This document shows positions 1-64,000 of a stretch of DNA of 64,000 nt, one piece after another. A program made the translations under genes and the position numbers. This stretch comes from Alienimonas californiensis. GTDB lineage: Bacteria > Planctomycetota > Planctomycetia > Planctomycetales > Planctomycetaceae. The notes under the pieces were generated by a model. The model had not been told where the DNA came from and ran no database searches. It was given only the letters and a program-made list of their open reading frames with translations. Where the stretch lies: contig NZ_CP036265.1 of the NCBI RefSeq assembly GCF_007743815.1, positions 2,286,323-2,350,322 on the forward strand, read 5' to 3'. Numbering within the stretch: the stretch's first letter is position 1; the number at the start of each line of letters is the position of its first letter.

Positions 1-1653
1 GTCTTTAATATTGCCGTTGACCCAGTTGAACTGCATGCCGGCGTTCTGGTTCCAGTACCAGTTCAGGCCGAGGGTGACGCTTTCGGCTTCGCCGCCGAAG
101 ACGTCGGCGTCGTTCAGGTCCAGGTAGGAATAGCGGGCGGCGACCTGCCAGGCGCCCCACCCGCCGCCGCACCGGCCGTGGCAGTCGCGGACGAGGAAGA
201 AGTCCTCGTGCGGCTTAATCCGGTCCAGCGTGCCGCTCTCGCGGTCCCAGGGCATATGTTCGCCGGTCAGGAAATAGCTGACGTAGGTGTACCCGCCCCA
301 GAAGTCGGCGTCTTCGGCGCCGTGAAAGCGGTCATTGGACAGCACCTGCGCTTCGGAGACCCACTGCACGGCGCCGTAGTTCAGGACGTGTTCCAAGCCG
401 ATCAGGCTGAAATTTTCCACATCGTCGATGCGGCCGGTGTTCAGCCAGCGGCCGTCGGTGCGGGCCTCGGGGCGGGTGCGGAAGCGGGCTTCGTTATTAT
501 TCTGCGGGCCGCCCGTTTCGTCCGGGTCGGCGATCGTGCCGGCGACGGCGAAGTGGCCGTAGCCGCGGCCGTCGGAGCACTCGTCCCACCAGTAGGTCGT
601 GGCCAGCCGGCCGGCGACCTGCAGTTGATAGGCGTCGCCGATATAGCTGCCGTCGTCCTGGATCCGCTCCAGGTTATAAATGCCGTATCGCCAGTTATAG
701 CGGAGGTCGTCCGAGACTCCGTAGGAGACCGCGCCCAACCGGCGGTTATCTTCGTTAAACGCCTCGATGACGTTCGGGCGCTCCATGAAGACGTTGTATC
801 GACTGCTGTTCAGGTGGTCCAGGCCGTAGGGTCGCTTCTGATTCCCCACGACCACTGTTTGTAGGAAGGGCACGTCGCGGAAGCCGAAGAAGGCGTCGCG
901 AAACTCGAAGTCGTTGGGGTCCGCAAATTCGGTCTCGAATTTATAGAACATATTCGTGCGAATGTCCCCCTGCAGTCCGAACCGCAGGCGGCGGAACAGG
1001 AGGCGGTCCTGCGGGTTTTCGCCTTCGAACCGTTCAGCGCCCTCGTCCGTGCTGGGGAAGGCCCAGTAATCGGCGTGCAGGCGGCCGAAGAGTTGGGCGG
1101 TGCTGTTCGAGGTGCCGCGGGTGACGAAGTCTCCCAGCCCGCTTTCGACCTCGCCGATTCGGACATCCAAGCCTTTGAACTGCTCAGTGAGCGCCTCGCC
1201 GCCGTCCTGGTCGCCGAACAGGTCTTCCAACTCCCGCAGGCGGGCGTCGAACTCCGCGCCGCCCGATGAATCGCTCGTCGGGGCGGGAGCGTTCAACGCC
1301 AGTTCCGCCTCGCCTTGGTCCGTCACGTCCCGGTCCGTCGGATCGGGGGCCTGATACCCCGCCGGGCGGAACAGCGGGGCCGGCGGGAGGGCGTCCAGTT
1401 CGGCGGCGACGAAGGGGGCGTCCAGCCGGGTCCGCAGCGTGCGGACCTCCGCTTCGGCCCGGTCGAGGCGATCGACGAGTGCCCGGAAGTCCCCGGCGGA
1501 GATTGCGTCCTCGGCAACCGCGACGGGGATCGCGTCAGCGGCGACCGGCGGCGTCCCGGCGGGCGCGAGGTCGTCGGCGAGGCCGACCGAGCAGAAGGCG
1601 GCGGGGGCGACGAACGCCCCGCGGGCGATCCAGCGCGCAGGCGAACGGGACAT
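1..1653 (-). CDS. OprP-type phosphate-selective porin, partial (3' end off window)
   Basis: An outer-membrane beta-barrel porin that probably takes up phosphate or other anions. The frame is open without a stop from an ATG at 1653 down to the window edge (551 codons seen). Residues 1-26 form a signal peptide (Arg-rich start, then a hydrophobic stretch ending near GLADDLA). A short helical, charged segment (DRLDRAEAEVRTLRTRLD) follows, as is usual ahead of the barrel in planctomycete porins of this family. The rest shows alternating aromatic barrel strands, such as FRRLRFGLQGDI, FYKFETEFADPNDF and LNWYWNQNAGMQFNWVNG. The last strands and the usual C-terminal aromatic residue lie outside the window. 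The phosphate specificity is inherited from the family name and not shown here; the porin assignment itself is strong. Confidence 0.82.
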   Translation of the reverse strand, partial: MSRSPARWIARGAFVAPAAFCSVGLADDLAPAGTPPVAADAIPVAVAEDAISAGDFRALVDRLDRAEAEVRTLRTRLDAPFVAAELDALPPAPLFRPAGYQAPDPTDRDVTDQGEAELALNAPAPTSDSSGGAEFDARLRELEDLFGDQDGGEALTEQFKGLDVRIGEVESGLGDFVTRGTSNSTAQLFGRLHADYWAFPSTDEGAERFEGENPQDRLLFRRLRFGLQGDIRTNMFYKFETEFADPNDFEFRDAFFGFRDVPFLQTVVVGNQKRPYGLDHLNSSRYNVFMERPNVIEAFNEDNRRLGAVSYGVSDDLRYNWRYGIYNLERIQDDGSYIGDAYQLQVAGRLATTYWWDECSDGRGYGHFAVAGTIADPDETGGPQNNNEARFRTRPEARTDGRWLNTGRIDDVENFSLIGLEHVLNYGAVQWVSEAQVLSNDRFHGAEDADFWGGYTYVSYFLTGEHMPWDRESGTLDRIKPHEDFFLVRDCHGRCGGGWGAWQVAARYSYLDLNDADVFGGEAESVTLGLNWYWNQNAGMQFNWVNGNIKD

Positions 1654-1910
1654 GAGGGGGGGCGTCCTTGCGGGGCGGGTACTGCGACCCTCCTGGTCGC
1701 ACCGCCGTGAACATCGGTTGTCGTCGCCACGACCCGAACCGCCGGCAGGCCGCGATCGGGGATTGCCCGGTTCGCCCCCTTCACAACGGAAAACCGCCGG
1801 CGCCACCCGCACAGCCGGACCCGCGAAACCGTTCGCCTCCGAATCGTTCGGACCGGCGACGGCGCGATCCCGGCAATCGCGGCCGGGAACTCTCACCAAC
1901 AACACAGCAA

Positions 1911-1998
<88 letters not shown>

Positions 1999-2187
1999 GG
2001 GGTTCCGTGCGGCGAACGGGCGTTCGACGCGACGGGAAGTGGGAGCGAAGAATAGCCGCCCGCCGGACACGCCCCAAGCCCGCGGCGTTCGCGGGGCGGC
2101 GGATTTGAGCGGCCGAGCCCCGCCTCCGGCGTCCGCTACCATGGCGGTCCGCCCGCCGTCCCCTCGTCCGCACCCTCTTTCCCGCGC

Positions 2188-5100
2188 ATGTTGAACGCCG
2201 TCATCCGCACCGCCCTGCGGAACCGGGCCGCCACGCTGGCCCTCGCCGCGGCGCTGCTGGTCTTCGGCGGCTGGCAGACCGCGAACCTGCCGATCGACGT
2301 CTTCCCTGACCTCGACCGCCCCCGGGTGGTGGTGCTCACCGAGGCCCCCGGCATGGCGCCGGAGGAGGTGGAGGCCCTCATCACCTTCCCGCTGGAAACG
2401 ACCCTCAACGGGGCCACCGGCGTGGAGGCGGTCCGCAGCAGCAGCGGCGTGGGCATCAGCGTGATCAACGTCGAATTCGCCTACGGGACGGACATCTACA
2501 CCGACCGGCAGATCGTCACCGAACGCATCGCCGCCGTCGCCGACCGCATGCCGGAGGGCGTCGAACCCTCGCTGGCGCCGGTCAGCTCGATCATGGGGCA
2601 GGTGCTCGTCGTCGCGCTGTGGGCCGATGCCGACGACGCCGTCGGGGGGGACGCCACGGACCCGCTGGAGCTGCGCACGCTGGCGGACTGGGTGATCCGC
2701 CAGCGCCTGCTGACGGTCCCCGGCGTGGCCCAGGTGTTCACGATGGGCGGCGGGCGGTCGCAGTTTCAGATTCTCGTCGACCCCGACGCCCTGCGGACGC
2801 ACGGCGTGACGCTGGAAGAGGTGGAAGCCGCCGCCGCGAACGCCAACCGCAACGCGACCGGCGGCTACCTGGACGACCGCGGGCCGACCGAACTGCTGGT
2901 CCGCGGCCTCGGCCGGGCGACGACCGTGGAGGATCTGCGGCTGGTCCCGGTCGCCACCCGGGGCGGGGTGCCGGTCACGCTGGGAGAGGTCGCCACCATC
3001 ACCACCGCCGCCCAGGTGAAGCGGGGCGATTCGTCGGCCTTCGTGCGGGTGGCGGGGGAAGAAGAGGACGGGAACGGCGAGGCGGGCGACGCCGAAGCCG
3101 CCTTCGAGGGCGGCCCGGCGGTCGCCCTGACGATCACCAAGCAGCCAGGCGCCGACACCCGGGCCGTCACCGCCGCGGTGGACGCGGCGCTGGCCGACCT
3201 CGCCCCCACCCTGCCGGCGGACGTGCGGTTCGAGACGGTCTATTCGCAGCGGTCCTTCATCGACCGGGCGGTGGAGAACGTCGCGGAGGCCCTCGCCGAC
3301 GGTGGCGCCCTGGTCGTGGTGATCCTGTTCGCCTTCCTGTTGAACCTGCGGACGACGCTGGTGACGCTCACGGCGATTCCGCTGTCGGTGGTGGCGACGG
3401 CGTCGGTGTTCGCCGGGTTCGACCTCGGCATCAACACGATGACGCTGGGCGGGCTGGCCGTGGCGGTCGGCGAACTGGTCGACGACGCGATCGTCGACGT
3501 GGAAAACGTCCACCGCCGGCTCAAGGAAAACCGGCTCAGACCGCCGGACGATCGCCTGCACCCCCTGCGGGTCGTGTACGGGGCGAGCGCGGAGATTCGT
3601 GGGTCGATCGTGTACGGCACCGCGGTGGTGGTGCTGGTCTTCCTGCCGCTGTTCGCCCTGCAGGGGATGGAGGGTCGGCTGTTCGCCCCGCTGGCCGCGG
3701 CCTACGTGGTGAGCATCCTGGCCTCGCTGGCGGTCTCGCTGACCGTCACGCCGGTGCTGTGCTCCCTGCTGCTGATCGGGCGGAAGGGCTGGCTGGTCGC
3801 CGCCCCGCTGCTGGGCCTGGCGATGAGCGCGGCGACCTTCCACTGGATCCTGCCGCGGGCGGCGGAGATCCTCGGCTGGCATGCGTTGGCGTTGGGCGAC
3901 CCCTGGTGGTGGACGTTCGCGGCGGCGCCGGCGTTCTGGCTGGGGGCGTTGGCGCTGGACGCGGCGCTGGGCGACGCCGGCGAGGGGCCGCTGCTCCGCG
4001 GGCTGCAATGGGTCGCGGGGGGCGTGATCCGATTCTCCACCGTCGCCGCCGGGCCGGTGCTGCTGATCGCCGCGGGGGCGGTGATCGCCGCCGGCGTGGC
4101 GGTCAGCCGGTTGGAACGCGACTTCCTGCCGCCGTTCAACGAGGGCGCCGTGCAGGTCAACGTGCTGCTGGCCCCCGGCACGAGCCTGAAAAGCAGCGGC
4201 GAGATCGCGGAGGCCGTGGAGAAACGCCTGATGCGGGTGGAGGGCGTCCGCACGCTGGTCCGCCGCACCGGCCGGGCGGAACTGGACGAGCACGCCGAGG
4301 GGGTGAACGTCTCCGAGATCATCGTGGAACTGGACCCGGAGGCCCCCCGCGAACGGGTGCTGTTCGAGCTGCGCGAGGCGATCGCCGACGTGCCCGGCGC
4401 CGTCGGCAGCGTGGAGGGGCCGCTGGCGCACCTCATCTCCCACATGATCAGCGGGGTGAAGGCGCAGGTCGGCATTAAGCTATACGGCGACGACCTGGAC
4501 ACCCTCCGCCGCCTCGGCGAGCGGATGCAGGCCGCCATCGGCGACGTGCCCGGCCTGACGGACGTCGTCCTCGAACCGCAGGTCACGATCCCGCAGCTCC
4601 GCATCGAGCTGGACCGCCCGGCCCTGGCCCGCACCGGCCTGCAACCCGGCACGGTGATGGAGTTCGTGGAGACGGCGATGAACGGGGCGGTCGTCTCCGA
4701 GGTCCTCGTCGGGCAGCGGACCTTCGATCTGCTGGTCCGGCTGGACGAACCCTTCCGCGAGGACATCGAGGCGGTCCGCCGGCTGGCGATCACGGCGCCG
4801 GACGGGGCCGAGGTCCCGCTGGGCTCCGTCGCGGACATCTACCAGGGCGGCGGGCCGAACACGATCAACCGGGAGAACGTCCGCCGGCGGATCGTGTTGC
4901 AGGCGAACGTCGCCGACCGAGGGCTGGTCGACGCGGTGACGGACGTGAAGGCCCGCCTCGCCGCGATCGAACTGCCGCCAGGCTACTTCATCGAATACAG
5001 CGGGCAGTTCGAGAGCCAACAGAGCGCGACCAACCGGCTGGCGGCGCTGACGGCGGCGGCGGTGCTGGGGGTGTTCCTCGTGCTGAACACCCTGTTCCGC

Positions 5101-5574
5101 AGCGCCAACTTCGCCCTGCAGGTGATGGCGGCGCTGCCGGCGGCGTTCGTCGGCGGGGCGGTGGCGCTGGTCGTCACCGACCAGACGCTCACCGTGGCGG
5201 CGCTGGTCGGGTTCATCTCCCTGGCCGGGATCGCCAGCCGCAACGGGATTCTGTTGCTCTCCCACTACCTCCACCTGGTGCGGGAGGAGGGGGAGGACTG
5301 GACCCGCGACATGTTGGTCCGCGCCGGGCGGGACCGCCTCGCCCCGGTGCTGATGACCGCCCTGACCAGCGGCATCGGGTTGGTCCCGCTGGCGCTGAGC
5401 GCCGGGGAGCCGGGCAAGGAGATCCTGTACCCGGTGGCGACGGTGATCGTGGGCGGGCTGATCTCCAGCACGGCGGCGGAGTTCGTGGTGCGGCCGGCGC
5501 TGTTCTGGGCCGTCGGCCGCGGGGCGGGGCGCCGCTTGACCGCCACCGACGAGGCCGCCGACCCGCTGGCCTGA
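2188..5574 (+). CDS. CusA/CzcA-type heavy-metal RND efflux pump
   Basis: An inner-membrane proton-driven pump subunit of the HME-RND family (1,128 residues, slightly longer than the usual ~1,040). It has an N-terminal helix (LALAAALLVFGGWQ), the PIDVFPD motif after TM1, a first periplasmic porter domain, TM2-6 from about residue 370, the TM4 proton-relay region with acidic residues (GELVDDAIVDVEN, about 428-440), and a second half with the matching TM7-12. Extra length between TM6 and TM7 (about 530-610) looks like additional membrane segments. No periplasmic adaptor (CusB) or outer-membrane factor (CusC) gene is adjacent, so those partners must be encoded elsewhere. The following gene encodes a His-rich lipoprotein that may serve the same metal. 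The substrate (Cu/Ag versus Zn/Co/Cd) cannot be set from sequence alone. Confidence 0.88.
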   Translation: MLNAVIRTALRNRAATLALAAALLVFGGWQTANLPIDVFPDLDRPRVVVLTEAPGMAPEEVEALITFPLETTLNGATGVEAVRSSSGVGISVINVEFAYGTDIYTDRQIVTERIAAVADRMPEGVEPSLAPVSSIMGQVLVVALWADADDAVGGDATDPLELRTLADWVIRQRLLTVPGVAQVFTMGGGRSQFQILVDPDALRTHGVTLEEVEAAAANANRNATGGYLDDRGPTELLVRGLGRATTVEDLRLVPVATRGGVPVTLGEVATITTAAQVKRGDSSAFVRVAGEEEDGNGEAGDAEAAFEGGPAVALTITKQPGADTRAVTAAVDAALADLAPTLPADVRFETVYSQRSFIDRAVENVAEALADGGALVVVILFAFLLNLRTTLVTLTAIPLSVVATASVFAGFDLGINTMTLGGLAVAVGELVDDAIVDVENVHRRLKENRLRPPDDRLHPLRVVYGASAEIRGSIVYGTAVVVLVFLPLFALQGMEGRLFAPLAAAYVVSILASLAVSLTVTPVLCSLLLIGRKGWLVAAPLLGLAMSAATFHWILPRAAEILGWHALALGDPWWWTFAAAPAFWLGALALDAALGDAGEGPLLRGLQWVAGGVIRFSTVAAGPVLLIAAGAVIAAGVAVSRLERDFLPPFNEGAVQVNVLLAPGTSLKSSGEIAEAVEKRLMRVEGVRTLVRRTGRAELDEHAEGVNVSEIIVELDPEAPRERVLFELREAIADVPGAVGSVEGPLAHLISHMISGVKAQVGIKLYGDDLDTLRRLGERMQAAIGDVPGLTDVVLEPQVTIPQLRIELDRPALARTGLQPGTVMEFVETAMNGAVVSEVLVGQRTFDLLVRLDEPFREDIEAVRRLAITAPDGAEVPLGSVADIYQGGGPNTINRENVRRRIVLQANVADRGLVDAVTDVKARLAAIELPPGYFIEYSGQFESQQSATNRLAALTAAAVLGVFLVLNTLFRSANFALQVMAALPAAFVGGAVALVVTDQTLTVAALVGFISLAGIASRNGILLLSHYLHLVREEGEDWTRDMLVRAGRDRLAPVLMTALTSGIGLVPLALSAGEPGKEILYPVATVIVGGLISSTAAEFVVRPALFWAVGRGAGRRLTATDEAADPLA

Positions 5575-5587
5575 GGGTCGTCCGCCC

Positions 5588-5611
5588 AAGCCGGACGCAT
5601 GCGTCCGGCTT
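5588..5611. terminator. perfect 24-bp palindrome after the RND gene
   Basis: AAGCCGGACGCATGCGTCCGGCTT is a perfect inverted repeat starting 13 bp after the RND stop codon. It would form a GC-rich hairpin but no T-tract follows, so it may be a terminator or attenuator, or a copy of a dispersed palindrome. It separates the RND gene from the downstream lipoprotein gene. Confidence 0.45.
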
Positions 5612-5698
5612 AGGTGGGGAACGCGTCTCCTTTCACTTGCCCGGACGCGGCCTAAACTGAGCGACCCCCCCGTCCCCGATCTTCGGAAGGAACCTCCC

Positions 5699-6268
5699 AT
5701 GCGCCGTTCGACCCTGTTTCCCGCCGCCCTGGCCCTCTGCGCCGCGCTGACGCTCGGCTGCCAGTCCGAGAGTGAAGATATGGACGCCGTCGGCACGGCG
5801 GGCGTCACCGAGGAGGTCGACGGCCACGACGACCACGCCGGTCACGACCACGGCGACGAGCACGCCCACCCGAGCGAGGGCCCGCACGGCGGGGAGCTGG
5901 TCGAACTGGGCGACGAGGAATACCACGCCGAACTGCTGCACGACGAAGCCGCCGGGACCGTGACCGTCTACCTGCTGGACGGCGCCGCGACCGCCGCCGC
6001 GACCACCGACGCGAAGGAACTGACCGTCAACCTGTCCCACGAGGGCGAGCGGAAGACGTTCCCCCTCGCCGCCGAGCCGCAGGAGGGCGACGCCGAGGGG
6101 CGCAGCTCCAAGTTCGTCTCCAGCGACGCCGCCCTGGGCGAGGAACTCGACCACGGCCACGACGACGCCAAGTTGATGGTCAAGATCGACGGCCGGGCCT
6201 TCTCCGGCACGATCCGGCACGACGAAGCCAGCCACGACGTGGACCACAGCGACCACGACCACGAGTGA
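5699..6268 (+). CDS. His/Asp-rich metal-binding lipoprotein
   Basis: A 189-residue exported protein with a lipobox (LTLGC, Cys at about 21), so probably anchored in a membrane facing the periplasm. Just after the Cys is a His/Asp-rich block (GHDDHAGHDHGDEHAH), and the C-terminus carries another (HDVDHSDHDHE). The middle has the segment PHGGELVELGDEEYHAELL, a small beta domain seen in proteins linked to heavy-metal efflux. It probably binds a transition metal and hands it to, or buffers it near, the RND pump encoded 124 bp upstream. A GGAAGGA ribosome-binding site precedes the ATG. The metal is not known. Confidence 0.75.
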   Translation: MRRSTLFPAALALCAALTLGCQSESEDMDAVGTAGVTEEVDGHDDHAGHDHGDEHAHPSEGPHGGELVELGDEEYHAELLHDEAAGTVTVYLLDGAATAAATTDAKELTVNLSHEGERKTFPLAAEPQEGDAEGRSSKFVSSDAALGEELDHGHDDAKLMVKIDGRAFSGTIRHDEASHDVDHSDHDHE

Positions 6269-6363
6269 GCCGCGGCCGCGGGAGCCGACCGATCAACGTC
6301 CGGGGTCCGGGGAGCGAACCTCCCCGGGCCCCGCTCGCATTCGTTCCACAGTCGTAGCTCACC

Positions 6364-8871
6364 TCAGTCGTAGCTCAACTGGGCGGTCGCGGTGGCGTCG
6401 GCGTCGGCGGTCGTGCGGACCCAGTAGGCGCTGAACGCTTCCGGGAACGTGTGCTGAACCGGGGCGTCCGGCGTGATCCGGAAGGTTTTGTATGGCATCC
6501 ACGTACCGTCGCCGGCGACGTCGACCTCGACCGTGATTTCCGTCGGCCGGTCGGCAGAGAGGGTCAGCGACTTCCGGTCGTAGCCGGTCATCAGGTAGGG
6601 GTCGGAGGGCGCGCCGGCCGTTACCTTCGTGTCCTGCCACGGCCCGCCGCGGCCGACCGGCTTGCCGAGCTTCCACGCTTCGTCGATCGCCCCGACCCAC
6701 ACCGCCGCTTTGCCGTCGGCGCTGCGGATCACGCGGGGGTTGTCGCCGGCGTCGCTCAGGTCGATTCCGGAGAGAACCAGCAATCCGCGGTAGCTGCAGT
6801 AATCGTGGATCCGCCGGCCGTGGGTGGCGACGGGGCGGACGCGGGCGAAGCCGCCGGCGTTCGAGGCGGGCAGTTCGTAGAAGGTCCCGTGGCAGTTGAA
6901 GAGGTCCCGCTCCGTGGCGACCTCCCGGGCCAGCCGGCCGAAGCCCGTGCCGCCGAACGCCGCGGGGCCGGGCTGGGCGAAGCGGTCGTCCTTCGGGAGC
7001 CGGTAGCGGGCGCCGTCGTCGTCGACGTACAGCACACTGGCCGCGTCGACCGTGAGGATGCCCGCCCGATCCGGGATCGCGGCGTTCTTCGTCAGGTAAT
7101 CGAGGGCCTTCGCGTCGTCCTCCAGGGTGAGGTTCATCTCGGCGTCCAGCACGTAGTGGCCGGGCTTGCCGTCCCCGTTGTCGGCGGCGATGTGCAGGGT
7201 GCGTTCGTTCCCGCCGCGGGCCCGCATCACGCCGGCGATGACCGCCTCGTCGCCCGGCTCCGCCAGCCCGGCGAACAGGGCGGCGTCGCTGGCGGGCAGT
7301 TCGTCCGCCGTCGGGCGGTCGTCGCGGTCGGCGTACTGGAACTGGGCCGTGACGGTCGCCGGTTCGCTGAGCCGCAGGCGGACCCATTCGCCGTCGGCGT
7401 CGGCGGGGAACGCGTGCCAGGCGGCGCCGGCGACCCGCACCTTGTCGAACGCCGCCCACTCGCCGGTGCCGTGGCGGTCGATTTCGAAGGTGAAGGTGGT
7501 CGGCACGTCCGTGGAGAGATGCACGCCGCGGCGGTCGTAGCCGGCGAACAGATAGGGGTCGGAGGGCGTGTCCGCGGCGACTTTCTCGTCCTTCCACACC
7601 GCCCCCCGGCCGAGCGCCGGGCCGAAGGCGTCGAGGGAGTCCGGCTCCACGAACCACAGGTTCGACTGGCTCTGCGGGGCGGCGATCTCGCCCTTCGCCT
7701 TGCGCTGGTTGAGGAACTCGTTATGGGCGGTGTCGTCGCAGCCCATCACCACCCGATCGCCCCAGCGGCAGAAGTCGCCGATCACCTTCAGATAGTTCGA
7801 CCGCGGTCGAATCCCCGCGGTGCTGCCCGGCTCGAATCCCTTCGGGAAGGTCCAGAAGGAGCCGTGCATCGTCATTAAAAGGTCGTCCCCGGTCCCGATC
7901 TCGCGGATGCGGGGCCACTCCGTATTCCAGCCGTGGGCTCCGTCGTAGCTGTGCGACGCTTTCGGCAGGCGGTAGTTCGTCCATTCGCCGCCGTGCAGAA
8001 CCATCAGGATCAACGATTTGGCGTCCCAGCCCATCGACCAGACCGGGTCGGTCGCCGGGTTCTCGTTGCCGTAGATTCCGCCGGGGCCGGTGACTTCGGT
8101 GAATTGATTGCGCCGCACCAGCGTCCAGGCGTCCTCGCCTGAAGCCTTGCCGTCCCAGGTCGCCAGCGCCCCGGAGGGGGTGGTGGGAACCGTCTGGGCG
8201 GCCCGGCCGTGCTCGCCGTTGTTGGCGTAAATCACGCGGCCCTGACCCGAATACAGCCCCTTGCCGTGGTAGCCCGGCAGGTCCATCCGCGGGCCGGGGG
8301 TCTTGTCGGCTTCGTCGCGGAACAGCGGGGCGACGGCGAGGGTGTCGACGTCGATTTCGTACAGCGCCTCCTCCATCGAGGCGTAATAAATCCTGCCCGC
8401 CGGGTCGAACAGGTGCCGGGCGTTGGCGGTGGGGCGGCCGAACATCTCGGTGTAGGGAATGACCCGCACTTCGCCGTCGCCGCGGATCGCGTAGGGGCCG
8501 ATGAACAGCTGGTCGCTCTCGCGGTGAATCATGCGGTTGGCGGGGGTGCCGCCGATCGATTCGGGCCGCACGATCTGTTCGAGGTCCGGGGTGATCTCGT
8601 ACAGCTTGTCGGAGGAGCCGCGGGGCGAGTGGGGGGCGTAGGTGACGGCCCACAACCGCCCGGCCCAGGGCACGACGGCGCCGGTGCCGCATTCGCCCTC
8701 GTTGTTGAAGTAGGCGAGGTGCGGATAGATCCCCCCGAACGCCGGACGGTCGATCGCGTCGTAATCGGGCGCCGCCGCATCGTCGGGCGTCGACTGATCG
8801 GCGGCGGGAGCGGCCGGGCCGGCCCACAGGGCGGCGAGGGCGACGAAGCAGAGCAGGGGCGGACGCGACAT
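6364..8871 (-). CDS. large secreted protein of unknown function
   Basis: 835 residues with a clear signal peptide ([20 protein letters not shown]). I do not recognise a characterised family. The N-terminal half reads like a repeated beta-strand (propeller-like) protein, with segments such as [37 protein letters not shown] and [19 protein letters not shown]. The segment [20 protein letters not shown] recurs as [20 protein letters not shown] about 300 residues later, and each copy is followed by a beta segment on 'cost' or 'colour'-like quantities, so the C-terminal half contains an internal duplication. It is divergent from a sulfatase gene with 156 bp between them, which suggests shared control and a role in polysaccharide use. 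Proteins of this kind are widespread in planctomycetes and annotated as hypothetical. Confidence 0.7.
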
Positions 8872-9027
8872 GACGGGCCGTTCGGACAGCGGGCGAGGCG
8901 GCGGAGTGTCCGCGTTCGCCGGGCGACTCTCAACGCGACGCCGAACCGATCAACGGGATTGGATGGCGGCGGGTCCGGCGGCCCCGCACAATCGTCGTCG
9001 GACCGCTCGCCCGCCCCGGACACGCCC

Positions 9028-10488
9028 ATGACCGCCGCTTCGCTGTTGCTCGCCGTTGCGTTCGGGGCCGCTGACCCGCCGGCGGAGCGGCCGAACGTGC
9101 TGCTGATCTGCGTGGACGACCTTCGCCCGGAACTGGGCAGCTTCGGGGCGGACTGGATCACCTCGCCGAACATCGACGCCCTCGCCGCCCGCGGCCGGGC
9201 CTTCCATCGGCACTACGTGCAGGCCCCCACCTGCGGGGCCTCCCGGTACGCCCTGCTGACGGGGAACTACGGCCCGGCCGGCAACGGGGCCCTGTTCGAG
9301 CGGGCCAAGCGGATGCGGTCGAACCCGGAGGCCGTCTCCCCCAGCCTGCCCGCCTGGTTCCGGCAGCACGGCTACACGACGGTGTCGGTGGGAAAAGTCT
9401 CCCACCACCCCGGCGGCCGCGGCGGGGGGAACTGGGACGACGACGCCCAGCCGGAGATGCCCGACTCCTGGGACCGCCACCTCATGCCGACTGGTCCCTG
9501 GCAGCACCCCCGCGGGGCGATGCACGGGCTGGCGAACGGCGAGATCCGCACCAACGCCAAGGGCATGGCCGTGGTGCAATCCACCCCCGGCCCGGACACG
9601 ACCTACCCGGACGGCCTGATCACGGACGAGTCCCTGTCGCAGCTCGATCAGCTCAGCGAGTCCCGCACGGCGGAGGACAAACCGTTCTTTCTCGCCGTCG
9701 GTTTGATCCGCCCGCACCTGCCGTTCGGGGCGCCGGCGGACGACATGACTCCCTACGCCGACGCGACCCTCCCCCCGACGCCGCACCCGCAGAAGCCCGC
9801 CGGCCAAACGACCTGGCACGGCTCCGGCGAGTTCATGAAGTACGACCGCTTCGGCCGTGACCCCAATAAAGACGCCGCCTTCGCGGAGGCCGTCCGCAAG
9901 CACTACGCCGCCTGCGTGACCTACGCCGACCGGCAGGTCGGCCGCCTGCTCGAACGGCTGGACGAGACGGGCCAGCGGGAGAACACGATCGTCGTGCTGT
10001 GGGGCGACCACGGCTGGCACCTCGGCGAGCACGCCATCTGGGGCAAGCACGCCCTGTTCGAAGAATCGCTACGGTCGCCGCTGATCGTGTCGTACTCCGG
10101 TCTGCCGCAGCCCGGTGAGGCGTCGCGGGCGGTGGTGGAGTCGATCGACCTGTTTCCCACGCTGTGCGACCTCGCCGCCCTGCCGGCCCCGGCGGGGGAG
10201 GACGGCACGCCGTTCGTCGATGGCCGCTCGCTGCGGCCGCTGCTGGAGGACCCCGCCGCGGGACAGGCCGGCGACGGGCCGGCCGACGGGGGTTCCGCCT
10301 GCGCCTACACGGGCGGGGCGGAGACGATTCGTACCGATTCGTACCGCCTGATCGCCCACCGCGGCGGCCACCTGGAACTGTACGACCACCGCACGCCGGA
10401 GGCGGAAACGCAGAACCTCGCCGAGGCCGAACCGGAGACCGCCGTCCGCCTGCTCGCCCGGCTCCGCGAGCGGTTGGGCAACCGCTGA
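9028..10488 (+). CDS. secreted sulfatase (iduronate-2-sulfatase-like)
   Basis: A formylglycine-dependent sulfatase of 486 residues that would remove sulfate esters from a carbohydrate in the periplasm or outside the cell. A short signal segment ([15 protein letters not shown]) precedes the metal-binding DD of [11 protein letters not shown]. The modifiable Cys69 lies in [11 protein letters not shown], where the usual CxPSR has Ala in place of Pro. Other family marks are [39 protein letters not shown] and a C-terminal strand region ending in [17 protein letters not shown] chose the ATG at 9028 because it directly precedes the signal peptide; the frame is open further upstream but opposite another gene's 5' end. 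No Shine-Dalgarno site is visible. The substrate is unknown. Confidence 0.9.
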
Positions 10489-10613
10489 ACGGCGGGGCGG
10501 CCCGGCCGCGGGCGGAGGTTCCGGGAGCGGCGGCCAATCACTACAGTGCCGGCCGATCGTCCGACGGACCGACCTTTTCTGAAGCCGCGCCCGCCCGCGG
10601 ACCCGCCCCCGCC

Positions 10614-11552
10614 ATGACGGCCCCCAGCCCGCCGCCCGCCGCCGCCCGGCCGCGGTTCGGCATCGTGACGCCCAGCTACAATCAGGGGGCGTACCTGCGC
10701 GAAACGATCGAGAGCGTGCTGAGCCAGCAGGGCCTCGGCACGGAGTTCGACCTCGACTACGCCGTGATCGACGGCGGCAGCACGGACGACTCTGCGGCGA
10801 TCATCCGCGAATACGAGGACCGCCTCACCTTCTGGTGCAGCGAAAAGGACCGCGGCCAGAGCCACGCGATTAATAAAGGCTTCGAGCACGTCACCAAAGA
10901 CCCTGCGGCGATCGCCGCGTGGCTCAACAGCGACGACGTGTATCTGCCGGGGGCACTGTCGAAAGTGGCCGCCTACTGGCGGGAGCACGCCCCGGACGCC
11001 CTCGTCGGCCGCTGCCAGAAGACGGACCCGTCCGGCAACGTCTATAACGCGACCGTGCTGGAGGAGTATACGTTCGATAAATTGGTCGACTGGGGGCGGC
11101 ACAGCTTCATGCAGCCGGGCTGTTTCCTCTCCCGGCGGGTGTGGGACGCCGTCGGCGGGGTGAACGAGAACCTGTGGTACGTGATGGACGTCGAGCTCTG
11201 GTTAAAGGTCGCCCGGGACTATCGGTTCGACACGCTGGACGAGCCCCTCGCCGCGGCGAAGAGCCACGATCAGGCGAAGACGACCAACCTCCAGGGGCGG
11301 GGCGAGACCTGGACGGAGCATCAATTGATGTTGCTCAAGCAAGGCGCCCGCGAGCACGTGGCCCGCACGATGCGGGACCAACGCATGGCCTTCGAGCGAT
11401 TGAACGCGGAAGTCCGCGGGGCCTACGCCCTCCCGGGCGTCGGCTTGCTGGTGCGGGCCGCCCACAAGCTGGTGCGCAACCGGATGGATCGGGACCCGAC
11501 CTACGCCCCGCCCAAAGCCCGCTCCGCCGAACCCCCGCAGACAGGCGGATGA
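10614..11552 (+). CDS. glycosyltransferase family 2
   Basis: 312 residues. An inverting GT-A glycosyltransferase acting in the cytoplasm on a surface-glycan precursor. The start FGIVTPSYNQGAYLRETIESV is the family-2 nucleotide-binding strand and helix. DGGSTDDS (about 54-61) and the DxD-type NSDD (about 103) bind the sugar nucleotide and metal. The segment GGVNENLWYVMDVELWLK contains the acceptor-side acidic ED/DxE position typical of the fold. Its stop overlaps the next start as ATGA, so it opens a translationally coupled cluster. The ATG at 10614 is the first start after the upstream sulfatase gene that gives a compact N-terminus. Confidence 0.88.
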   Translation: MTAPSPPPAAARPRFGIVTPSYNQGAYLRETIESVLSQQGLGTEFDLDYAVIDGGSTDDSAAIIREYEDRLTFWCSEKDRGQSHAINKGFEHVTKDPAAIAAWLNSDDVYLPGALSKVAAYWREHAPDALVGRCQKTDPSGNVYNATVLEEYTFDKLVDWGRHSFMQPGCFLSRRVWDAVGGVNENLWYVMDVELWLKVARDYRFDTLDEPLAAAKSHDQAKTTNLQGRGETWTEHQLMLLKQGAREHVARTMRDQRMAFERLNAEVRGAYALPGVGLLVRAAHKLVRNRMDRDPTYAPPKARSAEPPQTGG

Positions 11553-12796
11553 GTTCCGCCGGTCCCCCCGCGTCCGAGGCTCCACCGCGGTCGCCGCAGC
11601 GGCCGGGCGGGGCAGCCCCGCGCCGGTTGTTGTACGTCGTGACGAATTACGGGCTGCTCTCGGAAACCTTCGTGCGGGACCTGGTGCGGGATCTCGCCGC
11701 TCGCGGCTGGGCCGTGACGATCGCCTGCTCCCATGCCGGCCCGGAGGCCAGCGTCCCCCCGGGGGCGACGCTGCGGCCCGTGCGGTTCGCCCAACTGACC
11801 CGCCCGGCGGACCGTCTCGCGGGGCGGTTTGAACGCACGCTGCGGGGCGGCGACGGCTGGTCCCGGTTGGCCCGGTCCGCCACGCGGGCGCTGGCGCCGG
11901 TGATCGCCGAGGCCCGGCCGGACGTGGCCTTCGTCGACGACGGCCGCGCCGCCGCCTTGGCCGTCGGGGCGTTGGGGCAGGCGGGCGTGCCCTTCGCCGT
12001 CCACTTCCACGGGTCGGACATCACCAACGGCCTGTCCGACGTCGGCTACCGAGGGACCCTGCCGCAGGTGTTCGACGCCGCGGGGGCGATCGTGCTCGCC
12101 TCGCACCACATGCGGCGCCTGCTGACGTTGGAGGGCGCCGATCCCGATCGCTGCCGCGTGATCCGCCTGGCGGTGCAGACCGACGGGGTCGAGCCGGTCC
12201 CCTGGGCGGAACGTCGCCGGCAGCCGCCCTCGGTCGCCTACTTCGGCCGCCTCACGCCCAAGAAGCACCCGGTCGCGTTGATCGAGGCGTTCGCCCGCGC
12301 CCGCCGCCGCGTGCCGGAGGCCCGGCTGACGATGATCGGCAACGGACCCGAGCGCGACCGCGTCGTCGCCCGGATCGCCCGGCACGGCCTCGGCGAGGCG
12401 GTGCGGCTCCTGCCCGGCCTGCCGCGGGCGGAGGGGTTGGAGATCGTGGCGCAGCACTGGGTCTTCGCCCAGCACAGCGTCACCGCGATTAGCGGCGATC
12501 AGGAGGGGTTCGCCCTCAGCCCGGCCGAGGCGGCCCTGCTGGAACTGCCGATCGTCTCCACCTGGCACAACGGCATCCCGGAGCACGTCGCCGACGGCGA
12601 GACCGGCTTCCTCGTGCCGGAACACGATTACGAAGCGATGGGCGACCGGCTCGCGGAGCTGTTCGCCGATCCCGACCGCTGCGAAACGATGGGCCGGGCC
12701 GGCCGGCGGCGGGTGTCGGCACTCTGCCCGCCCGACGCCCGCGGGGCGGCGATCGACGCGTTGCTGACGGAACTCTCCGACCGGCGTCCCTCATGA
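11549..12796 (+). CDS. glycosyltransferase family 4
   Basis: 415 residues. A retaining GT-B glycosyltransferase. The N-terminal Rossmann half (LLYVVTNYGLLSETFVRDLV) carries FAVHFHGSD at about 150-158. The C-terminal half has SVAYFGRLTPKKHPVALIEA, the phosphate-binding strand, and the donor-binding region EGFALSPAEAALLELPIVST, with the ExxxxxxxE pattern typical of GT4, then NGIPEHVADGETGFLV. The start codon overlaps the previous stop (ATGA) and decides the start. It belongs to the same cytoplasmic glycan-assembly cluster. The linkage made is unknown. Confidence 0.88.
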   Translation: MSSAGPPASEAPPRSPQRPGGAAPRRLLYVVTNYGLLSETFVRDLVRDLAARGWAVTIACSHAGPEASVPPGATLRPVRFAQLTRPADRLAGRFERTLRGGDGWSRLARSATRALAPVIAEARPDVAFVDDGRAAALAVGALGQAGVPFAVHFHGSDITNGLSDVGYRGTLPQVFDAAGAIVLASHHMRRLLTLEGADPDRCRVIRLAVQTDGVEPVPWAERRRQPPSVAYFGRLTPKKHPVALIEAFARARRRVPEARLTMIGNGPERDRVVARIARHGLGEAVRLLPGLPRAEGLEIVAQHWVFAQHSVTAISGDQEGFALSPAEAALLELPIVSTWHNGIPEHVADGETGFLVPEHDYEAMGDRLAELFADPDRCETMGRAGRRRVSALCPPDARGAAIDALLTELSDRRPS

Positions 12797-12809
12797 CGGG
12801 AACCTCGCC

Positions 12810-13754
12810 ATGAGCGCCGGGCCGGTCACCGTCGTCATCCCCAACCGCAACGGGGTCGCCTTTCTGGAGGAGGCCGTCGGCAGCGCCTTGGCGGACGCCG
12901 CCGTCGGCCGGGTCGTGGCCGTCGACGACGGGTCGACCGACGGCAGCCGCCGCATCCTCGACCTCCTAACCGAGCGCCACCCGGACCGACTGCGGGCGCT
13001 CCGGCAGGAGGGCGGCGGGGCCTGCGTCGCCCGCAATGCCGGGCTCGCCCTGGCGGAGGGGCCGTTCGTGAAGTTCCTCGACTCGGACGACGTGCTCGAA
13101 CCGGGGGCCGTCGGCCGGCAGGTCGAACAGCTGGCGGCGTTCGCCGGGCAGACCGTCAGCGTCTACGGCGACGTGCGGTGGGTGAACGAGCGGGGCGAAC
13201 CGCTGCCGAGCCCGCCCCCCCCGCCGGCCGACCTACCGGAGGCGGCGCGGATGATTGAACACCCCCCGCTGACCGCCGCCCCGCTGCACCGCGTCGAGGA
13301 CGTGCGGCGGGTCGACGGGTTCGACCCCCGCGTGCCCCGCGGGCAGGAGCACGACCTGCACCTGCGCATGTGGCTGGCGGGCGTGCGGTTCGTGCACCGC
13401 CCCGGCGTCGTCTACGCTTACCGGCAGCACGGCGGCGGACGGATCAGCGACGCCGACGGCCAGGCCGCGGTCGCCCGCGGTCGGTTCGAGGCGCTTTCGC
13501 GCCATGTCGAAACGGCCCGGCAGACGCTGGGCGAGCCGCTGGCCCCGGAGGTCGCCGCCGCGTTCGGCCGGCAGTTCTGGCGAGTCGGCCGCCGCAGCCT
13601 GCAAACCGGGGCGCCCGCGGCGGCGGCGGCCCCGTTCTTCCAAACGGCGAAGCGGTTGGCCGGCGACGAGGCGATCGTCGGCGGGCGGGCCTACCGTCTG
13701 CTGTGCCGCACCGTCGGCCCGACCCTCGCCGAACGCCTCGGGCGGCGGGGGTGA
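12810..13754 (+). CDS. glycosyltransferase family 2
   Basis: 314 residues. VTVVIPNRNGVAFLEEAVGS starts the GT-A fold. VDDGSTDGS (about 37-45) and FLDSDDVLEPG (DxD-type, about 90) are the donor and metal-binding motifs. GFDPRVPRGQEHDLHLRMWL contains the acidic catalytic-region motif. The gene starts 13 bp after the previous stop. The C-terminal ~100 residues are Ala/Arg-rich and probably helical. Role: addition of one sugar to a surface polysaccharide. The specificity cannot be read from sequence. Confidence 0.87.
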   Translation: MSAGPVTVVIPNRNGVAFLEEAVGSALADAAVGRVVAVDDGSTDGSRRILDLLTERHPDRLRALRQEGGGACVARNAGLALAEGPFVKFLDSDDVLEPGAVGRQVEQLAAFAGQTVSVYGDVRWVNERGEPLPSPPPPPADLPEAARMIEHPPLTAAPLHRVEDVRRVDGFDPRVPRGQEHDLHLRMWLAGVRFVHRPGVVYAYRQHGGGRISDADGQAAVARGRFEALSRHVETARQTLGEPLAPEVAAAFGRQFWRVGRRSLQTGAPAAAAAPFFQTAKRLAGDEAIVGGRAYRLLCRTVGPTLAERLGRRG

Positions 13755-13927
13755 GGCGTGACCGGCCAACTCCGTTCGACGCCCCCGCCGCTCGGCGGCG
13801 ATCCGGGTGGTCGCCCGCGGCCGGCCGGCGCTAGTTTGACGCTTCGCCCGCCGTCGCGGTCGGCCGGAAGGATCGAGCCCCCGGATTCCCCAGCGACGGC
13901 AGGCCGCAGGCCGCACGCAGCAGACCG

Positions 13928-14926
13928 ATGACGACACGACTCGCCCGCGGAAGAATCGCCGCTTCGCGGACGGGCCGACGCGCGTGGGCCCGCGTCCGCA
14001 TCGGCCTGTCGCAGGAGGTCGGCCCCCACCCGGCGACCCGTCGGTTGGTGATTAAATCCATCTTCGGGATGGCGAACCGCCTGCGGTATCTGCTGACGGC
14101 GAAGGCCTTCGCGGACCGCTGGGGGTTGCAGCTCTGCCCGGACTGGCGCGAGGGCTGGTACGGGCCGCCGGGCGAGAACAGCTTTTTCGAACTGTTCGAG
14201 CTCGACGGCGCCGAGGAGCCGCCCACGGATTGGGGCGCCGTTTATCCGCCAAGCTGGGCGGGTCGGACGGAACTCACCACCTATCAATGGATGGAGGACG
14301 TCAAACGGGAGAAGGGCGAGCGGGCGATGCAGCGAGATCTCATGTTCCCGTTCTATCGGGCGTTGGTCGAACGCCCGGCGGCGGAGACGATGATTAATAG
14401 CGGCTGGCTGGTCGTTCCGGAGGACCTGCCGGTCGCCGGGGTGAACTACGTGCCCCGCCGCGTCAACGAGGCCCTGCGGCCGAGCGCGCGGTGCCGCGAG
14501 GCGATCGCCGCCGAGCTTCCCCCGCTGGCGGGCTGCGTCGGCGTGCACGTGCGGCGGACGGATTCGCCGAACCAGTTGCCGCTGGAGGCGTACTTCCGGC
14601 TCGTCGGGAACGACGACCGGCCGATTTTCCTCTGCACGGACTCCGCGGACGTCGAACGGGAGTTTCGCACGAAATACGGCGACCGCCTGCTATCCATTGA
14701 ACGCCATTATCATGCTGACGGCGGGGCGCTGCATCACGGCGGGTTCAATTCGGCCGGGGGGGACGAATCGGCACCGGACCGGCGCCGGCTGGCCGTCGAG
14801 GCGGTACGCGACTTATATGGCCTCGGGGGTTGCGGCCGGATCGTGCACGGGGGGAACTCCTCCTACAGCCAATTTGCCGTCGACGTCCTCGCCGCCCCGG
14901 ACGCCGACGTCCGCCTGGCGACGTGA
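13928..14926 (+). CDS. fucosyltransferase-like (GT23/NodZ-type) glycosyltransferase
   Basis: 332 residues. The N-terminus after a basic leader carries GMANRLRYLLTAKAFA, which resembles the GxxNxL/Q start of GDP-fucose-dependent GT-B enzymes. GCVGVHVRRTDSPNQLP (about 205-221) matches the HxRRTD donor-binding motif of alpha-1,6-fucosyltransferases (FUT8/NodZ group). ADVEREFRTKYGDRLL and the C-terminal HGGNSSYSQFA fit the second Rossmann half. I infer transfer of fucose or a related 6-deoxy sugar onto the surface glycan made by the neighbouring enzymes. The stop overlaps the next start as GTGA. The gap of 173 bp before it is the largest inside the cluster and may hold a promoter. Confidence 0.7.
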   Translation: MTTRLARGRIAASRTGRRAWARVRIGLSQEVGPHPATRRLVIKSIFGMANRLRYLLTAKAFADRWGLQLCPDWREGWYGPPGENSFFELFELDGAEEPPTDWGAVYPPSWAGRTELTTYQWMEDVKREKGERAMQRDLMFPFYRALVERPAAETMINSGWLVVPEDLPVAGVNYVPRRVNEALRPSARCREAIAAELPPLAGCVGVHVRRTDSPNQLPLEAYFRLVGNDDRPIFLCTDSADVEREFRTKYGDRLLSIERHYHADGGALHHGGFNSAGGDESAPDRRRLAVEAVRDLYGLGGCGRIVHGGNSSYSQFAVDVLAAPDADVRLAT

Positions 14927-15933
14927 CCGCTCCCGCCCCCCCCGAATCGTCCGGCGCCTACTTCAGCGCCAACGACGCCGTCTTCGACTGGACCGTGGGC
15001 TTTCTGGAAAGCTTTCGCGCCCACAACCCGGACCTGCCGCTGCGATGGATCCCGTTCGACGACCGCGGCGACCGCATCGCGGCGCTGGCGGACGAGTATC
15101 AATTTACCGCGTTTGAGGACCCCTCCTTCGACCGTCTCGAAGCGATCGGGGAGAGCCTCGAAGTAGGCCTGACCCCCTACGGCCCGCATTGGTTCCGGCG
15201 GTTCGCGGCATTCTGGGGGCCGTTTGAGCGTTTTCTTTATCAGGACTGCCGGCAACTCGCGCTGTGCGACCTGGGGCCTCTGATCGACGCGACGGCGAAT
15301 TACGGCTTCGACTTACTGCATTTTGATTGTGCGCTCGATCAGGTGTACGAACCGGGGCCGGTGCGGCGAGAGTTCCTGCGGCGGGGGCGGGGCCGGGGAT
15401 TTATGTCCGGCCAGTGGGCCAGCCGGCGAGGGCTATTCGATCTGGGAACGCTGGAACGGTTCGGGGCGGAGTGCCTCGCCGTCCGCGATCAACTGAACCC
15501 CCGCAACACCGATCAGTTCTTCCTAAATTATTGCTGCGACGCGGGGAGCGTCCGCGAGGGGCGAAACGAACGGCCGATCGTCACGGGGCACTTCGCGGAG
15601 GTCCTGGGCGACCTGTGCCGCGACGCTTGGGCCCGGCAGCCCGGGCGAGTTTATCAGGACGCCGCGGGCGTTTTTCGCCGCTGGGACCACGGCGGCTCGG
15701 ACCACGCCAAGGGCGTGCCGATCCTGCACTGGGCGGGAATTCAACTCTCGCCGGCGATGCCGGAGGCGGAGCTGTTTTATACGTACCGCGACCGACGCGA
15801 ACCCGCCGCCCGGCGGGCGCTGCGATCCCTGCGACGGCGGGCGGAGCGCCTGGCGCTGCGGCTCGCCGACCGGCTCCGCCGGCAGCGGCAGATCAATTCG
15901 CTCTGGCACCGCTTGCGGGGCCGTCGGCGATGA
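14923..15933 (+). CDS. glycosyltransferase-like protein (Npun_R2821/R2822-type)
   Basis: 336 residues from a GTG start that overlaps the previous stop (GTGA). An upstream in-frame ATG at 14830 would lie inside the previous gene, so I prefer the overlap start. The opening SGAYFSANDAVFDWTVGFL, then NPDLPLRWIPFDDRGDRI, resemble the Npun_R2821/Npun_R2822 family. That family has a nucleotide-sugar transferase look and sits in polysaccharide loci. FERFLYQDCRQLALCDL contains a D.D-like metal site position (YQDCRQLALCD) analogous to the DxD of GT8-type enzymes. The C-terminus is a long Arg-rich helix, perhaps for membrane association. The function is inferred mainly from context. Confidence 0.6.
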   Translation: MTAPAPPESSGAYFSANDAVFDWTVGFLESFRAHNPDLPLRWIPFDDRGDRIAALADEYQFTAFEDPSFDRLEAIGESLEVGLTPYGPHWFRRFAAFWGPFERFLYQDCRQLALCDLGPLIDATANYGFDLLHFDCALDQVYEPGPVRREFLRRGRGRGFMSGQWASRRGLFDLGTLERFGAECLAVRDQLNPRNTDQFFLNYCCDAGSVREGRNERPIVTGHFAEVLGDLCRDAWARQPGRVYQDAAGVFRRWDHGGSDHAKGVPILHWAGIQLSPAMPEAELFYTYRDRREPAARRALRSLRRRAERLALRLADRLRRQRQINSLWHRLRGRRR

Positions 15934-17135
15934 CGCAACCACCCGACCCGCTGAAGGTGCGCGCCTATCTGGAACCGGGCCGCACGCTGGAGCCAGTGAC
16001 CGGCGTGGGCCGGCACGCGAACGCGATGGTCCGGGCACTGGCGGAGCGGCCGGAGGTGACGCTCGACCTGCTGTTCTCGCGGGGGTGGCTGGGGGAGGAC
16101 GGCCGGCTGCCGGCGAACGCGCCGCTCCGCGACCTGCCGCTTCGCACCTACGCCCTGCCGGAGCGGTTTTCGGAACGGCTCCGCAAGCTGACCGGGCGTC
16201 CGTCGCTGGCGCGACACGCCGCCGGGGCGGACGTCGTCTACGCCCCCGCTGACGCCATACTGCCGACCGGGCCCGTGCCGGCGGTCGTGACGCTGCACGA
16301 CGTGTTCGCCGTCGACCCGGAGTTCCCCGCCCACCGCACGACCCCGGCGGCCCGGCGGTTGGAGCGTCGCTGGCGAACGTGGCTCCCGCGGCTGTTCGCC
16401 TGCTCCGACGCGGTCCTGACGGTCTCCGACGACAGCCGGCGTCGCATGCGGCGGCTGACGGACACCGCGGACACCCCGGTGATCGTCGTCGGCAACGGCG
16501 TCTCGCCGGTGTTCTATCAAATCTTCGAAAAGCCCCCCGCCGACTGCCGCCGCCCCGGTCCGTGGCCGTACGCCCTGGCAGTGGGGGGATTGCAGGGCCG
16601 CAAGGGCGCCGCGGAGATGCTGGCCGTCGCCGCGGAGCTTGCCCGGCGCGGTTCGGAGGTGCGGGTGGTGTTCGTCGGCCGGCCCGAGCCGAAGTGGGAA
16701 CAGGTCGCCCAACAGACGCCGAACGCCGTCGTCGCCGGGCCGATCGGCGACGAGCTGATGGCGGACTATCTGCGGGCCGCCGACGCCCAATTATTTCTCT
16801 CCCATTACGAGGGGTTCGGTCTGCCCGCGCTGGAGGCGATGGCGGCCGGCACGCCGGTTGTCGCCGCGAACAACACCAGTCTGCCGGAGGTCGTCGGCGA
16901 CGCCGGGGTGTGTCTGGCCGCGACGGACACGGGCGCCGCGACCGACGCAATTCTCGCCTTCGCCGACGGCGGCGCCATGCGGGAGGACTATGTGCAAAAG
17001 GGCCGCGCCCGGGCCGCCCGTTTCACCTGGGCGGCCTGTGCCGAGCGGGCCTTTCAGGTGCTCACCGCCGCCGCCCACCACGACGCGGCGTTGCTGCGCG
17101 AACTTGCCGAACGCCCGCTGACCGACGGCGGGTGA
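15930..17135 (+). CDS. glycosyltransferase family 4 (mannosyltransferase-like)
   Basis: 401 residues, starting at an ATGA overlap with the previous gene. The GT-B fold is clear: TGVGRHANAMVRALAE (the GIGR-like acceptor loop) near the N-terminus, VVYAPADAILPTG and VVTLHDVFAVD in the first half. The second half has YALAVGGLQGRKGAAEML, VVFVGRPEPKWEQV and the donor motif SHYEGFGLPALEAMAAGTPV, with the ExxxxxxxE pair, then NNTSLPEVVGDAGV. It resembles WbaZ/MtfB-like mannosyltransferases in length and motif order. It is the last plus-strand gene of the cluster and converges on the next gene with only 4 bp between stops. Confidence 0.87.
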   Translation: MTQPPDPLKVRAYLEPGRTLEPVTGVGRHANAMVRALAERPEVTLDLLFSRGWLGEDGRLPANAPLRDLPLRTYALPERFSERLRKLTGRPSLARHAAGADVVYAPADAILPTGPVPAVVTLHDVFAVDPEFPAHRTTPAARRLERRWRTWLPRLFACSDAVLTVSDDSRRRMRRLTDTADTPVIVVGNGVSPVFYQIFEKPPADCRRPGPWPYALAVGGLQGRKGAAEMLAVAAELARRGSEVRVVFVGRPEPKWEQVAQQTPNAVVAGPIGDELMADYLRAADAQLFLSHYEGFGLPALEAMAAGTPVVAANNTSLPEVVGDAGVCLAATDTGAATDAILAFADGGAMREDYVQKGRARAARFTWAACAERAFQVLTAAAHHDAALLRELAERPLTDGG

Positions 17136-17139
17136 GCGC

Positions 17140-18318
17140 TCAGGCGTCCGCCGCCCGCCGGGCCTCGGTCAAATAGGCCGTGTAACGATCCGCCCAAATC
17201 TGAGCCGAATAGGCCGCGGCCAGGGCGTGGGAGCGGCGGCCGTACTCGGGCAGGTCGGCGTGGCGGTCGTGCAGGAACCGCAGGCCGCGGGCGAGGGCGG
17301 CGACGTCGTCGGTCGCCACGGCGAGGCCGTTGTAATAGGGGCGGACCAGTTCCACGCTCGACCCGCAGGCTTCCGTGCAGAGGATCGGCAACCCGGCTGC
17401 TGCGGATTCGACCAGCGCCAGCGGCCACGGATCGAACCGGCTGGGCAAGACCAGCGCCCCCGCCGCGGCGAACCGTTCCCGCAGCGCGGACGGCTGCACG
17501 AAGCCGCGATCCTCGATCCCCTCCCGCCCGGCGATCAGGCCGCCCCGCGGGCCGGTCCCGCAGCATTCCAGCGTCCACGGCTCGCCGGCCCCGCTCCCGT
17601 TGGCGCTGTCCCGGTTCACGCCCTCGCGATAGCGGGCGTAGGCCTCGGCGAGCACGTCCAGCCCCTTTTCGTCCGCATAACGCCCGACGAACAGGAATCG
17701 CCGCGGCCACGGGCCGTCCTCCCGCCGCCGCAGACATTCGGTGAGGCCCGCGTGGGCGACGCCGTACATCCCCCGCCGCAACCGGGCCTCCGGGATGCCC
17801 AGCCGTTTCCCGTACTGCCAACTGCGTTCGCCGGTGACGACCGTGATCGCACAGCGGTTCAGCAGGCTGGCCAGCGGGAACCGGGCGAGGCGTTGCCGCA
17901 AATCCCCGCGCCAGGGGGTGTCGAAGGTCATCATGAAGCCCGGCGGCCCGCCGTGCTCGGAGTTTCGCAACGGCTCCCCGAAGGGCAGGCGGCGGTAGGG
18001 GCGGTGATACCAGCCGTTCAGGACCACCACGTCCGGCCGCCGTTCTTCGACCAACCGCCGCACCAGCGCCGCGTCGTCCCGCTCTCCGGGTTCGAGCAAC
18101 CGACAGGGCAGCCCCGCGACCACGTCGTCCGCGAACGCCGCCCCGGACCCGGACCGGCCGGAGGCGAAGGCGAGGAAATACGGGTCGACGTCCGCCCGGC
18201 CGGCCAGTTCCCGGAAGCAGGCCGCCATGTAGCCGTTGATCTCCGACCAGAGAAAGACCGCCCGCAGCGGGGCGGGGCCGTCGGTGGGGGCGGCGCTCGC
18301 GGGGGGCGGGGGCGTCAC
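17140..18318 (-). CDS. glycosyltransferase family 4
   Basis: 392 residues, a GT-B glycosyltransferase on the strand opposite the rest of the glycan cluster. The first domain starts AVFLWSEINGYMAACFREL, and the linker carries FVGRYADEKGLDVLAEAYA. The second domain has VQPSALRERFAAAGALVLPS and RFDPWPLALVESAAAGLPIL, in which the usual first Glu of the E-x7-E motif is replaced by Asp/Trp surroundings and the second Glu is kept (ALVES). CGSSVELVRPYYNGL closes the donor site. It shares a 218-bp divergent intergenic region with the giant PVC-haem gene. Role: probably the same surface glycan. The donor is unknown. Confidence 0.84.
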   Translation of the reverse strand: MTPPPPASAAPTDGPAPLRAVFLWSEINGYMAACFRELAGRADVDPYFLAFASGRSGSGAAFADDVVAGLPCRLLEPGERDDAALVRRLVEERRPDVVVLNGWYHRPYRRLPFGEPLRNSEHGGPPGFMMTFDTPWRGDLRQRLARFPLASLLNRCAITVVTGERSWQYGKRLGIPEARLRRGMYGVAHAGLTECLRRREDGPWPRRFLFVGRYADEKGLDVLAEAYARYREGVNRDSANGSGAGEPWTLECCGTGPRGGLIAGREGIEDRGFVQPSALRERFAAAGALVLPSRFDPWPLALVESAAAGLPILCTEACGSSVELVRPYYNGLAVATDDVAALARGLRFLHDRHADLPEYGRRSHALAAAYSAQIWADRYTAYLTEARRAADA

Positions 18319-18536
18319 GGCGGCGCCGGCTGGAACCGGGAAAGAGAGGGGGCGAAACCGCCGCGGCGGGGGCCGATCCTAGCGAACCCGTCCAAACCCG
18401 CACACCGAGGCTCGGCCGGGCGCTGCGCCCTGGGGCGCCGGAGCTCCGCCCGCGGCGTGCGGCCTAACGTGCAGCGGGGGCGGACCCTCTGGTACGCTTC
18501 GGATTCGCACCCTCGCCGCTCCGAACTGCGCCCGCC

Positions 18537-21500
18537 ATGTCCTTCCGTCCCCGTTCCGTCCTCGCATTATTGATCGCGGCCGCCTGCGTCCCCGCGGCGG
18601 TCGCGGACGAGATCGAATTCAAACAGGGCGACCACGTCGCCTACATCGGCAACACCCTTGCCGACCGCATGCAGCATCACGCCTGGCTGGAGACTTATCT
18701 CCACGCCCTGCTGCCGGACCGCGAACTGACGTTTCGCAACCTCGGCTTTTCCGGGGATGAATTGAAGCAGCGCCAGCGGGCCGACAACTTCGGCGACGCC
18801 GACCAGTGGCTGACGAAGGTCGAAGCGGACGTGATCTTCTGCTTTTTCGGCTACAACGAGGCATTGGAGGGCGAAGGCGGCCTCGCATCTTTCAAGAAAG
18901 ATCTTGAAGACGTGATCGCGGGGATGCGGTCGCAGAAATACAACGGCGAGTCCGCCCCGCGGTTGGTGATGTTCTCGCCGATCGCCCACGAAAACCTGAA
19001 CAGCCCGCACCTGCCGGACGGGTCGGCGAACAACGCCAACCTCGCCCTCTATACCGAGGCGATGCGGGCCGTCTGCGAGGCGAAGCAGGTCCCGTTCGTG
19101 GATCTGTTCTCCCTGTCGCAGAAGCTCTACGCGGAGTCGGAGGAGCCGTTGACGACCAACGGCGTGCACCTGCTCGACCGCGGCGACCGCCTGCTGGCCC
19201 GGGCGATCCTCACCGCCCCGGACTCTCCGCTGGCGCACCTGGCGAACGGCCCGCTGCCGGCCGACGAGGAGATCGCCGACCTCCGCGAAGCGGCGCTGAA
19301 CAAGAACTACGAATGGTTCAGCCGCTATCGCGTCGTGGACGAATACAACGTCTTCGGCGGACGCTCCAAGCTGGCGTGGTTCGGGCAGTCCAACGGCGAT
19401 GTGATGATGCGGGAGATGGAAATCTTCGACGTCAAAACGGCGAACCGGGACCGCGTGGTCTGGGCGATCGCCCAGGGCTCGAACGCCGAGCCGCAGGACG
19501 ACAACCTCCCGCCGGAACTGGTGGTCAGGCCGAACAAAGAGGGTCCGCTGGAGGACGGCGCCTTCCCCTATCTGGGCGGCGAGGAGGCGATCTCCCAGAT
19601 GACCGTGCAGGACGGGTTGGAGGTCAACCTGTTCGCCTCGGAGAAGGAATTTCCCCGGCTGGTTAATCCGGTGCAGATGTCCGTCGATCCCGACGGGCGG
19701 CTGTGGGCCTCGGTCTGGACGTCCTATCCGCACTGGAACCCGACGGAGCCGCGGCGGGACGCGATCGTGATCCTGCCGGACGAGGACCGCGACGGCAAAG
19801 CGGACGACTGCATCGTCTTCGCGGACGGCCTGAACAGCGTCACCGGCTTCGAATTCTGGGGCGGCGGCGTCCTGGTCGCGGCGTTGCCGGAACTGTGGTT
19901 CCTCAAGGACACCGACGGCGACAACAAAGCCGACGTGAAAATCCGCATGCTGCAGGGCCTCTCCAGCGCCGACTCCCACCACAGCGCTAACGCGATGCTG
20001 CTGGGCCCCGACGGCTGGCTGTATTGGTCCCGCGGCATCTTCAACGTGGCGGCGATCGAGACCCCCACGCAGACCTATCGCAGCGGTAAGTCCGGCGTCC
20101 ACCGCTTTAATCCCCGCACCTTCGAGATGGAGTTCCACTACCCCATCGGCCCCAACCCGCACGGCGACGTGTTCGATCAGTGGGGTTATCAATTCGCCAA
20201 CGACGGCACCTCCGGCACCGGCGGGTACGTCAGCATCGGCAAGGGCCTGCGGCCCGGCGGTCGCGAGTGGTTCAAGAAGGAATGGCGCCCCGTCGCCGCC
20301 ACCGGCCTGTTGGCCAGCGAGCACTTCCCCGAGGATCAGCAGGGCAACTTCCTGATCTGCAACACGATCGGCTTTCTCGGCGTGCTGCAATACGAGGTGC
20401 AATACAACGGCGCCGAGATCACCGCGGACCGCACGGACGATCTGCTCCAGTCGACCGACCCGAACTTCCGCCCCGTGGACGTGGAGATCGGCGGCGACGG
20501 CGCCCTGTACGTGGCCGACTGGCAGAACACCCTGATCGGCCACATGCAGCACAACATGCGGGACCCCAACCGCGACCACGCCCACGGCCGGATTTATCGG
20601 GTGACGGCCAAAGGCCGCGACCTGATCCCCGCCGTGACGATGAGCGACGCCTCCACCGCCGAGGTGCTGCAAAACTTCTTCAGCGGCACGAATAACGTCC
20701 GCTATCGCGCCCGCCTCGAACTCAGCGGCCGGGACGCCGCCGAGGTCCTCCGCGAGATTGCGGCCTTCACCGACTCGCTGGACCCGAAGCAGGGCGACGC
20801 CGACCGCGACGCGGCCCAGGCGCTGCTCGAATGCCTGTGGGTTCATGAGGAGTTCCGCGTTCCCAATATCGACCTGGTCAAGAAGACCTTCCAGGCCGAG
20901 GAGCCCCGCGTGCGAGCAGCGGCGATCCGGACGCTCGGCCACTGGGCGCAGCACCTGCAGGGCGGGAAGCCGATGACCGGCCACCTGCCGGGCTGGGACG
21001 CTCTGCTCCTGGCGGCGGCCACGGACGAGTCCGCCCTGGTGCGGGCCGAGGCGCTGAAGGCCGCGGTCGAGTTCGCCGACTATGAAAGCGCCGCTCCGGC
21101 CGAGGCGATCTTCGCGGCGGCGACGCGGCCGACCGATCCGGAATTGAACGACGTGCTGGAGTACGCCCGCGGCGAAATCGACGTGAAGGCGATGCTCGCC
21201 GAGGCGATTCGCTCCGGGAAACCGCTCTCCCCCGCGGCGGAGGCGTACGCCCTGGAAAACGCCTCGCCGGAGTTGCTGCTGGAGTTGGACCGCTCGCCTG
21301 CGGTGTATCAGGCCCTGCTCACCCGGGCCCGCATTCCGGACTCGTTCCGGCTGGAGGCCGTCCAGGCGACGGCCAAAGCCGCCGGCCGCACGCCGCTCGC
21401 CCAGTTGGCGGCGAGCCTGCGGACCGCCGAGGCGGAGCAGTGGGCCAGCCTGGAGGACCTCGCCGCCCTGCTGCCGGAACTGGCCGGCGACGCCGCGGCG

Positions 21501-23522
21501 GATCAGCAGATTCTTCAGCAGATCCTGGACGAATCGCAGTCGGCGGACGTCCGCGAAGCCGCCTACGCCGCCTGGTTGCCGGCCGGCGACGCCGAGGCGA
21601 TCTGGGGGCACGCCTCCCGGTCTCGCGACCGGCTCGGCGCCCTGCTGACCAGCCTCGGCGCCAGCGGCGACCCCGCGGTCCGCGAACGGTTCGCCCCGCG
21701 GGTCCGCCCGTTGATGTTCGAGGTCCCCGAGGCCCTGCGGAGCGACGCCGACAGCCGGACCGTCAAACCCGGCCCCGCGGTCTCGTTCGAGTATTTCGCC
21801 CCCAACCCCAAGAACGTGCGGAACGAAACGTTGGACGAATTGAAGCCGGCCCTGACCGGCCAGCTGGATCAATTCGAGAAGTTCGTGCCCGGCGGCGCCC
21901 AGGACGCCTTCGCCACCCGGCAGACGGCCGGGCTCGTCGTGCCCGTCACCGGCGACTACACGTTCCACCTCGCCTCCGACGACGGCTCGCGGCTGTATGT
22001 CGACGGAAAAGAGGTCGTGAATCACGACGGCCTGCACGGGATGAACGAGAAACGCGGGACCGTCCGCCTGGACGCCGGCGTGCACGAGATCGTCCTCAAT
22101 TATTTCGACAACGGCGGTAACGACGGCCTGAAGATCGCCTGGGAAGGCCCCGGCATCTCGAAGCGGCCGATCGATTCGACCGTGCTCCGCAGCGCCGGCA
22201 GCGGCAACCTGCGGCAGCAGGCCCTCGGCGTGATCGCCGACTGGCCGGAGAACCCGGAGCGAAAGGTCGACGACTTCGCCCGTCTGATCGCCGACGGCGC
22301 GCTGCTCGGCCCGGCGTTGCGGTCGCTGGCGTCGCTGCCCGGTCGACAGGTCGCCGAGCGGCTGCCGCCGGCGGAGGCCAAGGCGGTCCTCGACGCCCTG
22401 CTGAAACAGGCCGACGCCGCCACGCCGGTCGAACGGCAGAGCGCGGAGTTCTCCAACCTGCTGACCCTCGCCGGTCAACTGGCGACGGCCAACCGAGTCC
22501 CGGTCGGCCAGCGGCTGGCCGATCTGCGGGCGAGCATCCCCGTCGAGGCGGACCCGCGGGTGATGGCCCTGGGGGCCGAGGTCTATTCCCGCGAGAGCCA
22601 CTGCGCGACCTGTCACCAGCCCAGCGGGCAGGGGTTGCCCAACCTCTACCCGCCCATCGACGGCACCCTCTGGGCGACCGGCGACGAGGACCGGCTGATC
22701 CGCATGGTGCTCGACGGCATGCACGGGGCCATCGAAGTGAAGGGCAAGCGGTACAGCTCCCCGCCGCTGCCCCCGATGACCGGCTTCCGGCAGCTGCTGA
22801 CCGACGAGGAGATCGCCGCCGTCCTGACCTATGTCCGTAACTCTTGGTCGAACCGGGCGAAGCCGATCACGCCGGCGAAGGTCGCCGAGATGCGGGCGAT
22901 CGACCGCGGCGAGGACGCCACCTTTTGGAGCGCCGTCGATCTGCTGAACGAATACCCGTTGGAAGACGGCAGCCAGCCGATCGAACAGCCCTCGCTGGAT
23001 GGCTGGGTGCCGCGGCTGATCCGGGAGTGGAAGGCGAACGACTTCACCGAGGCCGACCTGGCCGCCGGCGGGCGCTCCTACGAGTCCGGCAAGTTGGCCT
23101 TCAAACGCATCGGCTGCACGCAGTGTCACCAGATCGAAGGGGACGGCGGCGAGTTCGGCCCGAACCTGGCCCAGCTCGATCCGAAGAAACGCACCGCCGC
23201 CTACGTGCTGGAGTCGATGCTGAATCCCTCGAAGGAGATTGAACCGAAGTACGCCATGCGGACGTACCTCACGACCTCCGGCGAGGTCGCCTCCGGCTTC
23301 GTCATCGAGGAGACCGACGACGAGATCCGCCTCAAATCGGACCCGCTGGCCCGGGCGGAGCCGACGGTGGTTCTCAAAAGCGAAGTCGTCGACGAGATGA
23401 CGAGCGACCAGTCGGCGATGCCGAACGGGCTGCTCAATTATTTCACGAAGGAGGAGGTGCTGGACCTCGTCGCCTACGTCCGGGCCGGCGGCGACAGTAA
23501 CTCGGAGGTGTTCAAGAAGTAG
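18537..23522 (+). CDS. giant secreted SGNH / PVC dehydrogenase / PA14 / cytochrome c fusion
   Basis: 1,661 residues with a signal peptide (SVLALLIAAACVPAAVA), so periplasmic. Order of parts: an SGNH/GDSL-hydrolase-like domain (about 25-235; the nucleophile block is degenerate, VAYIGNTLADR, but the GVHL block remains). Then comes the planctomycete membrane-bound dehydrogenase domain, a six-bladed propeller (about 350-700, e.g. GLEVNLFASEKEFPRLVNPV, DGALYVADWQN). Helical HEAT-like repeats follow (about 720-1000), then a PA14 domain (about 1090-1215, YTFHLASDDGSRLYVDG), and two c-type haem sites, CATCH near 1356 and CTQCH near 1527. The last is in the PVC-type haem domain, ending PSKEIEPKYAMRTYLTTSGE. 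The layout suggests an exported oxidoreductase acting on bound carbohydrate, passing electrons through its own haems. The substrate is unknown. Confidence 0.88.
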   Translation: MSFRPRSVLALLIAAACVPAAVADEIEFKQGDHVAYIGNTLADRMQHHAWLETYLHALLPDRELTFRNLGFSGDELKQRQRADNFGDADQWLTKVEADVIFCFFGYNEALEGEGGLASFKKDLEDVIAGMRSQKYNGESAPRLVMFSPIAHENLNSPHLPDGSANNANLALYTEAMRAVCEAKQVPFVDLFSLSQKLYAESEEPLTTNGVHLLDRGDRLLARAILTAPDSPLAHLANGPLPADEEIADLREAALNKNYEWFSRYRVVDEYNVFGGRSKLAWFGQSNGDVMMREMEIFDVKTANRDRVVWAIAQGSNAEPQDDNLPPELVVRPNKEGPLEDGAFPYLGGEEAISQMTVQDGLEVNLFASEKEFPRLVNPVQMSVDPDGRLWASVWTSYPHWNPTEPRRDAIVILPDEDRDGKADDCIVFADGLNSVTGFEFWGGGVLVAALPELWFLKDTDGDNKADVKIRMLQGLSSADSHHSANAMLLGPDGWLYWSRGIFNVAAIETPTQTYRSGKSGVHRFNPRTFEMEFHYPIGPNPHGDVFDQWGYQFANDGTSGTGGYVSIGKGLRPGGREWFKKEWRPVAATGLLASEHFPEDQQGNFLICNTIGFLGVLQYEVQYNGAEITADRTDDLLQSTDPNFRPVDVEIGGDGALYVADWQNTLIGHMQHNMRDPNRDHAHGRIYRVTAKGRDLIPAVTMSDASTAEVLQNFFSGTNNVRYRARLELSGRDAAEVLREIAAFTDSLDPKQGDADRDAAQALLECLWVHEEFRVPNIDLVKKTFQAEEPRVRAAAIRTLGHWAQHLQGGKPMTGHLPGWDALLLAAATDESALVRAEALKAAVEFADYESAAPAEAIFAAATRPTDPELNDVLEYARGEIDVKAMLAEAIRSGKPLSPAAEAYALENASPELLLELDRSPAVYQALLTRARIPDSFRLEAVQATAKAAGRTPLAQLAASLRTAEAEQWASLEDLAALLPELAGDAAADQQILQQILDESQSADVREAAYAAWLPAGDAEAIWGHASRSRDRLGALLTSLGASGDPAVRERFAPRVRPLMFEVPEALRSDADSRTVKPGPAVSFEYFAPNPKNVRNETLDELKPALTGQLDQFEKFVPGGAQDAFATRQTAGLVVPVTGDYTFHLASDDGSRLYVDGKEVVNHDGLHGMNEKRGTVRLDAGVHEIVLNYFDNGGNDGLKIAWEGPGISKRPIDSTVLRSAGSGNLRQQALGVIADWPENPERKVDDFARLIADGALLGPALRSLASLPGRQVAERLPPAEAKAVLDALLKQADAATPVERQSAEFSNLLTLAGQLATANRVPVGQRLADLRASIPVEADPRVMALGAEVYSRESHCATCHQPSGQGLPNLYPPIDGTLWATGDEDRLIRMVLDGMHGAIEVKGKRYSSPPLPPMTGFRQLLTDEEIAAVLTYVRNSWSNRAKPITPAKVAEMRAIDRGEDATFWSAVDLLNEYPLEDGSQPIEQPSLDGWVPRLIREWKANDFTEADLAAGGRSYESGKLAFKRIGCTQCHQIEGDGGEFGPNLAQLDPKKRTAAYVLESMLNPSKEIEPKYAMRTYLTTSGEVASGFVIEETDDEIRLKSDPLARAEPTVVLKSEVVDEMTSDQSAMPNGLLNYFTKEEVLDLVAYVRAGGDSNSEVFKK

Positions 23523-23557
23523 CCCCGCGGCTAGTTTAAGCGCCCCCCGCGTGCGTC

Positions 23558-23588
23558 GCGTCCCGGACCCTTCAAGGGTCCGGGACGC
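23558..23588. terminator. strong hairpin between convergent genes
   Basis: GCGTCCCGGACCC, a 5-nt loop TTCAA, and GGGTCCGGGACGC give a 13-bp perfect stem in the 96 bp between the stops of the PVC-haem gene and the SpoIIAA-like gene on the other strand. It is placed to act as a bidirectional terminator. No long T-run follows on either strand. Confidence 0.6.
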
Positions 23589-23618
23589 TGGCGTTTCGGG
23601 ACCGGGGGCGACCCGCCG

Positions 23619-23981
23619 TCAGCCCTCGCGGATCCAGGCCTTCGCCGCGGCCAGTTCGGAGGTGTCGAAGTATTTGACCGTCGCGGTGGTGAACGGTTTG
23701 CAGAACGCGCTCATTCCCTTCTCCCACTTGGAATCGCCGACGATCGCCAGCCGCTCCAGGTCGTTGAAGTGTTTTAAATCGAACTTCACGTCCTTCCACA
23801 GGGCGCCGGCGTCCCAGCCGTGGAAGTCGCGTAATTCGACCAGCATCCGGACCTTGCCGTATTTCTCGATCAGGGCCTCGGTCTGCGGCACGAACCGATC
23901 GTAGGCCTCTGCGGACAGCGTCCCGGACACACGGACTTCCAGCACGTTGCCGTCCGGATCTTCGGTGACGTGATAACTCAT
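23619..23981 (-). CDS. SpoIIAA-like (STAS-type) protein
   Basis: 120 residues matching the SpoIIAA-like family in length and pattern: an N-terminal strand (NVLEVRVSGTLSAEAYDRFVP), then YGKVRMLVELRDFHGWDAGALWKDVKFDLKH in parts, the core LERLAIVGDSKWEKGMSAF and the end TVKYFDTSELAAAKAWI. The family folds like anti-anti-sigma STAS domains but usually lacks the phosphorylated Ser and binds lipid-like ligands. Its exact role is unknown. It is a single gene convergent with the giant PVC-haem gene and followed by the cupin gene's upstream neighbour on the same strand. Confidence 0.85.
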   Translation of the reverse strand: MSYHVTEDPDGNVLEVRVSGTLSAEAYDRFVPQTEALIEKYGKVRMLVELRDFHGWDAGALWKDVKFDLKHFNDLERLAIVGDSKWEKGMSAFCKPFTTATVKYFDTSELAAAKAWIREG

Positions 23982-24135
23982 CGGGCCGGCTCCTCGGGCG
24001 GGTGAAATTGAGGCGAGCGCAAGCGAACCGCTGCCGACGCACGGTGCGGGGCGAACCGAAGCCCGTCAATCCGCGAATCGCCCCCCGCCCCCCCCGGGTC
24101 CCGCCCCCGGGCCGAACTGGGGCGGACTGGACGGA

Positions 24136-24540
24136 CTACCTGCGGTACTGCTCGTCCGTGACCGGTTCCAGCCAGTCCGCGGCGCTGCCGTCGACCGCTT
24201 CCTGCACGGCGAGATGGGTCATTCCCGTCGTGGCGGAGGCGCCGTGCCAGTGCTTCACGCCGGGCGGAAACCAGACGACGTCGCCGGGCCGGACTTCCTG
24301 AACCGGGCCGCCCTCCTCCTGCACCCAGCCGAGGCCGGCGAGCAGATAGAGGTGCTGGCCGACGGGGTGGGTGTGCCAGTGGGTGCGGGCGCCGGGCTCA
24401 AAGGTGACGCTGGCGATCGCGACCCGCGACGGCTCCTTCGGCGAGGCCAGCGGGTCCAGCCGCACGGCGCCGGTGAAGTACTCCGCCGGCGGCGTGGTCG
24501 AGGGATTCGAACCGACGCGGGTGATCTGGATCTGGGACAC
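24136..24540 (-). CDS. cupin, (R)-mandelonitrile-lyase-like
   Basis: 134 residues from a GTG at 24540. A single-domain cupin with both motifs: [19 protein letters not shown] (metal-binding His residues) and [16 protein letters not shown] (second motif and third His). The end [23 protein letters not shown] is the conserved tail of the small cupins annotated as (R)-mandelonitrile lyase. Those are Mn-binding and often sit with carboxymuconolactone decarboxylase-like proteins. The reaction here is unproven. It lies just downstream, same strand, of tRNA-Leu; the integrase frame runs into it out of frame. Confidence 0.85.
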
Positions 24541-26534
24541 GGTGCGGTCTCCTGGTCGAGCGGACGCATCTTGCGGAGGCGGTGCGGGCGGCGCGCCGGC
24601 GCACGATCCTCGCCGACGCCCGGACGATCCGCGAACGTCCCCCGGGACGTTCCGGGAACCAGCCCGCACCGCCGCACGACGGCCGCGAGCGGGGGCGGGA
24701 GAACCAGCAGCCCCGCCGCTCCGTTCCGCTCCGACGCCAGTACCCCCGAGACGCCCGCCCCCATGTGCGTTCGCCGCGGCCCGACAGTTCCCCAAGAACC
24801 GCCACCCGGGGCAACCGACCGACATTTCCACCGACGCCCGCCGTCCCGTGGAGTCACGACGAGCGCCTCAACCCCCACTCCGCCCACGAAACCAAGTGCC
24901 GGAGGTGGGACTCGAACCCACACTCGGGTTTCCCCGAAAAGGATTTTGAATCCTTCGCGTCTGCCATTCCGCCACTCCGGCAGGAGTGCCTCGTTCCCAA
25001 CGGACACGGCGTCCGGGGGTCGAGGTTCGCCCACTCTAACCCTTGAATCGTAGGTTGCCAGCCCGGCGGCGCCCGCGGGGGCGTCGCGGCGGGCGGACCG
25101 CGGCGAACGTGAACGCGTGCCCACGCGTTCCCGTCCGTCCCCGCCCGGACCGGCAACCAAACGGCAACCACCGTCCGGGTCGACCGACTGGAATAGCACG
25201 GGGCGGCCGGCGCCGCGGGGGAGGGCGTCGGCGGCGTCGGTGCCGGTCGCAGCGGACCGCTCGTCGGGGGAGTCCGGCACGGCCGGGACGGACGCCAGCG
25301 CCGCGCTCATGTCCCGCACCCCGGTGTGCGTGTAGCGGTTCATCGTCAGCGTGATGCAGGAGTGCCGGGCCAGCGTCATCGCGTCCTTCGGATGCACGCC
25401 GCTGTTCGCCAGCGTCGTGATGAAGTGATGCCGCAGGGCGTGGAAGTCGAAGTCCCGGCCGGAGGCGTCGGTGTAGGGGATGCCGGCGGCGGCGAGGTCG
25501 CCCCGCAGCATCTCCGCCGCGTGGCCGGACGCCGCCCAGCGGGAGGGCCACAACGGCTCGTCGTCGATGCGATGATCGCCCAGAACCGGCGCCTTCGCGG
25601 CGAAGGGCAGCGTGACGGGTTCCTCGTCGCCGAACGGATCGAGGGCGGCGGAGAGACGGCCCGCGATGTACACCCGCAGCCGCACGGCGAGGTCCGGGTG
25701 CAGGGGCAGCGTGGCGGTCTTGCCGTTCTTCGTCGCCCCGGCGGCGACCTTGACTGTGGGCGGGTCGGCGTCGAAGTCGAACGACCGCGGCGTCAGACTC
25801 GCCAGTTCCATCGACCGCAGCCCCGTGAACGCCGCCGTGCGGTACAGCAGCGCCCGCTGCGGACCGGACAGCCCTGCGGAGTCCGGCCCCGCCGTCGCGG
25901 CGGCCAGCAGGCGGGCGAAGTCGTCCGGGGGAAGGTCGCGGCGCTCCTTGCGCACGTCGTCCTTCGGGTTCATCTTCGACAGGTGCCCCAGCACGTTGTC
26001 CCCGCTCCGGCGGTTCTTCACCATCCACGTGCCGAACCCTTTGCAGGCGGTCAGGTAGGCGTTGCTCGTCCCGATCCCCAGCCCGTCCCGCCGGCGCTCC
26101 GCCAGATAGTTCGACAGCGCCGACGCGTTCACGTCGCGGGGCAGTCCGAACCCGCAGCCCTTCAACAGCGCCCTGCGCACCCGCATGAGCGTGGCGTTGA
26201 CGTAGTCGTCGGACCGGCCGCGGGCGGCGAGGTCGGCGCCGTAGTCGCGGAGGTGATCGGCCAGCGGCGTGCGGGCGTGTTCGGCGAACGGATCGGCCAG
26301 CCCGGCCCGGCCGCGTTCGGCCTCCACCTCCAAGTCCCGCAGCATCGCCAGCGAGGCGGCTTTATCACGCGCCAGCGTGGCGGTTTTGAGGATGCCGTCG
26401 GCGTCCCGATATTCGCCCCGCCACGTGCGGGACTTCGCCTTCGTTTTGACGGCGCCCGGGTCGGAACTTTTACAGCGTCGCCCCGTGGCTGGGTCGGCGT
26501 AGCGGGTGACGGTCGGTTTATAGAGGCGGGCCAT
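24255..26534 (-). CDS. tyrosine site-specific integrase, att core inside its reading frame
   Basis: A phage-type tyrosine recombinase that integrates and excises the element. The N-terminal ~85 residues are an arm-binding-like basic domain, a SAM-like core-binding domain lies at about 85-200, and the catalytic domain follows with R240 (TGLRSME), K near 269 (TKNGKTATL), H365 and R368 (HALRH), H391 (LARHS) and nucleophile Y401 (MNRYTH). The frame stays open through residues 516-530, encoded by the att core, then through tRNA-Leu, stopping only at 24255 (759 residues). In the excised circle the same frame would join 46037-45826 and end at 600 residues. The integrated form thus has a foreign C-terminus and overlaps the cupin gene out of frame. 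Whether the read-through tail is made is unknown. Confidence 0.88.
24897..24981 (-). tRNA. tRNA-Leu(CAA), integration site
   Basis: The minus strand gives acceptor stem GCCGGAG/CTCCGGC with discriminator A, anticodon stem AAGGA/TCCTT with loop TTCAAAA (anticodon CAA), a long variable arm (TTCGGGGAAACCCGAGT) and T arm GTGGG-TTCGAGT-CCCAC. CCA is not encoded. The 5' half of this gene, from the first base through the anticodon loop, is repeated at 46038-46075, so the gene is the target of the 21-kb element. The working copy therefore consists of a 3' half native to the chromosome and a 5' half delivered by the element. Confidence 0.95.
24944..24988. repeat. left attachment core (45-bp direct repeat)
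   Basis: 45 bp identical to 46038-46082. It runs from the anticodon loop of tRNA-Leu through its 5' end and 7 bp beyond. The identity begins exactly in the anticodon loop (TTCAAAA on the minus strand), the usual crossover position for tyrosine recombinases acting on tRNA genes. Weaker similarity continues to about 25130. Confidence 0.93.
25033..25061 (-). promoter_or_regulatory. putative tRNA-Leu promoter inside the integrase tail
   Basis: On the minus strand CTGGCA, a 17-bp spacer and TAGAGT lie 51 bp upstream of the tRNA 5' end; each hexamer matches 4 of 6 sigma-70 consensus bases. The same arrangement (CTGGAA, 17 bp, TAGAGT) is at 46127-46155 beside the second tRNA half. The position is conserved but the hexamers are weak. 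Confidence 0.4.
25152..25170. repeat. tandem GGCAACCA, candidate integrase arm site
   Basis: Two direct copies of GGCAACCA separated by 3 bp, 164 bp from the left att core on the integrase side. The same pair with a 4-bp gap occurs at 45958-45977, 61 bp from the right core. In the excised circle the two pairs would flank the core, as arm-type integrase sites do. Confidence 0.5.
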
Positions 26535-26604
26535 CGGGCGGGGTCCGATCCGGGGAGGCGAGGGAGAGGTTAGGAAACGTCGGGGGCGGCGTCGCGGGTG
26601 GGGA

Positions 26605-28641
26605 TCAGAACGTGCCGTCCGGCAGGTCGTCGGCGAACGGGTCGTGAGGCGGAGCGTCCGTCACCCCACTGACCCCACCCACCCCATTGCCGGACGGGGA
26701 GGGAGCGACGGCGCCGGGGGCGGGACGAACGGACCACTTCATCACGCCCCCGCCGCCGGACTGGCGGTGCAGGGCCAGACCGCCGCAAACGCGGCCCCGC
26801 ACTGTCGCTAGTTTCTTCCCCAGCGTGGTGGGGTCCGGCAGCGTTCCGGGGCGGCAGTCGCATAACGCTTGCAGGGCGTCCCGCAGGTCAGCGTGCGCGG
26901 CGGGGTTCTCCGCGACGCGGGAAAGGATCGCCGACGCCGGCAGTCCTTCCCCGCCGGTCATCGCGCGCAGTCCATGCAGCGCCCCCGGCAGGGCATCTGC
27001 TGCCGGGTCGGCGGCGTCGGCCAGCACCGATCGGGCGTCCAGAGGGTCCGGCAGGCCGGCCCACACCACCGCGTCCCGTACCAGTCGGCTCCACTCTTCA
27101 AAACTCCCCAGGACACGCCGCCCGCCCGGGGGAGCCGGCCGTCCGGCGGTGAAGTATCCCCGCAGCCACGTCAGCCCGGCGGCCAGCAGGGGGCCGCGGT
27201 TCGTTGCGGCGTAGCCTTTGAGGTCGGCGTAACGAAACTCCGCGGGGGTCCGGTCCTCCGGGCGTTCGTGCGGGCATTCCAGCCGGATCGGGACGACCCG
27301 ACGTGGGGTGTCCGCAGACAGGGCGGTGTTGTTGCCCGTGGCGAACCAGACCGCCCGCAGCGGGCCGGTGTAGATGCGGCTCTCGCCCAGCACCCGGCCG
27401 CTCCATACGTCCGCGGTGAGCGCCCGGTCCAGCGCCGGACCGCCCAGCGTGTCCCCAGCTCCGATATTGTCGAGCTGCACCACCGGGTCCCCGGCCATCG
27501 CCAGGGCGGTGATGCGCTTGTCCATCTCCTCGTCGGACCCGCCGGAGCCCATCACCGCCGGCGGGCGGCCCAGGGCGATCAGCAACGTGACGTCCGCCAG
27601 CAGCGTTTTGCCGGCCGACGGCGTGTTCGCGTCGATCAGGAATAGCGGGGTCGGTCCGTCGAACGCCGGCCGGGCGATGACGGTCAGGACGGCCGCCGCC
27701 CACGCGGCGCGGTGCGCGTCGTTCAGGAACGGGAAGTCGCACACCACGTCCGTCAGCAGTTCGACGGCCGCGGCTACATCGGCGGGGGTCGGCTGGTCCG
27801 GCACCGCGGGGACGCCGGCGACGGCCGCGGGGGGCACGTACAGTCGGGTGTGGGGGTCGTACCCCGGGATGTGAAGCACCGTGCCGTCCGGCCGCAGCAC
27901 CGGACCGGCGGCGATCCCGTCCAGCGGCCGGACGCCGGGGAACTCGCCGGCGAGGTGGACGGCGCCGACCAGCCACCCCGGCGGGTGAGCGGGCACGGCC
28001 CGCCGCTCCTCCCCGTCGTCCTTCACGTTGAAGAACGCGGCCACGCGGGTGAGCGTGTCGCGGGTGTGCGCGGGCTTCAGCGCCGCCACCGCCGGGGACT
28101 CGTCCGGCCGGGCGATCCGCCGGCCTCCGGGCACCTCCCCGGGCTCGGCGTCGCCGGCCCGGATCACCCGCACCAGCGCGTCGCCCATCTTGAACAGGTC
28201 CGGGGCGTTGGCGAGGGCGGCGACGGCCTGCTCGTTCGCCTTCCACTCCGCAGTACCCAAGACGATGACGACGCGTTCGTCCTCCGCCGCGGCGTCGCCG
28301 TGCCCGGTGGGGTGCGTGGGGTCGGTGGGGTCCTGCACCGGCGGAGCGGGATCGGCGGGGCTCCCGCCGCCGGCCGTCAGGTCGTCCCGCAGCCGGAGCA
28401 GTTCCTCGTCCACCGCTGCGGCGTCCAGGGCGGGGCACAGTTCGACCAGATCGGCGGCGAACCGCCGTCGATCGGCCGCCCGCGTGAGGTTCAGCGTGTC
28501 CGCGTGAACGGTGCGGCCGTCCAGCTTTGCACTGACGGGGGTGGTTTGCCGCCGGGTCCGCCCGGCGTGCAGCGTCAGGTCCGCGGCGTCCGTTTCGGCC
28601 GGCACGTCCGCCGGCAGGCTCTCGGGAGCGTCGGAGGTCAT
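26605..28641 (-). CDS. helicase-like ATPase of the element's replication module
   Basis: 678 residues from the ATG at 28641, which overlaps the primase stop (ATGA) and has a GGGGGTGGGA site in front. A P-loop (DANTPSAGKTLLAD, about 338-351) and a Walker B-like VVQLDNIG lie in a SF3/DnaB-like ATPase core; the arginine-rich segment VWFATGNNTALSADT-PRR carries sensor-like residues. The gene order primase then helicase on one transcript matches P4/phage-type primase-helicase pairs that are often a single protein. It probably unwinds DNA at the element's own origin. The first 150 residues are low-complexity and unassigned. Confidence 0.75.
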   Translation of the reverse strand: MTSDAPESLPADVPAETDAADLTLHAGRTRRQTTPVSAKLDGRTVHADTLNLTRAADRRRFAADLVELCPALDAAAVDEELLRLRDDLTAGGGSPADPAPPVQDPTDPTHPTGHGDAAAEDERVVIVLGTAEWKANEQAVAALANAPDLFKMGDALVRVIRAGDAEPGEVPGGRRIARPDESPAVAALKPAHTRDTLTRVAAFFNVKDDGEERRAVPAHPPGWLVGAVHLAGEFPGVRPLDGIAAGPVLRPDGTVLHIPGYDPHTRLYVPPAAVAGVPAVPDQPTPADVAAAVELLTDVVCDFPFLNDAHRAAWAAAVLTVIARPAFDGPTPLFLIDANTPSAGKTLLADVTLLIALGRPPAVMGSGGSDEEMDKRITALAMAGDPVVQLDNIGAGDTLGGPALDRALTADVWSGRVLGESRIYTGPLRAVWFATGNNTALSADTPRRVVPIRLECPHERPEDRTPAEFRYADLKGYAATNRGPLLAAGLTWLRGYFTAGRPAPPGGRRVLGSFEEWSRLVRDAVVWAGLPDPLDARSVLADAADPAADALPGALHGLRAMTGGEGLPASAILSRVAENPAAHADLRDALQALCDCRPGTLPDPTTLGKKLATVRGRVCGGLALHRQSGGGGVMKWSVRPAPGAVAPSPSGNGVGGVSGVTDAPPHDPFADDLPDGTF

Positions 28642-29699
28642 TGTCCCACCCCCTTTCCGCCGCGGCGGATTCGCAGCCGGCGGGGCGGGGCGGCGTCGAA
28701 CAGGGCGGCGGCCTCGTCGGCAGACTCGCCCCGGAGGAACCACGCTCGCGCGTCCTTCACGCCCGCAGGCGGCTCGCAGACCCGGACGACCGGGACTAGC
28801 ACCAGCAGGCCGGCGGCGAGGGCGTCGGCTCCCTTCCGCCCCGCTTCGTCGGCGTCCGCCAAGATGACCGCCTCGTCGGGCGACAGCCGGCGGCAGAGGT
28901 CTCCGACGATCCCCGCGGCCCCGTGGGCGGACGGGCGGCCGGCGGCGGCGAACCCCCACGCCAGCAGCGCCGCCGTGTCCGTCGGCCCCTCCGCGATCAC
29001 CAGCCGGTCCGGCCGGTCGGGCGGAGAATCGGTCCAGGCGTCCGGCAGAAACAGCCCGTCGCGGCTCCCGGTCACGGCCCGCTTGGCGCCGGCCGGGGTG
29101 CGAGTCCGCAGCCCGCGGAGGGCGCCGTCGGCGGCCTTCATCGGGAACGTCCAGACGCCCCGCCGGTCGCACCAACCGACACCCAGCTTGTCGAACGCGT
29201 CCGCCGGCAGCCCGACCGACGAGGACAGAGCGTTCAGCCGCTGCGGGGTGAGCGCGGACCGGCAGTCGCGGGCCACGGCGCTCACCCGCGGGTTGGGGAC
29301 GGGGGCCGCGGGACGGCGGACCCGTCGGGATCGAACCGCCGGAGCGGACTTCTGCTCGTCGCGGCTCCCCGCGGGACCCGCCGGCAGACCGACGGCGGCG
29401 GCGTGGTGGTCGCGGGCGGCCCGCCAGTCAGGGAAGGCCCCCAGCAGAACCAGCAGGTCCCAGAACGAACGCCGATCGCCGGAGCCGTGGTCCTTATAGA
29501 CGCCGGTGTCGGCGTTGAGCGAAGCGGACGGGGTGCGGTCAGTTCGGCCGGCGGCGTGGCACGGGTGCCAGGGGCCGGACGGCGGGCCGGCGAACGTCAG
29601 CCCGGCGGCGGCGGCGAGGGCCGGCAGGTTCAGCCGGGCGAGGATATCGCGGTCCCGGGCGGCGAGGTCGCCGGGAGGTGATTTATAGAACGGGGGCAC
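28638..29699 (-). CDS. TOPRIM-domain DNA primase
   Basis: 353 residues from a GTG at 29699, chosen because GGAG lies 9 bp upstream (GGAGTATAACCCC-GTG); longer starts would run into an Arg/Pro-rich shadow region. The N-terminus (SGPWHPCHAAGRTDRTPS) looks like a degenerate CHC2 zinc-binding domain with most metal Cys residues missing. The TOPRIM core is at about 230-290: LVIAEGPTDTAALLAWG with the catalytic Glu, then VILADADEAGRKGAD with the DxD. The product makes primers for the helicase-like protein encoded next, with which it overlaps by 4 bp. Confidence 0.8.
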   Translation of the reverse strand: MPPFYKSPPGDLAARDRDILARLNLPALAAAAGLTFAGPPSGPWHPCHAAGRTDRTPSASLNADTGVYKDHGSGDRRSFWDLLVLLGAFPDWRAARDHHAAAVGLPAGPAGSRDEQKSAPAVRSRRVRRPAAPVPNPRVSAVARDCRSALTPQRLNALSSSVGLPADAFDKLGVGWCDRRGVWTFPMKAADGALRGLRTRTPAGAKRAVTGSRDGLFLPDAWTDSPPDRPDRLVIAEGPTDTAALLAWGFAAAGRPSAHGAAGIVGDLCRRLSPDEAVILADADEAGRKGADALAAGLLVLVPVVRVCEPPAGVKDARAWFLRGESADEAAALFDAAPPRRLRIRRGGKGVGQ

Positions 29700-29802
29700 G
29701 GGGTTATACTCCGTTTGCCGCGGGCGGTGACGCGTCCGGGGCGGGTGAAGAATGAAAAGAGAACCCGGCGGCCGGTCCCCACGTGGGGCCGGCCGTTTCT
29801 CG

Positions 29803-30081
29803 TCAGGCGGCCGCGACCCGGGCCTCGAACTCCCGGCGGTCCGGGCAGCCCATCGCCACCCACGCGGCAAGGTCGGCGGTGCGGTACAGCTTCCGTCCGC
29901 CGACCCACACCGCGGCGGGCGTCTTCCCGGCGGCGTCCATTCGGTCGAACAGCTTGGCGGACACCCCGGCCGCCACGGCGGCGTCCTTTCGCCCGGTCAG
30001 CAGTGGGGCGGGGTGGGTTTCACGGGCGGGTCTCCCGTCGGCAAGTGAAGGGGGAGCGGGCGGGGCGGCGGGGCCGGACAT
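29803..30081 (-). CDS. small excisionase/AlpA-like DNA-binding protein
   Basis: 92 residues from the ATG at 30081. The C-terminal part reads LLTGRKDAAVAAGVSAKLFD-RMDAAGKTPAAVWVGGRKLYRT-ADLAAWVAMG, the pattern of MerR-like winged helices of excisionases and AlpA regulators (helix, turn, recognition helix, wing with GGRKLYR). It stands just upstream of the primase gene on the same strand, as regulators of element replication and excision often do. It could be the directionality factor for the integrase or a repressor of the replication genes. Confidence 0.65.
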   Translation of the reverse strand: MSGPAAPPAPPSLADGRPARETHPAPLLTGRKDAAVAAGVSAKLFDRMDAAGKTPAAVWVGGRKLYRTADLAAWVAMGCPDRREFEARVAAA

Positions 30082-30259
30082 TGGTTTACGGGGGTTCGGG
30101 GGCCGATCGACACCGCCCAGGACCGCCCCGGGCCGCCTGTCGGTCGACGGGGACACGATGCTGGTCCGCGTTGTGCGACCGACCGCGCACCCGCTGTCCG
30201 CGAAAAAACAATCTGCACAGCCTCCCCACAGCAGCCGCACAACATCTTCCGACCGGGCT

Positions 30260-33200
30260 TCACCGCCCCGCCGCGGCGGCTTCCAACAGCCCCTCGTCCA
30301 GACGGACATGCCGGTCGGCTCCGGTGCCGGAGGGCGGCAGCGGGTCGCGGTCCCGGCTGATTCCGAACGCGTCCCGCAGCAGTCCCCGAAGGTCCGACAG
30401 GTAGGTGCCTAGGGTTCTCGCGTCCGGCGGGTTCGCCCTGTCTGCGGCGGCGGCGTCGGCCGCCGCAGACAGCGTCAACGTCCTGCCCGACGCGGCGGCC
30501 AGTTCGTTCAGAATGCGCCACCCCCGGCCCCGCGTGCGACCGGTCATTGAGAACGTCACCCCCGCAAAGTGCGCTTCTTCCCCCCGCCGAAAGAGCCACC
30601 GGCCACACGCCTCCCAACCGTCGCGGCCGTCCGCCGGGTTCGCCCCCGCGGCATCCGCGGTCCGCGTGGTGGGCTCCACAGTCCGGCCGTCGGCGGCGGA
30701 AGCCGATCCGGCGTCTTGCTCCGGCTCCGCCGTGCTAAGTGACGGCGCAGTCGGCGGGCCTTCGGCAATCGGTCCCGGCCCGTCGGGGTCCGGCGGCTCG
30801 TCTAGTTCCCTCGGGACCGGCTTCCCGGCCGCCCGCAGTTCCTCCCGCACCGCCGAACCGGATACCTCCCACGCCGCATGCCGCTCCACTTCCCCGATCT
30901 CGTCGGGGGAGCCATAGAAGAACTCCGACTCCACCCGCCACCACAGCGGTCGTCCGCCGCTCACGTCCGGCGGTTCACGATAGAACGCCACCTCCGTCCG
31001 CCCGCTGAGACGGCTCGGGTCGCCAACGCTGGACAGTTCCCAACGCTCCCACCCGCCCGGCCCGGCGTGGATCGCCACCGGACGCCGGTTCGGCCCGTCG
31101 GCCTCGATCCAGCCAACCACCCCGAAACCCCGCCCCTTGGGCGCCGGGGCCGCGCCGGCCAACTCCCGCGGCAGGTTGCGTCCGGCTTCCGTCAACTCCC
31201 GCACCGCCCCCTCGGGGGTGAGGTCTACGAACGTCGTCTCCTCCACCATCGGCGGGGGGAAGAACGGGGCGATGGGGTCTTCGTATTCCAGCCGCGTGAC
31301 CAGCCGCCACAGCGGGGCGTTCGCGTTGCCGGCGGGGTGGCCGGGCGGGACGCGGTACAGCGTGCAGTCTTCCAATCCTTCGACCGGGTTCCCCTTCGTG
31401 CCCAGCGGCCACGCATCCCAGGCGGTGGTGTCGATCCTCGCCGGCCGCCCGTCCGGGCCGGTCGCGGGGAACGGCGGGGGGACCTTGAACCGGTGGCGGA
31501 CCGGCACCGGCTCGCCCGGGGCGAAGGTCGGCGGCGTCCGGGCGAGGAACGCCGGCCGCTCGCCCGCAGGTTTCGCCGGCCGCGGGGGCGTCGCGTCGGC
31601 GTCAGGGACGGCCCCGTCCCACTCTTCCAATCGGCGGGCGGTCTCTCCGTCAAGCCACTCCCCCAGCGCCTCCCCGGGGCCGGGCTCCCCCTTGCCGAAC
31701 TCATCGACACGGTAGGTTAGCAGGACGGACGGCTCGGCGTCCGGGGCGGCGTTCGGCCAAGCGATCAGGTGTCGCCCGCGGTACATCGACCAGTGCGGGG
31801 CGGGTTCGCCGGTAGACTCGATACTTGAGAGCGGCAGTCTTCCTTTCGGTGGGTCGTTCAACTCGGCCCACCCGCCGGCCGGTAGGTCGGCGACGTTCAG
31901 CAAGAACGGCTCTGCACCGTTCGCCGGGCGGACGGTGACGGGGCCGGGAGGATCGGAGGGCGGCTCCGGCTTGGCGTCGTGGCGGGACTCCCGCTCCTTT
32001 CGCCGTTGTGCCTCGGCGGCCGCCCGATCTCCTTCCCGCCGCTCCCGCTCCCGCATCAGCCGGGCGTCCATCATCGCGGACAGACCGGCATCGGGCAGAG
32101 CGCGGTCCGGCTCGACCCCTTCAAAAGAGCCGCACAAGTCCGCCGCGATTCTTCCCGGCAATATCGACGCCGCTTCGCCGAATTGCTCGGCCCACCACTC
32201 GCCCTGCGTGTCGGTACCGGCCCGCTCCATGAAGTCTGCGAAGGTCCGCCGGTACAGGTCGATCCCGATCCCCACCAGCCGCTCCGCGTCACCGGTCTCC
32301 CCGTCGAAAAAAGAGGCACGTTCCAGCATCCCGGCGGCCTCCATCGGTCCGACCAGCCGGCCGCGGATCAGCCGCTCCGCCCGCTCGGCGTGGCGGCCGA
32401 CAAACTCAAACTCGGCTCCCTCCGCGCAGATCAGGTACGGGGCCGCAGGCCAAGGCACTTGGTCGGCTCCGCCCATCGTCGTCGCGGCCCGGACGTAACG
32501 GTTGAACCGGGCGAGTGCGGCGTCCTCCTCCTGCTCCGCGACGGTCCGCCCGGGGGGAAGGTCCAGGCACGGTGGCAGCGGCTCCCCGCGGTCGGCGAAC
32601 AATCCGCGCACGGCATCGTCGTTCAGCGGCTGAACGTGGTGGTGCGGCGCATCGCAGACGCGGGCGGTCTCCGCGTTCGGTACGACCGCCAGCAGTCGCC
32701 GCCAGTCGTCCGCCCCGTCCCGAACCACCAGCAACCGCTCCCCGCCGAACAGCGAGTCAACGGCAGGGTCGGCGAGGGCGTACCACTCCCGGCCGTCCAA
32801 GTCGTCCCGCCCGCCCGGGAACTGGAGCGTGACGCGGCCCCGGGGCGGCAGCACGCACCGCCATCGCGCCCGGTTTCCCTGACGCAGCGTCGCAGGCTCC
32901 GGGGCGTACCGCCGGCGGCCCGGGGGGCGAGTCAGCCGCTCCCACCGTCCGGGGTCGTGCGGTGCGATTTCGCCGCCGCACCGTTCGATCAGGTCTTCGG
33001 CGGCTCGCCAAGAGAGCCACAGCCCGTCCACCCCCGCCCGCTCGCCCCGCGTCGTCGCGTCGTCCGACTTCCCCACCAGTAGCCACCGCCCCTCCACGAA
33101 CGGGTACAACGTCGGCCCGTCCCAATCTTCAAGCCCCCATCCGGCGTGCGTCGCACGGTCGGCCAGCGACAGGGCGAGGGCGTCGCGGTCGCTCAGAGCG

Positions 33201-33292
33201 GGGTGCCCGTCCGGCAGACCCCACGCTTCGCCCGCAGTTACGTCTAGGCGGAAGGAATCGGCCCCGTTGACGGGGTACACAGTCGCCAGCAT
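30260..33292 (-). CDS. large element-encoded protein with repeated module and C-terminal winged helix
   Basis: 1,010 residues from the ATG at 33292; I do not recognise a characterised family. The start (YPVNGADSFRLDV) recurs as RPANGAEPFLLNV about 490 residues later, each followed by a Trp-rich beta segment, so the protein contains at least two copies of a module. Between them is a charged helical stretch (RERERREGDRAAAEAQRRKE). The last ~110 residues (FAGVTFSMTGRTRGRGWRIL, then TLGTYLSDLRGLLRDAFGI) look like a winged-helix DNA-binding domain. It lacks ATPase, nuclease or recombinase motifs that I can see. It lies between the small DNA-binding gene and a small conserved gene, so a part in replication or its control is possible. 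Confidence 0.6.
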   Translation of the reverse strand: MLATVYPVNGADSFRLDVTAGEAWGLPDGHPALSDRDALALSLADRATHAGWGLEDWDGPTLYPFVEGRWLLVGKSDDATTRGERAGVDGLWLSWRAAEDLIERCGGEIAPHDPGRWERLTRPPGRRRYAPEPATLRQGNRARWRCVLPPRGRVTLQFPGGRDDLDGREWYALADPAVDSLFGGERLLVVRDGADDWRRLLAVVPNAETARVCDAPHHHVQPLNDDAVRGLFADRGEPLPPCLDLPPGRTVAEQEEDAALARFNRYVRAATTMGGADQVPWPAAPYLICAEGAEFEFVGRHAERAERLIRGRLVGPMEAAGMLERASFFDGETGDAERLVGIGIDLYRRTFADFMERAGTDTQGEWWAEQFGEAASILPGRIAADLCGSFEGVEPDRALPDAGLSAMMDARLMRERERREGDRAAAEAQRRKERESRHDAKPEPPSDPPGPVTVRPANGAEPFLLNVADLPAGGWAELNDPPKGRLPLSSIESTGEPAPHWSMYRGRHLIAWPNAAPDAEPSVLLTYRVDEFGKGEPGPGEALGEWLDGETARRLEEWDGAVPDADATPPRPAKPAGERPAFLARTPPTFAPGEPVPVRHRFKVPPPFPATGPDGRPARIDTTAWDAWPLGTKGNPVEGLEDCTLYRVPPGHPAGNANAPLWRLVTRLEYEDPIAPFFPPPMVEETTFVDLTPEGAVRELTEAGRNLPRELAGAAPAPKGRGFGVVGWIEADGPNRRPVAIHAGPGGWERWELSSVGDPSRLSGRTEVAFYREPPDVSGGRPLWWRVESEFFYGSPDEIGEVERHAAWEVSGSAVREELRAAGKPVPRELDEPPDPDGPGPIAEGPPTAPSLSTAEPEQDAGSASAADGRTVEPTTRTADAAGANPADGRDGWEACGRWLFRRGEEAHFAGVTFSMTGRTRGRGWRILNELAAASGRTLTLSAAADAAAADRANPPDARTLGTYLSDLRGLLRDAFGISRDRDPLPPSGTGADRHVRLDEGLLEAAAAGR

Positions 33293-33531
33293 TGCACACC
33301 TCGCGCAGGCGCCGGTGTCCGGCCCGGCGGCGGGGGTGTGCGTCCCTCCGTCGGGCCGGACGCGGGGGCAGCAACTCCCCCTGCCGGCATGAAGATCCCG
33401 AACGGCACCGGCGCCGATCGGGCGGGGCACTGTACCGGCGGCCACCACGTCGCCGCCAGACCGAACGCGGGTCCTTCCGGCGGGGGAGCGGGTCGAAACC
33501 ACACACCGGATCGTCGCCGGTCCCGGTAGCC

Positions 33532-33945
33532 CTAACCGCAGGGGTCAATCGGCGGCGGATCGGCGCCGCGGCCGTTGTCCGGCAGATAGACCGCCACGCG
33601 GCCCGGCGGCTCCGGTGCGTCGTCCTCCCATCCGCCGCCGGCCATCGCGTGCAGGGTGTCGGACGCGGCGTCGGCGGCGAGGTTCTGACCGTGCAGGGCG
33701 AGCAGCACCTTCGCGGCGGCGATCTTCGCCCGGTCGTTCCCGTCCTTCAGCACCTCCGCCATCGCGGCCGGCACGTTCAAGTACACCGCCGTCGGCAGCG
33801 CCCACCGCCCGACCGCGGCCCGTTCCAACAGGTAGAGGTCCCGCCGTCGGTTCACGGGATCGACGGACGTGCCCCCCAGCCCCCCGCCGCCGTCTGGCGG
33901 GTCGGGGGCGGGGCTCTCGTCAGGGCGGTCGGTGGGGGCCGTCAC
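33532..33945 (-). CDS. small conserved element protein
   Basis: 137 residues from a GTG at 33945. The centre (RRDLYLLERAAVGRWALPTA, then AKIAAAKVLLALHGQNLA) is helical and resembles small proteins found beside integrases and small-terminase-like genes in planctomycete prophages; the ends are Pro/Gly-rich and disordered. No catalytic motif is visible. It precedes the 1,010-residue protein by 239 bp on the same strand. Real gene likely, function unknown. Confidence 0.55.
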   Translation of the reverse strand: MTAPTDRPDESPAPDPPDGGGGLGGTSVDPVNRRRDLYLLERAAVGRWALPTAVYLNVPAAMAEVLKDGNDRAKIAAAKVLLALHGQNLAADAASDTLHAMAGGGWEDDAPEPPGRVAVYLPDNGRGADPPPIDPCG

Positions 33946-34250
33946 GCCGACAGTATAGGGGAGGGGGGCGGCCTCTTTTTTCCCCGATCCCGGGCCGGCG
34001 AACCACGTCCCCCGGTGGAGAAACGCGGCGACGAAAAATGGCCCGGCCGGGGGGCTACGAACGCAGCGTCAGAGCGGTCCCGGCCTGTCGCTTCGCCCCA
34101 GAGCCCGTGGCACTCGGCGGCCGGCGGGTCCTTCCCGGCACCCCCGGGCGGCGTGCGGCTCTCCCACCGCGGCGGAAAGTGAGTTAGTCCGTCCGGCCAA
34201 CCCCTCCGGCGGATTGAGCAGATTGAGCGCCCTCGCGCGAGGGGCGGCGG
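33946..34250. other. intergenic stretch, nothing recognised
   Basis: 305 bp between the membrane-protein gene and the small conserved gene. It contains a run TCTTTTTTCC near 33974 but no clear hairpin, promoter pair or RNA gene that I can support. Confidence 0.4.
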
Positions 34251-34721
34251 TCACTTCGTTTGGCGGACCCACCGCCAGACGTTGAAGCCGCTCCACAGCA
34301 GCGGAATAGGAGCCAGCCACCAGCACCCGATATTGGCGACCAGCCAGAAACCGGCAGGGCCATTCCCGGCACGCAGGAGGATTCCGCCGGAGGGGAGGCT
34401 CAACAAGGGAGGCGCAAACGGTGGAGGGTTGTTCATCGCCCCGTCGATCGCCGCACCGCCGGCCACCCCCGGCTGCCCAGGATAGTTCCAACTTAGGACT
34501 AAGTTCCTCGGGTGAAGCGGGAAGTCTCCGTGGGACATCCAATCAGCGACGAGCCCCGCCGGAGCATTGCTTCCCCCGAACAGTACCTGCCCCCAACCCG
34601 GCGTAAGTCCGATCAGCGCCCACAGGGCAGTTCCGGCCACAGCCCACGGCAGCAGAACCCGTCCTATGAGTGCCCAGTACCGTTCATTATCCGCGGGGAT
34701 CGGCCGGTGATTGTCCGACAT
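34251..34721 (-). CDS. small membrane protein of the element
   Basis: 156 residues from the ATG at 34721. A hydrophobic segment near residues 17-40 (LLPWAVAGTALWALIGLTPG) and another near the C-terminus (GFWLVANIGCWWLAPIPLLW) bracket a Gly/Pro/Asn-rich loop of about 80 residues, so both termini may face the cytoplasm. The base composition is less GC-rich than its neighbours. No family is recognised. It lies just downstream of the Res gene; a membrane effector or an accessory to the restriction cluster is possible but unsupported. Confidence 0.5.
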   Translation of the reverse strand: MSDNHRPIPADNERYWALIGRVLLPWAVAGTALWALIGLTPGWGQVLFGGSNAPAGLVADWMSHGDFPLHPRNLVLSWNYPGQPGVAGGAAIDGAMNNPPPFAPPLLSLPSGGILLRAGNGPAGFWLVANIGCWWLAPIPLLWSGFNVWRWVRQTK

Positions 34722-34872
34722 GGTGCTTCCGTTCACGATTGAGAGAAAAACGCCGGCCGGAATGTACCGCGGCGCACGCCCGTCGAGTGGCGTGGTTCGC
34801 GTGGCGTCCGCCCGGGAAAAACGACCCGCCCCCCCAGCGAATCGCGCGGGGGTGGTCAAGATGGTCAATCCG

Positions 34873-37800
34873 CTAGGATCGCAGCTTCAGCGGGCCGCCC
34901 GTCAGGTCGGGCGTGGGTTCTCCGGCGGCGACGGCAGCGATCAAGTCCGGCAGGCGTTGGGGGTCGTAGCAGACCTCGAATCGCCACTCGCCAAGCTGCT
35001 CCCAGTTGTTCACAGCCCGCACCCACTTCTCCGCGGCGGCGTGCTTCTGGCGGGTCTGTTCGTCCTCCTGCCCCTTCACCTCCAGCAGCAACGTGAGCGG
35101 GTCGGCACCGGGGCGGGAAACCCGGACGAGGAAGTCCGGCGTGTAGACGTGGGCGGTGTTGGCGTGGCGGTAGGGGATCAGCAGCCCCAGGTGGTCGTTC
35201 TTGGCGTGGCATGCGATCACGCCAGTGCTCGCCAGCAGTTCCAAGTGGAACGCGGCCGACTGCTCCCACGTCTGCGTGTCCGCGACCACGGCGTTGATGT
35301 GAGAGTAGAACGTCTCCCGGACCGGCTTGCGGGTCACGAACGTCACGTCGGCGGTGCTGCCGTGGTCGCTGCCCCGCTTCAACACCGGCAGGATCGGCGG
35401 CTCTCCGTCCTGCCCCTTCACGTCGATCGCTTCGGCGAGTCGATCGACGGCGAGGTTCATATAGCGGTCCAGCCCCAACTCCCGTTTGTTCTGGCCGGAG
35501 TAGTCCACCCGCTCGGCAGCGAACCGTTCGACCACCGCTAGCACCTGCGGGAACAGTTCGACCCGGTTCTGCCCCGTCAGCTTGCCGCCCCCCGGCCCGC
35601 CGCCGGACCCGTCCGCGGAGGTGGTCAGCCGATCGACCACGTCGCGGGCGATCAGGAAGTGAATGTGCTGGGGGTGCGTCTCCTCGTAGAACCGCTGCCG
35701 GTCCTGCACCTCAAACCGCAGCACCCCTTCGCTCCTCGCCGGCCCGCCCTCGCCGTAGCCGACGGATGCCCGCACGAACGTCGCGGTGGGGGTGTGGGAG
35801 GGGTCGATCTTGAGCTTCGGAACCTTGTCCAGGTCGCACACCACCCGGCCGCCGCCGTAGGCGAACGCATACGCTTCCACGATCGGGAACCGTATCTCAA
35901 AGTCGGCCCGCGCCGGCAGGGCCTGCACCTTGTTGAGCGGCTGATCCTCCGGGGCCTTCGTCCCCTTCGGACGCCCCTTGAACGGGATCACGCTGAACGG
36001 AATGCCGTACACGTCCACGCACTCCACCGGCAACCTGCCGGTCTCCGGGTCGGGGTCGTAGTTCATCCGGCGGAGTCCCCGCCCGACCACCTGTTCGCAG
36101 AGCAACTGACTGCCGAACGCCCGCACCCCCAGAATGTGCGTCACCGTGTTGGCGTCCCAGCCTTCGGTGAGCATCGACACGCTCACCACGCACCGTACCT
36201 TTTCGCCCGGTTCGCCCCTCACGCCGACGGTGGAGACGAGGTGTCGCAGGGCCTCGTCCTGCTCCACCGTCCGGCTGTCCACTCGCACGGTCCGCCGTTC
36301 GCCGGGGACGTTGGCGAACTCCGGGCAGGTTTCGCTCGGGCCGCAGACGGTCTCCGTCCGCTCCTTCCCGTCGTCCCCCACGACCGTCACCTCGCGGACG
36401 CCACTGATCCGGCGGTAGAACTCGTCGGCGATGGCGGTGCTGTCGCAGACCACGATCAGCACCGGCGGGGTTTTATCGGCCGTGTCCGACGCCCCCATGA
36501 TCTGCCCGAACCGTTCGACCCACTGATCGTAAAGCTGGCGGAGCGCGTCCTGCGCGTGCTCCCACGCCGCCTCCGGCTTCGGCTTGCCGGTCCGGCCCAC
36601 CAGTTCGCCGGGGGCCATCCCGTCCTTCATCGTCTGCCAGAGCCGGAAGTACCGCGGCTCCGGTCGGCCGGTGGTGTCCTGCACCGGCATCCGCGGCACC
36701 TTCACGATGCCGCTTTCGATCGCGTCCACCAGTCCGAAGTCGCTCACCAGCCAGGGGAACGGCACGCCCTCCCCGTGACCGCTGCCGGCGATGTAGAACG
36801 GCGTCGCGGACAGGTCCACCACCGCCCCGATCCCGCGCCCGCCCAGCGGCCCGCCCGCGGTTCGGCCGGCGGGGGCGTTGTTGATCCGGTCCAGCCCGGC
36901 GGTCCAGACGGTCGCGGTGCGGACCTCATCGCCGGCTTCTTTCTTCTCCTCCCGGTCGAGGTCGGCGATCTCCTCGTCGGCCTTCTGCTCCGACGCCTGC
37001 CGCCAGCAGTGGTGCCCCTCGTCGTTGAGCACCAGCAGGGGAAACCGGTCGGCGATCTCCTCCGGCGTGCCGAACTCCTCCAACACCCGGGCGGTGAAGT
37101 CGGCGGGGTCCTCCGGGGGGAGTTGGATCACCGGGGCGGTGACGCCGCCCTGCGTGTGTTCCCCCTCCGGGGCGAACTTGTGCCAGTTCGTCACCAGCAC
37201 CTTGCCGGAGCCGGGGAAGTCGTCGCGGTATTGAACCGGGATCAGGTCGAAAACCTTGTAGTAGTTTCCCGGCGAGTCGGGGATCAGCACCCCCAGCCGT
37301 TCGCGGACGGTGAGGTTCGGGCAGCAGACCAGCACCGCGTTGAAGAACTGCCGGCTGGCCGGGGAGCGGGAGCGATTGCAGAATGCCCAGGCGATCAGCA
37401 TCGCCATCACCAGTGTCTTGCCGCTGCCGGTCGCCATCTTGCAGCCCAGCCGGATCAGCGGCGTCGGGTCCATAATCCCGGCGACCGCCTCGTTCGGCCG
37501 GTCCAGCAACGTCTGTGCGAAGTCCTCCGGCTCGTCGTCGCTCCGGTCCGCGGTCAGGCTGAACTCACCGCCGGGGGCGAACGACGGCGGGCGGCCGTCC
37601 AGCATCGCTTTCAGGTCGTCGTCCGACAGCGAGAAGTTGCGGAAACCCGTCGCCGTGGATCGCCCCGGTACCCGCAGTTCCAGCAGGTAGATCAGCGTTT
37701 CGATCGCCTCCCGCTGACAGAAAAACAACCGGCGCTGCCCCCGCTCCGCCCGGCCCGAATCAGTCCAGTGCCGCAGCAGTTCTTTCGTGACCTTCGACGC

Positions 37801-38109
37801 CCCCCGGTAGTCCGCCTCCCGCCACTTCGTCACGTCCTCCCGCAGCCGGTTGACGACCGGGAAGTCCACTCGCTGTTCCTCCGCCAGCAGGCTGAGTTGC
37901 TGCCGACCGCGGGCGGCCCGCTTGGCCTCCTCCGTCTTATAGAAGAACCCGCCCGGCCGGCGGCCGGGGGTTTCGCTCGCCAGCCCGGTCGAGCGATCAT
38001 AGAACCAGTGCGCGTGCGGCTCCTCATAGGGGTTGCACAGCACCGGGTTGTCCGGCGGGACGATCGGCGGGGCGGCCGGTTCGGCGCCGGTCGGTTTCTG
38101 CTTCGCCAC
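34873..38109 (-). CDS. res: Type III-like restriction subunit (DEAD/DEAH helicase-nuclease)
   Basis: 1,078 residues from a GTG at 38109, one base after the Mod stop and 8 bp behind AAGGGGG, so translation is coupled. The SF2 helicase has Walker A ATGSGKT near 226 and a DEAD-like box NDEGHH near 360, then motifs of the second RecA domain (VSMLTEGWDANTVTHILGVR, QVVGRGLRRMNY near 680-700). The C-terminus has a PD-(D/E)xK nuclease site: TPDFLVRV near 990 and LLLEVKGQ near 1008. Sequence order and length match the BPTD_3080-type restriction enzymes that pair with Mod proteins. It cuts DNA lacking the Mod methylation after ATP-driven translocation. All catalytic motifs are intact. Confidence 0.88.
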   Translation of the reverse strand: MAKQKPTGAEPAAPPIVPPDNPVLCNPYEEPHAHWFYDRSTGLASETPGRRPGGFFYKTEEAKRAARGRQQLSLLAEEQRVDFPVVNRLREDVTKWREADYRGASKVTKELLRHWTDSGRAERGQRRLFFCQREAIETLIYLLELRVPGRSTATGFRNFSLSDDDLKAMLDGRPPSFAPGGEFSLTADRSDDEPEDFAQTLLDRPNEAVAGIMDPTPLIRLGCKMATGSGKTLVMAMLIAWAFCNRSRSPASRQFFNAVLVCCPNLTVRERLGVLIPDSPGNYYKVFDLIPVQYRDDFPGSGKVLVTNWHKFAPEGEHTQGGVTAPVIQLPPEDPADFTARVLEEFGTPEEIADRFPLLVLNDEGHHCWRQASEQKADEEIADLDREEKKEAGDEVRTATVWTAGLDRINNAPAGRTAGGPLGGRGIGAVVDLSATPFYIAGSGHGEGVPFPWLVSDFGLVDAIESGIVKVPRMPVQDTTGRPEPRYFRLWQTMKDGMAPGELVGRTGKPKPEAAWEHAQDALRQLYDQWVERFGQIMGASDTADKTPPVLIVVCDSTAIADEFYRRISGVREVTVVGDDGKERTETVCGPSETCPEFANVPGERRTVRVDSRTVEQDEALRHLVSTVGVRGEPGEKVRCVVSVSMLTEGWDANTVTHILGVRAFGSQLLCEQVVGRGLRRMNYDPDPETGRLPVECVDVYGIPFSVIPFKGRPKGTKAPEDQPLNKVQALPARADFEIRFPIVEAYAFAYGGGRVVCDLDKVPKLKIDPSHTPTATFVRASVGYGEGGPARSEGVLRFEVQDRQRFYEETHPQHIHFLIARDVVDRLTTSADGSGGGPGGGKLTGQNRVELFPQVLAVVERFAAERVDYSGQNKRELGLDRYMNLAVDRLAEAIDVKGQDGEPPILPVLKRGSDHGSTADVTFVTRKPVRETFYSHINAVVADTQTWEQSAAFHLELLASTGVIACHAKNDHLGLLIPYRHANTAHVYTPDFLVRVSRPGADPLTLLLEVKGQEDEQTRQKHAAAEKWVRAVNNWEQLGEWRFEVCYDPQRLPDLIAAVAAGEPTPDLTGGPLKLRS

Positions 38110-38110
38110 G

Positions 38111-41100
38111 TCAGGCCCCCTTCGGCAGTTCGTGCGGCAACTCATGCACGCGCATCACCTCGTTGCCGCGGGGGTCGATCACCTTCACGGCACAGCGTCC
38201 ATGTTGGCCGGCTTCAAACGGCAGGCTGACCTTGCCGGACAGCGCCGCGAACGCGTCCGGGTCCACCGCCCCCTTCAACGCCTTCGCCAGCTTGCCCCAG
38301 GCGTCCCGGTCCGGGAAGAACGCCTGAGAGACGCAGAATGTCCGCCCGTCGTAGTCGCAGTCGAGGAACCACGCCGCGACCTTCTCCGCCCCGGTGCTGG
38401 CGACCTCGCCAGTCTTCGGGTCGTACAAATCCATTCCCTCCATTACGGCCGTGAAGGTGTCTCCGTCGCTGCGCAGCACGTCCGTCCGCGGCTTGCCGAA
38501 CACCGTAAATAGCTGTTGCGAAGTCGTGTCCTTCCCGCCCTCTTTCAGCAGCCCGTCCATCGCCGGGTTCGCGTCCGGGCGAATGTGAGCGGCGTGAATG
38601 TTGAGCAGGGGGTTCGTCGCTTCGTCGATCACGGCCTGCGCGGCGCCGTCGAAACTGAACGCGGCAATGACGAGGTCTTCATATCGCCGCTGGGCGGGGC
38701 GGATCACCTCCTCCACCATCTTCGCGGTCACGCTGCCGTACTGCGGGCCGACCATCACGCCCACCGTGGGCGGGCCGTCGGGGTCGGCGTCTTCCCCGTC
38801 CGCTTCGGACCACCGCCCCTCCGCGTGCAGCCCAGTCGTCTCCCCGCCCAGCCGGTCCAGCCGGGAGAAGATCATCGAACGGTTGCCCAAGAACTGTACC
38901 CCGCCGCTCCGCAGCCGGGACAACATCGTGTCCAGGTAGGCTTCGGCGTTGGCGGCGTCCATCGCCCGGCGGGGGGTGACGGTTCGCACCTGCACCGCCG
39001 GCGGGGGTCCGTCGGCCGGGTCGAACCCGTCCGGTAGTTCCTCCGGGGCGCCGGCGAACTGACCGCTGCCGGGGTCGTCGTCGCCGGTTAGATCGTATTC
39101 CGCCGGCTGGACGGCCTCTACGGTGAAGGGGCCGCTGACGCGCACCCCGGTCCTCACTTCCTCCGGCTTGTCCACCAGCGTTTCACTCTCGGCGTGTTCG
39201 GCGATGCAGGCGTTGACCTGATCCATCTTCGCCCGCCACGCCGCCCGGTAGGCGTCTACGGCACCCGTCAGCGATTGCGGCCAGTCGGGATCGGCGTCGA
39301 ATGGCACGTGCCAATGCTCAAACCGGCCGTCCGGCGGCACGGCGTCCGCTTCGGCTTTGACGTGCTTCGCCTTCAACTTTGACCGTCCGGCGAAGGCGTC
39401 GGCGATCTGCTGTTTCGTCGTCCCCGGCAGCAGCCAGCGGCGGCGGTCCGCGTCAGTGGTGCTACGCAGCCCTTCGGACTGCATCTTCTCCGCCAGCTTG
39501 GCGGCGAGCTTCGCCCGCAGTGCGTCCGACACCTCGCCCAGCGCGGCGTTTACGTCCCGCAGCCGGTCCTCCAGGATCGGCCGGTGCCGGTCGAAGATCG
39601 GGTTCAGGTGCGTGTTGCGGGCGATGCTGCCCAGTGTGACGTGCGGGACGGTGGCGTACTCGAAGGTATGCGGTTCCTTCTCGCCCTTCGGTCCGCGGAG
39701 CCAGGTGCCGTGGGGGCGGGCAGCCTGCTCCTCCGGCGTGGCGGGGCGGAGCCGGTAGAGGGGGAACTTGGCGGTGAGAATCCGCTGCCGGGCCAGGGCG
39801 ACGGCGACGCGCGAGGTGTCAATCGTGATCCACCGCCGCCCCCACTGTTCCGCCACGAACCCTGTCGTCCCTGATCCGCAGGTGGGATCAAGGACGAGGT
39901 CGCCGGGGTCGGTTGTCATTAGCAGACAGCGCTCGATAACCTTTGCATTTGTCTGAACGCTATATAGCTTGTCGTCTGTAAATGCGCCGGTTTGCGTGTC
40001 GGTCCATACCCCCGAAAGAACTGTGTGCGGAAAATCGTCGTGGAAGCGAACGTATGCCAGAGAGTTCCTAGTCGGATATCCCAGCCGTTCGGCGTCAGCG
40101 AGCCGCGTTAGCCCCTCCTCATCGGTTTTGAACGTCCCGCGTCCAGGGGAGAAACGAATGCCATGCAGATCATATGCTGCTAAGTCCCCCGCTCCGCGCG
40201 GCCGCTGGCTGGTGAGATTGTCGTGTCGATAAACCTTCGCGTTGTCTGGAACATTCCCCTGCCCGCCCCGCTCGTCAGAGTCCATCACACGGCGTTCACC
40301 ATCTGCCAGTTCGAGACGGGTGTAACGCCCCCCTTTGTCGTCAGCTAAGGTGCGGGGCACGTGCAGTAGACGAACACGTGCTTGATCGCGGTCTTTGGCA
40401 TACCACAACAGATAATCCGCCCCAGCGGACAGCACGTCCGCCCCAAGGTTCGACGTTGTCTTGAATGGGATTATGGACAGCGAGTTTCCCGCGCCGAACG
40501 CCTCGTCCATCACCTGCCGAACGCGGTGCAGGTTCTCGTCGCTGATCTGAACGAACACGCTGCCGGTGTCGGCCAGCAAGCGGCGGGCGACGATCAGGCG
40601 GTCGCGGAGATAAGCGAGATACGAATGCACGCCAAGGTGCCAAGTGTCGCGGTAGGCCCGCACCTGTTCGGCCTCCCGGGTGAGGTCGTCCGGACGGTCC
40701 GTCACGTCCCGCTTGCCGACCTCCGGCTGAAAGTTGCTGCCGAACTTGATGCCGTACGGCGGGTCGAGATAGATCATCTGAACCTTGCCCTCCAATCCCT
40801 CCCGTTCGGCGAGGCTGCTCATTACGGTGAGCGAATCGCCCAAGATCAGCCTGTTCGACCAGTCGATCTTGTGCTTGTAGAACTGGACGGCTTCGCGGTA
40901 TTCCAGTTCCGGGTCGGCGAACAGGTCCCGTTGCACGTCCTCCCGTTTGGCGCAGGCGAGGATCGCTTCGGCGCTCAACCGTTCGTGGACGTGCAGGGCG
41001 ACGGGATCGGTTTGGAAGCGACCGCGGGCGTGATCCTCCCGCTTCCCGGCCCATTCCAGCCACGGCTCCCGATCAGCGAGCAACGCTTGCAGCCGGTCGG

Positions 41101-41332
41101 CCTCGTCATTGGTGAGGGCGCGCTGCCGGGCGATTTGCAGCAGGCGGACGTGCTCCCCGTCGGGATCGGACCGCAACACCGGATCGCGGCGGGGACTGTA
41201 GGCGTAGCTGGCCGGCGGGGCCGGGGGGGTGACGCCCTCCGATGCCAACGCCGCCGGCGGGTTGTTCGCCCGGTCGGCGGCGTGCCGGTAGGTGTCGGTC
41301 TCCGCGGCCGTCGCCTTCTTCCGTTTCGCCAT
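38111..41332 (-). CDS. mod: Type III-like DNA methyltransferase (Mod)
   Basis: 1,073 residues from the ATG at 41332 (MAKRKK). An amino-methyltransferase of the beta class: the catalytic DPPY is at about 190-193 and the SAM-binding DPTCGSGTTG at about 482-491, the same order as in Type III Mod subunits. The target-recognition region would lie between them. After about residue 600 the protein carries a long extra part, including a segment GPQYGSVTAKMVEEVIRPAQ, much longer than classical Mod proteins (~600-700 residues). It marks the element and host DNA and sets the recognition site for the Res protein encoded next. The product is probably N6-methyladenine. Confidence 0.88.
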   Translation of the reverse strand: MAKRKKATAAETDTYRHAADRANNPPAALASEGVTPPAPPASYAYSPRRDPVLRSDPDGEHVRLLQIARQRALTNDEADRLQALLADREPWLEWAGKREDHARGRFQTDPVALHVHERLSAEAILACAKREDVQRDLFADPELEYREAVQFYKHKIDWSNRLILGDSLTVMSSLAEREGLEGKVQMIYLDPPYGIKFGSNFQPEVGKRDVTDRPDDLTREAEQVRAYRDTWHLGVHSYLAYLRDRLIVARRLLADTGSVFVQISDENLHRVRQVMDEAFGAGNSLSIIPFKTTSNLGADVLSAGADYLLWYAKDRDQARVRLLHVPRTLADDKGGRYTRLELADGERRVMDSDERGGQGNVPDNAKVYRHDNLTSQRPRGAGDLAAYDLHGIRFSPGRGTFKTDEEGLTRLADAERLGYPTRNSLAYVRFHDDFPHTVLSGVWTDTQTGAFTDDKLYSVQTNAKVIERCLLMTTDPGDLVLDPTCGSGTTGFVAEQWGRRWITIDTSRVAVALARQRILTAKFPLYRLRPATPEEQAARPHGTWLRGPKGEKEPHTFEYATVPHVTLGSIARNTHLNPIFDRHRPILEDRLRDVNAALGEVSDALRAKLAAKLAEKMQSEGLRSTTDADRRRWLLPGTTKQQIADAFAGRSKLKAKHVKAEADAVPPDGRFEHWHVPFDADPDWPQSLTGAVDAYRAAWRAKMDQVNACIAEHAESETLVDKPEEVRTGVRVSGPFTVEAVQPAEYDLTGDDDPGSGQFAGAPEELPDGFDPADGPPPAVQVRTVTPRRAMDAANAEAYLDTMLSRLRSGGVQFLGNRSMIFSRLDRLGGETTGLHAEGRWSEADGEDADPDGPPTVGVMVGPQYGSVTAKMVEEVIRPAQRRYEDLVIAAFSFDGAAQAVIDEATNPLLNIHAAHIRPDANPAMDGLLKEGGKDTTSQQLFTVFGKPRTDVLRSDGDTFTAVMEGMDLYDPKTGEVASTGAEKVAAWFLDCDYDGRTFCVSQAFFPDRDAWGKLAKALKGAVDPDAFAALSGKVSLPFEAGQHGRCAVKVIDPRGNEVMRVHELPHELPKGA

Positions 41333-41631
41333 GCCGCCGGTCAATCAATCCGCAGTCTGTGAACGCCCCGCTCACCGCGGGATGGGGGCCGGCACGATGG
41401 CCACCCCCGCCAACAGGTGCAACGCCGCCCGGGCCGGTGGACTGATTGGTCCGTCCCCGTCGGGGGCCGATCGGGCGACGCGGGACTGTCGGCGCCCCCC
41501 CGTCCTCCCCAGAACGGACGCAACGAACAGCGGCACAAGCGGTTGCGCGTGGGGGTTTACATGTAAGCCGGTGCGGATCGCCCAGCCCATCGTGCAACCG
41601 ATATCTCGTTCCGAACCCGCGGACGTACCTA
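41333..41631. other. intergenic stretch upstream of mod, probable promoter region
   Basis: About 300 bp without a convincing gene. It is less GC-rich than the coding DNA, and open frames here have no protein-like pattern. It is the most likely place for the mod/res promoter, but I cannot name hexamers with confidence. Confidence 0.35.
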
Positions 41632-42087
41632 TCAACAATGGGGAAGGGCCGTGGTGCCCTCCCGGCACCCCCGTAGAGCGATCGACGGGCGGAACCCATA
41701 GGCCCGCCCGGCACCCCTGCACTGCCGGTACGGCACCGTGACGTTGAAGCCGACGTACCGCCCGCTCCCCTCGCAGTCTCCGCACGGCACCGTCGGCTCC
41801 AGGCGAAACGTCTGCCGGTCCGCGGTCGCCCCGGGCAGCGGCAGCACGTCGGCGGGTGGGACGTTCAACACGCCCCACAACCTCCGCAGTGCCTCCCCCG
41901 CGCTGGAGCCTCCCGCGGCGTACGGTCCCGCTTCGGCGGTCTGGCCTGCCCCCGCGATCCTAGCCTGCCCCCGCGATCCTGGCCCCGCCGGCGACGGAGG
42001 CATCCAAATGACGTGGCGAACTTTCGCCGGCGGCGATGCGGACCTGTACGCCTCTTTGATTCGCTGTAGGTGCACGGAGGACGGCAT
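41632..42087 (-). CDS. small protein with a partly lost DnaJ-type zinc site
   Basis: 151 residues from the ATG at 42087. The start (VHLQRIKEAYRSASPPAKVR) is helical, and the later part has CGDCEGSGRYVG, a CxxCxGxG motif as in DnaJ zinc centres and other small zinc ribbons. It is followed 15 residues later by YRQCRGAGRAYG, where the first Cys of the second CxxC is Tyr. The zinc site is thus incomplete or the gene is decaying. A 19-bp imperfect tandem repeat (41944-41981) sits inside it. No family or function is recognised. Confidence 0.45.
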   Translation of the reverse strand: MPSSVHLQRIKEAYRSASPPAKVRHVIWMPPSPAGPGSRGQARIAGAGQTAEAGPYAAGGSSAGEALRRLWGVLNVPPADVLPLPGATADRQTFRLEPTVPCGDCEGSGRYVGFNVTVPYRQCRGAGRAYGFRPSIALRGCREGTTALPHC

Positions 42088-42248
42088 TGCCGCAAACGAC
42101 GGTAGGGGAGTTGTCCAGGAATTCCACCGCCACCTGCACCGCGGCGTCGGCTACCTCGCAGGCGACCGAGGGATCAGCGGGGTGGACGACTTGATCGGTG
42201 GGGGCGTCTGCGGCGCCGTCGGCGCCGCGTCGTAGCCGCCGGCCGGCG

Positions 42249-44096
42249 TCATTCCTGCCGGTTGGCCCACCGGTCGGCCAGCACCGCAGCGAATCTGCCG
42301 AGATCCTCCCGCAGATCACCGAAGTCCTCGTCCGGATCTTCGGCGTTGCGGTTCTCGGCCATAGCGTAGGCACACAGCAGCAAGTCGATCCCGTCCTTCG
42401 CCGATTCCAGCAACCGGACGGCCTCATCGGGATCAACTCCGTCGCGGACAGCATCCGCGAGCGGTTGGTAGACCGACTTCACGAACGGGTGCCGGCGGTT
42501 GATCGTCACGGCAAGGGTGTTGGTCAGGTGGGCGACGTCCAACAGACTCTTGCCGGGCCAAGCTCCTTCGAACAATGCGAAAGGCTTCTGCCGGGCCCGT
42601 TCTACGAACTCCACCTGTTTGGCCGGGTCAGTCACGCCAGCCAGCTCCGCCGCCTGTCGGAGCCGCGTCTCCTCCTCCTCAGCAGTAATCCCGCGGCCGG
42701 CCAAGCCAGACGGGGATGAGGCCTTCGCCGCGGCCGCCAAGCTGGATACGTAGGACCGCCCCCCGGTGAGGTCCCCGCCCGTGGATTCGGGGCGGTTCTC
42801 CTTCCACAGCTTCCGCACCCGATCCCGCGCTTCTTTGACCGGGCGGATGATCGCATTGCGGAGTTGATCCCGCAGCTTCTCGACCGGCTCCGCCCCGCGT
42901 TTAACGTGCCGGACGTCGAAATACTCGTCTAGGGCGGGGGGGAACTCGACCTCCACGCCGATATAGCGGTCGATCTTGTCGACCCCCCCGGGCAGGAACC
43001 GCGGCACGGTGGTGTAGCTGATCTCCCGACCACGACGGAGGAAGCTGATCTTCCCGGCGTTTTCCGGGATATAAAGCCGCTTGAACAGCCGTTCCTCCCC
43101 CTCGCACGGCCCCTCCACGCCGCCGCCACCCTTCTGCCACCGCGTCTCCTTCGGAGTTAAGTAGACCCGCCACGTGACCTCCTCCCCGTCGACCGTCACG
43201 GTCCCGGTTTCCACCTCTTCGCCTTCCATGGTACGGACAGGCTCCCCTTTAGGCCGCTCGTCGTTGGCAATCCAGTAAGACTCCGGGTCGTCCAAGCGAA
43301 ACGTCGGATCGTAGGGGGCGAGGCTCTTGAGTTCTGGCACATCGTCCTTGGCGTCGCCGACCTGCCATTCGATATTCAGCCCGCCGTCGAGGTACCGCCG
43401 GTAAGCCCGCCGCAGGAAGAACTCGATGCCGGACAGCTTCTCGTCTACCGTCGAGCCGAACGATTTGTCGTCGTTCAGGCGGTCTAGCTTCCGCCACACC
43501 ACCAGCGTACCAAATTCACCTTCCGGCATCAGGTGGGCGAACTCCTCGGGGAAGCCGTCGACTTCCTCGACTTCGTAACCACACTGCGTCCCGTCAGCGA
43601 TCTCTGCCAGGTCGAGGTAGCTGCGGAACACTCGGCCATCGACGTTGTCCTCCTGGTGGGCCCACTGTTCCCCGGCGTCCCGATTCGCCCGAACGGCCTT
43701 CAAGTAGCGGGGTCGGGTGTAGACTTCCAACCGCTGGCACTGGCTAATGGTGGCCAGCTTGAAGCCGACCCCGTACCGGCCAACCGTCGTCCGGGACCCG
43801 TATCGGGTGCTGAAGCCGACCGTCAGCGTTTGCGGCAAGATGTTCGGCGGGATGCCGGTGCCGTCGTCGCTGACGGCCAGGGCGCTGAGGAACCGCCGCG
43901 TGTTCTTTTTGCGGCCTACTTTCCGATCCTCGACCCGATAGCCGATACGGACGTTTTTCGCCCCGGAGTCCAGCGGATTGTCCACCAACTCGCCGATCGC
44001 GTCGGCCAAGGTGAACCCGGAGTCCCGGAGGCTGCGGAGGGCGGTATCCGCCTTAATGAGTTCGGCGGTCTCGGAGGTGGTGAAATTGTCGGACAT
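42249..44096 (-). CDS. GHKL ATPase, MORC/Hsp90-like
   Basis: 615 residues from the ATG at 44096. The Bergerat ATP-binding fold is complete: N-box ELVDNPLDSGAKN near 35-47, DDGTGIP near 77, and the lid GRYGVGFKLATI near 105. MORC and MutL/Hsp90 proteins share this set; the long middle (WRVYLTPKETRWQ, FLRRGREISYTTVPRFLPGG) resembles the S5-type domain that follows in MORC-like proteins. The C-terminal ~130 residues are helical and charged. MORC-like ATPases recur in bacterial defence loci beside nucleases. Here it lies 102 bp downstream of a GIY-YIG nuclease gene and upstream of Mod/Res. Its job could be ATP-gated clamping of DNA. Confidence 0.82.
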   Translation of the reverse strand: MSDNFTTSETAELIKADTALRSLRDSGFTLADAIGELVDNPLDSGAKNVRIGYRVEDRKVGRKKNTRRFLSALAVSDDGTGIPPNILPQTLTVGFSTRYGSRTTVGRYGVGFKLATISQCQRLEVYTRPRYLKAVRANRDAGEQWAHQEDNVDGRVFRSYLDLAEIADGTQCGYEVEEVDGFPEEFAHLMPEGEFGTLVVWRKLDRLNDDKSFGSTVDEKLSGIEFFLRRAYRRYLDGGLNIEWQVGDAKDDVPELKSLAPYDPTFRLDDPESYWIANDERPKGEPVRTMEGEEVETGTVTVDGEEVTWRVYLTPKETRWQKGGGGVEGPCEGEERLFKRLYIPENAGKISFLRRGREISYTTVPRFLPGGVDKIDRYIGVEVEFPPALDEYFDVRHVKRGAEPVEKLRDQLRNAIIRPVKEARDRVRKLWKENRPESTGGDLTGGRSYVSSLAAAAKASSPSGLAGRGITAEEEETRLRQAAELAGVTDPAKQVEFVERARQKPFALFEGAWPGKSLLDVAHLTNTLAVTINRRHPFVKSVYQPLADAVRDGVDPDEAVRLLESAKDGIDLLLCAYAMAENRNAEDPDEDFGDLREDLGRFAAVLADRWANRQE

Positions 44097-44198
44097 GGCT
44101 GTCGTTTTCGTGTTGATCAAAGAAGGGAAAGTGAGGCTGATTACCGGGGGGGACACACCCCGAAATCGTGCAGTGAGAAGCTAAGCGTGAGCGTCGAT

Positions 44199-44525
44199 TC
44201 AGCTGCCGGGCGGGCGGCGGGGCAGGACGCGGTTCCACGGCGGGCGGAGCGATAGGTACGCCGCCCGCTCCAGCCGGTAGGCAGACCAAGGGCTGGGACA
44301 GACGATGGCGGCGAACTCGGTTGCCCCGCCCCCGACGTGCTGACTCAGGCGGATCCGCAGGTCCGTGTCACTGCGGCCAACGTAGATCCGCTGGCCTCTC
44401 CGAAAGAGTAGGTACACCCCGGGGTCCCCCCGCGGGATGCACGCCCGCACGAACCCACCCCGGAGGGGGAGCGGCCGGAGACGTAGCAACAAGCTCAGAT
44501 CGGAGTCGGTGGGACGAGCGGTCAC
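44199..44525 (-). CDS. GIY-YIG nuclease
   Basis: 108 residues from a GTG at 44525 that overlaps the regulator's stop (GTGA). All key residues of the GIY-YIG fold are present: G36-V37-Y38, Y48-V49-G50, the Arg positions 57/59 (DLRIRLSQH), the metal-binding Glu86 (RLERAAYL) and Asn98 (PPWN). It is a bare nuclease domain with no attached DNA-binding part, so targeting must come from a partner, perhaps the GHKL ATPase encoded next. Function: probably single-strand cleavage of DNA, in restriction of incoming DNA or in element processing. Confidence 0.8.
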   Translation of the reverse strand: MTARPTDSDLSLLLRLRPLPLRGGFVRACIPRGDPGVYLLFRRGQRIYVGRSDTDLRIRLSQHVGGGATEFAAIVCPSPWSAYRLERAAYLSLRPPWNRVLPRRPPGS

Positions 44526-45205
44526 GGCGTCACCTCGGTAGGAACCGCGGCCTTCACCTGCCGCAGGAGTCCGGCGATCTGGGACTGGAACTCCGCCCGG
44601 TCCCCGCACGAGAGGCACCAGTGGACCACGGCCAAGGCATCGGCCACTCCTTCACAGGCGGACAGAGCCTCCCGGGCCTGACGGACGACGCCCCGCAGCT
44701 GCCGCGGCTTCACCCCCAGCCGGACGGCCGCCGCCTCGGGACCTTCGGTGGAGTGCATCAGCAGCGCCGTCTGAAATCGCGGCGACAGGGACAGGAGGGC
44801 GGTGCGAAGCGTCGCGAGGGCGGCGGGAAACGCCTCCCGCAACTCGGCCCCCTCCGCCGGGTCGAGGCGGTCGTCGGTCGGCGGCACCACGTCCTCGAGC
44901 GGGACCGGCTCAGCCTTCAGATGTTCCAGCTTGCGGGCGTCCCGCTCAGCGGCGTACGCCAACTTCGGGCCGGTGTCGGATTCGCTGGGCCCGGCGTGAC
45001 GACGGTGCGGGTTGCGGAGCAGGGCGTCGAGCCCTTCCTCGAAGCAGCTAATCCGATAATTGCGACCGGCCTGGGGATACTTCAGGCGGAGCCGCCGCTC
45101 TTGGAGCAGAAACAGGGCGTAAACATAGCCCAAGCCGTGCTTTTCGACCAAGGGGCCGACATCGAGGTCAGCGCGCAGCCGCCCCGTGGGGGTGTAACGT
45201 TTCAT
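44522..45205 (-). CDS. sigma-70-like regulator (region-4 type)
   Basis: 227 residues from the ATG at 45205, preceded by GGAG with 6-bp spacing. The segment LRTALLSLSPRFQTALLMHS, then AVRLGVKPRQLRGVVRQARE, at about 145-190, is the pattern of sigma region 4 or an ECF-like helix-turn-helix, with the canonical gap before the second helix. An upstream helical domain (VEKHGLGYVYALFLLQERRL) might be region-2-like but no clear promoter-melting motif is visible. It overlaps the GIY-YIG gene by 4 bp and heads the cluster, so it probably controls or is co-made with the nuclease and ATPase. Confidence 0.6.
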   Translation of the reverse strand: MKRYTPTGRLRADLDVGPLVEKHGLGYVYALFLLQERRLRLKYPQAGRNYRISCFEEGLDALLRNPHRRHAGPSESDTGPKLAYAAERDARKLEHLKAEPVPLEDVVPPTDDRLDPAEGAELREAFPAALATLRTALLSLSPRFQTALLMHSTEGPEAAAVRLGVKPRQLRGVVRQAREALSACEGVADALAVVHWCLSCGDRAEFQSQIAGLLRQVKAAVPTEVTP

Positions 45206-45395
45206 GAAATCTCCGAGGGAACCTGACAAACGACCTCATTGAGGCCGCAGCCGTGGCGGTTGGGAGCGAGGCGGTTTCTGCTGCCGAGGGAAAACCAGTG
45301 GCAGCCGGCGTCGCGGGGGGGGGGACGGTCGGAAACGCGACCCCTCATGAGTATAAGGGGGGCATACCGCCACGATCGGCACTCGAGATCCGCCC

Positions 45396-45628
45396 GTGCC
45401 CGAAGATTTTCCTGGATCGGCCCGCGCCGCCATCGCTCGGACCGGACTGTCCCGCCCGGTGCGCCTCGCCCTCGACCTCGGGGTATTGGCCGCCGATCGG
45501 GCCTTTTTCGACGACGGCTGCGGTCCAGGGGGAATGTCCGGCGGCTCCGAGCCGCGGGGTTAGAAGTCGCTGGGTGGGATCTGCACCACCGGCTGGCCTG
45601 CTCCCAGAAACTGATCCATTCGCTATGA
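45396..45628 (+). pseudogene. decayed start of a phosphorothioation-associated methyltransferase
   Basis: The plus strand encodes AIARTGLSRPVRLALDLGVL, then AADRAFFDDGCGPGG, and after a frameshift NVRRLRAAGLEVAGWDLHH. Together these match the N-terminus of the putative methyltransferases linked to DNA phosphorothioation (TIGR04096 type), whose normal motif is FFDYGCGRGDDVRRL followed by GWDP. Only about 70 codons remain; the frame is broken and the motif changed. It is the only plus-strand gene-like piece in the island and lies at its decaying right end. Confidence 0.7.
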
Positions 45629-45665
45629 GAGCGAGGACAGAGGGTCAGGACGTGCGGGGCAGGAG

Positions 45666-45806
45666 CTAGGCGAGAGGCCGAATGAACGCCTCGCACGTCC
45701 GCGCGAACGCCGTCGGGGCCACGTACCCCAGCGAACTGTGCGGTCGCGTTTCGTCGTCCTCGCGCCGCCAGGCACCCGTCAAAGCCCGAGCCTCCCGCCG
45801 CCAGTG
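45666..45806 (-). pseudogene. IS3-family transposase 3' remnant
   Basis: The minus strand ends with WRREDDETRPHSSLGYVAP, then TAFARTCEAFIRPLA and a TAG stop at 45666. This is the C-terminus of an IS3-type OrfB transposase (the NxxRPHSSLGY signature). About 45 codons survive; the catalytic DDE part is gone. It lies between the decayed methyltransferase and the displaced integrase tail. Confidence 0.75.
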
Positions 45807-45825
45807 TGACCGCCTCGGCGGAGAA

Positions 45826-46037
45826 TCACCCGCCGCTCGCCCCCACCATCGCCAGCACGCCGGCCTTCACCGCGTCCGGCAGCGTCTCCCACGCGGCGAC
45901 GACGCGGGCGAGGTCCGGGTTGACGGGGTCCTCGGGCGGCTTGTTCTCAGCGGGTCCGGCAACCAAACCGGCAACCACGGTTTCGGCGTCGCCGGAAGTC
46001 TCTTTCCCTCCGCCGGTTACGTCGCCCGGGCGGGGTG
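45826..46037 (-). pseudogene. displaced C-terminal coding end of the integrase
   Basis: The minus strand, in the frame that also reads through the right att core, encodes TPRPGDVTGGGKETSGDAET, a linker, PDLARVVAAWETLPDAVK and AGVLAMVGASGG before TGA at 45828-45826. This is the kind of tail planctomycete integrases end with. Joined to the integrase at the att core it adds 70 residues in frame. It has no start of its own, so it is silent while the element is integrated unless read from an upstream start through the right core. Confidence 0.75.
45958..45977. repeat. tandem GGCAACCA, candidate integrase arm site (right)
   Basis: Two direct GGCAACCA copies with a 4-bp gap, 61 bp inside the right core and within the displaced integrase tail. 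They pair with the copies at 25152-25170. Confidence 0.5.
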
Positions 46038-46082
46038 TTTTGAATCCTTCGCGTCTGCCATTCCGCCACTCCGGCAGGAGTG
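46038..46082. repeat. right attachment core (45-bp direct repeat)
   Basis: A perfect copy of 24944-24988: the 5' half of tRNA-Leu from its first base through the anticodon loop, plus 7 bp of upstream flank. The 3' half is absent, so this copy cannot make a tRNA. Confidence 0.93.
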
Positions 46083-46346
46083 TCCCCCGCACCACGGACA
46101 CGGCGTCCGGGGGGCGGGGTTCGCCCACTCTAACCCTTGAATCGTAGGTTTCCAGCCCGGCGGCGCCCGCGGGGGCGTCAGTGCGGGCGGGCCGCGGCGA
46201 ACGGGGACGCGTGCCCACGCGTTTCCGTCCGTGCAGGCGCCCCATTGATCGGTTCACTGCGCCGCTCATCCGCCGCTCGCCTCCAGCATCGCCAGCACGC
46301 CGGCCTTCACCGGCTCCGGCGGCGTCGCCCGGGCGGGGCGCTTTGA
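46083..46346 (-). pseudogene. scar of earlier integration: int-tail flank and a second truncated int end
   Basis: 46083-46223 repeats the coding flank that precedes the att core in the integrase ([20 protein letters not shown] against [20 protein letters not shown]). 46346-46266 on the minus strand then reads FKAPRPGDAA, corresponding to the start of the displaced integrase tail, and, after an internal deletion that shifts the frame, VKAGVLAMLEASGG and a stop. This is what remains of at least one more related element that used the same tRNA. The anticodon-loop TTCAAA is kept at the start of the last piece while the tRNA 5' half beyond it is gone. Confidence 0.65.
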
Positions 46347-46572
46347 ACCCGGGCGGGGACGGCGGGCGACTTCGAAGGCGTCCAGTGCGGTTTGAGACGG
46401 CGTCTCCTGAGAGAACCGCCATCGTGAACGGCGGCCCGTTCTACTCCTCCGTCGCCCGCGGCATCGATCGGACGGAGAGTCCCGCGGGAGGGGCCCGGCG
46501 GCGTCGCCCGCGGCCGCGAGGCTTGATTCGCCCGGTTGGGTTGTGGAGGACGGGGGGCTTGGCCATGTTGCT

Positions 46573-46582
46573 CAAACGTTTG
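46573..46582. promoter_or_regulatory. LacI-type operator palindrome upstream of the ribose cluster
   Basis: CAAACGTTTG, a perfect 10-bp palindrome with the central CG typical of LacI-family operators, stands 43 bp before the lacI-type start codon. It fits autoregulation by the regulator encoded next and control of the whole rbs cluster. No second copy is seen inside the cluster. Confidence 0.6.
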
Positions 46583-46624
46583 CACAAGGCCCGCTCGTTT
46601 CCGGCTGTTCGTGACGTCCCGCCC

Positions 46625-47716
46625 ATGTCCGCCTCGAACCTGACGGTCACGCTTGGGGACGTCGCGGCGGCCGCGGGGGTGAGCGTGTCCACCGCGTCGC
46701 GGGCTTTGAGCGGCAACGCGAAGGCGTGTCGGATCAGCGACGCGACGGCGGACCGGGTCCGGAATCATGCCCGGCGGCTGGGGTTCCGGCCAAACCTGCT
46801 GGCCCGGTCCCTGCAGTCGCGGCGGAGCGGGCTGCTGGGAGTCGTCGTGCCGGACGTGGCCAACCCGTTCTTCGCCGCGATCGCCAAGGAAGTGACGCGG
46901 GGGGCGGAGGAGACCGGGCGGAGCGTGCTGCTGGCGGACAGCGGGGAGTCCAGCGACCGCGAGGTCAAGCTCGTCGCCGAGCTGCAGGCCCGGCGGGTGG
47001 AGGGGCTGGTGGTCTGCCCGGTCGGGGTGGACTCGGACCATCTGGAGGCCGCGAACGCCGCAGGGACGCCGGTCGTGGTGGTCGACCGCGGGTTTCGGGG
47101 CGGGTCGCTGCCGACCGTCACGTCGGACCACCGCGGCGGGGCGGAGCGGCTGGTCGAGCACCTGGTGGGGTTGGGGCACCGGGCGATCGGGATCGTGCAG
47201 GGGCGGCCCGGCACGCTCCCGAACGACGACCGGCTGCGGGCCGCCCGCCGCACGTTGGCCGCCGCCGGGGTGCCGGCCGACGACGTGCCGGTCGCGGGGG
47301 ACGGGTTCACGGAGCGGTCCGGGTACGAGTCGGCCGCCCGGCTGCTGGCGGATCGGCCGGACGTGACGGCCCTGTTTGCGTTCAGCACGCCGAACGCATT
47401 CGGGGCTTTGCGGGCCGCGGCGGAGGCGGGGAGGTCCGTGCCGGACGATCTGGCAATGGTCTGCTTCGACGAGGTGCCGCACGTGGAGTTCCTCCGCGTT
47501 TCGCTGACCGCCGCCGCCCAGGACGTGCGGCGATTGGGGCGGACCGCGGCAGAGGTGATGGCGGAGCGGCTGGAGACCGGCCGCCCGCCCCGGCGCCGGC
47601 GGTACACAGTGCCGGTGAAGTTCGTCGCCCGCGCCTCCTCCGGCGGGCCGCTCCCGGGGGCCGGGGCGAGGCGGACCCGCTCGCGTGAGCTGGTCCCGGC
47701 GGGGGCGCCGCGATGA
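46625..47716 (+). CDS. LacI-family transcriptional regulator of ribose genes
   Basis: 363 residues from the ATG at 46625. The N-terminal helix-turn-helix is VTLGDVAAAAGVSVSTASRA with the hinge region ATADRVRNHARRLGFRPN; a periplasmic-binding-type ligand domain follows (GVVVPDVANPFFAAIAKEVT, VVVVDRGFRGGSLPTV, AMVCFDEVPHVEFL). It binds DNA as a dimer and responds to a sugar, probably ribose given the downstream genes. Its stop overlaps the ribokinase start (ATGA). A GC-rich C-terminal tail of about 30 residues has no known role. The frame is open upstream, but only this start leaves the HTH at the N-terminus. Confidence 0.88.
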   Translation: MSASNLTVTLGDVAAAAGVSVSTASRALSGNAKACRISDATADRVRNHARRLGFRPNLLARSLQSRRSGLLGVVVPDVANPFFAAIAKEVTRGAEETGRSVLLADSGESSDREVKLVAELQARRVEGLVVCPVGVDSDHLEAANAAGTPVVVVDRGFRGGSLPTVTSDHRGGAERLVEHLVGLGHRAIGIVQGRPGTLPNDDRLRAARRTLAAAGVPADDVPVAGDGFTERSGYESAARLLADRPDVTALFAFSTPNAFGALRAAAEAGRSVPDDLAMVCFDEVPHVEFLRVSLTAAAQDVRRLGRTAAEVMAERLETGRPPRRRRYTVPVKFVARASSGGPLPGAGARRTRSRELVPAGAPR

Positions 47717-48642
47717 GTCCCGCCGCCCCCCGCGTGGTCGTCCTCGGTTCGCTCAACACGGACCTCGTCGTCCGCTGCGCCGAACTGCCCGCCCCGGGGC
47801 AGACGGTCGCCGGCCGGTCGGTCGCGGAGTTCGGCGGGGGGAAGGGGGCGAATCAGGCGGTCGCCGCGGCGCTGGCCGGCGGGGACGTGGCGATGGTCGG
47901 GGCGGTGGGGGAGGACGCGGCGTCCGGGCGACTGGTCGACGGGCTGGTCCGCCGGGGGGTGGACTGCGGGGCGGTGGTGCGGCGGGCGGGGACGCGGGGC
48001 GGCACGGCCGTCATCACGGTGGACGACCGTGGGCAGAACTCGATCGTCGTCGTCCCCGGGGCGAACGGCACGGTCGGGCCGGCGGACGTCGCGGCGGCGG
48101 AGGCGACGATCGCGGCCGCGGACGTCCTGCTCGTCCAACTGGAGATCCCGGTGGACGCCGTCCTCGCGGGCGTCGCGGCGGCGAAGCGGGCGGGGGTGCG
48201 GGTGATCTTCGACCCGGCCCCGGCGGTCGCCGGCCTGCCGGACGAGTTGTTCGCGGTCGACCTGCTGTGCCCGAACGAGACGGAGGCCGCGATCCTCAGC
48301 GGACTGCCGGTGAAGAGCCCCGAAGACGCCGAACGGGCCGCCGACCGCCTCCGGGAGCGCGGGGCGACGCGGGTGGCCGTGACGCTGGGGGACGCCGGCA
48401 CGCTGCTGTGCGACGCCGCCGGCGCCCGGTTGATCCCGCCGTTCCCCGTGATCGCCGTCGACACCACCGCCGCCGGCGACGCGTTCGCCGGGGCTCTCGC
48501 GGTGCGGTGGGCCGCCACGGACGACCTCGACGCCGCCGTGCGGTTCGCCAACGCCGCCGGGGCTCTTGCCGCCTCCGCCGCCGGAGCCCAGGACAGCATG
48601 GCGACCGCCGCCGACATCCACGCCCTCATGGCAGACCGCTGA
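47713..48642 (+). CDS. rbsK: ribokinase
   Basis: 309 residues of the PfkB/ribokinase family, which phosphorylates ribose to ribose-5-phosphate with ATP in the cytoplasm. The start VVVLGSLNTDLVVRCAELPA and GGGKGANQAVAAA (about 41-53) are the sugar-binding signatures. DTTAAGDAFAGAL near 255 is the C-terminal PfkB signature with the catalytic Asp; the usual GAGD has Ala first (AAGD), a form also seen in working ribokinases. It is coupled to lacI upstream (ATGA) and to rbsB downstream (TGATG). Confidence 0.92.
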   Translation: MSPAAPRVVVLGSLNTDLVVRCAELPAPGQTVAGRSVAEFGGGKGANQAVAAALAGGDVAMVGAVGEDAASGRLVDGLVRRGVDCGAVVRRAGTRGGTAVITVDDRGQNSIVVVPGANGTVGPADVAAAEATIAAADVLLVQLEIPVDAVLAGVAAAKRAGVRVIFDPAPAVAGLPDELFAVDLLCPNETEAAILSGLPVKSPEDAERAADRLRERGATRVAVTLGDAGTLLCDAAGARLIPPFPVIAVDTTAAGDAFAGALAVRWAATDDLDAAVRFANAAGALAASAAGAQDSMATAADIHALMADR

Positions 48643-49718
48643 TGACCCCGCCCCCCCGCCCCCCCGTGACGATGTCCCGCCGCTTCGCCGCCGCGTCCGC
48701 CCTCGCCGGTCTTCTCGCCGCCGCTCCGCTGTGGAGCAGCGGCTGTTCGTCGGGCACCGACGCGCCCGACGGCGAAGCGGCCGGCGACGGCGGCAAGCCG
48801 CGGGTCGCGCTGATCATGAAATCCCTCGCCAACGAGTTCTTCGCGACGATGGCCGAGGGGGCCGAGACTCATCAGGCGGCGCACGCCGACCAGTACGACC
48901 TGATCGTCAACGGCATCAAGGACGAGCGGGATCTCAGCCGGCAGGTGGCGTTGGTGGAGGAGATGGTCGCCGCGGGGGTGGACGCGATCGTGATCGCCCC
49001 GGCGGACTCCAAGGCGCTCGTTCCCGCCCTGCGGCGGGCGGAGCAAGCGGGCGTGACCGTGGTGAACATCGACAACCGGCTGGACGCGGAGATCCTCCGG
49101 CAGGACGGCGTGACGATCCCGTTCGTCGGGCCGGACAACGCCGCTGGGGCGGAGCGGGCCGGGGCGTACCTCGCGGAGACGCTGGGCAAGGGCGACTGGC
49201 AGGTGGGCGTGCTGGAGGGCGTCCGCACCTCCGAGAACGCTCGGGCACGCAAGGCGGGGTTCGAAGCGGCGATGGCGGACGCCGGAATCGAGATCGTGGA
49301 CAGCCAGTCCGCGGAGTGGGAGATGAGCCGCGCCAGCACGGTGGCGGCGTCGATGCTCAGCGAACATCCGGAGATCGACGCACTGCTCGCCGCGAACGAC
49401 TCGATGGCCCTGGGGGCGCTGTCCGCGGTGAAAAGCGCCGGGCGGGAGGGGGAGGTGCTGATCGTCGGGTTCGACAACATCGGCGCCGTCCGGGAGGCGA
49501 TCCGCGACGGCAAGATCCTCGCCACCGTGGATCAGCACGGCGACGAGTTGGCCGTGTTCGGCATTGAGGCGGCCCTGCGGGAACTGGCCGGGGAGCCGGC
49601 CGCGGGGGATGTGGAAACCGCCGTCGACCTCGTCACCGCGGAGACGATCGCCGCCGAAGCGAAAACCGCCGAAGCGAAATCCGCCGAAGCAGAGGCCGCC
49701 GACGGGGAGGCGCCGTGA
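48642..49718 (+). CDS. rbsB: ribose ABC transporter substrate-binding lipoprotein
   Basis: 358 residues. A lipobox ends the signal peptide (SSGC, Cys35 from this start, Cys25 from an alternative ATG at 48672), so the protein is membrane-anchored rather than free as in E. coli. The binding fold is type I: PRVALIMKSLANEFFATMAE, VDAIVIAPADSKALVPALRR, NIDNRLDAE and LIVGFDNIGAVREAI. It captures ribose or a related pentose for RbsAC. The C-terminus is a repetitive Ala/Glu/Lys stretch (IAAEAKTAEAKSAEAEAA) made of near-repeats. The start overlaps the rbsK stop. Confidence 0.9.
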   Translation: MTPPPRPPVTMSRRFAAASALAGLLAAAPLWSSGCSSGTDAPDGEAAGDGGKPRVALIMKSLANEFFATMAEGAETHQAAHADQYDLIVNGIKDERDLSRQVALVEEMVAAGVDAIVIAPADSKALVPALRRAEQAGVTVVNIDNRLDAEILRQDGVTIPFVGPDNAAGAERAGAYLAETLGKGDWQVGVLEGVRTSENARARKAGFEAAMADAGIEIVDSQSAEWEMSRASTVAASMLSEHPEIDALLAANDSMALGALSAVKSAGREGEVLIVGFDNIGAVREAIRDGKILATVDQHGDELAVFGIEAALRELAGEPAAGDVETAVDLVTAETIAAEAKTAEAKSAEAEAADGEAP

Positions 49719-51391
49719 CGGCGGACGCGGCCGACGCCCCGCCGCTGCTGGCGGCCCGCGGGCTGACGAAGCGGTACGGGACCGTGACGGTGCTGGACGG
49801 GGTGTCCGTGGACGTCCGGGGGGGGGAGGTGCACGCGCTGCTGGGGGCGAACGGGGCGGGCAAAAGCACGCTGTGCAAGATCCTCAGCGGGCTGACGCCG
49901 GCGTCGGCCGGGTCGGCGACGCTGGGCGGGGCGGCGTACGCCCCGGCGTCGAAGCGGGAGGCGGAGGCCGCCGGCGTGGAGATCGTCCAGCAGGAACTGA
50001 ACCTGATCGGCACGTTGTCGGTCGCGGAGAACCTGCTGTTCGCCCGCCTGCCGAACCGGCTCGGGGCGCTGCGGGTCGGCCGGCTGCACGCCGAGGCCCG
50101 GGGGATCCTGGACCGGTTCGGCCTGCCCGGCGTGGACCCGCGGGCCCCGGTCAGTTCGCTGGGGGTGGGCCGGCAGCAGATGGTCGAGATCGCCGCCGCC
50201 CTGGCCCGCGACTGCCGCGTGTTGATCCTCGACGAGCCGACCGCGGCCCTGTCGGACACCGAGGCCGGGCAGCTATTCGGCCATCTACGGGATCTCCGGG
50301 ACCGCGGGGTGGCGGTCGTCTATATCAGCCACCGGTTGGACGAGGTGAAGGAACTCGCGGACCGCGTGACGGTCCTCCGCGACGGCCGGCACGTCGTCAC
50401 GCGGGACACGGCCGGGCTCTCCACCGACGACATGGTCGCCCTGATGAGCGGCGAAGAACGGGACGGCGGGCCGTCCGCATTCCGCTCCCACCGTCGTGAG
50501 GGCGACGGCGCGAAGGACGTCGCGTTGCGGGTTCGCGGGCTGTGCCGGGGGCCGGTGCGGGACGTCTCGCTGGAGGTGCGGCGGGGGGAGCGGCTGGGGG
50601 TGACCGGGCTGGTGGGGGCCGGGCGGACGGAGTTGCTGCGGGCGATCTTCGGGGCGGACCGCGCGACCGCGGGGGCGGTGGAGGTCGGAGGCGTGCCGCG
50701 GGGTCGGTTCCGCCACCCGCGGGCGGCGGTGGCGGCGGGGCTGGCGATGGTCACCGAGGACCGCAAGTCCGACGGCCTGCTGCTGGCCCAGCCGGTCAGC
50801 GTGAACGTGACCCTGTGCAGCCTGTGGGCGAAGTTCTGCCAGTTCGGACTGCTCCGCGGGGCGGCGGAGCGGCGGGCGACGGCGGGGCTGATTGCGGACC
50901 TCGATGTCCGGTGCCACGGCCCGGACCAACTCGCCGGGCAGCTCAGCGGCGGGAACCAGCAGAAGGTGGCCGTCGGCAAGTGGCTGGTCCGCGGGGCGGA
51001 CGTGCTGCTGTTCGACGAGCCGACGCGGGGGATCGACGTCGCCGCCCGCCGCCGGATCTACCGGCTGCTCGACGCCCTCGCCGCCGACGGGAAGGCGTGC
51101 GTGATCGTCAGCAGCGACCTGGAGGAGCTGTTCGAGACCTGCGACGCGATCGCCGTGCTGTGCGACGGCCGACTGACCGGCACGTTCCGGCGGGGCGAGT
51201 GGACCCGCGAGAAGATCCTCCAAGCCTCGTTCGACTCCGGCCCCGACGGCCGCCGTTCCTGCTCCGCCGCCTCCCACGCCGCCGCCTCCCACGCCGCCGC
51301 CTCCCACGCCGCCGCCTCCCACGCCGCCGCCTCCCACGCCGCCCCGGCCGCCGCAACCTCCGACGCCGCCCCGGCGGACCGCCGCGTATGA
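49715..51391 (+). CDS. rbsA: ribose ABC transporter ATPase
   Basis: 558 residues from a GTG overlapping the rbsB stop. Two fused ABC domains: the first has Walker A GANGAGKSTL (about 46-55), a signature-region SSLGVGRQQMVE and Walker B VLILDEPTAAL. The second has GLVGAGRTEL in place of a standard P-loop, LSGGNQQKVAVGKWLV as signature and VLLFDEPTRGID as Walker B. This asymmetry is normal in RbsA/MglA proteins. It powers sugar import through RbsC. The C-terminus carries a low-complexity Ala-Ser-His-Ala-Ala repeat from a 15-bp tandem DNA repeat. Confidence 0.92.
   Translation: MTADAADAPPLLAARGLTKRYGTVTVLDGVSVDVRGGEVHALLGANGAGKSTLCKILSGLTPASAGSATLGGAAYAPASKREAEAAGVEIVQQELNLIGTLSVAENLLFARLPNRLGALRVGRLHAEARGILDRFGLPGVDPRAPVSSLGVGRQQMVEIAAALARDCRVLILDEPTAALSDTEAGQLFGHLRDLRDRGVAVVYISHRLDEVKELADRVTVLRDGRHVVTRDTAGLSTDDMVALMSGEERDGGPSAFRSHRREGDGAKDVALRVRGLCRGPVRDVSLEVRRGERLGVTGLVGAGRTELLRAIFGADRATAGAVEVGGVPRGRFRHPRAAVAAGLAMVTEDRKSDGLLLAQPVSVNVTLCSLWAKFCQFGLLRGAAERRATAGLIADLDVRCHGPDQLAGQLSGGNQQKVAVGKWLVRGADVLLFDEPTRGIDVAARRRIYRLLDALAADGKACVIVSSDLEELFETCDAIAVLCDGRLTGTFRRGEWTREKILQASFDSGPDGRRSCSAASHAAASHAAASHAAASHAAASHAAPAAATSDAAPADRRV
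51269..51343. repeat. five perfect 15-bp tandem repeats in rbsA
   Basis: GCCTCCCACGCCGCC is repeated five times without a mismatch inside the rbsA 3' end. It encodes (Ala-Ser-His-Ala-Ala)5. The 15-bp period keeps the frame, so copy number can change by slippage without breaking the gene. Confidence 0.97.
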
Positions 51392-52344
51392 CCGCCCCCC
51401 ATCTCTCCCGATCGCTGATTCAGTACGGCGGGCTGTCCGCCGCGCTGCTGGCGATGGTGGCCGCGTTCAGCCTCGGCAGCGAGAACTTCTTTCAGACCTC
51501 CACACTGATCTCGATTGCCAATCAGATCCCCGAGCTGACCTTCCTGGCGGTCGGGATGACGTTCGTGCTGATCGTCCGCGGCATCGACCTGTCGGTCGGC
51601 TCGCTGCTCGCGCTGTCGGCGGCGACGCTGGGCGTGCTGATGGCCCGCCACGGGTGGCCGCTGCCCGCGGCGCTGGCGGCCGCCGCGGCGGTCGGCGCCC
51701 TGTGCGGGGTGGCGAACGGGGCGCTCTCGGTTGGGTTCGGGATCCCGTCGTTCATCGTCACGCTGGGGATGCTGGAGGTCGCCCGGGGCGTGACGAAGAA
51801 GTTGACGGACTCCCAGTCGGTCTACCTCGGCGGCCCGGTCGAGGCGTTCGGGGAGCCGCTGGGGGCGCTGCGGGTCTCGCCGGCGTTCCTCACCGCGGCG
51901 CTGACGGTCGCGATCGGCCAGTTCGTGCTGACCCGCACGGTGTTCGGCCGGTACTGCACGGCGGTGGGAACCAACGAGGAGGCGGTCCGCATGTCCGGCG
52001 TACGGCCGGCGCCGTATTTCGTGGCGGCGTTCGCTCTCAGCGGGGTGATGTGCAGCCTCGCCGGATTCGCCCAGACCTCGCGTCTCTCCACCGTCGACCC
52101 GAACGGCGCCGTCGGGATCGAGCTCAGCGCCATCGCCGCCTGCGTGATCGGCGGGACGAGCCTGATGGGCGGCCGTGGCAGCGTCGTGGGATCGTTCCTC
52201 GGCGTGCTGGTGATCCAGGTGATGCAGACCGGGCTGGCCCAGATGGGCGTCTCCGACGCCGACAAGCAGATCGTCACGGGGCTGGTGATCGTCGCCGCGG
52301 TGTTGTTCGACGCCCTCCGCGTGCGTCTCGGACCGCGCTCATGA
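51388..52344 (+). CDS. rbsC: ribose ABC transporter permease
   Basis: 318 residues from the ATG that overlaps the rbsA stop. A polytopic membrane protein of the BPD_transp_2 family: IRYG-like start (LIQYGGLSAALLAMVAAF), TFVLIVRGIDLSVGSLLALS (the conserved GIDLSVGS loop that contacts the ATPase side), FIVTLGMLEVARGV, GFAQTSRLSTVDPNGAVGIE and IAACVIGGTSLMGGRGSVVG. About eight to ten membrane helices are expected. It forms the channel with RbsA below and RbsB outside. Confidence 0.92.
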   Translation: MTAPHLSRSLIQYGGLSAALLAMVAAFSLGSENFFQTSTLISIANQIPELTFLAVGMTFVLIVRGIDLSVGSLLALSAATLGVLMARHGWPLPAALAAAAAVGALCGVANGALSVGFGIPSFIVTLGMLEVARGVTKKLTDSQSVYLGGPVEAFGEPLGALRVSPAFLTAALTVAIGQFVLTRTVFGRYCTAVGTNEEAVRMSGVRPAPYFVAAFALSGVMCSLAGFAQTSRLSTVDPNGAVGIELSAIAACVIGGTSLMGGRGSVVGSFLGVLVIQVMQTGLAQMGVSDADKQIVTGLVIVAAVLFDALRVRLGPRS

Positions 52345-52420
52345 CCGGCTCCCCGCCGCTTCTGCCCGCCGCCCGGCGGGCCCTCGTCCCACCATCGTCC
52401 CACCAAGCCCCCGCCGCCCC

Positions 52421-53425
52421 GTGACGCCGCTCCTCCTGCTTTCACTTTGTCTTCAGCCCGGCTCGAACGAGCCGGCGGACGCGGCGCCGGTCCCGGTCAT
52501 CTTCGACACGGACATGGCCGGCGACTGCGACGACGTGGGGGCGCTCGCCGTGCTGCACGCGCTGGCGGACCGCGGGGAGGCGGAGATCCTGGCGGTCATG
52601 ACGAACTCGACCGACCCGGCGGGGCTGTCCGGGGCGGCGTGCGACGTGATCAACACGTTCTGCGGCCGGCCGGACCTGCCGCTCGGCTCGGACAAGCAGG
52701 GCGCCGTCGGGCCGGCGATCGTGGGGCGGAAGGCCAGTTCCTACACGCCGGTACTGGCCGAGGAGTTCTCCCACGACGCGCCCCCGGACGCGGAACTGCC
52801 GGACGCCCTGCCGCTGTACCGCGAAACGCTCGCGGCGGCCGCCGACGGGACGGTGGTGATCTGCAGCGTCGGGGCACTCAGCAACCTGGAGGACCTGCTG
52901 AACAGCGGGCCGGACGCCGCCAGTCCGCTCTCCGGGGAGGCGCTGATCGCCCGGAAGGTGAAGCGGCTGGTGCTGATGGGCGGCCACTTCCCGCGGTCGG
53001 CGAAGCCCGAGTGGAACCTGCGGCTGGACACGCCGGCGGCGGTCTCGGTCGCGGTCCGGTGGCCGACGGAGGTGCAGTGGCAGGGGTTCGAGGTGGGCGC
53101 CAAGGTGATCTGCGGGGCGGGGCTGAAAGACCTGCCGGAGCCCAACCCGGTCCGCCGGGCGTTCGAGGTCCGGCCGTACATGAGCGGCCGGGCGATCGAT
53201 CGCGGGAAGCCGGCCTACGACCAGGCGACCCTGCTGCTGGCGGTCCGCGGCCCGCAGGAATCGCTGTGGACGGTCAGCCCCCCCGGCCGGGTGGTCGTCG
53301 ACTCCGACGCCCACACCGAGTGGGTCCCCGACGACGGCGGCCGGCACCGCTTCGTCTCGATCAAGGGCCGCCCGAACCGCCTCGCCGTACTGATCGACGA
53401 ACTGATGGCCGTCCGCGGCCGCTGA
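52421..53425 (+). CDS. nucleoside hydrolase-like secreted protein
   Basis: 334 residues from a GTG 77 bp after rbsC. A signal peptide (MTPLLLLSLCLQPGSN) precedes FDTDMAGDCDDVGALAVLHA, the Ca-binding D-rich motif of inosine-uridine nucleoside N-ribohydrolases (usual DTDxxxDDA). GALSNLEDLL and KRLVLMGGHFPRS are further family marks, and the C-terminal PAYDQATLLLAVRG keeps the last metal-binding Asp. It would split nucleosides to base and ribose outside the cytoplasm, feeding ribose to RbsBAC and RbsK. The family contains export signals in several planctomycetes. Confidence 0.85.
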   Translation: MTPLLLLSLCLQPGSNEPADAAPVPVIFDTDMAGDCDDVGALAVLHALADRGEAEILAVMTNSTDPAGLSGAACDVINTFCGRPDLPLGSDKQGAVGPAIVGRKASSYTPVLAEEFSHDAPPDAELPDALPLYRETLAAAADGTVVICSVGALSNLEDLLNSGPDAASPLSGEALIARKVKRLVLMGGHFPRSAKPEWNLRLDTPAAVSVAVRWPTEVQWQGFEVGAKVICGAGLKDLPEPNPVRRAFEVRPYMSGRAIDRGKPAYDQATLLLAVRGPQESLWTVSPPGRVVVDSDAHTEWVPDDGGRHRFVSIKGRPNRLAVLIDELMAVRGR

Positions 53426-53510
53426 TTCGTTCCCCCGTCAATCGTCCGCCCGCGGGGCCGACCGCCGTGACGCGGCCCCCCAACCGACTCCCCCCGCCGA
53501 AAGCTCGCCC

Positions 53511-55370
53511 GTGAATCGCTCCCTCCCTTCGGCGCCCCTCGCGTGGGCGCTGCTCGCGGTCTTGCCCTGTGCGGTCGGTCCGTTCGCGGGGCCGGTCGCC
53601 GCGGCCGGCGACCGGCCGAACGTGATCGTCGTGATGACGGACGACCAGGGGTACGGGGACTTCTCCTTCAACGGGAACCCGGTCCTGGAGACGCCGCACG
53701 TCGACCGGCTGGCGGCGGAGTCGGTCCGGCTGACGGACTTCCACGTCGCTCCGATGTGCACCCCCACCCGGGGGCAACTGCTGACCGGGCTGGACGCCTT
53801 CCGGAACGGAGCGGTGAACGTCAGCAGCGGCCGGGCGCTGATGCGGACCGACGTGAAGACGATGGCGAACGTCTTCGCGGACGCCGGCTATCGCACCGGC
53901 CTGTTCGGCAAGTGGCACCTCGGCGACAACTTCCCCTTCCGGCCGGGGGACCGCGGGTTCGAGGAGGCGTTGTGGTTCCCCTCCTCCCACGTCGGCAGCG
54001 TGCCGGACGCCTGGAACAACGACTACTTCCGGGACGAGTACGTCCGCAACGGGGCGAAGACGCGGTACGACGGCTACTGCACCGACGTGTTCTTCCGGGA
54101 GGCGACGGACTGGATGGGCCGCGACGACGACCGCCCGTTCTTCGCGTACATCGCCCCCAACGCCGCCCACTGGCCCTGGTTCGTGCCGGAGAAGTACCGC
54201 GGCCCGGTCCGCGCGGCGCTGGCCGCCCGCCCGGACGTGGCGGCCGACCTGACGGATCAGGAGCGGGAGGACCTCATCAGTTTCCTCGCGATGGGGGCGA
54301 ACGTCGACGAGAACGTGGGCGCCCTCACGGCCTTTCTCGACCGGGCGGGGCTGGCGGAGAACACCGTCGTCGTGTTCCTCACGGACAACGGAAGCACGAT
54401 GGGCGAGCTGTATTACAACGCCGGGATGCGGGGGAAGAAAACGCAGTTGTGGGAGGGCGGGCACCGCGTGCCCTGCCTGATCCGCGCGCCGGGCGGGGCG
54501 GTCGAGCCCCGCGACGTGGACGCCCTCACCCAGGTCCAGGATCTGCTGCCGACGCTCGCCGAGCTGGCCGGCGTGCCGTCCCCCGGCGGGCTGGACGGCG
54601 TGTCGCTCGCCCCGCTGCTGCGGGGCGAGGCGGAGACGCTCGGCGACCGCACGCTGGTCATGAATTACAGCCGCATGCCGAACGCCGCCCGCCGACGGCG
54701 GGGCCTGCCGAACCTCACCGTCCCCCGGAAGGAAGGGGCCGGCGTGCTGTGGGGCCCGTGGCGGCTACTGCCGGGCGGCGCCCTGTACCACGTCGACCGC
54801 GACCCGCATCAGGACCGCGACGTCTCCGCCGATCACCCGGAGGTCGTCGCCCGGCTGCGGAGTCACCTGGACCGGTGGTGGGGGGAGGTGCGAGGGGACG
54901 CCCAGACCGTCCGCCGGGTGGTCGTCGGGGACGACGCGGAGAACCCCTCGGCCCTCACCGCCTGCGAGTGGCTCGACGTGTTCGTGGACCAACAGGCGCA
55001 GGTCCGCCGCGGCGACCGCAAGAACGGCGCGTGGGCTCTGTCCGTCGCCCGCCCCGGCCGGTACGAACTGACGCTGCGGCGCTGGCCGAAAGCAAGCGGC
55101 CTACGACTGGACGCCCCGGCCCCGGCCTACGACGCCGTCGACGGGACCTTCCCGGCGGGCGTGGCCCTGCCGATCGCCGCCGCGACCGTGACCGCCGCCG
55201 GCCGCACCGTTCCCGCTCCGGTCGCCGCCGACGGGACCGCCTGCACGGTTCAACTCGATCTGCCCGCCGGCCCGCTGGACCTGCGGACGGCCTTCCTCGA
55301 CGCCGACGGTAGGGAGATCTGCGGCGCGTACTACCTCGCCGTCGAACGCCTCGCAGCGATCGCAGACTGA
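53511..55370 (+). CDS. secreted arylsulfatase
   Basis: 619 residues from a GTG. Signal peptide to about residue 32. VIVVMTDDQGYGD starts the sulfatase domain, and Cys83 in CTPTRGQLLTG is the residue to be oxidised to formylglycine (CxPxR form). GLFGKWHLGDN, FFAYIAPNAAHWPW, VVFLTDNGSTMGE and KKTQLWEGGHRVPCLIRAPG are the metal and sulfate-binding regions. After about residue 470 a beta-rich C-terminal domain of 140 residues follows, beyond the usual arylsulfatase length. It stands 85 bp after the nucleoside hydrolase and may be cotranscribed with it. The substrate is unknown. Confidence 0.9.
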   Translation: MNRSLPSAPLAWALLAVLPCAVGPFAGPVAAAGDRPNVIVVMTDDQGYGDFSFNGNPVLETPHVDRLAAESVRLTDFHVAPMCTPTRGQLLTGLDAFRNGAVNVSSGRALMRTDVKTMANVFADAGYRTGLFGKWHLGDNFPFRPGDRGFEEALWFPSSHVGSVPDAWNNDYFRDEYVRNGAKTRYDGYCTDVFFREATDWMGRDDDRPFFAYIAPNAAHWPWFVPEKYRGPVRAALAARPDVAADLTDQEREDLISFLAMGANVDENVGALTAFLDRAGLAENTVVVFLTDNGSTMGELYYNAGMRGKKTQLWEGGHRVPCLIRAPGGAVEPRDVDALTQVQDLLPTLAELAGVPSPGGLDGVSLAPLLRGEAETLGDRTLVMNYSRMPNAARRRRGLPNLTVPRKEGAGVLWGPWRLLPGGALYHVDRDPHQDRDVSADHPEVVARLRSHLDRWWGEVRGDAQTVRRVVVGDDAENPSALTACEWLDVFVDQQAQVRRGDRKNGAWALSVARPGRYELTLRRWPKASGLRLDAPAPAYDAVDGTFPAGVALPIAAATVTAAGRTVPAPVAADGTACTVQLDLPAGPLDLRTAFLDADGREICGAYYLAVERLAAIAD

Positions 55371-55729
55371 TTCCCCGGATGAGCGTCGGCCTTCCGACCG
55401 CGGGAGCCTGACCCCTCAGGCCTGTTGCATCCTCAAGCGGCAAAGGCCGCCGAACGGACGGGGCGTGATTTGCTCATCCGCCGCTTCGCTTCGCCTCCGC
55501 CCGCGTTCGCCGCGTTGCGGGCCCTCGCCGGGGGGGCGGACGGTTGTTCGACAGGCCGGTCGCTCCGGGGGCGCGGGGGCGGCGTCGGGGCGGGCGGACG
55601 TTAGGCTACGGTCGCCGTCCGCCCGGGCGCTCCCGGACGTTCTCCTCGGCCCTGACGCCCGGCGCCAGGGCGCGGCGGAGGGCGGAGACGGCGTTTCACG
55701 CTCCCGAAGTCCCGTCCGGATCGCTCGTC
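55371..55729. other. intergenic stretch, nothing recognised
   Basis: 359 bp between the sulfatase stop and the M28 peptidase start. The plus frame is open from about 55544 into the peptidase, but its protein is Arg/Gly-rich without pattern and I read it as non-coding. No tRNA, hairpin terminator or promoter pair stands out. Confidence 0.4.
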
Positions 55730-56740
55730 ATGATCGTTCACGTCGCCGCGCTGGCTCTCCTGTCGACGGCGGCGGGGGGCGGGGGGGAAACCGGCGAGGC
55801 GGCGGGGGCGGGCGTCGCCCGGCGGTTCGAACGCCGGGTCGTCGCCGTGGCGGCGGCCGAGGCGCTCGACGGACGCCGCGACGCGATCGAGAACGAACTG
55901 CGGGCGTTGCGGCTCGAACCGCAGCGGCGCCCCTTCGCCGGCCCCCAGCGGGAGGGGACGAATCTGCTCGCGGTCGTGCCGCCGCCGGCGGCCGGGGCGG
56001 CGCCGGAGCGGACGCTGATGCTGGGGGCGCACCTCGATCGGGTCGAGGCGGGCACCGGGGCGGTGGACAACGCCGGCGGGTGCGCCGCGGTGCTGGAGCT
56101 GCTCGGGCGGTTTCAGGCCCGGCCGCTGACGCATCATCGGGTCGTCGGCCTGTGGTTCGATCAGGAAGAGCAGGGGTTGCTGGGCAGCCGTGCGTTCGTG
56201 GAGGCCGCGGGCGATCCGGCGGCGCCCGGGGCCGCCGCGGGGCTGCCGGACCTGTTCGTGAATTTTGACGTGTTCGCCTACGGGGACACGCTGTGGGCGC
56301 ACCACCCTTCGGAGGACGACCGCACCGCCGCCCGCAACTTCGTGGCGGGAACGGCCGCGGCGGGGGGCGAGCCGTTCCCGACGGTGATCGGGCCGCTGTA
56401 TCCGCCGAGCGACCACCGCCCATTTGCGGCGGTGCGGGAGACGGCGGAGCCGGGTTCGCCCGCCGCGGAGATGACGGTGCTGTCGCTGAGCCTGCTGCCG
56501 CGGGAGCAGATTGTGGAAACGGTCGCCTTCCTGGAGGCGATGGAGGGTGGCGGGCGGCCGACGCGGGCCGGGTTGCCGAAGATCCTGGCCCTGATTCACA
56601 CCGCCAACGACACCCCCTCCGCGGTGCGGCCGAGCGAGGCGGCGGCGGCGATCGACGCGGTGGAGGCCGGGCTGCGGGCGCTCGACGCGGCGGCGGGCGC
56701 TGAGGCGGCGCCCGCGACGGACGACGAAACGAACGACTGA
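55730..56740 (+). CDS. M28-family zinc aminopeptidase, secreted
   Basis: 336 residues from the ATG at 55730, which starts a short hydrophobic signal ([17 protein letters not shown]). The zinc-site residues of family M28 are all in order: [10 protein letters not shown] (His, Asp), [16 protein letters not shown] (bridging Asp), [13 protein letters not shown] (catalytic Glu-Glu), NFDVFAYGD (Asp) and PSDHRPFA (His). It removes N-terminal residues from peptides in the periplasm. It is smaller than many M28 proteins and has no PA insert. The next gene (uracil-DNA glycosylase) begins 59 bp later. Confidence 0.87.
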
Positions 56741-56799
56741 GCCGGCGGTTGCGCCGCGGGGCGGTTGCCTTCCGGGGCGTTGGGGGAGACGGTGGGGGG

Positions 56800-57696
56800 A
56801 TGGATCTCGACACGCTCCGCCGGTCCGTTCTCCGCCGCCTCGAAGCCGACCGCCGGGCCGGGCTGACGCACTTTCCCAAGGGGGAAGCGTTTGCGCTGTC
56901 CGCGGTGGCGGACGAGGGGACCGCGTCGCCCGGGGGCGCGGCGCCTGTCGGCGACGGCGAAGCGGGGGGAACGAACGAGCGAGCAGCGGCCGCGGGTCAG
57001 TTCGCGGCGGGGATGACGCGGGATCTCGCCGCGGCGTCGGCTCCCGCCCCGTCGGCTCCGGCGCCCGCGGCGGCGTTGTTCGCGGGCGGGGGCAGCGCCG
57101 GCAATGCGGAGCGGTCCGCGCAACCGACCGAGGAGCGGGCCGCGGCACTGACGGTGATCGAACGCACGGTCAGCGGTTGCCCCCGCTGTCCGGAACTGGT
57201 CGCCACCCGCACCCAAACGGTGTTCGGCGCCGGCAACCCGCACGCAGCGATCCTGTTCCTGGGCGAGGCCCCCGGGGCGGACGAGGACGCCACCGGCGAG
57301 CCGTTCGTCGGCCGGGCGGGCAAGCTACTCAACGATATTATTCGCGCCTGCCGCCTGGAGCGGGACGAAATCTATATCTGTAACGTCCTGAAGTGCCGCC
57401 CGCCGGGCAACCGCAATCCCTCCCCGACGGAGGCGGCGAACTGCCGGGAGTATCTCGACGCTCAAATTCGGATCGTCGACCCGGACTATATCGTCTGCTG
57501 GGGCTCAGTCCCCGCGAAGGAATTGCTGGGGACGAAACTCGGCATCGGCAAGCTGCGGAAGCAGTTCTTCCCCTTCGGCCGGGCGAAGGTCGCCTGCACC
57601 TATCATCCGAGCTATCTGCTGCGGAACCCGGCGGCGAAGAAGGAAGTCTGGGCCGATATGAAATGGTTGTTCGCCGACATGGGCGTGACGCTTTAA
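56800..57696 (+). CDS. family 4 uracil-DNA glycosylase
   Basis: 298 residues from the ATG at 56800, preceded by GGGGG. It removes uracil from DNA at base-pair mismatches or after cytosine deamination. The conserved part starts at about residue 110: a CPRC pair (first Fe-S Cys residues), [20 protein letters not shown] (uracil pocket and catalytic motif), [14 protein letters not shown] (third Cys), [10 protein letters not shown] (fourth Cys) and [10 protein letters not shown] (the DNA-intercalating loop). The four cysteines hold a 4Fe-4S cluster. The first ~110 residues are an Ala/Gly-rich disordered extension, longer than usual. Confidence 0.92.
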
Positions 57697-57728
57697 CGGG
57701 CGCTTCAGCGAGGCGTTGCGTTTCATGG

Positions 57729-57836
57729 CAGCCCGATGGTCGAGCATCGACCGTCGGCGTCGCCGACCGACGAACGACGCACGGCCCGAGCTGGCGCTCC
57801 GGGCTCACGACGCCGCGACGCCGTGTTGAAGAGCGC
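57729..57836. repeat. REP-like palindromic element, copy 1
   Basis: A ~108-bp block related in inverted orientation to 60431-60541. Shared parts include CCCGATG...CATCG, GTCGGCG...CCGACG, GAGCTGGCGCTCCGGGCT and GAAGAGCG. It lies after the uracil-DNA glycosylase gene. Its hairpins are partly mismatched in this copy. Confidence 0.7.
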
Positions 57837-58126
57837 TTTGACGGTCGCCGCGGCGAGTGACCGGTCGCCGGGCGTCGCGTCTTGAATTGAACCGTGGAAA
57901 TGCGCCGCTGCCGCGGGCGCGAAGCGGTTCGATCCGCGAGGATCGAAAGACTCGGTCGGCGGCGGGGCGGATTTGTTTCTCTAAACCGCAAAGCGACCGC
58001 AGGCGGGAAGGGCGGCGGGTAGGCTCATCGGCCTCGGTTGCGACGCAGCGGCGCTGCCTGCGGATCGGGGCCTGCGACGGATCGTGTCGCCCCCCGTTTC
58101 CTCAACCCCGCATGGAGGTCCCCGCC

Positions 58127-59569
58127 GTGAGCCACCGTCCCCTCTTTACGTTCGCCCCCCCGCCCGCGGCGCCCGCCGCGGTTCCCGCCGTGTGGGCGGT
58201 GGCGGGCGCGGCCTCCGCTGAGGCGTCGCCGCCGACCCGTCGCGGGATCGGGGCGCTGGGTCGCCGGGCGGGCGCCCGGGGTTGGCGGGCTGTCGGCGTA
58301 GTCGCCGCGGCGGGGTTGCTCGGGTTGGCGGCCGCCCCGCTGGCCGGCTCGCCGGCGGTCGCCGGCTGCCCCTGTGCGAACCGGGCGGCGTTCCCGGCGC
58401 CGATGGGGATGTCGGCTCCCGTCGCCGATCCCTACTTCGCCCCCTACGCGGCCGCGGCGGAGTTCGGGGGCGGGATGCCGGCGCCGGTGGCGCCGGGCTG
58501 GTCGACGGCGGCGGCGCCGGGCTGGGCGGCGGCGGACGACGCCGGGTTCCAGCCCGTGCCGAAGCGGTCGGCTTCGAAGACGGCGGCGCCGCAGCGGCTG
58601 GCCCGCGTGGCGGCGGCTCCCACGTGGCGTCAGGACGACGGGGCGGACCGGGGCCCGCTGACCGCACCGCGGCCGGGCAACCCGGTGCCGCCGCTGCCGG
58701 AGAACGGGTCCGACGCGGCTGATGTGGACGAGTCGACCCCGCCGCCGACGGACGAGCCGACGGACGAGCCGATGCCGCCGGGCCCGGAGACGGCGGATCC
58801 CTCCTTCGGCACGCCGGACGCCGACGAACCGTCGGCGCCCCGCGGCGGGGAGGATCTGCGGATGGAGCCGGAGGCGATCCCGGCGCCGGAGCCGATCGAA
58901 CTGGGCGAATTGGGCGAGCCGGACGATGCATCGGTCGAAGGCGAGGCGGCCCCGCTGAGCCCGCCGTCGCTGCCGGGACTCGGCGACGCGCGGCCCAACC
59001 CGTACCGGACGCCCTCCGGGGGGCGGCCGCTGCACGCGACGCCGGCGGACCCGTTCGCCGCGACCGGGCCGGACGTGATTGAACACGCTCCGGGGCCGTC
59101 GCACGCCGCCCCGCAGTGGGAGGAACGCAGCGTCCGCCCCCTGCCGGGGCCGGTCGTCGGGGGCGCTCCGTATGCGGGCCATCACGCTCCGCTCCAGTAC
59201 GGTACGCCGGCGTTCGGTCCGACCCACGGCGGCTTTGCGGGGCACGTCGATCCCGGCTACGGCTACGGCTACGGCTACGGCGGCGGCTACGGCCCGGTCG
59301 GCTACGGCGACGCTGGCTACGGTCCGGTCGGCTACGGTTACGGCGACGCTGGTTGCGGCCCGGTGGGCTGCGAACCGGTCGGCTGTGGGCCGGTCGGCTG
59401 TGGGCCGGTCGGCTGCGGCGGGTTCGGATTCGGCGGCGGGTTGGTGCCGGATTCCGGCTGCTGCGGCGCCGGGCTCGGGTGGCGCGGCGGCCTCGTGCCG
59501 GATTCCGGTTGCTGCGGCGGGTGTGGGTTCGGGGGCTGCGGCGGGTGCGGCGGGTTCGGGCCGTTCTGA
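58127..59569 (+). CDS. secreted Pro/Gly/Tyr/Cys-rich low-complexity protein
   Basis: 480 residues from a GTG at 58127, chosen because GGAGG (58114-58118) sits 8 bp upstream. An in-frame ATG at 58112 overlaps that ribosome-binding site. A hydrophobic segment (AVGVVAAAGLLGLAAAPLAG, about 55-80) after an Arg-rich stretch may be a signal or membrane anchor. The middle is Pro/Glu/Asp-rich (PPTDEPTDEPMPPGPETADP). The last ~110 residues are repeats of GYG, GCGPVGC and a pair of VPDSGCCG units. It resembles structural surface proteins of planctomycetes, possibly disulfide-linked. No enzyme motif is present. Confidence 0.65.
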   Translation: MSHRPLFTFAPPPAAPAAVPAVWAVAGAASAEASPPTRRGIGALGRRAGARGWRAVGVVAAAGLLGLAAAPLAGSPAVAGCPCANRAAFPAPMGMSAPVADPYFAPYAAAAEFGGGMPAPVAPGWSTAAAPGWAAADDAGFQPVPKRSASKTAAPQRLARVAAAPTWRQDDGADRGPLTAPRPGNPVPPLPENGSDAADVDESTPPPTDEPTDEPMPPGPETADPSFGTPDADEPSAPRGGEDLRMEPEAIPAPEPIELGELGEPDDASVEGEAAPLSPPSLPGLGDARPNPYRTPSGGRPLHATPADPFAATGPDVIEHAPGPSHAAPQWEERSVRPLPGPVVGGAPYAGHHAPLQYGTPAFGPTHGGFAGHVDPGYGYGYGYGGGYGPVGYGDAGYGPVGYGYGDAGCGPVGCEPVGCGPVGCGPVGCGGFGFGGGLVPDSGCCGAGLGWRGGLVPDSGCCGGCGFGGCGGCGGFGPF

Positions 59570-59641
59570 CCCGTGCGGTCGCGGGATTCCGGGCGAAGGA
59601 CGGGGCTGTACGGCGTCCCGGCCGGCGTTAGAGTGCGGGCC

Positions 59642-60427
59642 ATGGCCTCCCCGCCCTCCGACCCGTCGGAACCCGCCGGCTCCCCCGGGGAGTCGGATCG
59701 TCCCCGCCCCGAATCGTCGGGGCGGAAACGCTCGAAGGCCAGTCGCCCTTCCCGCGGCCGCTCCGAACGGGCCTCGGACCGGGACGCCGCTCAGCGGGAC
59801 GGCCGCGACGAGTCGGACGACGACCAACCGGTCGACGACGAGGCCGGCGGCGGTTCGCTCCGCGGTCGGATCCTGGTCGCGGGGCGTCACCTGCGGGACC
59901 CGAACTTCTACCGCACGCTCGTGTTGCTGGTGGAGCACGGCGAGGACGGGGCGTTCGGGCTGGTCGTGAACCGGCCCACGGACACCACCGTGCAGCGGGC
60001 GCTCTCCGGTCACCTGGAGGTGGAGGAGGGCGATGATTCCGTGTTCGCCGGCGGGCCGGTCGAGCCGGCGGCGCTGTTCGTGCTCCACAACAGCGTGGAG
60101 TTCGCCGAGGGCGAACTGCCCGTCTGCTCCGGCCTGTTCGTCGGCAACAGCCGGGAGGCGTTCGAGGGGCTGGTGAACGCCGTGGACGCCGGCGACGAGG
60201 GCACCCGCTACCGCGTGTTCTCCGGCTGCTCCGGCTGGGGTCCGGGGCAGTTGGAACAGGAACTCGCCCGGGCCGACTGGCGAGTCGTGGACGCGGACGC
60301 GGTCTTGGACGGCCCCGCCGACCCCATCTTCGGCCCGGACCCCTACGGAGCCTGGGAAGAAGCGGACCGCCTCTCCGCCCGCCCCCCGCTGGACGGCCTC
60401 GACGGCGGCGATTTTCGAATGAACTAG
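59642..60427 (+). CDS. YqgE/AlgH family protein
   Basis: 261 residues. The first ~75 residues are a charged, disordered extension (Arg/Ser/Asp-rich) not found in typical YqgE (~185 residues). The conserved part reads GRILVAGRHLRDPNFYRTLV, LLVEHGEDGAFGLVVNRPTD, VFAGGPVEPAALFVLHN and FSGCSGWGPGQLEQELARAD-W, the standard signatures of UPF0301. The family's biochemical role is unsettled; AlgH was named for a regulatory effect on alginate genes. Single gene here, preceding a REP-like element. Confidence 0.88.
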   Translation: MASPPSDPSEPAGSPGESDRPRPESSGRKRSKASRPSRGRSERASDRDAAQRDGRDESDDDQPVDDEAGGGSLRGRILVAGRHLRDPNFYRTLVLLVEHGEDGAFGLVVNRPTDTTVQRALSGHLEVEEGDDSVFAGGPVEPAALFVLHNSVEFAEGELPVCSGLFVGNSREAFEGLVNAVDAGDEGTRYRVFSGCSGWGPGQLEQELARADWRVVDADAVLDGPADPIFGPDPYGAWEEADRLSARPPLDGLDGGDFRMN

Positions 60428-60430
60428 AAC

Positions 60431-60541
60431 GCTCTTCACCGGGGCGTCGCGTTCAATACCAGCCCGGAGCGCAAGCTCCGGCGGTGCGTTGTTCGACGCG
60501 TCGGCTGCGCCGACGGCCGATGCTTGCGCATCGGGCTGGTA
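60431..60541. repeat. REP-like palindromic element, copy 2 (inverted)
   Basis: Three near-perfect hairpins in a row: CCGGAGCGCAAGCTCCGG (60464-60481), GTCGGCTGCGCCGAC (60500-60514) and CCGATGCTTGCGCATCGG (60517-60534). The block is the reverse complement of 57729-57836 with substitutions. It sits between the YqgE stop and the convergent PQQ-repeat gene, so it may also end transcription. Confidence 0.8.
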
Positions 60542-60585
60542 TCCCACCTTCGCGTGCCCTGCTCGGGATCAAGCTCACCGGGGGC

Positions 60586-61812
60586 TCACCCGCCGAAGCA
60601 GAACCACTGCCCGTTGGGGCCTTCGGTGCCGATGACCAGCACGGCGGCGCCCTCCGGGCCGCCGACCGCGGGGCTGGCGACGATGCCTTTGCGGAGGTTC
60701 TGCGACCAGACCTCCGTGCCGTCCGCGGCGTTCAGACAGTGCAGCGTGCGGTCGGCCCCGCCGAACCAGATACGTTCCTTGTCTGTACCGACGCCGGTGA
60801 CGACGGGGCTGCTCTCGCTGCCGGCTTTCAATAGGAACTCCCAGGCCGTCTTGCCAGTCTTGCGGTCGAGGGCCTTGGCGACCTTATTGCCGCCGGTGAC
60901 GAACACCCGGTCCGCCGTCGCCGCGGCGCTGGATTTGAATTCAAACTGCCCGTCCGGCTCGGCCCGCCAAACGACCGCTTTGGCCTCCGGCACGTTCGCC
61001 CCGGGAACCGATTCGGAGGAGGCGTCCACGGCCAACACGTCGCCGGCGTAGGTGCCGAAGTAAACCGTGCCGTCCACCGCCGCGGGGGAGGCGATCAGGT
61101 AGGTGCCGATCTCCACGTCCAACGTGACCGACCCGTCCGCGATCGCGGCGCCGCGAAGGTGCTCGTCGCAGCCGGCGATGAAGGTGCGGGCGGCGCCCTC
61201 CGGGCCCTGCGCCACGGCCGGGGTGCAGTGCACGCGACCCTGCGTTTCCAGTTCCCACCGCAGCTTGCCGTCCTCCGCGGTCAGGCAGTACAGCTTGGCG
61301 TCGTAGGAGCCGAACAGCACGACGGGAACGTCGCCGCTCTCGCCCGGCCCGGTCCCCGGAACCGTGGTGAGGGTCGGGCTGCTGATGATCTCGGCGCCGG
61401 TTTCGAACGTCCACAGCTTCTTGCCCGTGGCGGCGTCGACGGCGTGCAGGAAGCCGTCCTCGTCGCCCAGGTAGACCCGCCCGTCCGCCACCGCGGGGGA
61501 GCTGAGGAACCCGGGCCGGAACTTCCCGACCTCCTCCGTCCGGTAGGTCCAGACCGGCTCGCCGGTTTTAATGCCCCGGCAGTGCAACTCGCCGGAGAGG
61601 CCCGCGGTGAAGACGCGGTCGCCGACGATCGCCGCGGTGGCGGCGACGCCGTCGGGAGCGTCGGCCGTCCAGAGCAGCTTCGGCGCGTCGGGCAGCGTGT
61701 CTGCCGTCGTGCCGGTCAGTTGCGGATTGCCGCGGAAGGAGGGCCAGTCCGCCGCGACGGCGGGGGAACCGACGGCGAGGGCGGCGGCGAGGCAGGCGGT
61801 CAGAACGCGCAT
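60586..61812 (-). CDS. secreted PQQ-repeat (beta-propeller) protein
   Basis: 408 residues from the ATG at 61812. Signal peptide (VLTACLAAALAVGSPAVAAD), then DWPSFRGNPQLTGT, the usual opening of planctomycete PQQ-like propellers. The blades repeat the pattern of RVYLGDEDGFLHAVDAATGK and KLWTFETGAE, seen again at VVLFGSYDAKLYCLTAEDGK, TVYFGTYAGDVLAVDA and RIWFGGADRTLHCLNAADGT. About seven to eight blades are expected. Such proteins may bind PQQ or act as assembly platforms; the enzyme residues of quinoprotein dehydrogenases are not evident. It begins 13 bp inside the preceding alcohol dehydrogenase gene, so they are coupled. Confidence 0.87.
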   Translation of the reverse strand: MRVLTACLAAALAVGSPAVAADWPSFRGNPQLTGTTADTLPDAPKLLWTADAPDGVAATAAIVGDRVFTAGLSGELHCRGIKTGEPVWTYRTEEVGKFRPGFLSSPAVADGRVYLGDEDGFLHAVDAATGKKLWTFETGAEIISSPTLTTVPGTGPGESGDVPVVLFGSYDAKLYCLTAEDGKLRWELETQGRVHCTPAVAQGPEGAARTFIAGCDEHLRGAAIADGSVTLDVEIGTYLIASPAAVDGTVYFGTYAGDVLAVDASSESVPGANVPEAKAVVWRAEPDGQFEFKSSAAATADRVFVTGGNKVAKALDRKTGKTAWEFLLKAGSESSPVVTGVGTDKERIWFGGADRTLHCLNAADGTEVWSQNLRKGIVASPAVGGPEGAAVLVIGTEGPNGQWFCFGG

Positions 61813-62993
61813 CGGTAGAGCCCTTCGAGGTCGGCGACGGTGACGGGGCGGGGGTTGAAGCCGGCGGTCCACTGCTCGGCGGCCAGCTCGGCGAGCCCGG
61901 GCAGGTCATCCGCGGAGGCCCCCGCCCGGGCCAGCCCGCCGTGGACGCCGGCGAAGGGCAGCAGGCCGTCGAGGAACTCCGCCAAGCCCGCCGCCGAGGG
62001 GGCCAAACCGCCCGCGGCGGCGAGGTCCTCGTAGATCGCCCGCACGGCGGGGTCGGCGGCGTTGAACCGGACGACGTGCGGCAACATCCGCCCCACGGCG
62101 ACGCCGTGCGTCGTGCCGTATTGGGCCGTCAGCGGATTCGCCAACGCATGGGCGGCGCCGAGCATGCTCAGTTCGATCGCCGCCCCGGCCAGGTGGGAGC
62201 CCAGCAGCATCGCGGCGCGGTCCTCCGCCGTCGCCGCCCCGGACAGATACGGCCGCACGCTGCGGGCCAGCAGGGAGAAGGCTTTGCGGGCGAACATGCC
62301 GCTCAGTTCGCCCCGCACCCGGCAGGCGGCGGTTTCGACGGCGTGGGAGACGGCGTCGATCGCTACCGGGGCGGCGACCTTGGCGGGCACGGTGGCGATC
62401 ACGTCCGGGTCCAGCAGCGCCGCCCGAAAGGCCGCCCGGCCGTCGCCGCAAGCCATCTTGATGTGCGTTTCGTCGTCGGCGATGAGGGCGAAGGACTGGG
62501 CCTCGCTGCCGGTGCCGGCGGTGGTGGGCACGCCGACGCTCGGCAGGAACGTGCCGCGGCCCCTGTTTACGCCGTGGTAGTCCCGCATCGCCCCGCCGCC
62601 GGCCAGCAGGAAGTTCGCCCCTTTCGCGACGTCCATCGAACTGCCGCCGCCCAGCCCGATCAGCAGGTCCGCCCGATGGTCGCGGGCCGCGGCGACCGCG
62701 GCGGCGACGTCCGCGGTGGTCGGATTGGCCCGGACGTCTTCGAACACCGCCGCCTCGATGCCGACGGCCCGCAGGGCCTCGGCCCCCGCGGCGGCGTGTC
62801 CGGCGGCGGCGACGCCGGGATCGGTCACCACCAGCGCCCGCGTGCCCAGCGGGGCCTCGCCGGCGGCGGCGGGCGGCACGACGAGTTCGCCCAACCGCGT
62901 CAGCGTGCCGGGGCCGAACAGCACGCGGGTACGGGGGCGCCAGTCAAACCCCGGCCCCTCGGCGAAGCGGGCGTCGGACGCGGCGTGGGACAC
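61800..62993 (-). CDS. iron-containing alcohol dehydrogenase
   Basis: 397 residues from a GTG. NAD(P)-binding LIGLGGGSSMDVAKGANFL (about 112-130), then SVGVPTTAGTGSEAQSFALI, the family's glycine-rich signatures. Metal-binding residues lie in PVAIDAVSHAVETAA (Asp, His), LGAAHALANPLTAQYGTTHG (two His positions) near 280-300. It reduces aldehydes or oxidises alcohols with an active-site Fe2+ in the cytoplasm. Its 3' end overlaps the start of the exported PQQ-repeat gene, an odd pairing of a cytoplasmic enzyme with a secreted one. Confidence 0.9.
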   Translation of the reverse strand: MSHAASDARFAEGPGFDWRPRTRVLFGPGTLTRLGELVVPPAAAGEAPLGTRALVVTDPGVAAAGHAAAGAEALRAVGIEAAVFEDVRANPTTADVAAAVAAARDHRADLLIGLGGGSSMDVAKGANFLLAGGGAMRDYHGVNRGRGTFLPSVGVPTTAGTGSEAQSFALIADDETHIKMACGDGRAAFRAALLDPDVIATVPAKVAAPVAIDAVSHAVETAACRVRGELSGMFARKAFSLLARSVRPYLSGAATAEDRAAMLLGSHLAGAAIELSMLGAAHALANPLTAQYGTTHGVAVGRMLPHVVRFNAADPAVRAIYEDLAAAGGLAPSAAGLAEFLDGLLPFAGVHGGLARAGASADDLPGLAELAAEQWTAGFNPRPVTVADLEGLYRCAF

Positions 62994-63141
62994 GGCGGGG
63001 GGCGCTCGGGGCGGGCGGGGCGGGGCGGGGCTCGTCCGCCGGGAGGGACCGGATCGTAGTCCGCCGGGAGGCGTCCTTCGACCGGGGGGCGTCCCCGATA
63101 CGCCGTTCCACGCCGCCCCGTGGGGCCGCGTCGCCGGTCCG

Positions 63142-64000
63142 TCACTTCCGTGAGCCGCCCTTCGACGTCTCGACGCCGGCGTACTCCTTCATCCGGTCCA
63201 CATAGCCGCCGTGGCTGTAATCACAGGCCGCGATTGCCTCGGCGTAGGGCTCGAAGCCCTCGCCGATCCAGTCGATCACGTTCAGGATCTTCAGCGAGGC
63301 GTAGCTGTCGTCCCGCAGCAGACCGGTCCAGCAGGCCTGGGCCGCGTCCCGTTCGCCAGCCCGGAAGAGGATCCACGCGGCCATCGTCCGAACGTGGTGG
63401 GATTCGTCGTCCAGCAGCGCCCGCACGGCCTCCAGGTCGACGGCCCCCGCGTCCTGCTCCTGAACCCGGAAGCAGCCCACCGTCGCCCAATACCGCTGGC
63501 CCAGGTCGTCGGACGACAGCCGCTCCGTCAGCGCCGCCCGATCCGCCGGCGTGGCGGCGAGGGCGGACGCCGACGCGGCTTGCAGCGCCCGCACGTCGTA
63601 GCGTTGCGGGTCGCGGACGTAGTCGTAAATGGTGACGCCGGCCTCGTCGGCGAGGCGGACGACCTCACTCTCCGGCAACAGGCCGGAGTCGAAGATCTCC
63701 CGTTGCCACTCGTCGAGCGCGGCGCTCAGCCGCTCCACATCGGCGGCGTACTGCGGATCCTCGGCAAGGTTGCGCACGTTGTCCGGGTCGGCCTCCGTGT
63801 CGTACAGCTCGTGCCGGGGCTTCGTGCCGAAGAAGCGGCCGGTGATCTCGTTCGTTTTGCCTGCTCGGTGGTGCTCCTCCCAAGCCCGGGTGGCCTTCAT
63901 GGTCCACAGATAAGAAAGACGCTGGCCCCAGGGGGCGTAGGGCATGTAGTTGCGAATATAGAGGAACTTCCGGTCCCGGATCGCGCGGACGTTGTCGCAG
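63142..64000 (-). CDS. sulfatase, C-terminal part (5' end off window)
   Basis: The frame is open from the window edge to a stop at 63142. It begins CDNVRAIRDRKFLYIRNYMP, then WTMKATRAWEEHHRAGKTNE and KPRHELYDTEADPDNVRNLA, which are the C-terminal marks of planctomycete sulfatases (lost residue block 'ELYDTEADPDNVRNLA' is conserved). A further ~150 residues form a helical, HEAT-like extension (SSDDLGQRYWATVGCFRV, LLDDESHHVRTMAAWILFRA) typical of a subset of these enzymes. The catalytic Cys and metal sites are outside the window. Confidence 0.85.
   Translation of the reverse strand, partial: CDNVRAIRDRKFLYIRNYMPYAPWGQRLSYLWTMKATRAWEEHHRAGKTNEITGRFFGTKPRHELYDTEADPDNVRNLAEDPQYAADVERLSAALDEWQREIFDSGLLPESEVVRLADEAGVTIYDYVRDPQRYDVRALQAASASALAATPADRAALTERLSSDDLGQRYWATVGCFRVQEQDAGAVDLEAVRALLDDESHHVRTMAAWILFRAGERDAAQACWTGLLRDDSYASLKILNVIDWIGEGFEPYAEAIAACDYSHGGYVDRMKEYAGVETSKGGSRK

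What the first reader, a model, noticed from the sequence alone, without database searches (positions are those of the whole stretch)
34873..45205. Candidate composite defence locus: regulator, GIY-YIG nuclease, GHKL ATPase, Mod and Res
A sigma-like regulator and a GIY-YIG nuclease overlap by 4 bp, a MORC-like GHKL ATPase follows after 102 bp, and then a Mod/Res pair, all on one strand within a mobile element. The nuclease is a bare catalytic domain and the ATPase has no attached nuclease, so they plausibly work as one complex. MORC-like ATPases are known beside restriction genes, but this five-part set is not one I recognise as a named system.
Basis: partly seen in the sequence, partly recalled or inferred. 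Interest (0 to 1): 0.8.

Follow-up and report, generated by a model that had tools for sequence, protein, structure and literature searches.

The report
MORC-like ATPase and nuclease Dnd partner
Three neighbouring genes in this mobile island (a putative DNA-binding protein, a small GIY-YIG nuclease and a MORC-like ATPase) belong to a cassette that in several other genomes sits beside the genes that put sulfur into the DNA backbone, so it is probably an undescribed cutting partner of that protection system and not part of the restriction enzyme next to it.

Summary
The genes are real and placed as described, inside a tRNA-Leu island (24.94-46.15 kb). They are two units, not a five-part set. Mod/Res is an ordinary type III-like pair. 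HTH-GIY-YIG-GHKL is a separate cassette that travels with dnd phosphorothioation genes: of 249 genomes in the order of Sphaerisporangium, 7 carry this GHKL and all 7 are among the 17 with DndC; in 6 of 7, dndE lies 0.2-5 kb from the cassette. In three, the cassette directly follows dndBCDE. None of the 8 related stretches examined holds Mod/Res. The window keeps a truncated dndE relic, convergent with the GHKL, 75% identical to this host's chromosomal DndE and 34-43% to 11 others. The host has a full dnd locus about 1.3 Mb away. Best reading: a phosphorothioation-coupled restriction module, here working in trans or stranded. GIY-YIG genes near dnd are already in print; I found no paper on the MORC-like partner. 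Biochemistry is untested, and homology of the window's HTH gene to the others is not shown.

The parts
44522..45205 (-). small helical protein with a possible C-terminal HTH (227 aa), first gene of the cassette; DNA-binding subunit or regulator
   Evidence: ORF; sub-threshold HTH_28 0.048; model pLDDT 52; same position as HTH genes in relatives, homology not shown
44199..44525 (-). stand-alone GIY-YIG nuclease (108 aa), start overlaps the HTH gene by 4 bp
   Evidence: 37-45% identity to 7 cassette GIY-YIG proteins, profile E 4e-19; catalytic residues invariant 8 of 8; UvrC GIY-YIG best PDB profile match 2e-4
42249..44096 (-). MORC-like GHKL ATPase (615 aa) with no fused nuclease recognised
   Evidence: HATPase_c_3 6e-16; PDB profile match MORC4 6e-11, topoisomerase VI-B 7e-9; 34-42% to nine relatives, ATP-site motifs invariant; tree 98/98 with six actinomycete cassette or dnd rows
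41969..42196 (+). dndE relic: C-terminal part (host DndE residues 57-132), N-terminal part missing; the frame ends at 42235, 13 bp from the GHKL stop, convergent
   Evidence: tblastn E 1.8e-38, 57 of 76 identical to host DndE; 34-43% to 11 other DndE
38111..41332 (-). Mod: type III-like N6/N4 DNA methyltransferase; separate R-M unit of the same island
   Evidence: PF01555 6.5e-29; PADLOC MTase_III 1e-173
34873..38109 (-). Res: helicase-nuclease of the BPTD_3080 restriction family; separate R-M unit of the same island (start could also be 38145)
   Evidence: NF046055 882 bits against a cut-off of 800
24944..25056 (.). left direct repeat (attachment site), overlaps the 5' half of tRNA-Leu(caa) 24896-24981(-)
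   Evidence: 113 bp, 92% to 46038-46150
46038..46150 (.). right direct repeat (attachment site)
   Evidence: island absent at the matching place of same-genus genome G001
24255..26534 (-). integrase gene of the island (the open frame runs on through the attachment site and tRNA; the true end is not fixed)
   Evidence: Phage_integrase 1.6e-11, residues 201-404

Best explanation
The HTH, GIY-YIG and GHKL genes are one cassette: a restriction partner of the dndABCDE DNA-phosphorothioation (PT) system. Proposed mechanism: DndABCDE marks host DNA with sulfur; the MORC-like ATPase clamps and probes DNA using ATP; on DNA without the mark it lets the small GIY-YIG nuclease, made together with the HTH protein from overlapping genes, cut. 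In this genome the neighbouring dnd genes have been lost except for a dndE stub, Mod/Res now lies on the other side in the same island, and the mark is most likely supplied in trans by the host's chromosomal dnd locus, whose DndE is of the same subtype as the stub. Shown: the cassette, its recurrence, its linkage to dnd, the stub, the chromosomal dnd locus. Inferred: that the proteins form a complex, that they cut unmarked DNA, that they defend against phage, and that the window copy is active.
For: 7 of 7 GHKL-bearing genomes also carry DndC, against 17 of 249 overall; chance 1.8e-9, or 2.6e-8 if Sphaerisporangium, from which the search started, is left out; both overstate it because the genomes are related. 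6 of 7 have dndE on the same stretch: same strand 287-310 bp upstream in G963, G805 and G854, about 1.6 kb in G946; convergent at 235 bp in Sphaerisporangium and 5.0 kb in G932. HTH/GIY-YIG 4-bp overlap in 6 of 8 GIY-bearing cassettes. Window GHKL groups with six of these, 98/98. dndE stub convergent with GHKL, the orientation seen in Sphaerisporangium. Host DndB, DndC and DndD above NCBIfam cut-offs. Some more distant members of the GHKL family lie with SspBCD in Hymenobacter and Aminobacter and beside DndC-like genes in three Vibrionaceae plasmids.
Against: The window copy is not next to an intact dnd operon. The Nocardiopsis plasmid cassette has no DndC on its plasmid (absent from the 41 records); its chromosome was not examined. 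In G881 the dnd genes are on another contig. Sphaerisporangium has no GIY-YIG matching the cassette profile. The window HTH protein is not shown to be homologous to the others (hhalign probability 1%; hmmsearch 0.5 or worse, phmmer 0.003 in a set of only 8 chosen proteins). Its GIY-YIG lacks the C-terminal CxFC present in 7 of 7 others. No dnd or ssp gene of the panel turned up near the GHKL relatives of G271 (34%), Agrobacterium, G1229, G1109, G1215 and G1181, and in G025 only a 0.009 match. 10 of 17 dndC genomes lack the GHKL. Outside that order the cassette is rare: 1 of 396 in the phylum sample, Sphaerisporangium itself. No biochemistry exists.
Confidence: 0.62

Rival explanations
1. Suicide or back-up effector: the cassette normally lies silent beside dnd, and the nuclease attacks DNA, host DNA included, only when a phage disables the dnd system; the ATPase is the sensor.
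For: Rakesh et al. 2024 (PMC10853773, section 17 read) propose this for stand-alone URI/GIY-YIG genes at dnd borders, sometimes on the opposite strand, as in Sphaerisporangium (GHKL) and the window.
Against: In three genomes the cassette follows dndE on the same strand, and a dedicated ATPase and HTH partner fits a DNA-scanning complex better than a bare toxin (inference).
Confidence: 0.2
2. Stranded passenger: after loss of its dnd neighbour the window cassette is inactive or decaying; its relatives may be functional.
For: dndE stub; GIY-YIG shortened at the C-terminus.
Against: All three ORFs are open, ATPase and nuclease catalytic residues are kept, and the host has a dnd locus of the same DndE subtype.
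Confidence: 0.12
3. Five-part composite defence system with Mod and Res.
For: Same strand, same island; MORC-like ATPases are known beside type III-like R-M genes (Iyer et al. 2008, PMC2292703, passages); cassette and Mod/Res both have lower GC (65.9% and 67.4%) than the left part of the island (73.0%).
Against: A 916-bp gap holding a convergent gene relic; no Mod/Res at 8 related cassette stretches; no such GIY-YIG/GHKL at the 4 Mod/Res relatives inspected.
Confidence: 0.05

Closest known systems
DndFGH and SspFGH restriction modules of PT systems
   Same: Three-gene partner beside dndBCDE or sspBCD
   Different: DndH carries a HerA/FtsK ATPase and the system a restriction-endonuclease domain (PMC10853773 abstract); SspF has a Walker A motif and SspH is FtsK-like (PMC8092258 section 6); here a MORC-like GHKL ATPase, a GIY-YIG nuclease and an HTH protein
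IscS-DndBCDE-DndI and SspABCD-SspE
   Same: NTP-using nuclease coupled to PT marks
   Different: DndI is a single DUF262-HNH protein (PMC11662687, passages); here separate ATPase and nuclease of other folds
URI (GIY-YIG) nucleases at dnd locus borders, Rakesh et al. 2024
   Same: GIY-YIG gene beside dnd, sometimes on the opposite strand
   Different: That main text has no hit for GHKL, MORC, HATPase, HSP90, gyrase, MutL or topoisomerase (word finds); its supplement was not read
Prokaryotic MORC and paraMORC ATPases in R-M loci, Iyer et al. 2008
   Same: MORC-like GHKL ATPase encoded beside nucleases and R-M genes
   Different: That paper has no hit for Dnd, phosphorothio or URI; in about 70% of its neighbourhoods the partner is a superfamily II helicase
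MZA system (MzaB ATPase)
   Same: MzaB is the best NCBIfam and PADLOC match of the GHKL protein
   Different: 43.6 bits against a cut-off of 850; no other Mza match among the rows shown

Membership tests
PT (Dnd)-linked module | encoded beside or with dndABCDE | tested here: met
   7 of 7 GHKL genomes of the 249 have DndC, 6 of 7 have dndE 0.2-5 kb away; for the window only a dndE relic in cis, full locus about 1.3 Mb away
PT (Dnd)-linked module | activity depends on PT marks | not testable with these tools
   needs experiment
DndFGH | dndF, dndG, dndH genes | tested here: inconclusive
   TIGR03238 found in 0 of 8 genomes but also in no control genome, so absence is not shown; the three cassette proteins matched no Dnd model
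MZA system | MzaB equivalog score | tested here: not met
   43.6 bits against cut-off 850
MORC-like GHKL ATPases | GHKL (Bergerat) ATP-site motifs and MORC-type ATPase module | tested here: met
   motifs invariant in 10 of 10; MORC4 best PDB profile match 6e-11; structural matches include Hsp90 (top), SMCHD1 and MORC, from a model of pLDDT 61
GIY-YIG nucleases | GIY/YIG motifs plus catalytic R, E and N | tested here: met
   invariant in 8 of 8; UvrC match 2e-4; Pfam cut-off not passed by the window protein or by a relative
Sigma-70-type regulators | significant sigma domain match | tested here: not met
   no sigma family; only sub-threshold HTH; the profile of six actinomycete HTH proteins finds GerE at 0.09
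Type III-like R-M (Mod/Res pair) | Mod methylase plus BPTD_3080 Res above cut-off | tested here: met
   Mod and Res relatives close together on 4 of 4 inspected plasmids

The most novel reading that the evidence does not exclude
A family of MORC-like ATPases serves as the engine of several PT-coupled defence systems: with an HTH protein and GIY-YIG nuclease beside dndABCDE, with a helicase and PLD-type or other nuclease beside sspBCD, and with DndC-like enzymes in Vibrionaceae; it would supply the missing restriction arm of some solitary dndBCDE clusters, and would make prokaryotic MORCs readers of a DNA backbone mark.
Probability: 0.35. Interest if true: 0.85.

Novelty: new variant of a known kind. 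Interest (0 to 1): 0.66.

Why it matters
Solitary dndBCDE clusters without dndFGH are known, especially in Actinobacteria (PMC8569181, passages), and their restriction partner is an open question. A linked nuclease plus MORC-like ATPase is a concrete, testable candidate for some of them. It would also tie MORC ATPases, chromatin proteins in eukaryotes, to sensing a DNA backbone mark in bacteria. For the window, it turns an apparent five-gene novelty into a legible history: a dnd partner cassette that lost its operon and kept a dndE stub.

Tried and rejected
Five-part system with Mod/Res: rejected on context. MZA membership: rejected on score. Homology between the window's HTH protein and those of the actinomycete cassettes: tried by hhalign, hmmsearch and phmmer, not shown. 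DndFGH absence by TIGR03238: no conclusion, since controls were silent too. Single-sequence scan of genome contigs with the GHKL: nothing; with an alignment: one locus. Viral contigs: none confirmed. Actinomycetota sample of 396 genomes at E<=1e-60: only Sphaerisporangium itself. Own phylum sample: 2 of 294 at 1e-20, the window included; own class: 6 of 347 at 1e-40, the window included, the other five no better than 1e-45; own family: 2 of 170 at 1e-60, the window included. The Rhodococcus plasmid GIY-YIG hit sits in a gene set with no annotated ATP-binding gene of this kind. Promoter and terminator scan: no more than chance. Structure models were of low confidence (pLDDT 61 and 52) and carry little weight.

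The host's taxonomy was given by no call, so I do not name it.
Full report
What is there. They sit in an integrative island bounded by 113-bp direct repeats at 24944-25056 and 46038-46150; the left copy overlaps the 5' half of tRNA-Leu(caa), and an integrase gene adjoins it. In the one same-genus genome searched (G001), sequence matching 24895-25078 is followed after 7 bp by sequence matching 46495-47964, with nothing of the island between; the DNA on the other side of that tRNA does not match the window, so only one junction is compared. GC is 65.9% for the cassette, 67.4% for Mod/Res and 73.0% for the left part of the island.

Identities. GHKL: MORC-like ATPase with complete ATP-site motifs. 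GIY-YIG: a bare 108-aa domain with all catalytic residues. First gene: an all-helical protein with a possible HTH; 'sigma-like' is not supported by any family match. Mod and Res: a type III-like pair, Res a BPTD_3080 restriction enzyme above the curated cut-off.

The recurrent unit. A Nocardiopsis plasmid has HTH, GIY-YIG (4-bp overlap) and GHKL (38-40% identical to the window's) and no Mod/Res in the stretch read. Of 249 genomes in the order of Sphaerisporangium, that genome included, 7 carry this GHKL at E<=1e-40; 17 of the same 249 carry DndC, and all 7 are among them. Reading the neighbourhoods: in G963, G805 and G854 the order is dndB-dndC-dndD-dndE-HTH-GIY-GHKL on one strand, with 287-310 bp between dndE and the HTH gene; in G946 HTH-GIY-GHKL lies about 1.6 kb downstream of dndE; in G932 it is convergent with dndE at 5.0 kb; in Sphaerisporangium HTH-GHKL, without GIY-YIG, is convergent with dndE at 235 bp; in G881 the cassette is on a different contig from dndC, whose contig ends in a transposase-like gene. 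The HTH/GIY-YIG 4-bp overlap occurs in 6 of 8 GIY-bearing cassettes, the window included; G946 and G932 lack it, and their HTH genes are of another sequence type, recognised by position. No Mod or Res of the window's kind was found in the 8 stretches.

The relic. Between the GHKL and Mod genes, on the plus strand, 41969-42196 encodes 76 residues that match positions 57-132 of a 137-residue DndE with 75% identity (E 1.8e-38; DNA 168 of 228); the N-terminal part is missing. Proteins of the two dnd panels used gave no other dnd match in the window. The best match is this host's own chromosomal DndE; the DndE of 11 other loci match the relic at only 34-43%, and two further loci gave no hit. It lies convergent with the GHKL gene, 13 bp between stops, the arrangement seen in Sphaerisporangium. 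So the cassette probably once stood beside a dnd locus of the same subtype as the one the host now carries elsewhere.

The host's dnd locus. At C1:3.619-3.634 Mb, about 1.3 Mb from the cassette, lie genes for a PbeA-like helicase-nuclease, DndB, DndC and DndD (PADLOC; the last three also above NCBIfam cut-offs), DndE (46% to that of Sphaerisporangium), and homologues of the Sphaerisporangium DndA (47%), CxC-type ATPase (26%) with its DndE-like partner (32%) and dnd-associated methyltransferase (36%) (the CxC name is by comparison with PMC10853773 and by eye). DndC is in 10 of 170 genomes of the host's family; it was not found in G001. The window's GHKL is the only close one in those 170.

How it may work. 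In other PT systems the restriction arm couples an NTPase to a nuclease so that self DNA, carrying sulfur, is spared (DndFGH, DndI; PMC11662687 passages). MORC and MutL-type ATPases clamp DNA and can work with a separate nuclease (recalled; compare PMC2292703 passages). The simplest model is therefore that the GHKL protein scans DNA and licenses the GIY-YIG nuclease, which the HTH protein may help to place, on DNA without the mark. The window cassette would depend on marks made by the distant dnd locus. The linkage is shown; the mechanism is inferred.

Wider family. In Hymenobacter and Aminobacter plasmids, GHKL relatives (about 26% identical) stand with SspBCD, a helicase and a PLD-type or other predicted endonuclease; in three Vibrionaceae plasmids they stand beside DndC-like proteins that score below the NCBIfam DndC cut-off. 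Against a general rule, no dnd or ssp gene of the panel was found near the relatives in Agrobacterium, G271, G1229, G1109, G1215 and G1181, and in G025 only a 0.009 match. In the tree G946 and G932 fall with the Vibrionaceae and the window falls with the other actinomycetes (98/98). A wider tie between this ATPase family and PT chemistry is thus suggested, not shown.

Literature. Searches for GHKL with phosphorothioation, and for dndBCDE with GIY-YIG, returned no paper. A search for phosphorothioat, GIY-YIG, restriction and Dnd gave 6 papers: two were opened (PMC10853773; PMC12707154 passages), four were seen only as listings. A six-term search gave 5 papers; in the one with dndC and phosphorothioation, 'MORC' is only part of an author's name (PMC13299392 passages). 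Phosphorothioat with MORC and bacteri gave 58 papers, 8 listed; in the one opened, MORC appears only in a reference title (PMC3506569 passages). Rakesh et al. 2024 (sections 16 and 17 read, plus word finds) reports URI/GIY-YIG genes at dnd borders but no GHKL partner in its main text; its supplement was not read. The library holds only open-licence papers, so absence from print is not proved.

Noticed in passing
window 24255-26534 (-): The integrase frame stays open through the attachment repeat and across tRNA-Leu, giving a 759-aa ORF; the true 3' end of the gene is unclear.
   Followed up: partly
window 26605-29699 (-): Two island genes match phage families, some named primase or polymerase/primase (phrog_29234 8e-61, unknown function; phrog_19930 8.5e-24; phrog_239 1.4e-11); with the integrase this looks like a satellite-type integrative element. 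A 1010-aa gene at 30260-33292 matched nothing in Pfam or PHROGs.
   Followed up: partly
L007, L008, L009: Vibrionaceae plasmids carry a GHKL relative 0.6-1.5 kb upstream of a DndC-like protein (PADLOC DndC 3e-21 to 5e-27); no dndB, dndD or dndE match to the panel in those stretches.
   Followed up: partly
L010, L012: GHKL relative with a helicase and a PLD-type or other predicted endonuclease beside SspBCD.
   Followed up: partly
L050, L051: Plasmid relatives of the Mod/Res pair have two further large genes upstream, a PLD-family protein and a helicase in Shinella and two hypotheticals in Mycobacterium avium, which hints at a larger conserved R-M set.
   Followed up: no
L035 11160-13169, L036 11391-13553: A protein of about 700 aa with a sub-threshold DndB match follows the GHKL gene in two of the actinomycete cassettes.
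   Followed up: partly
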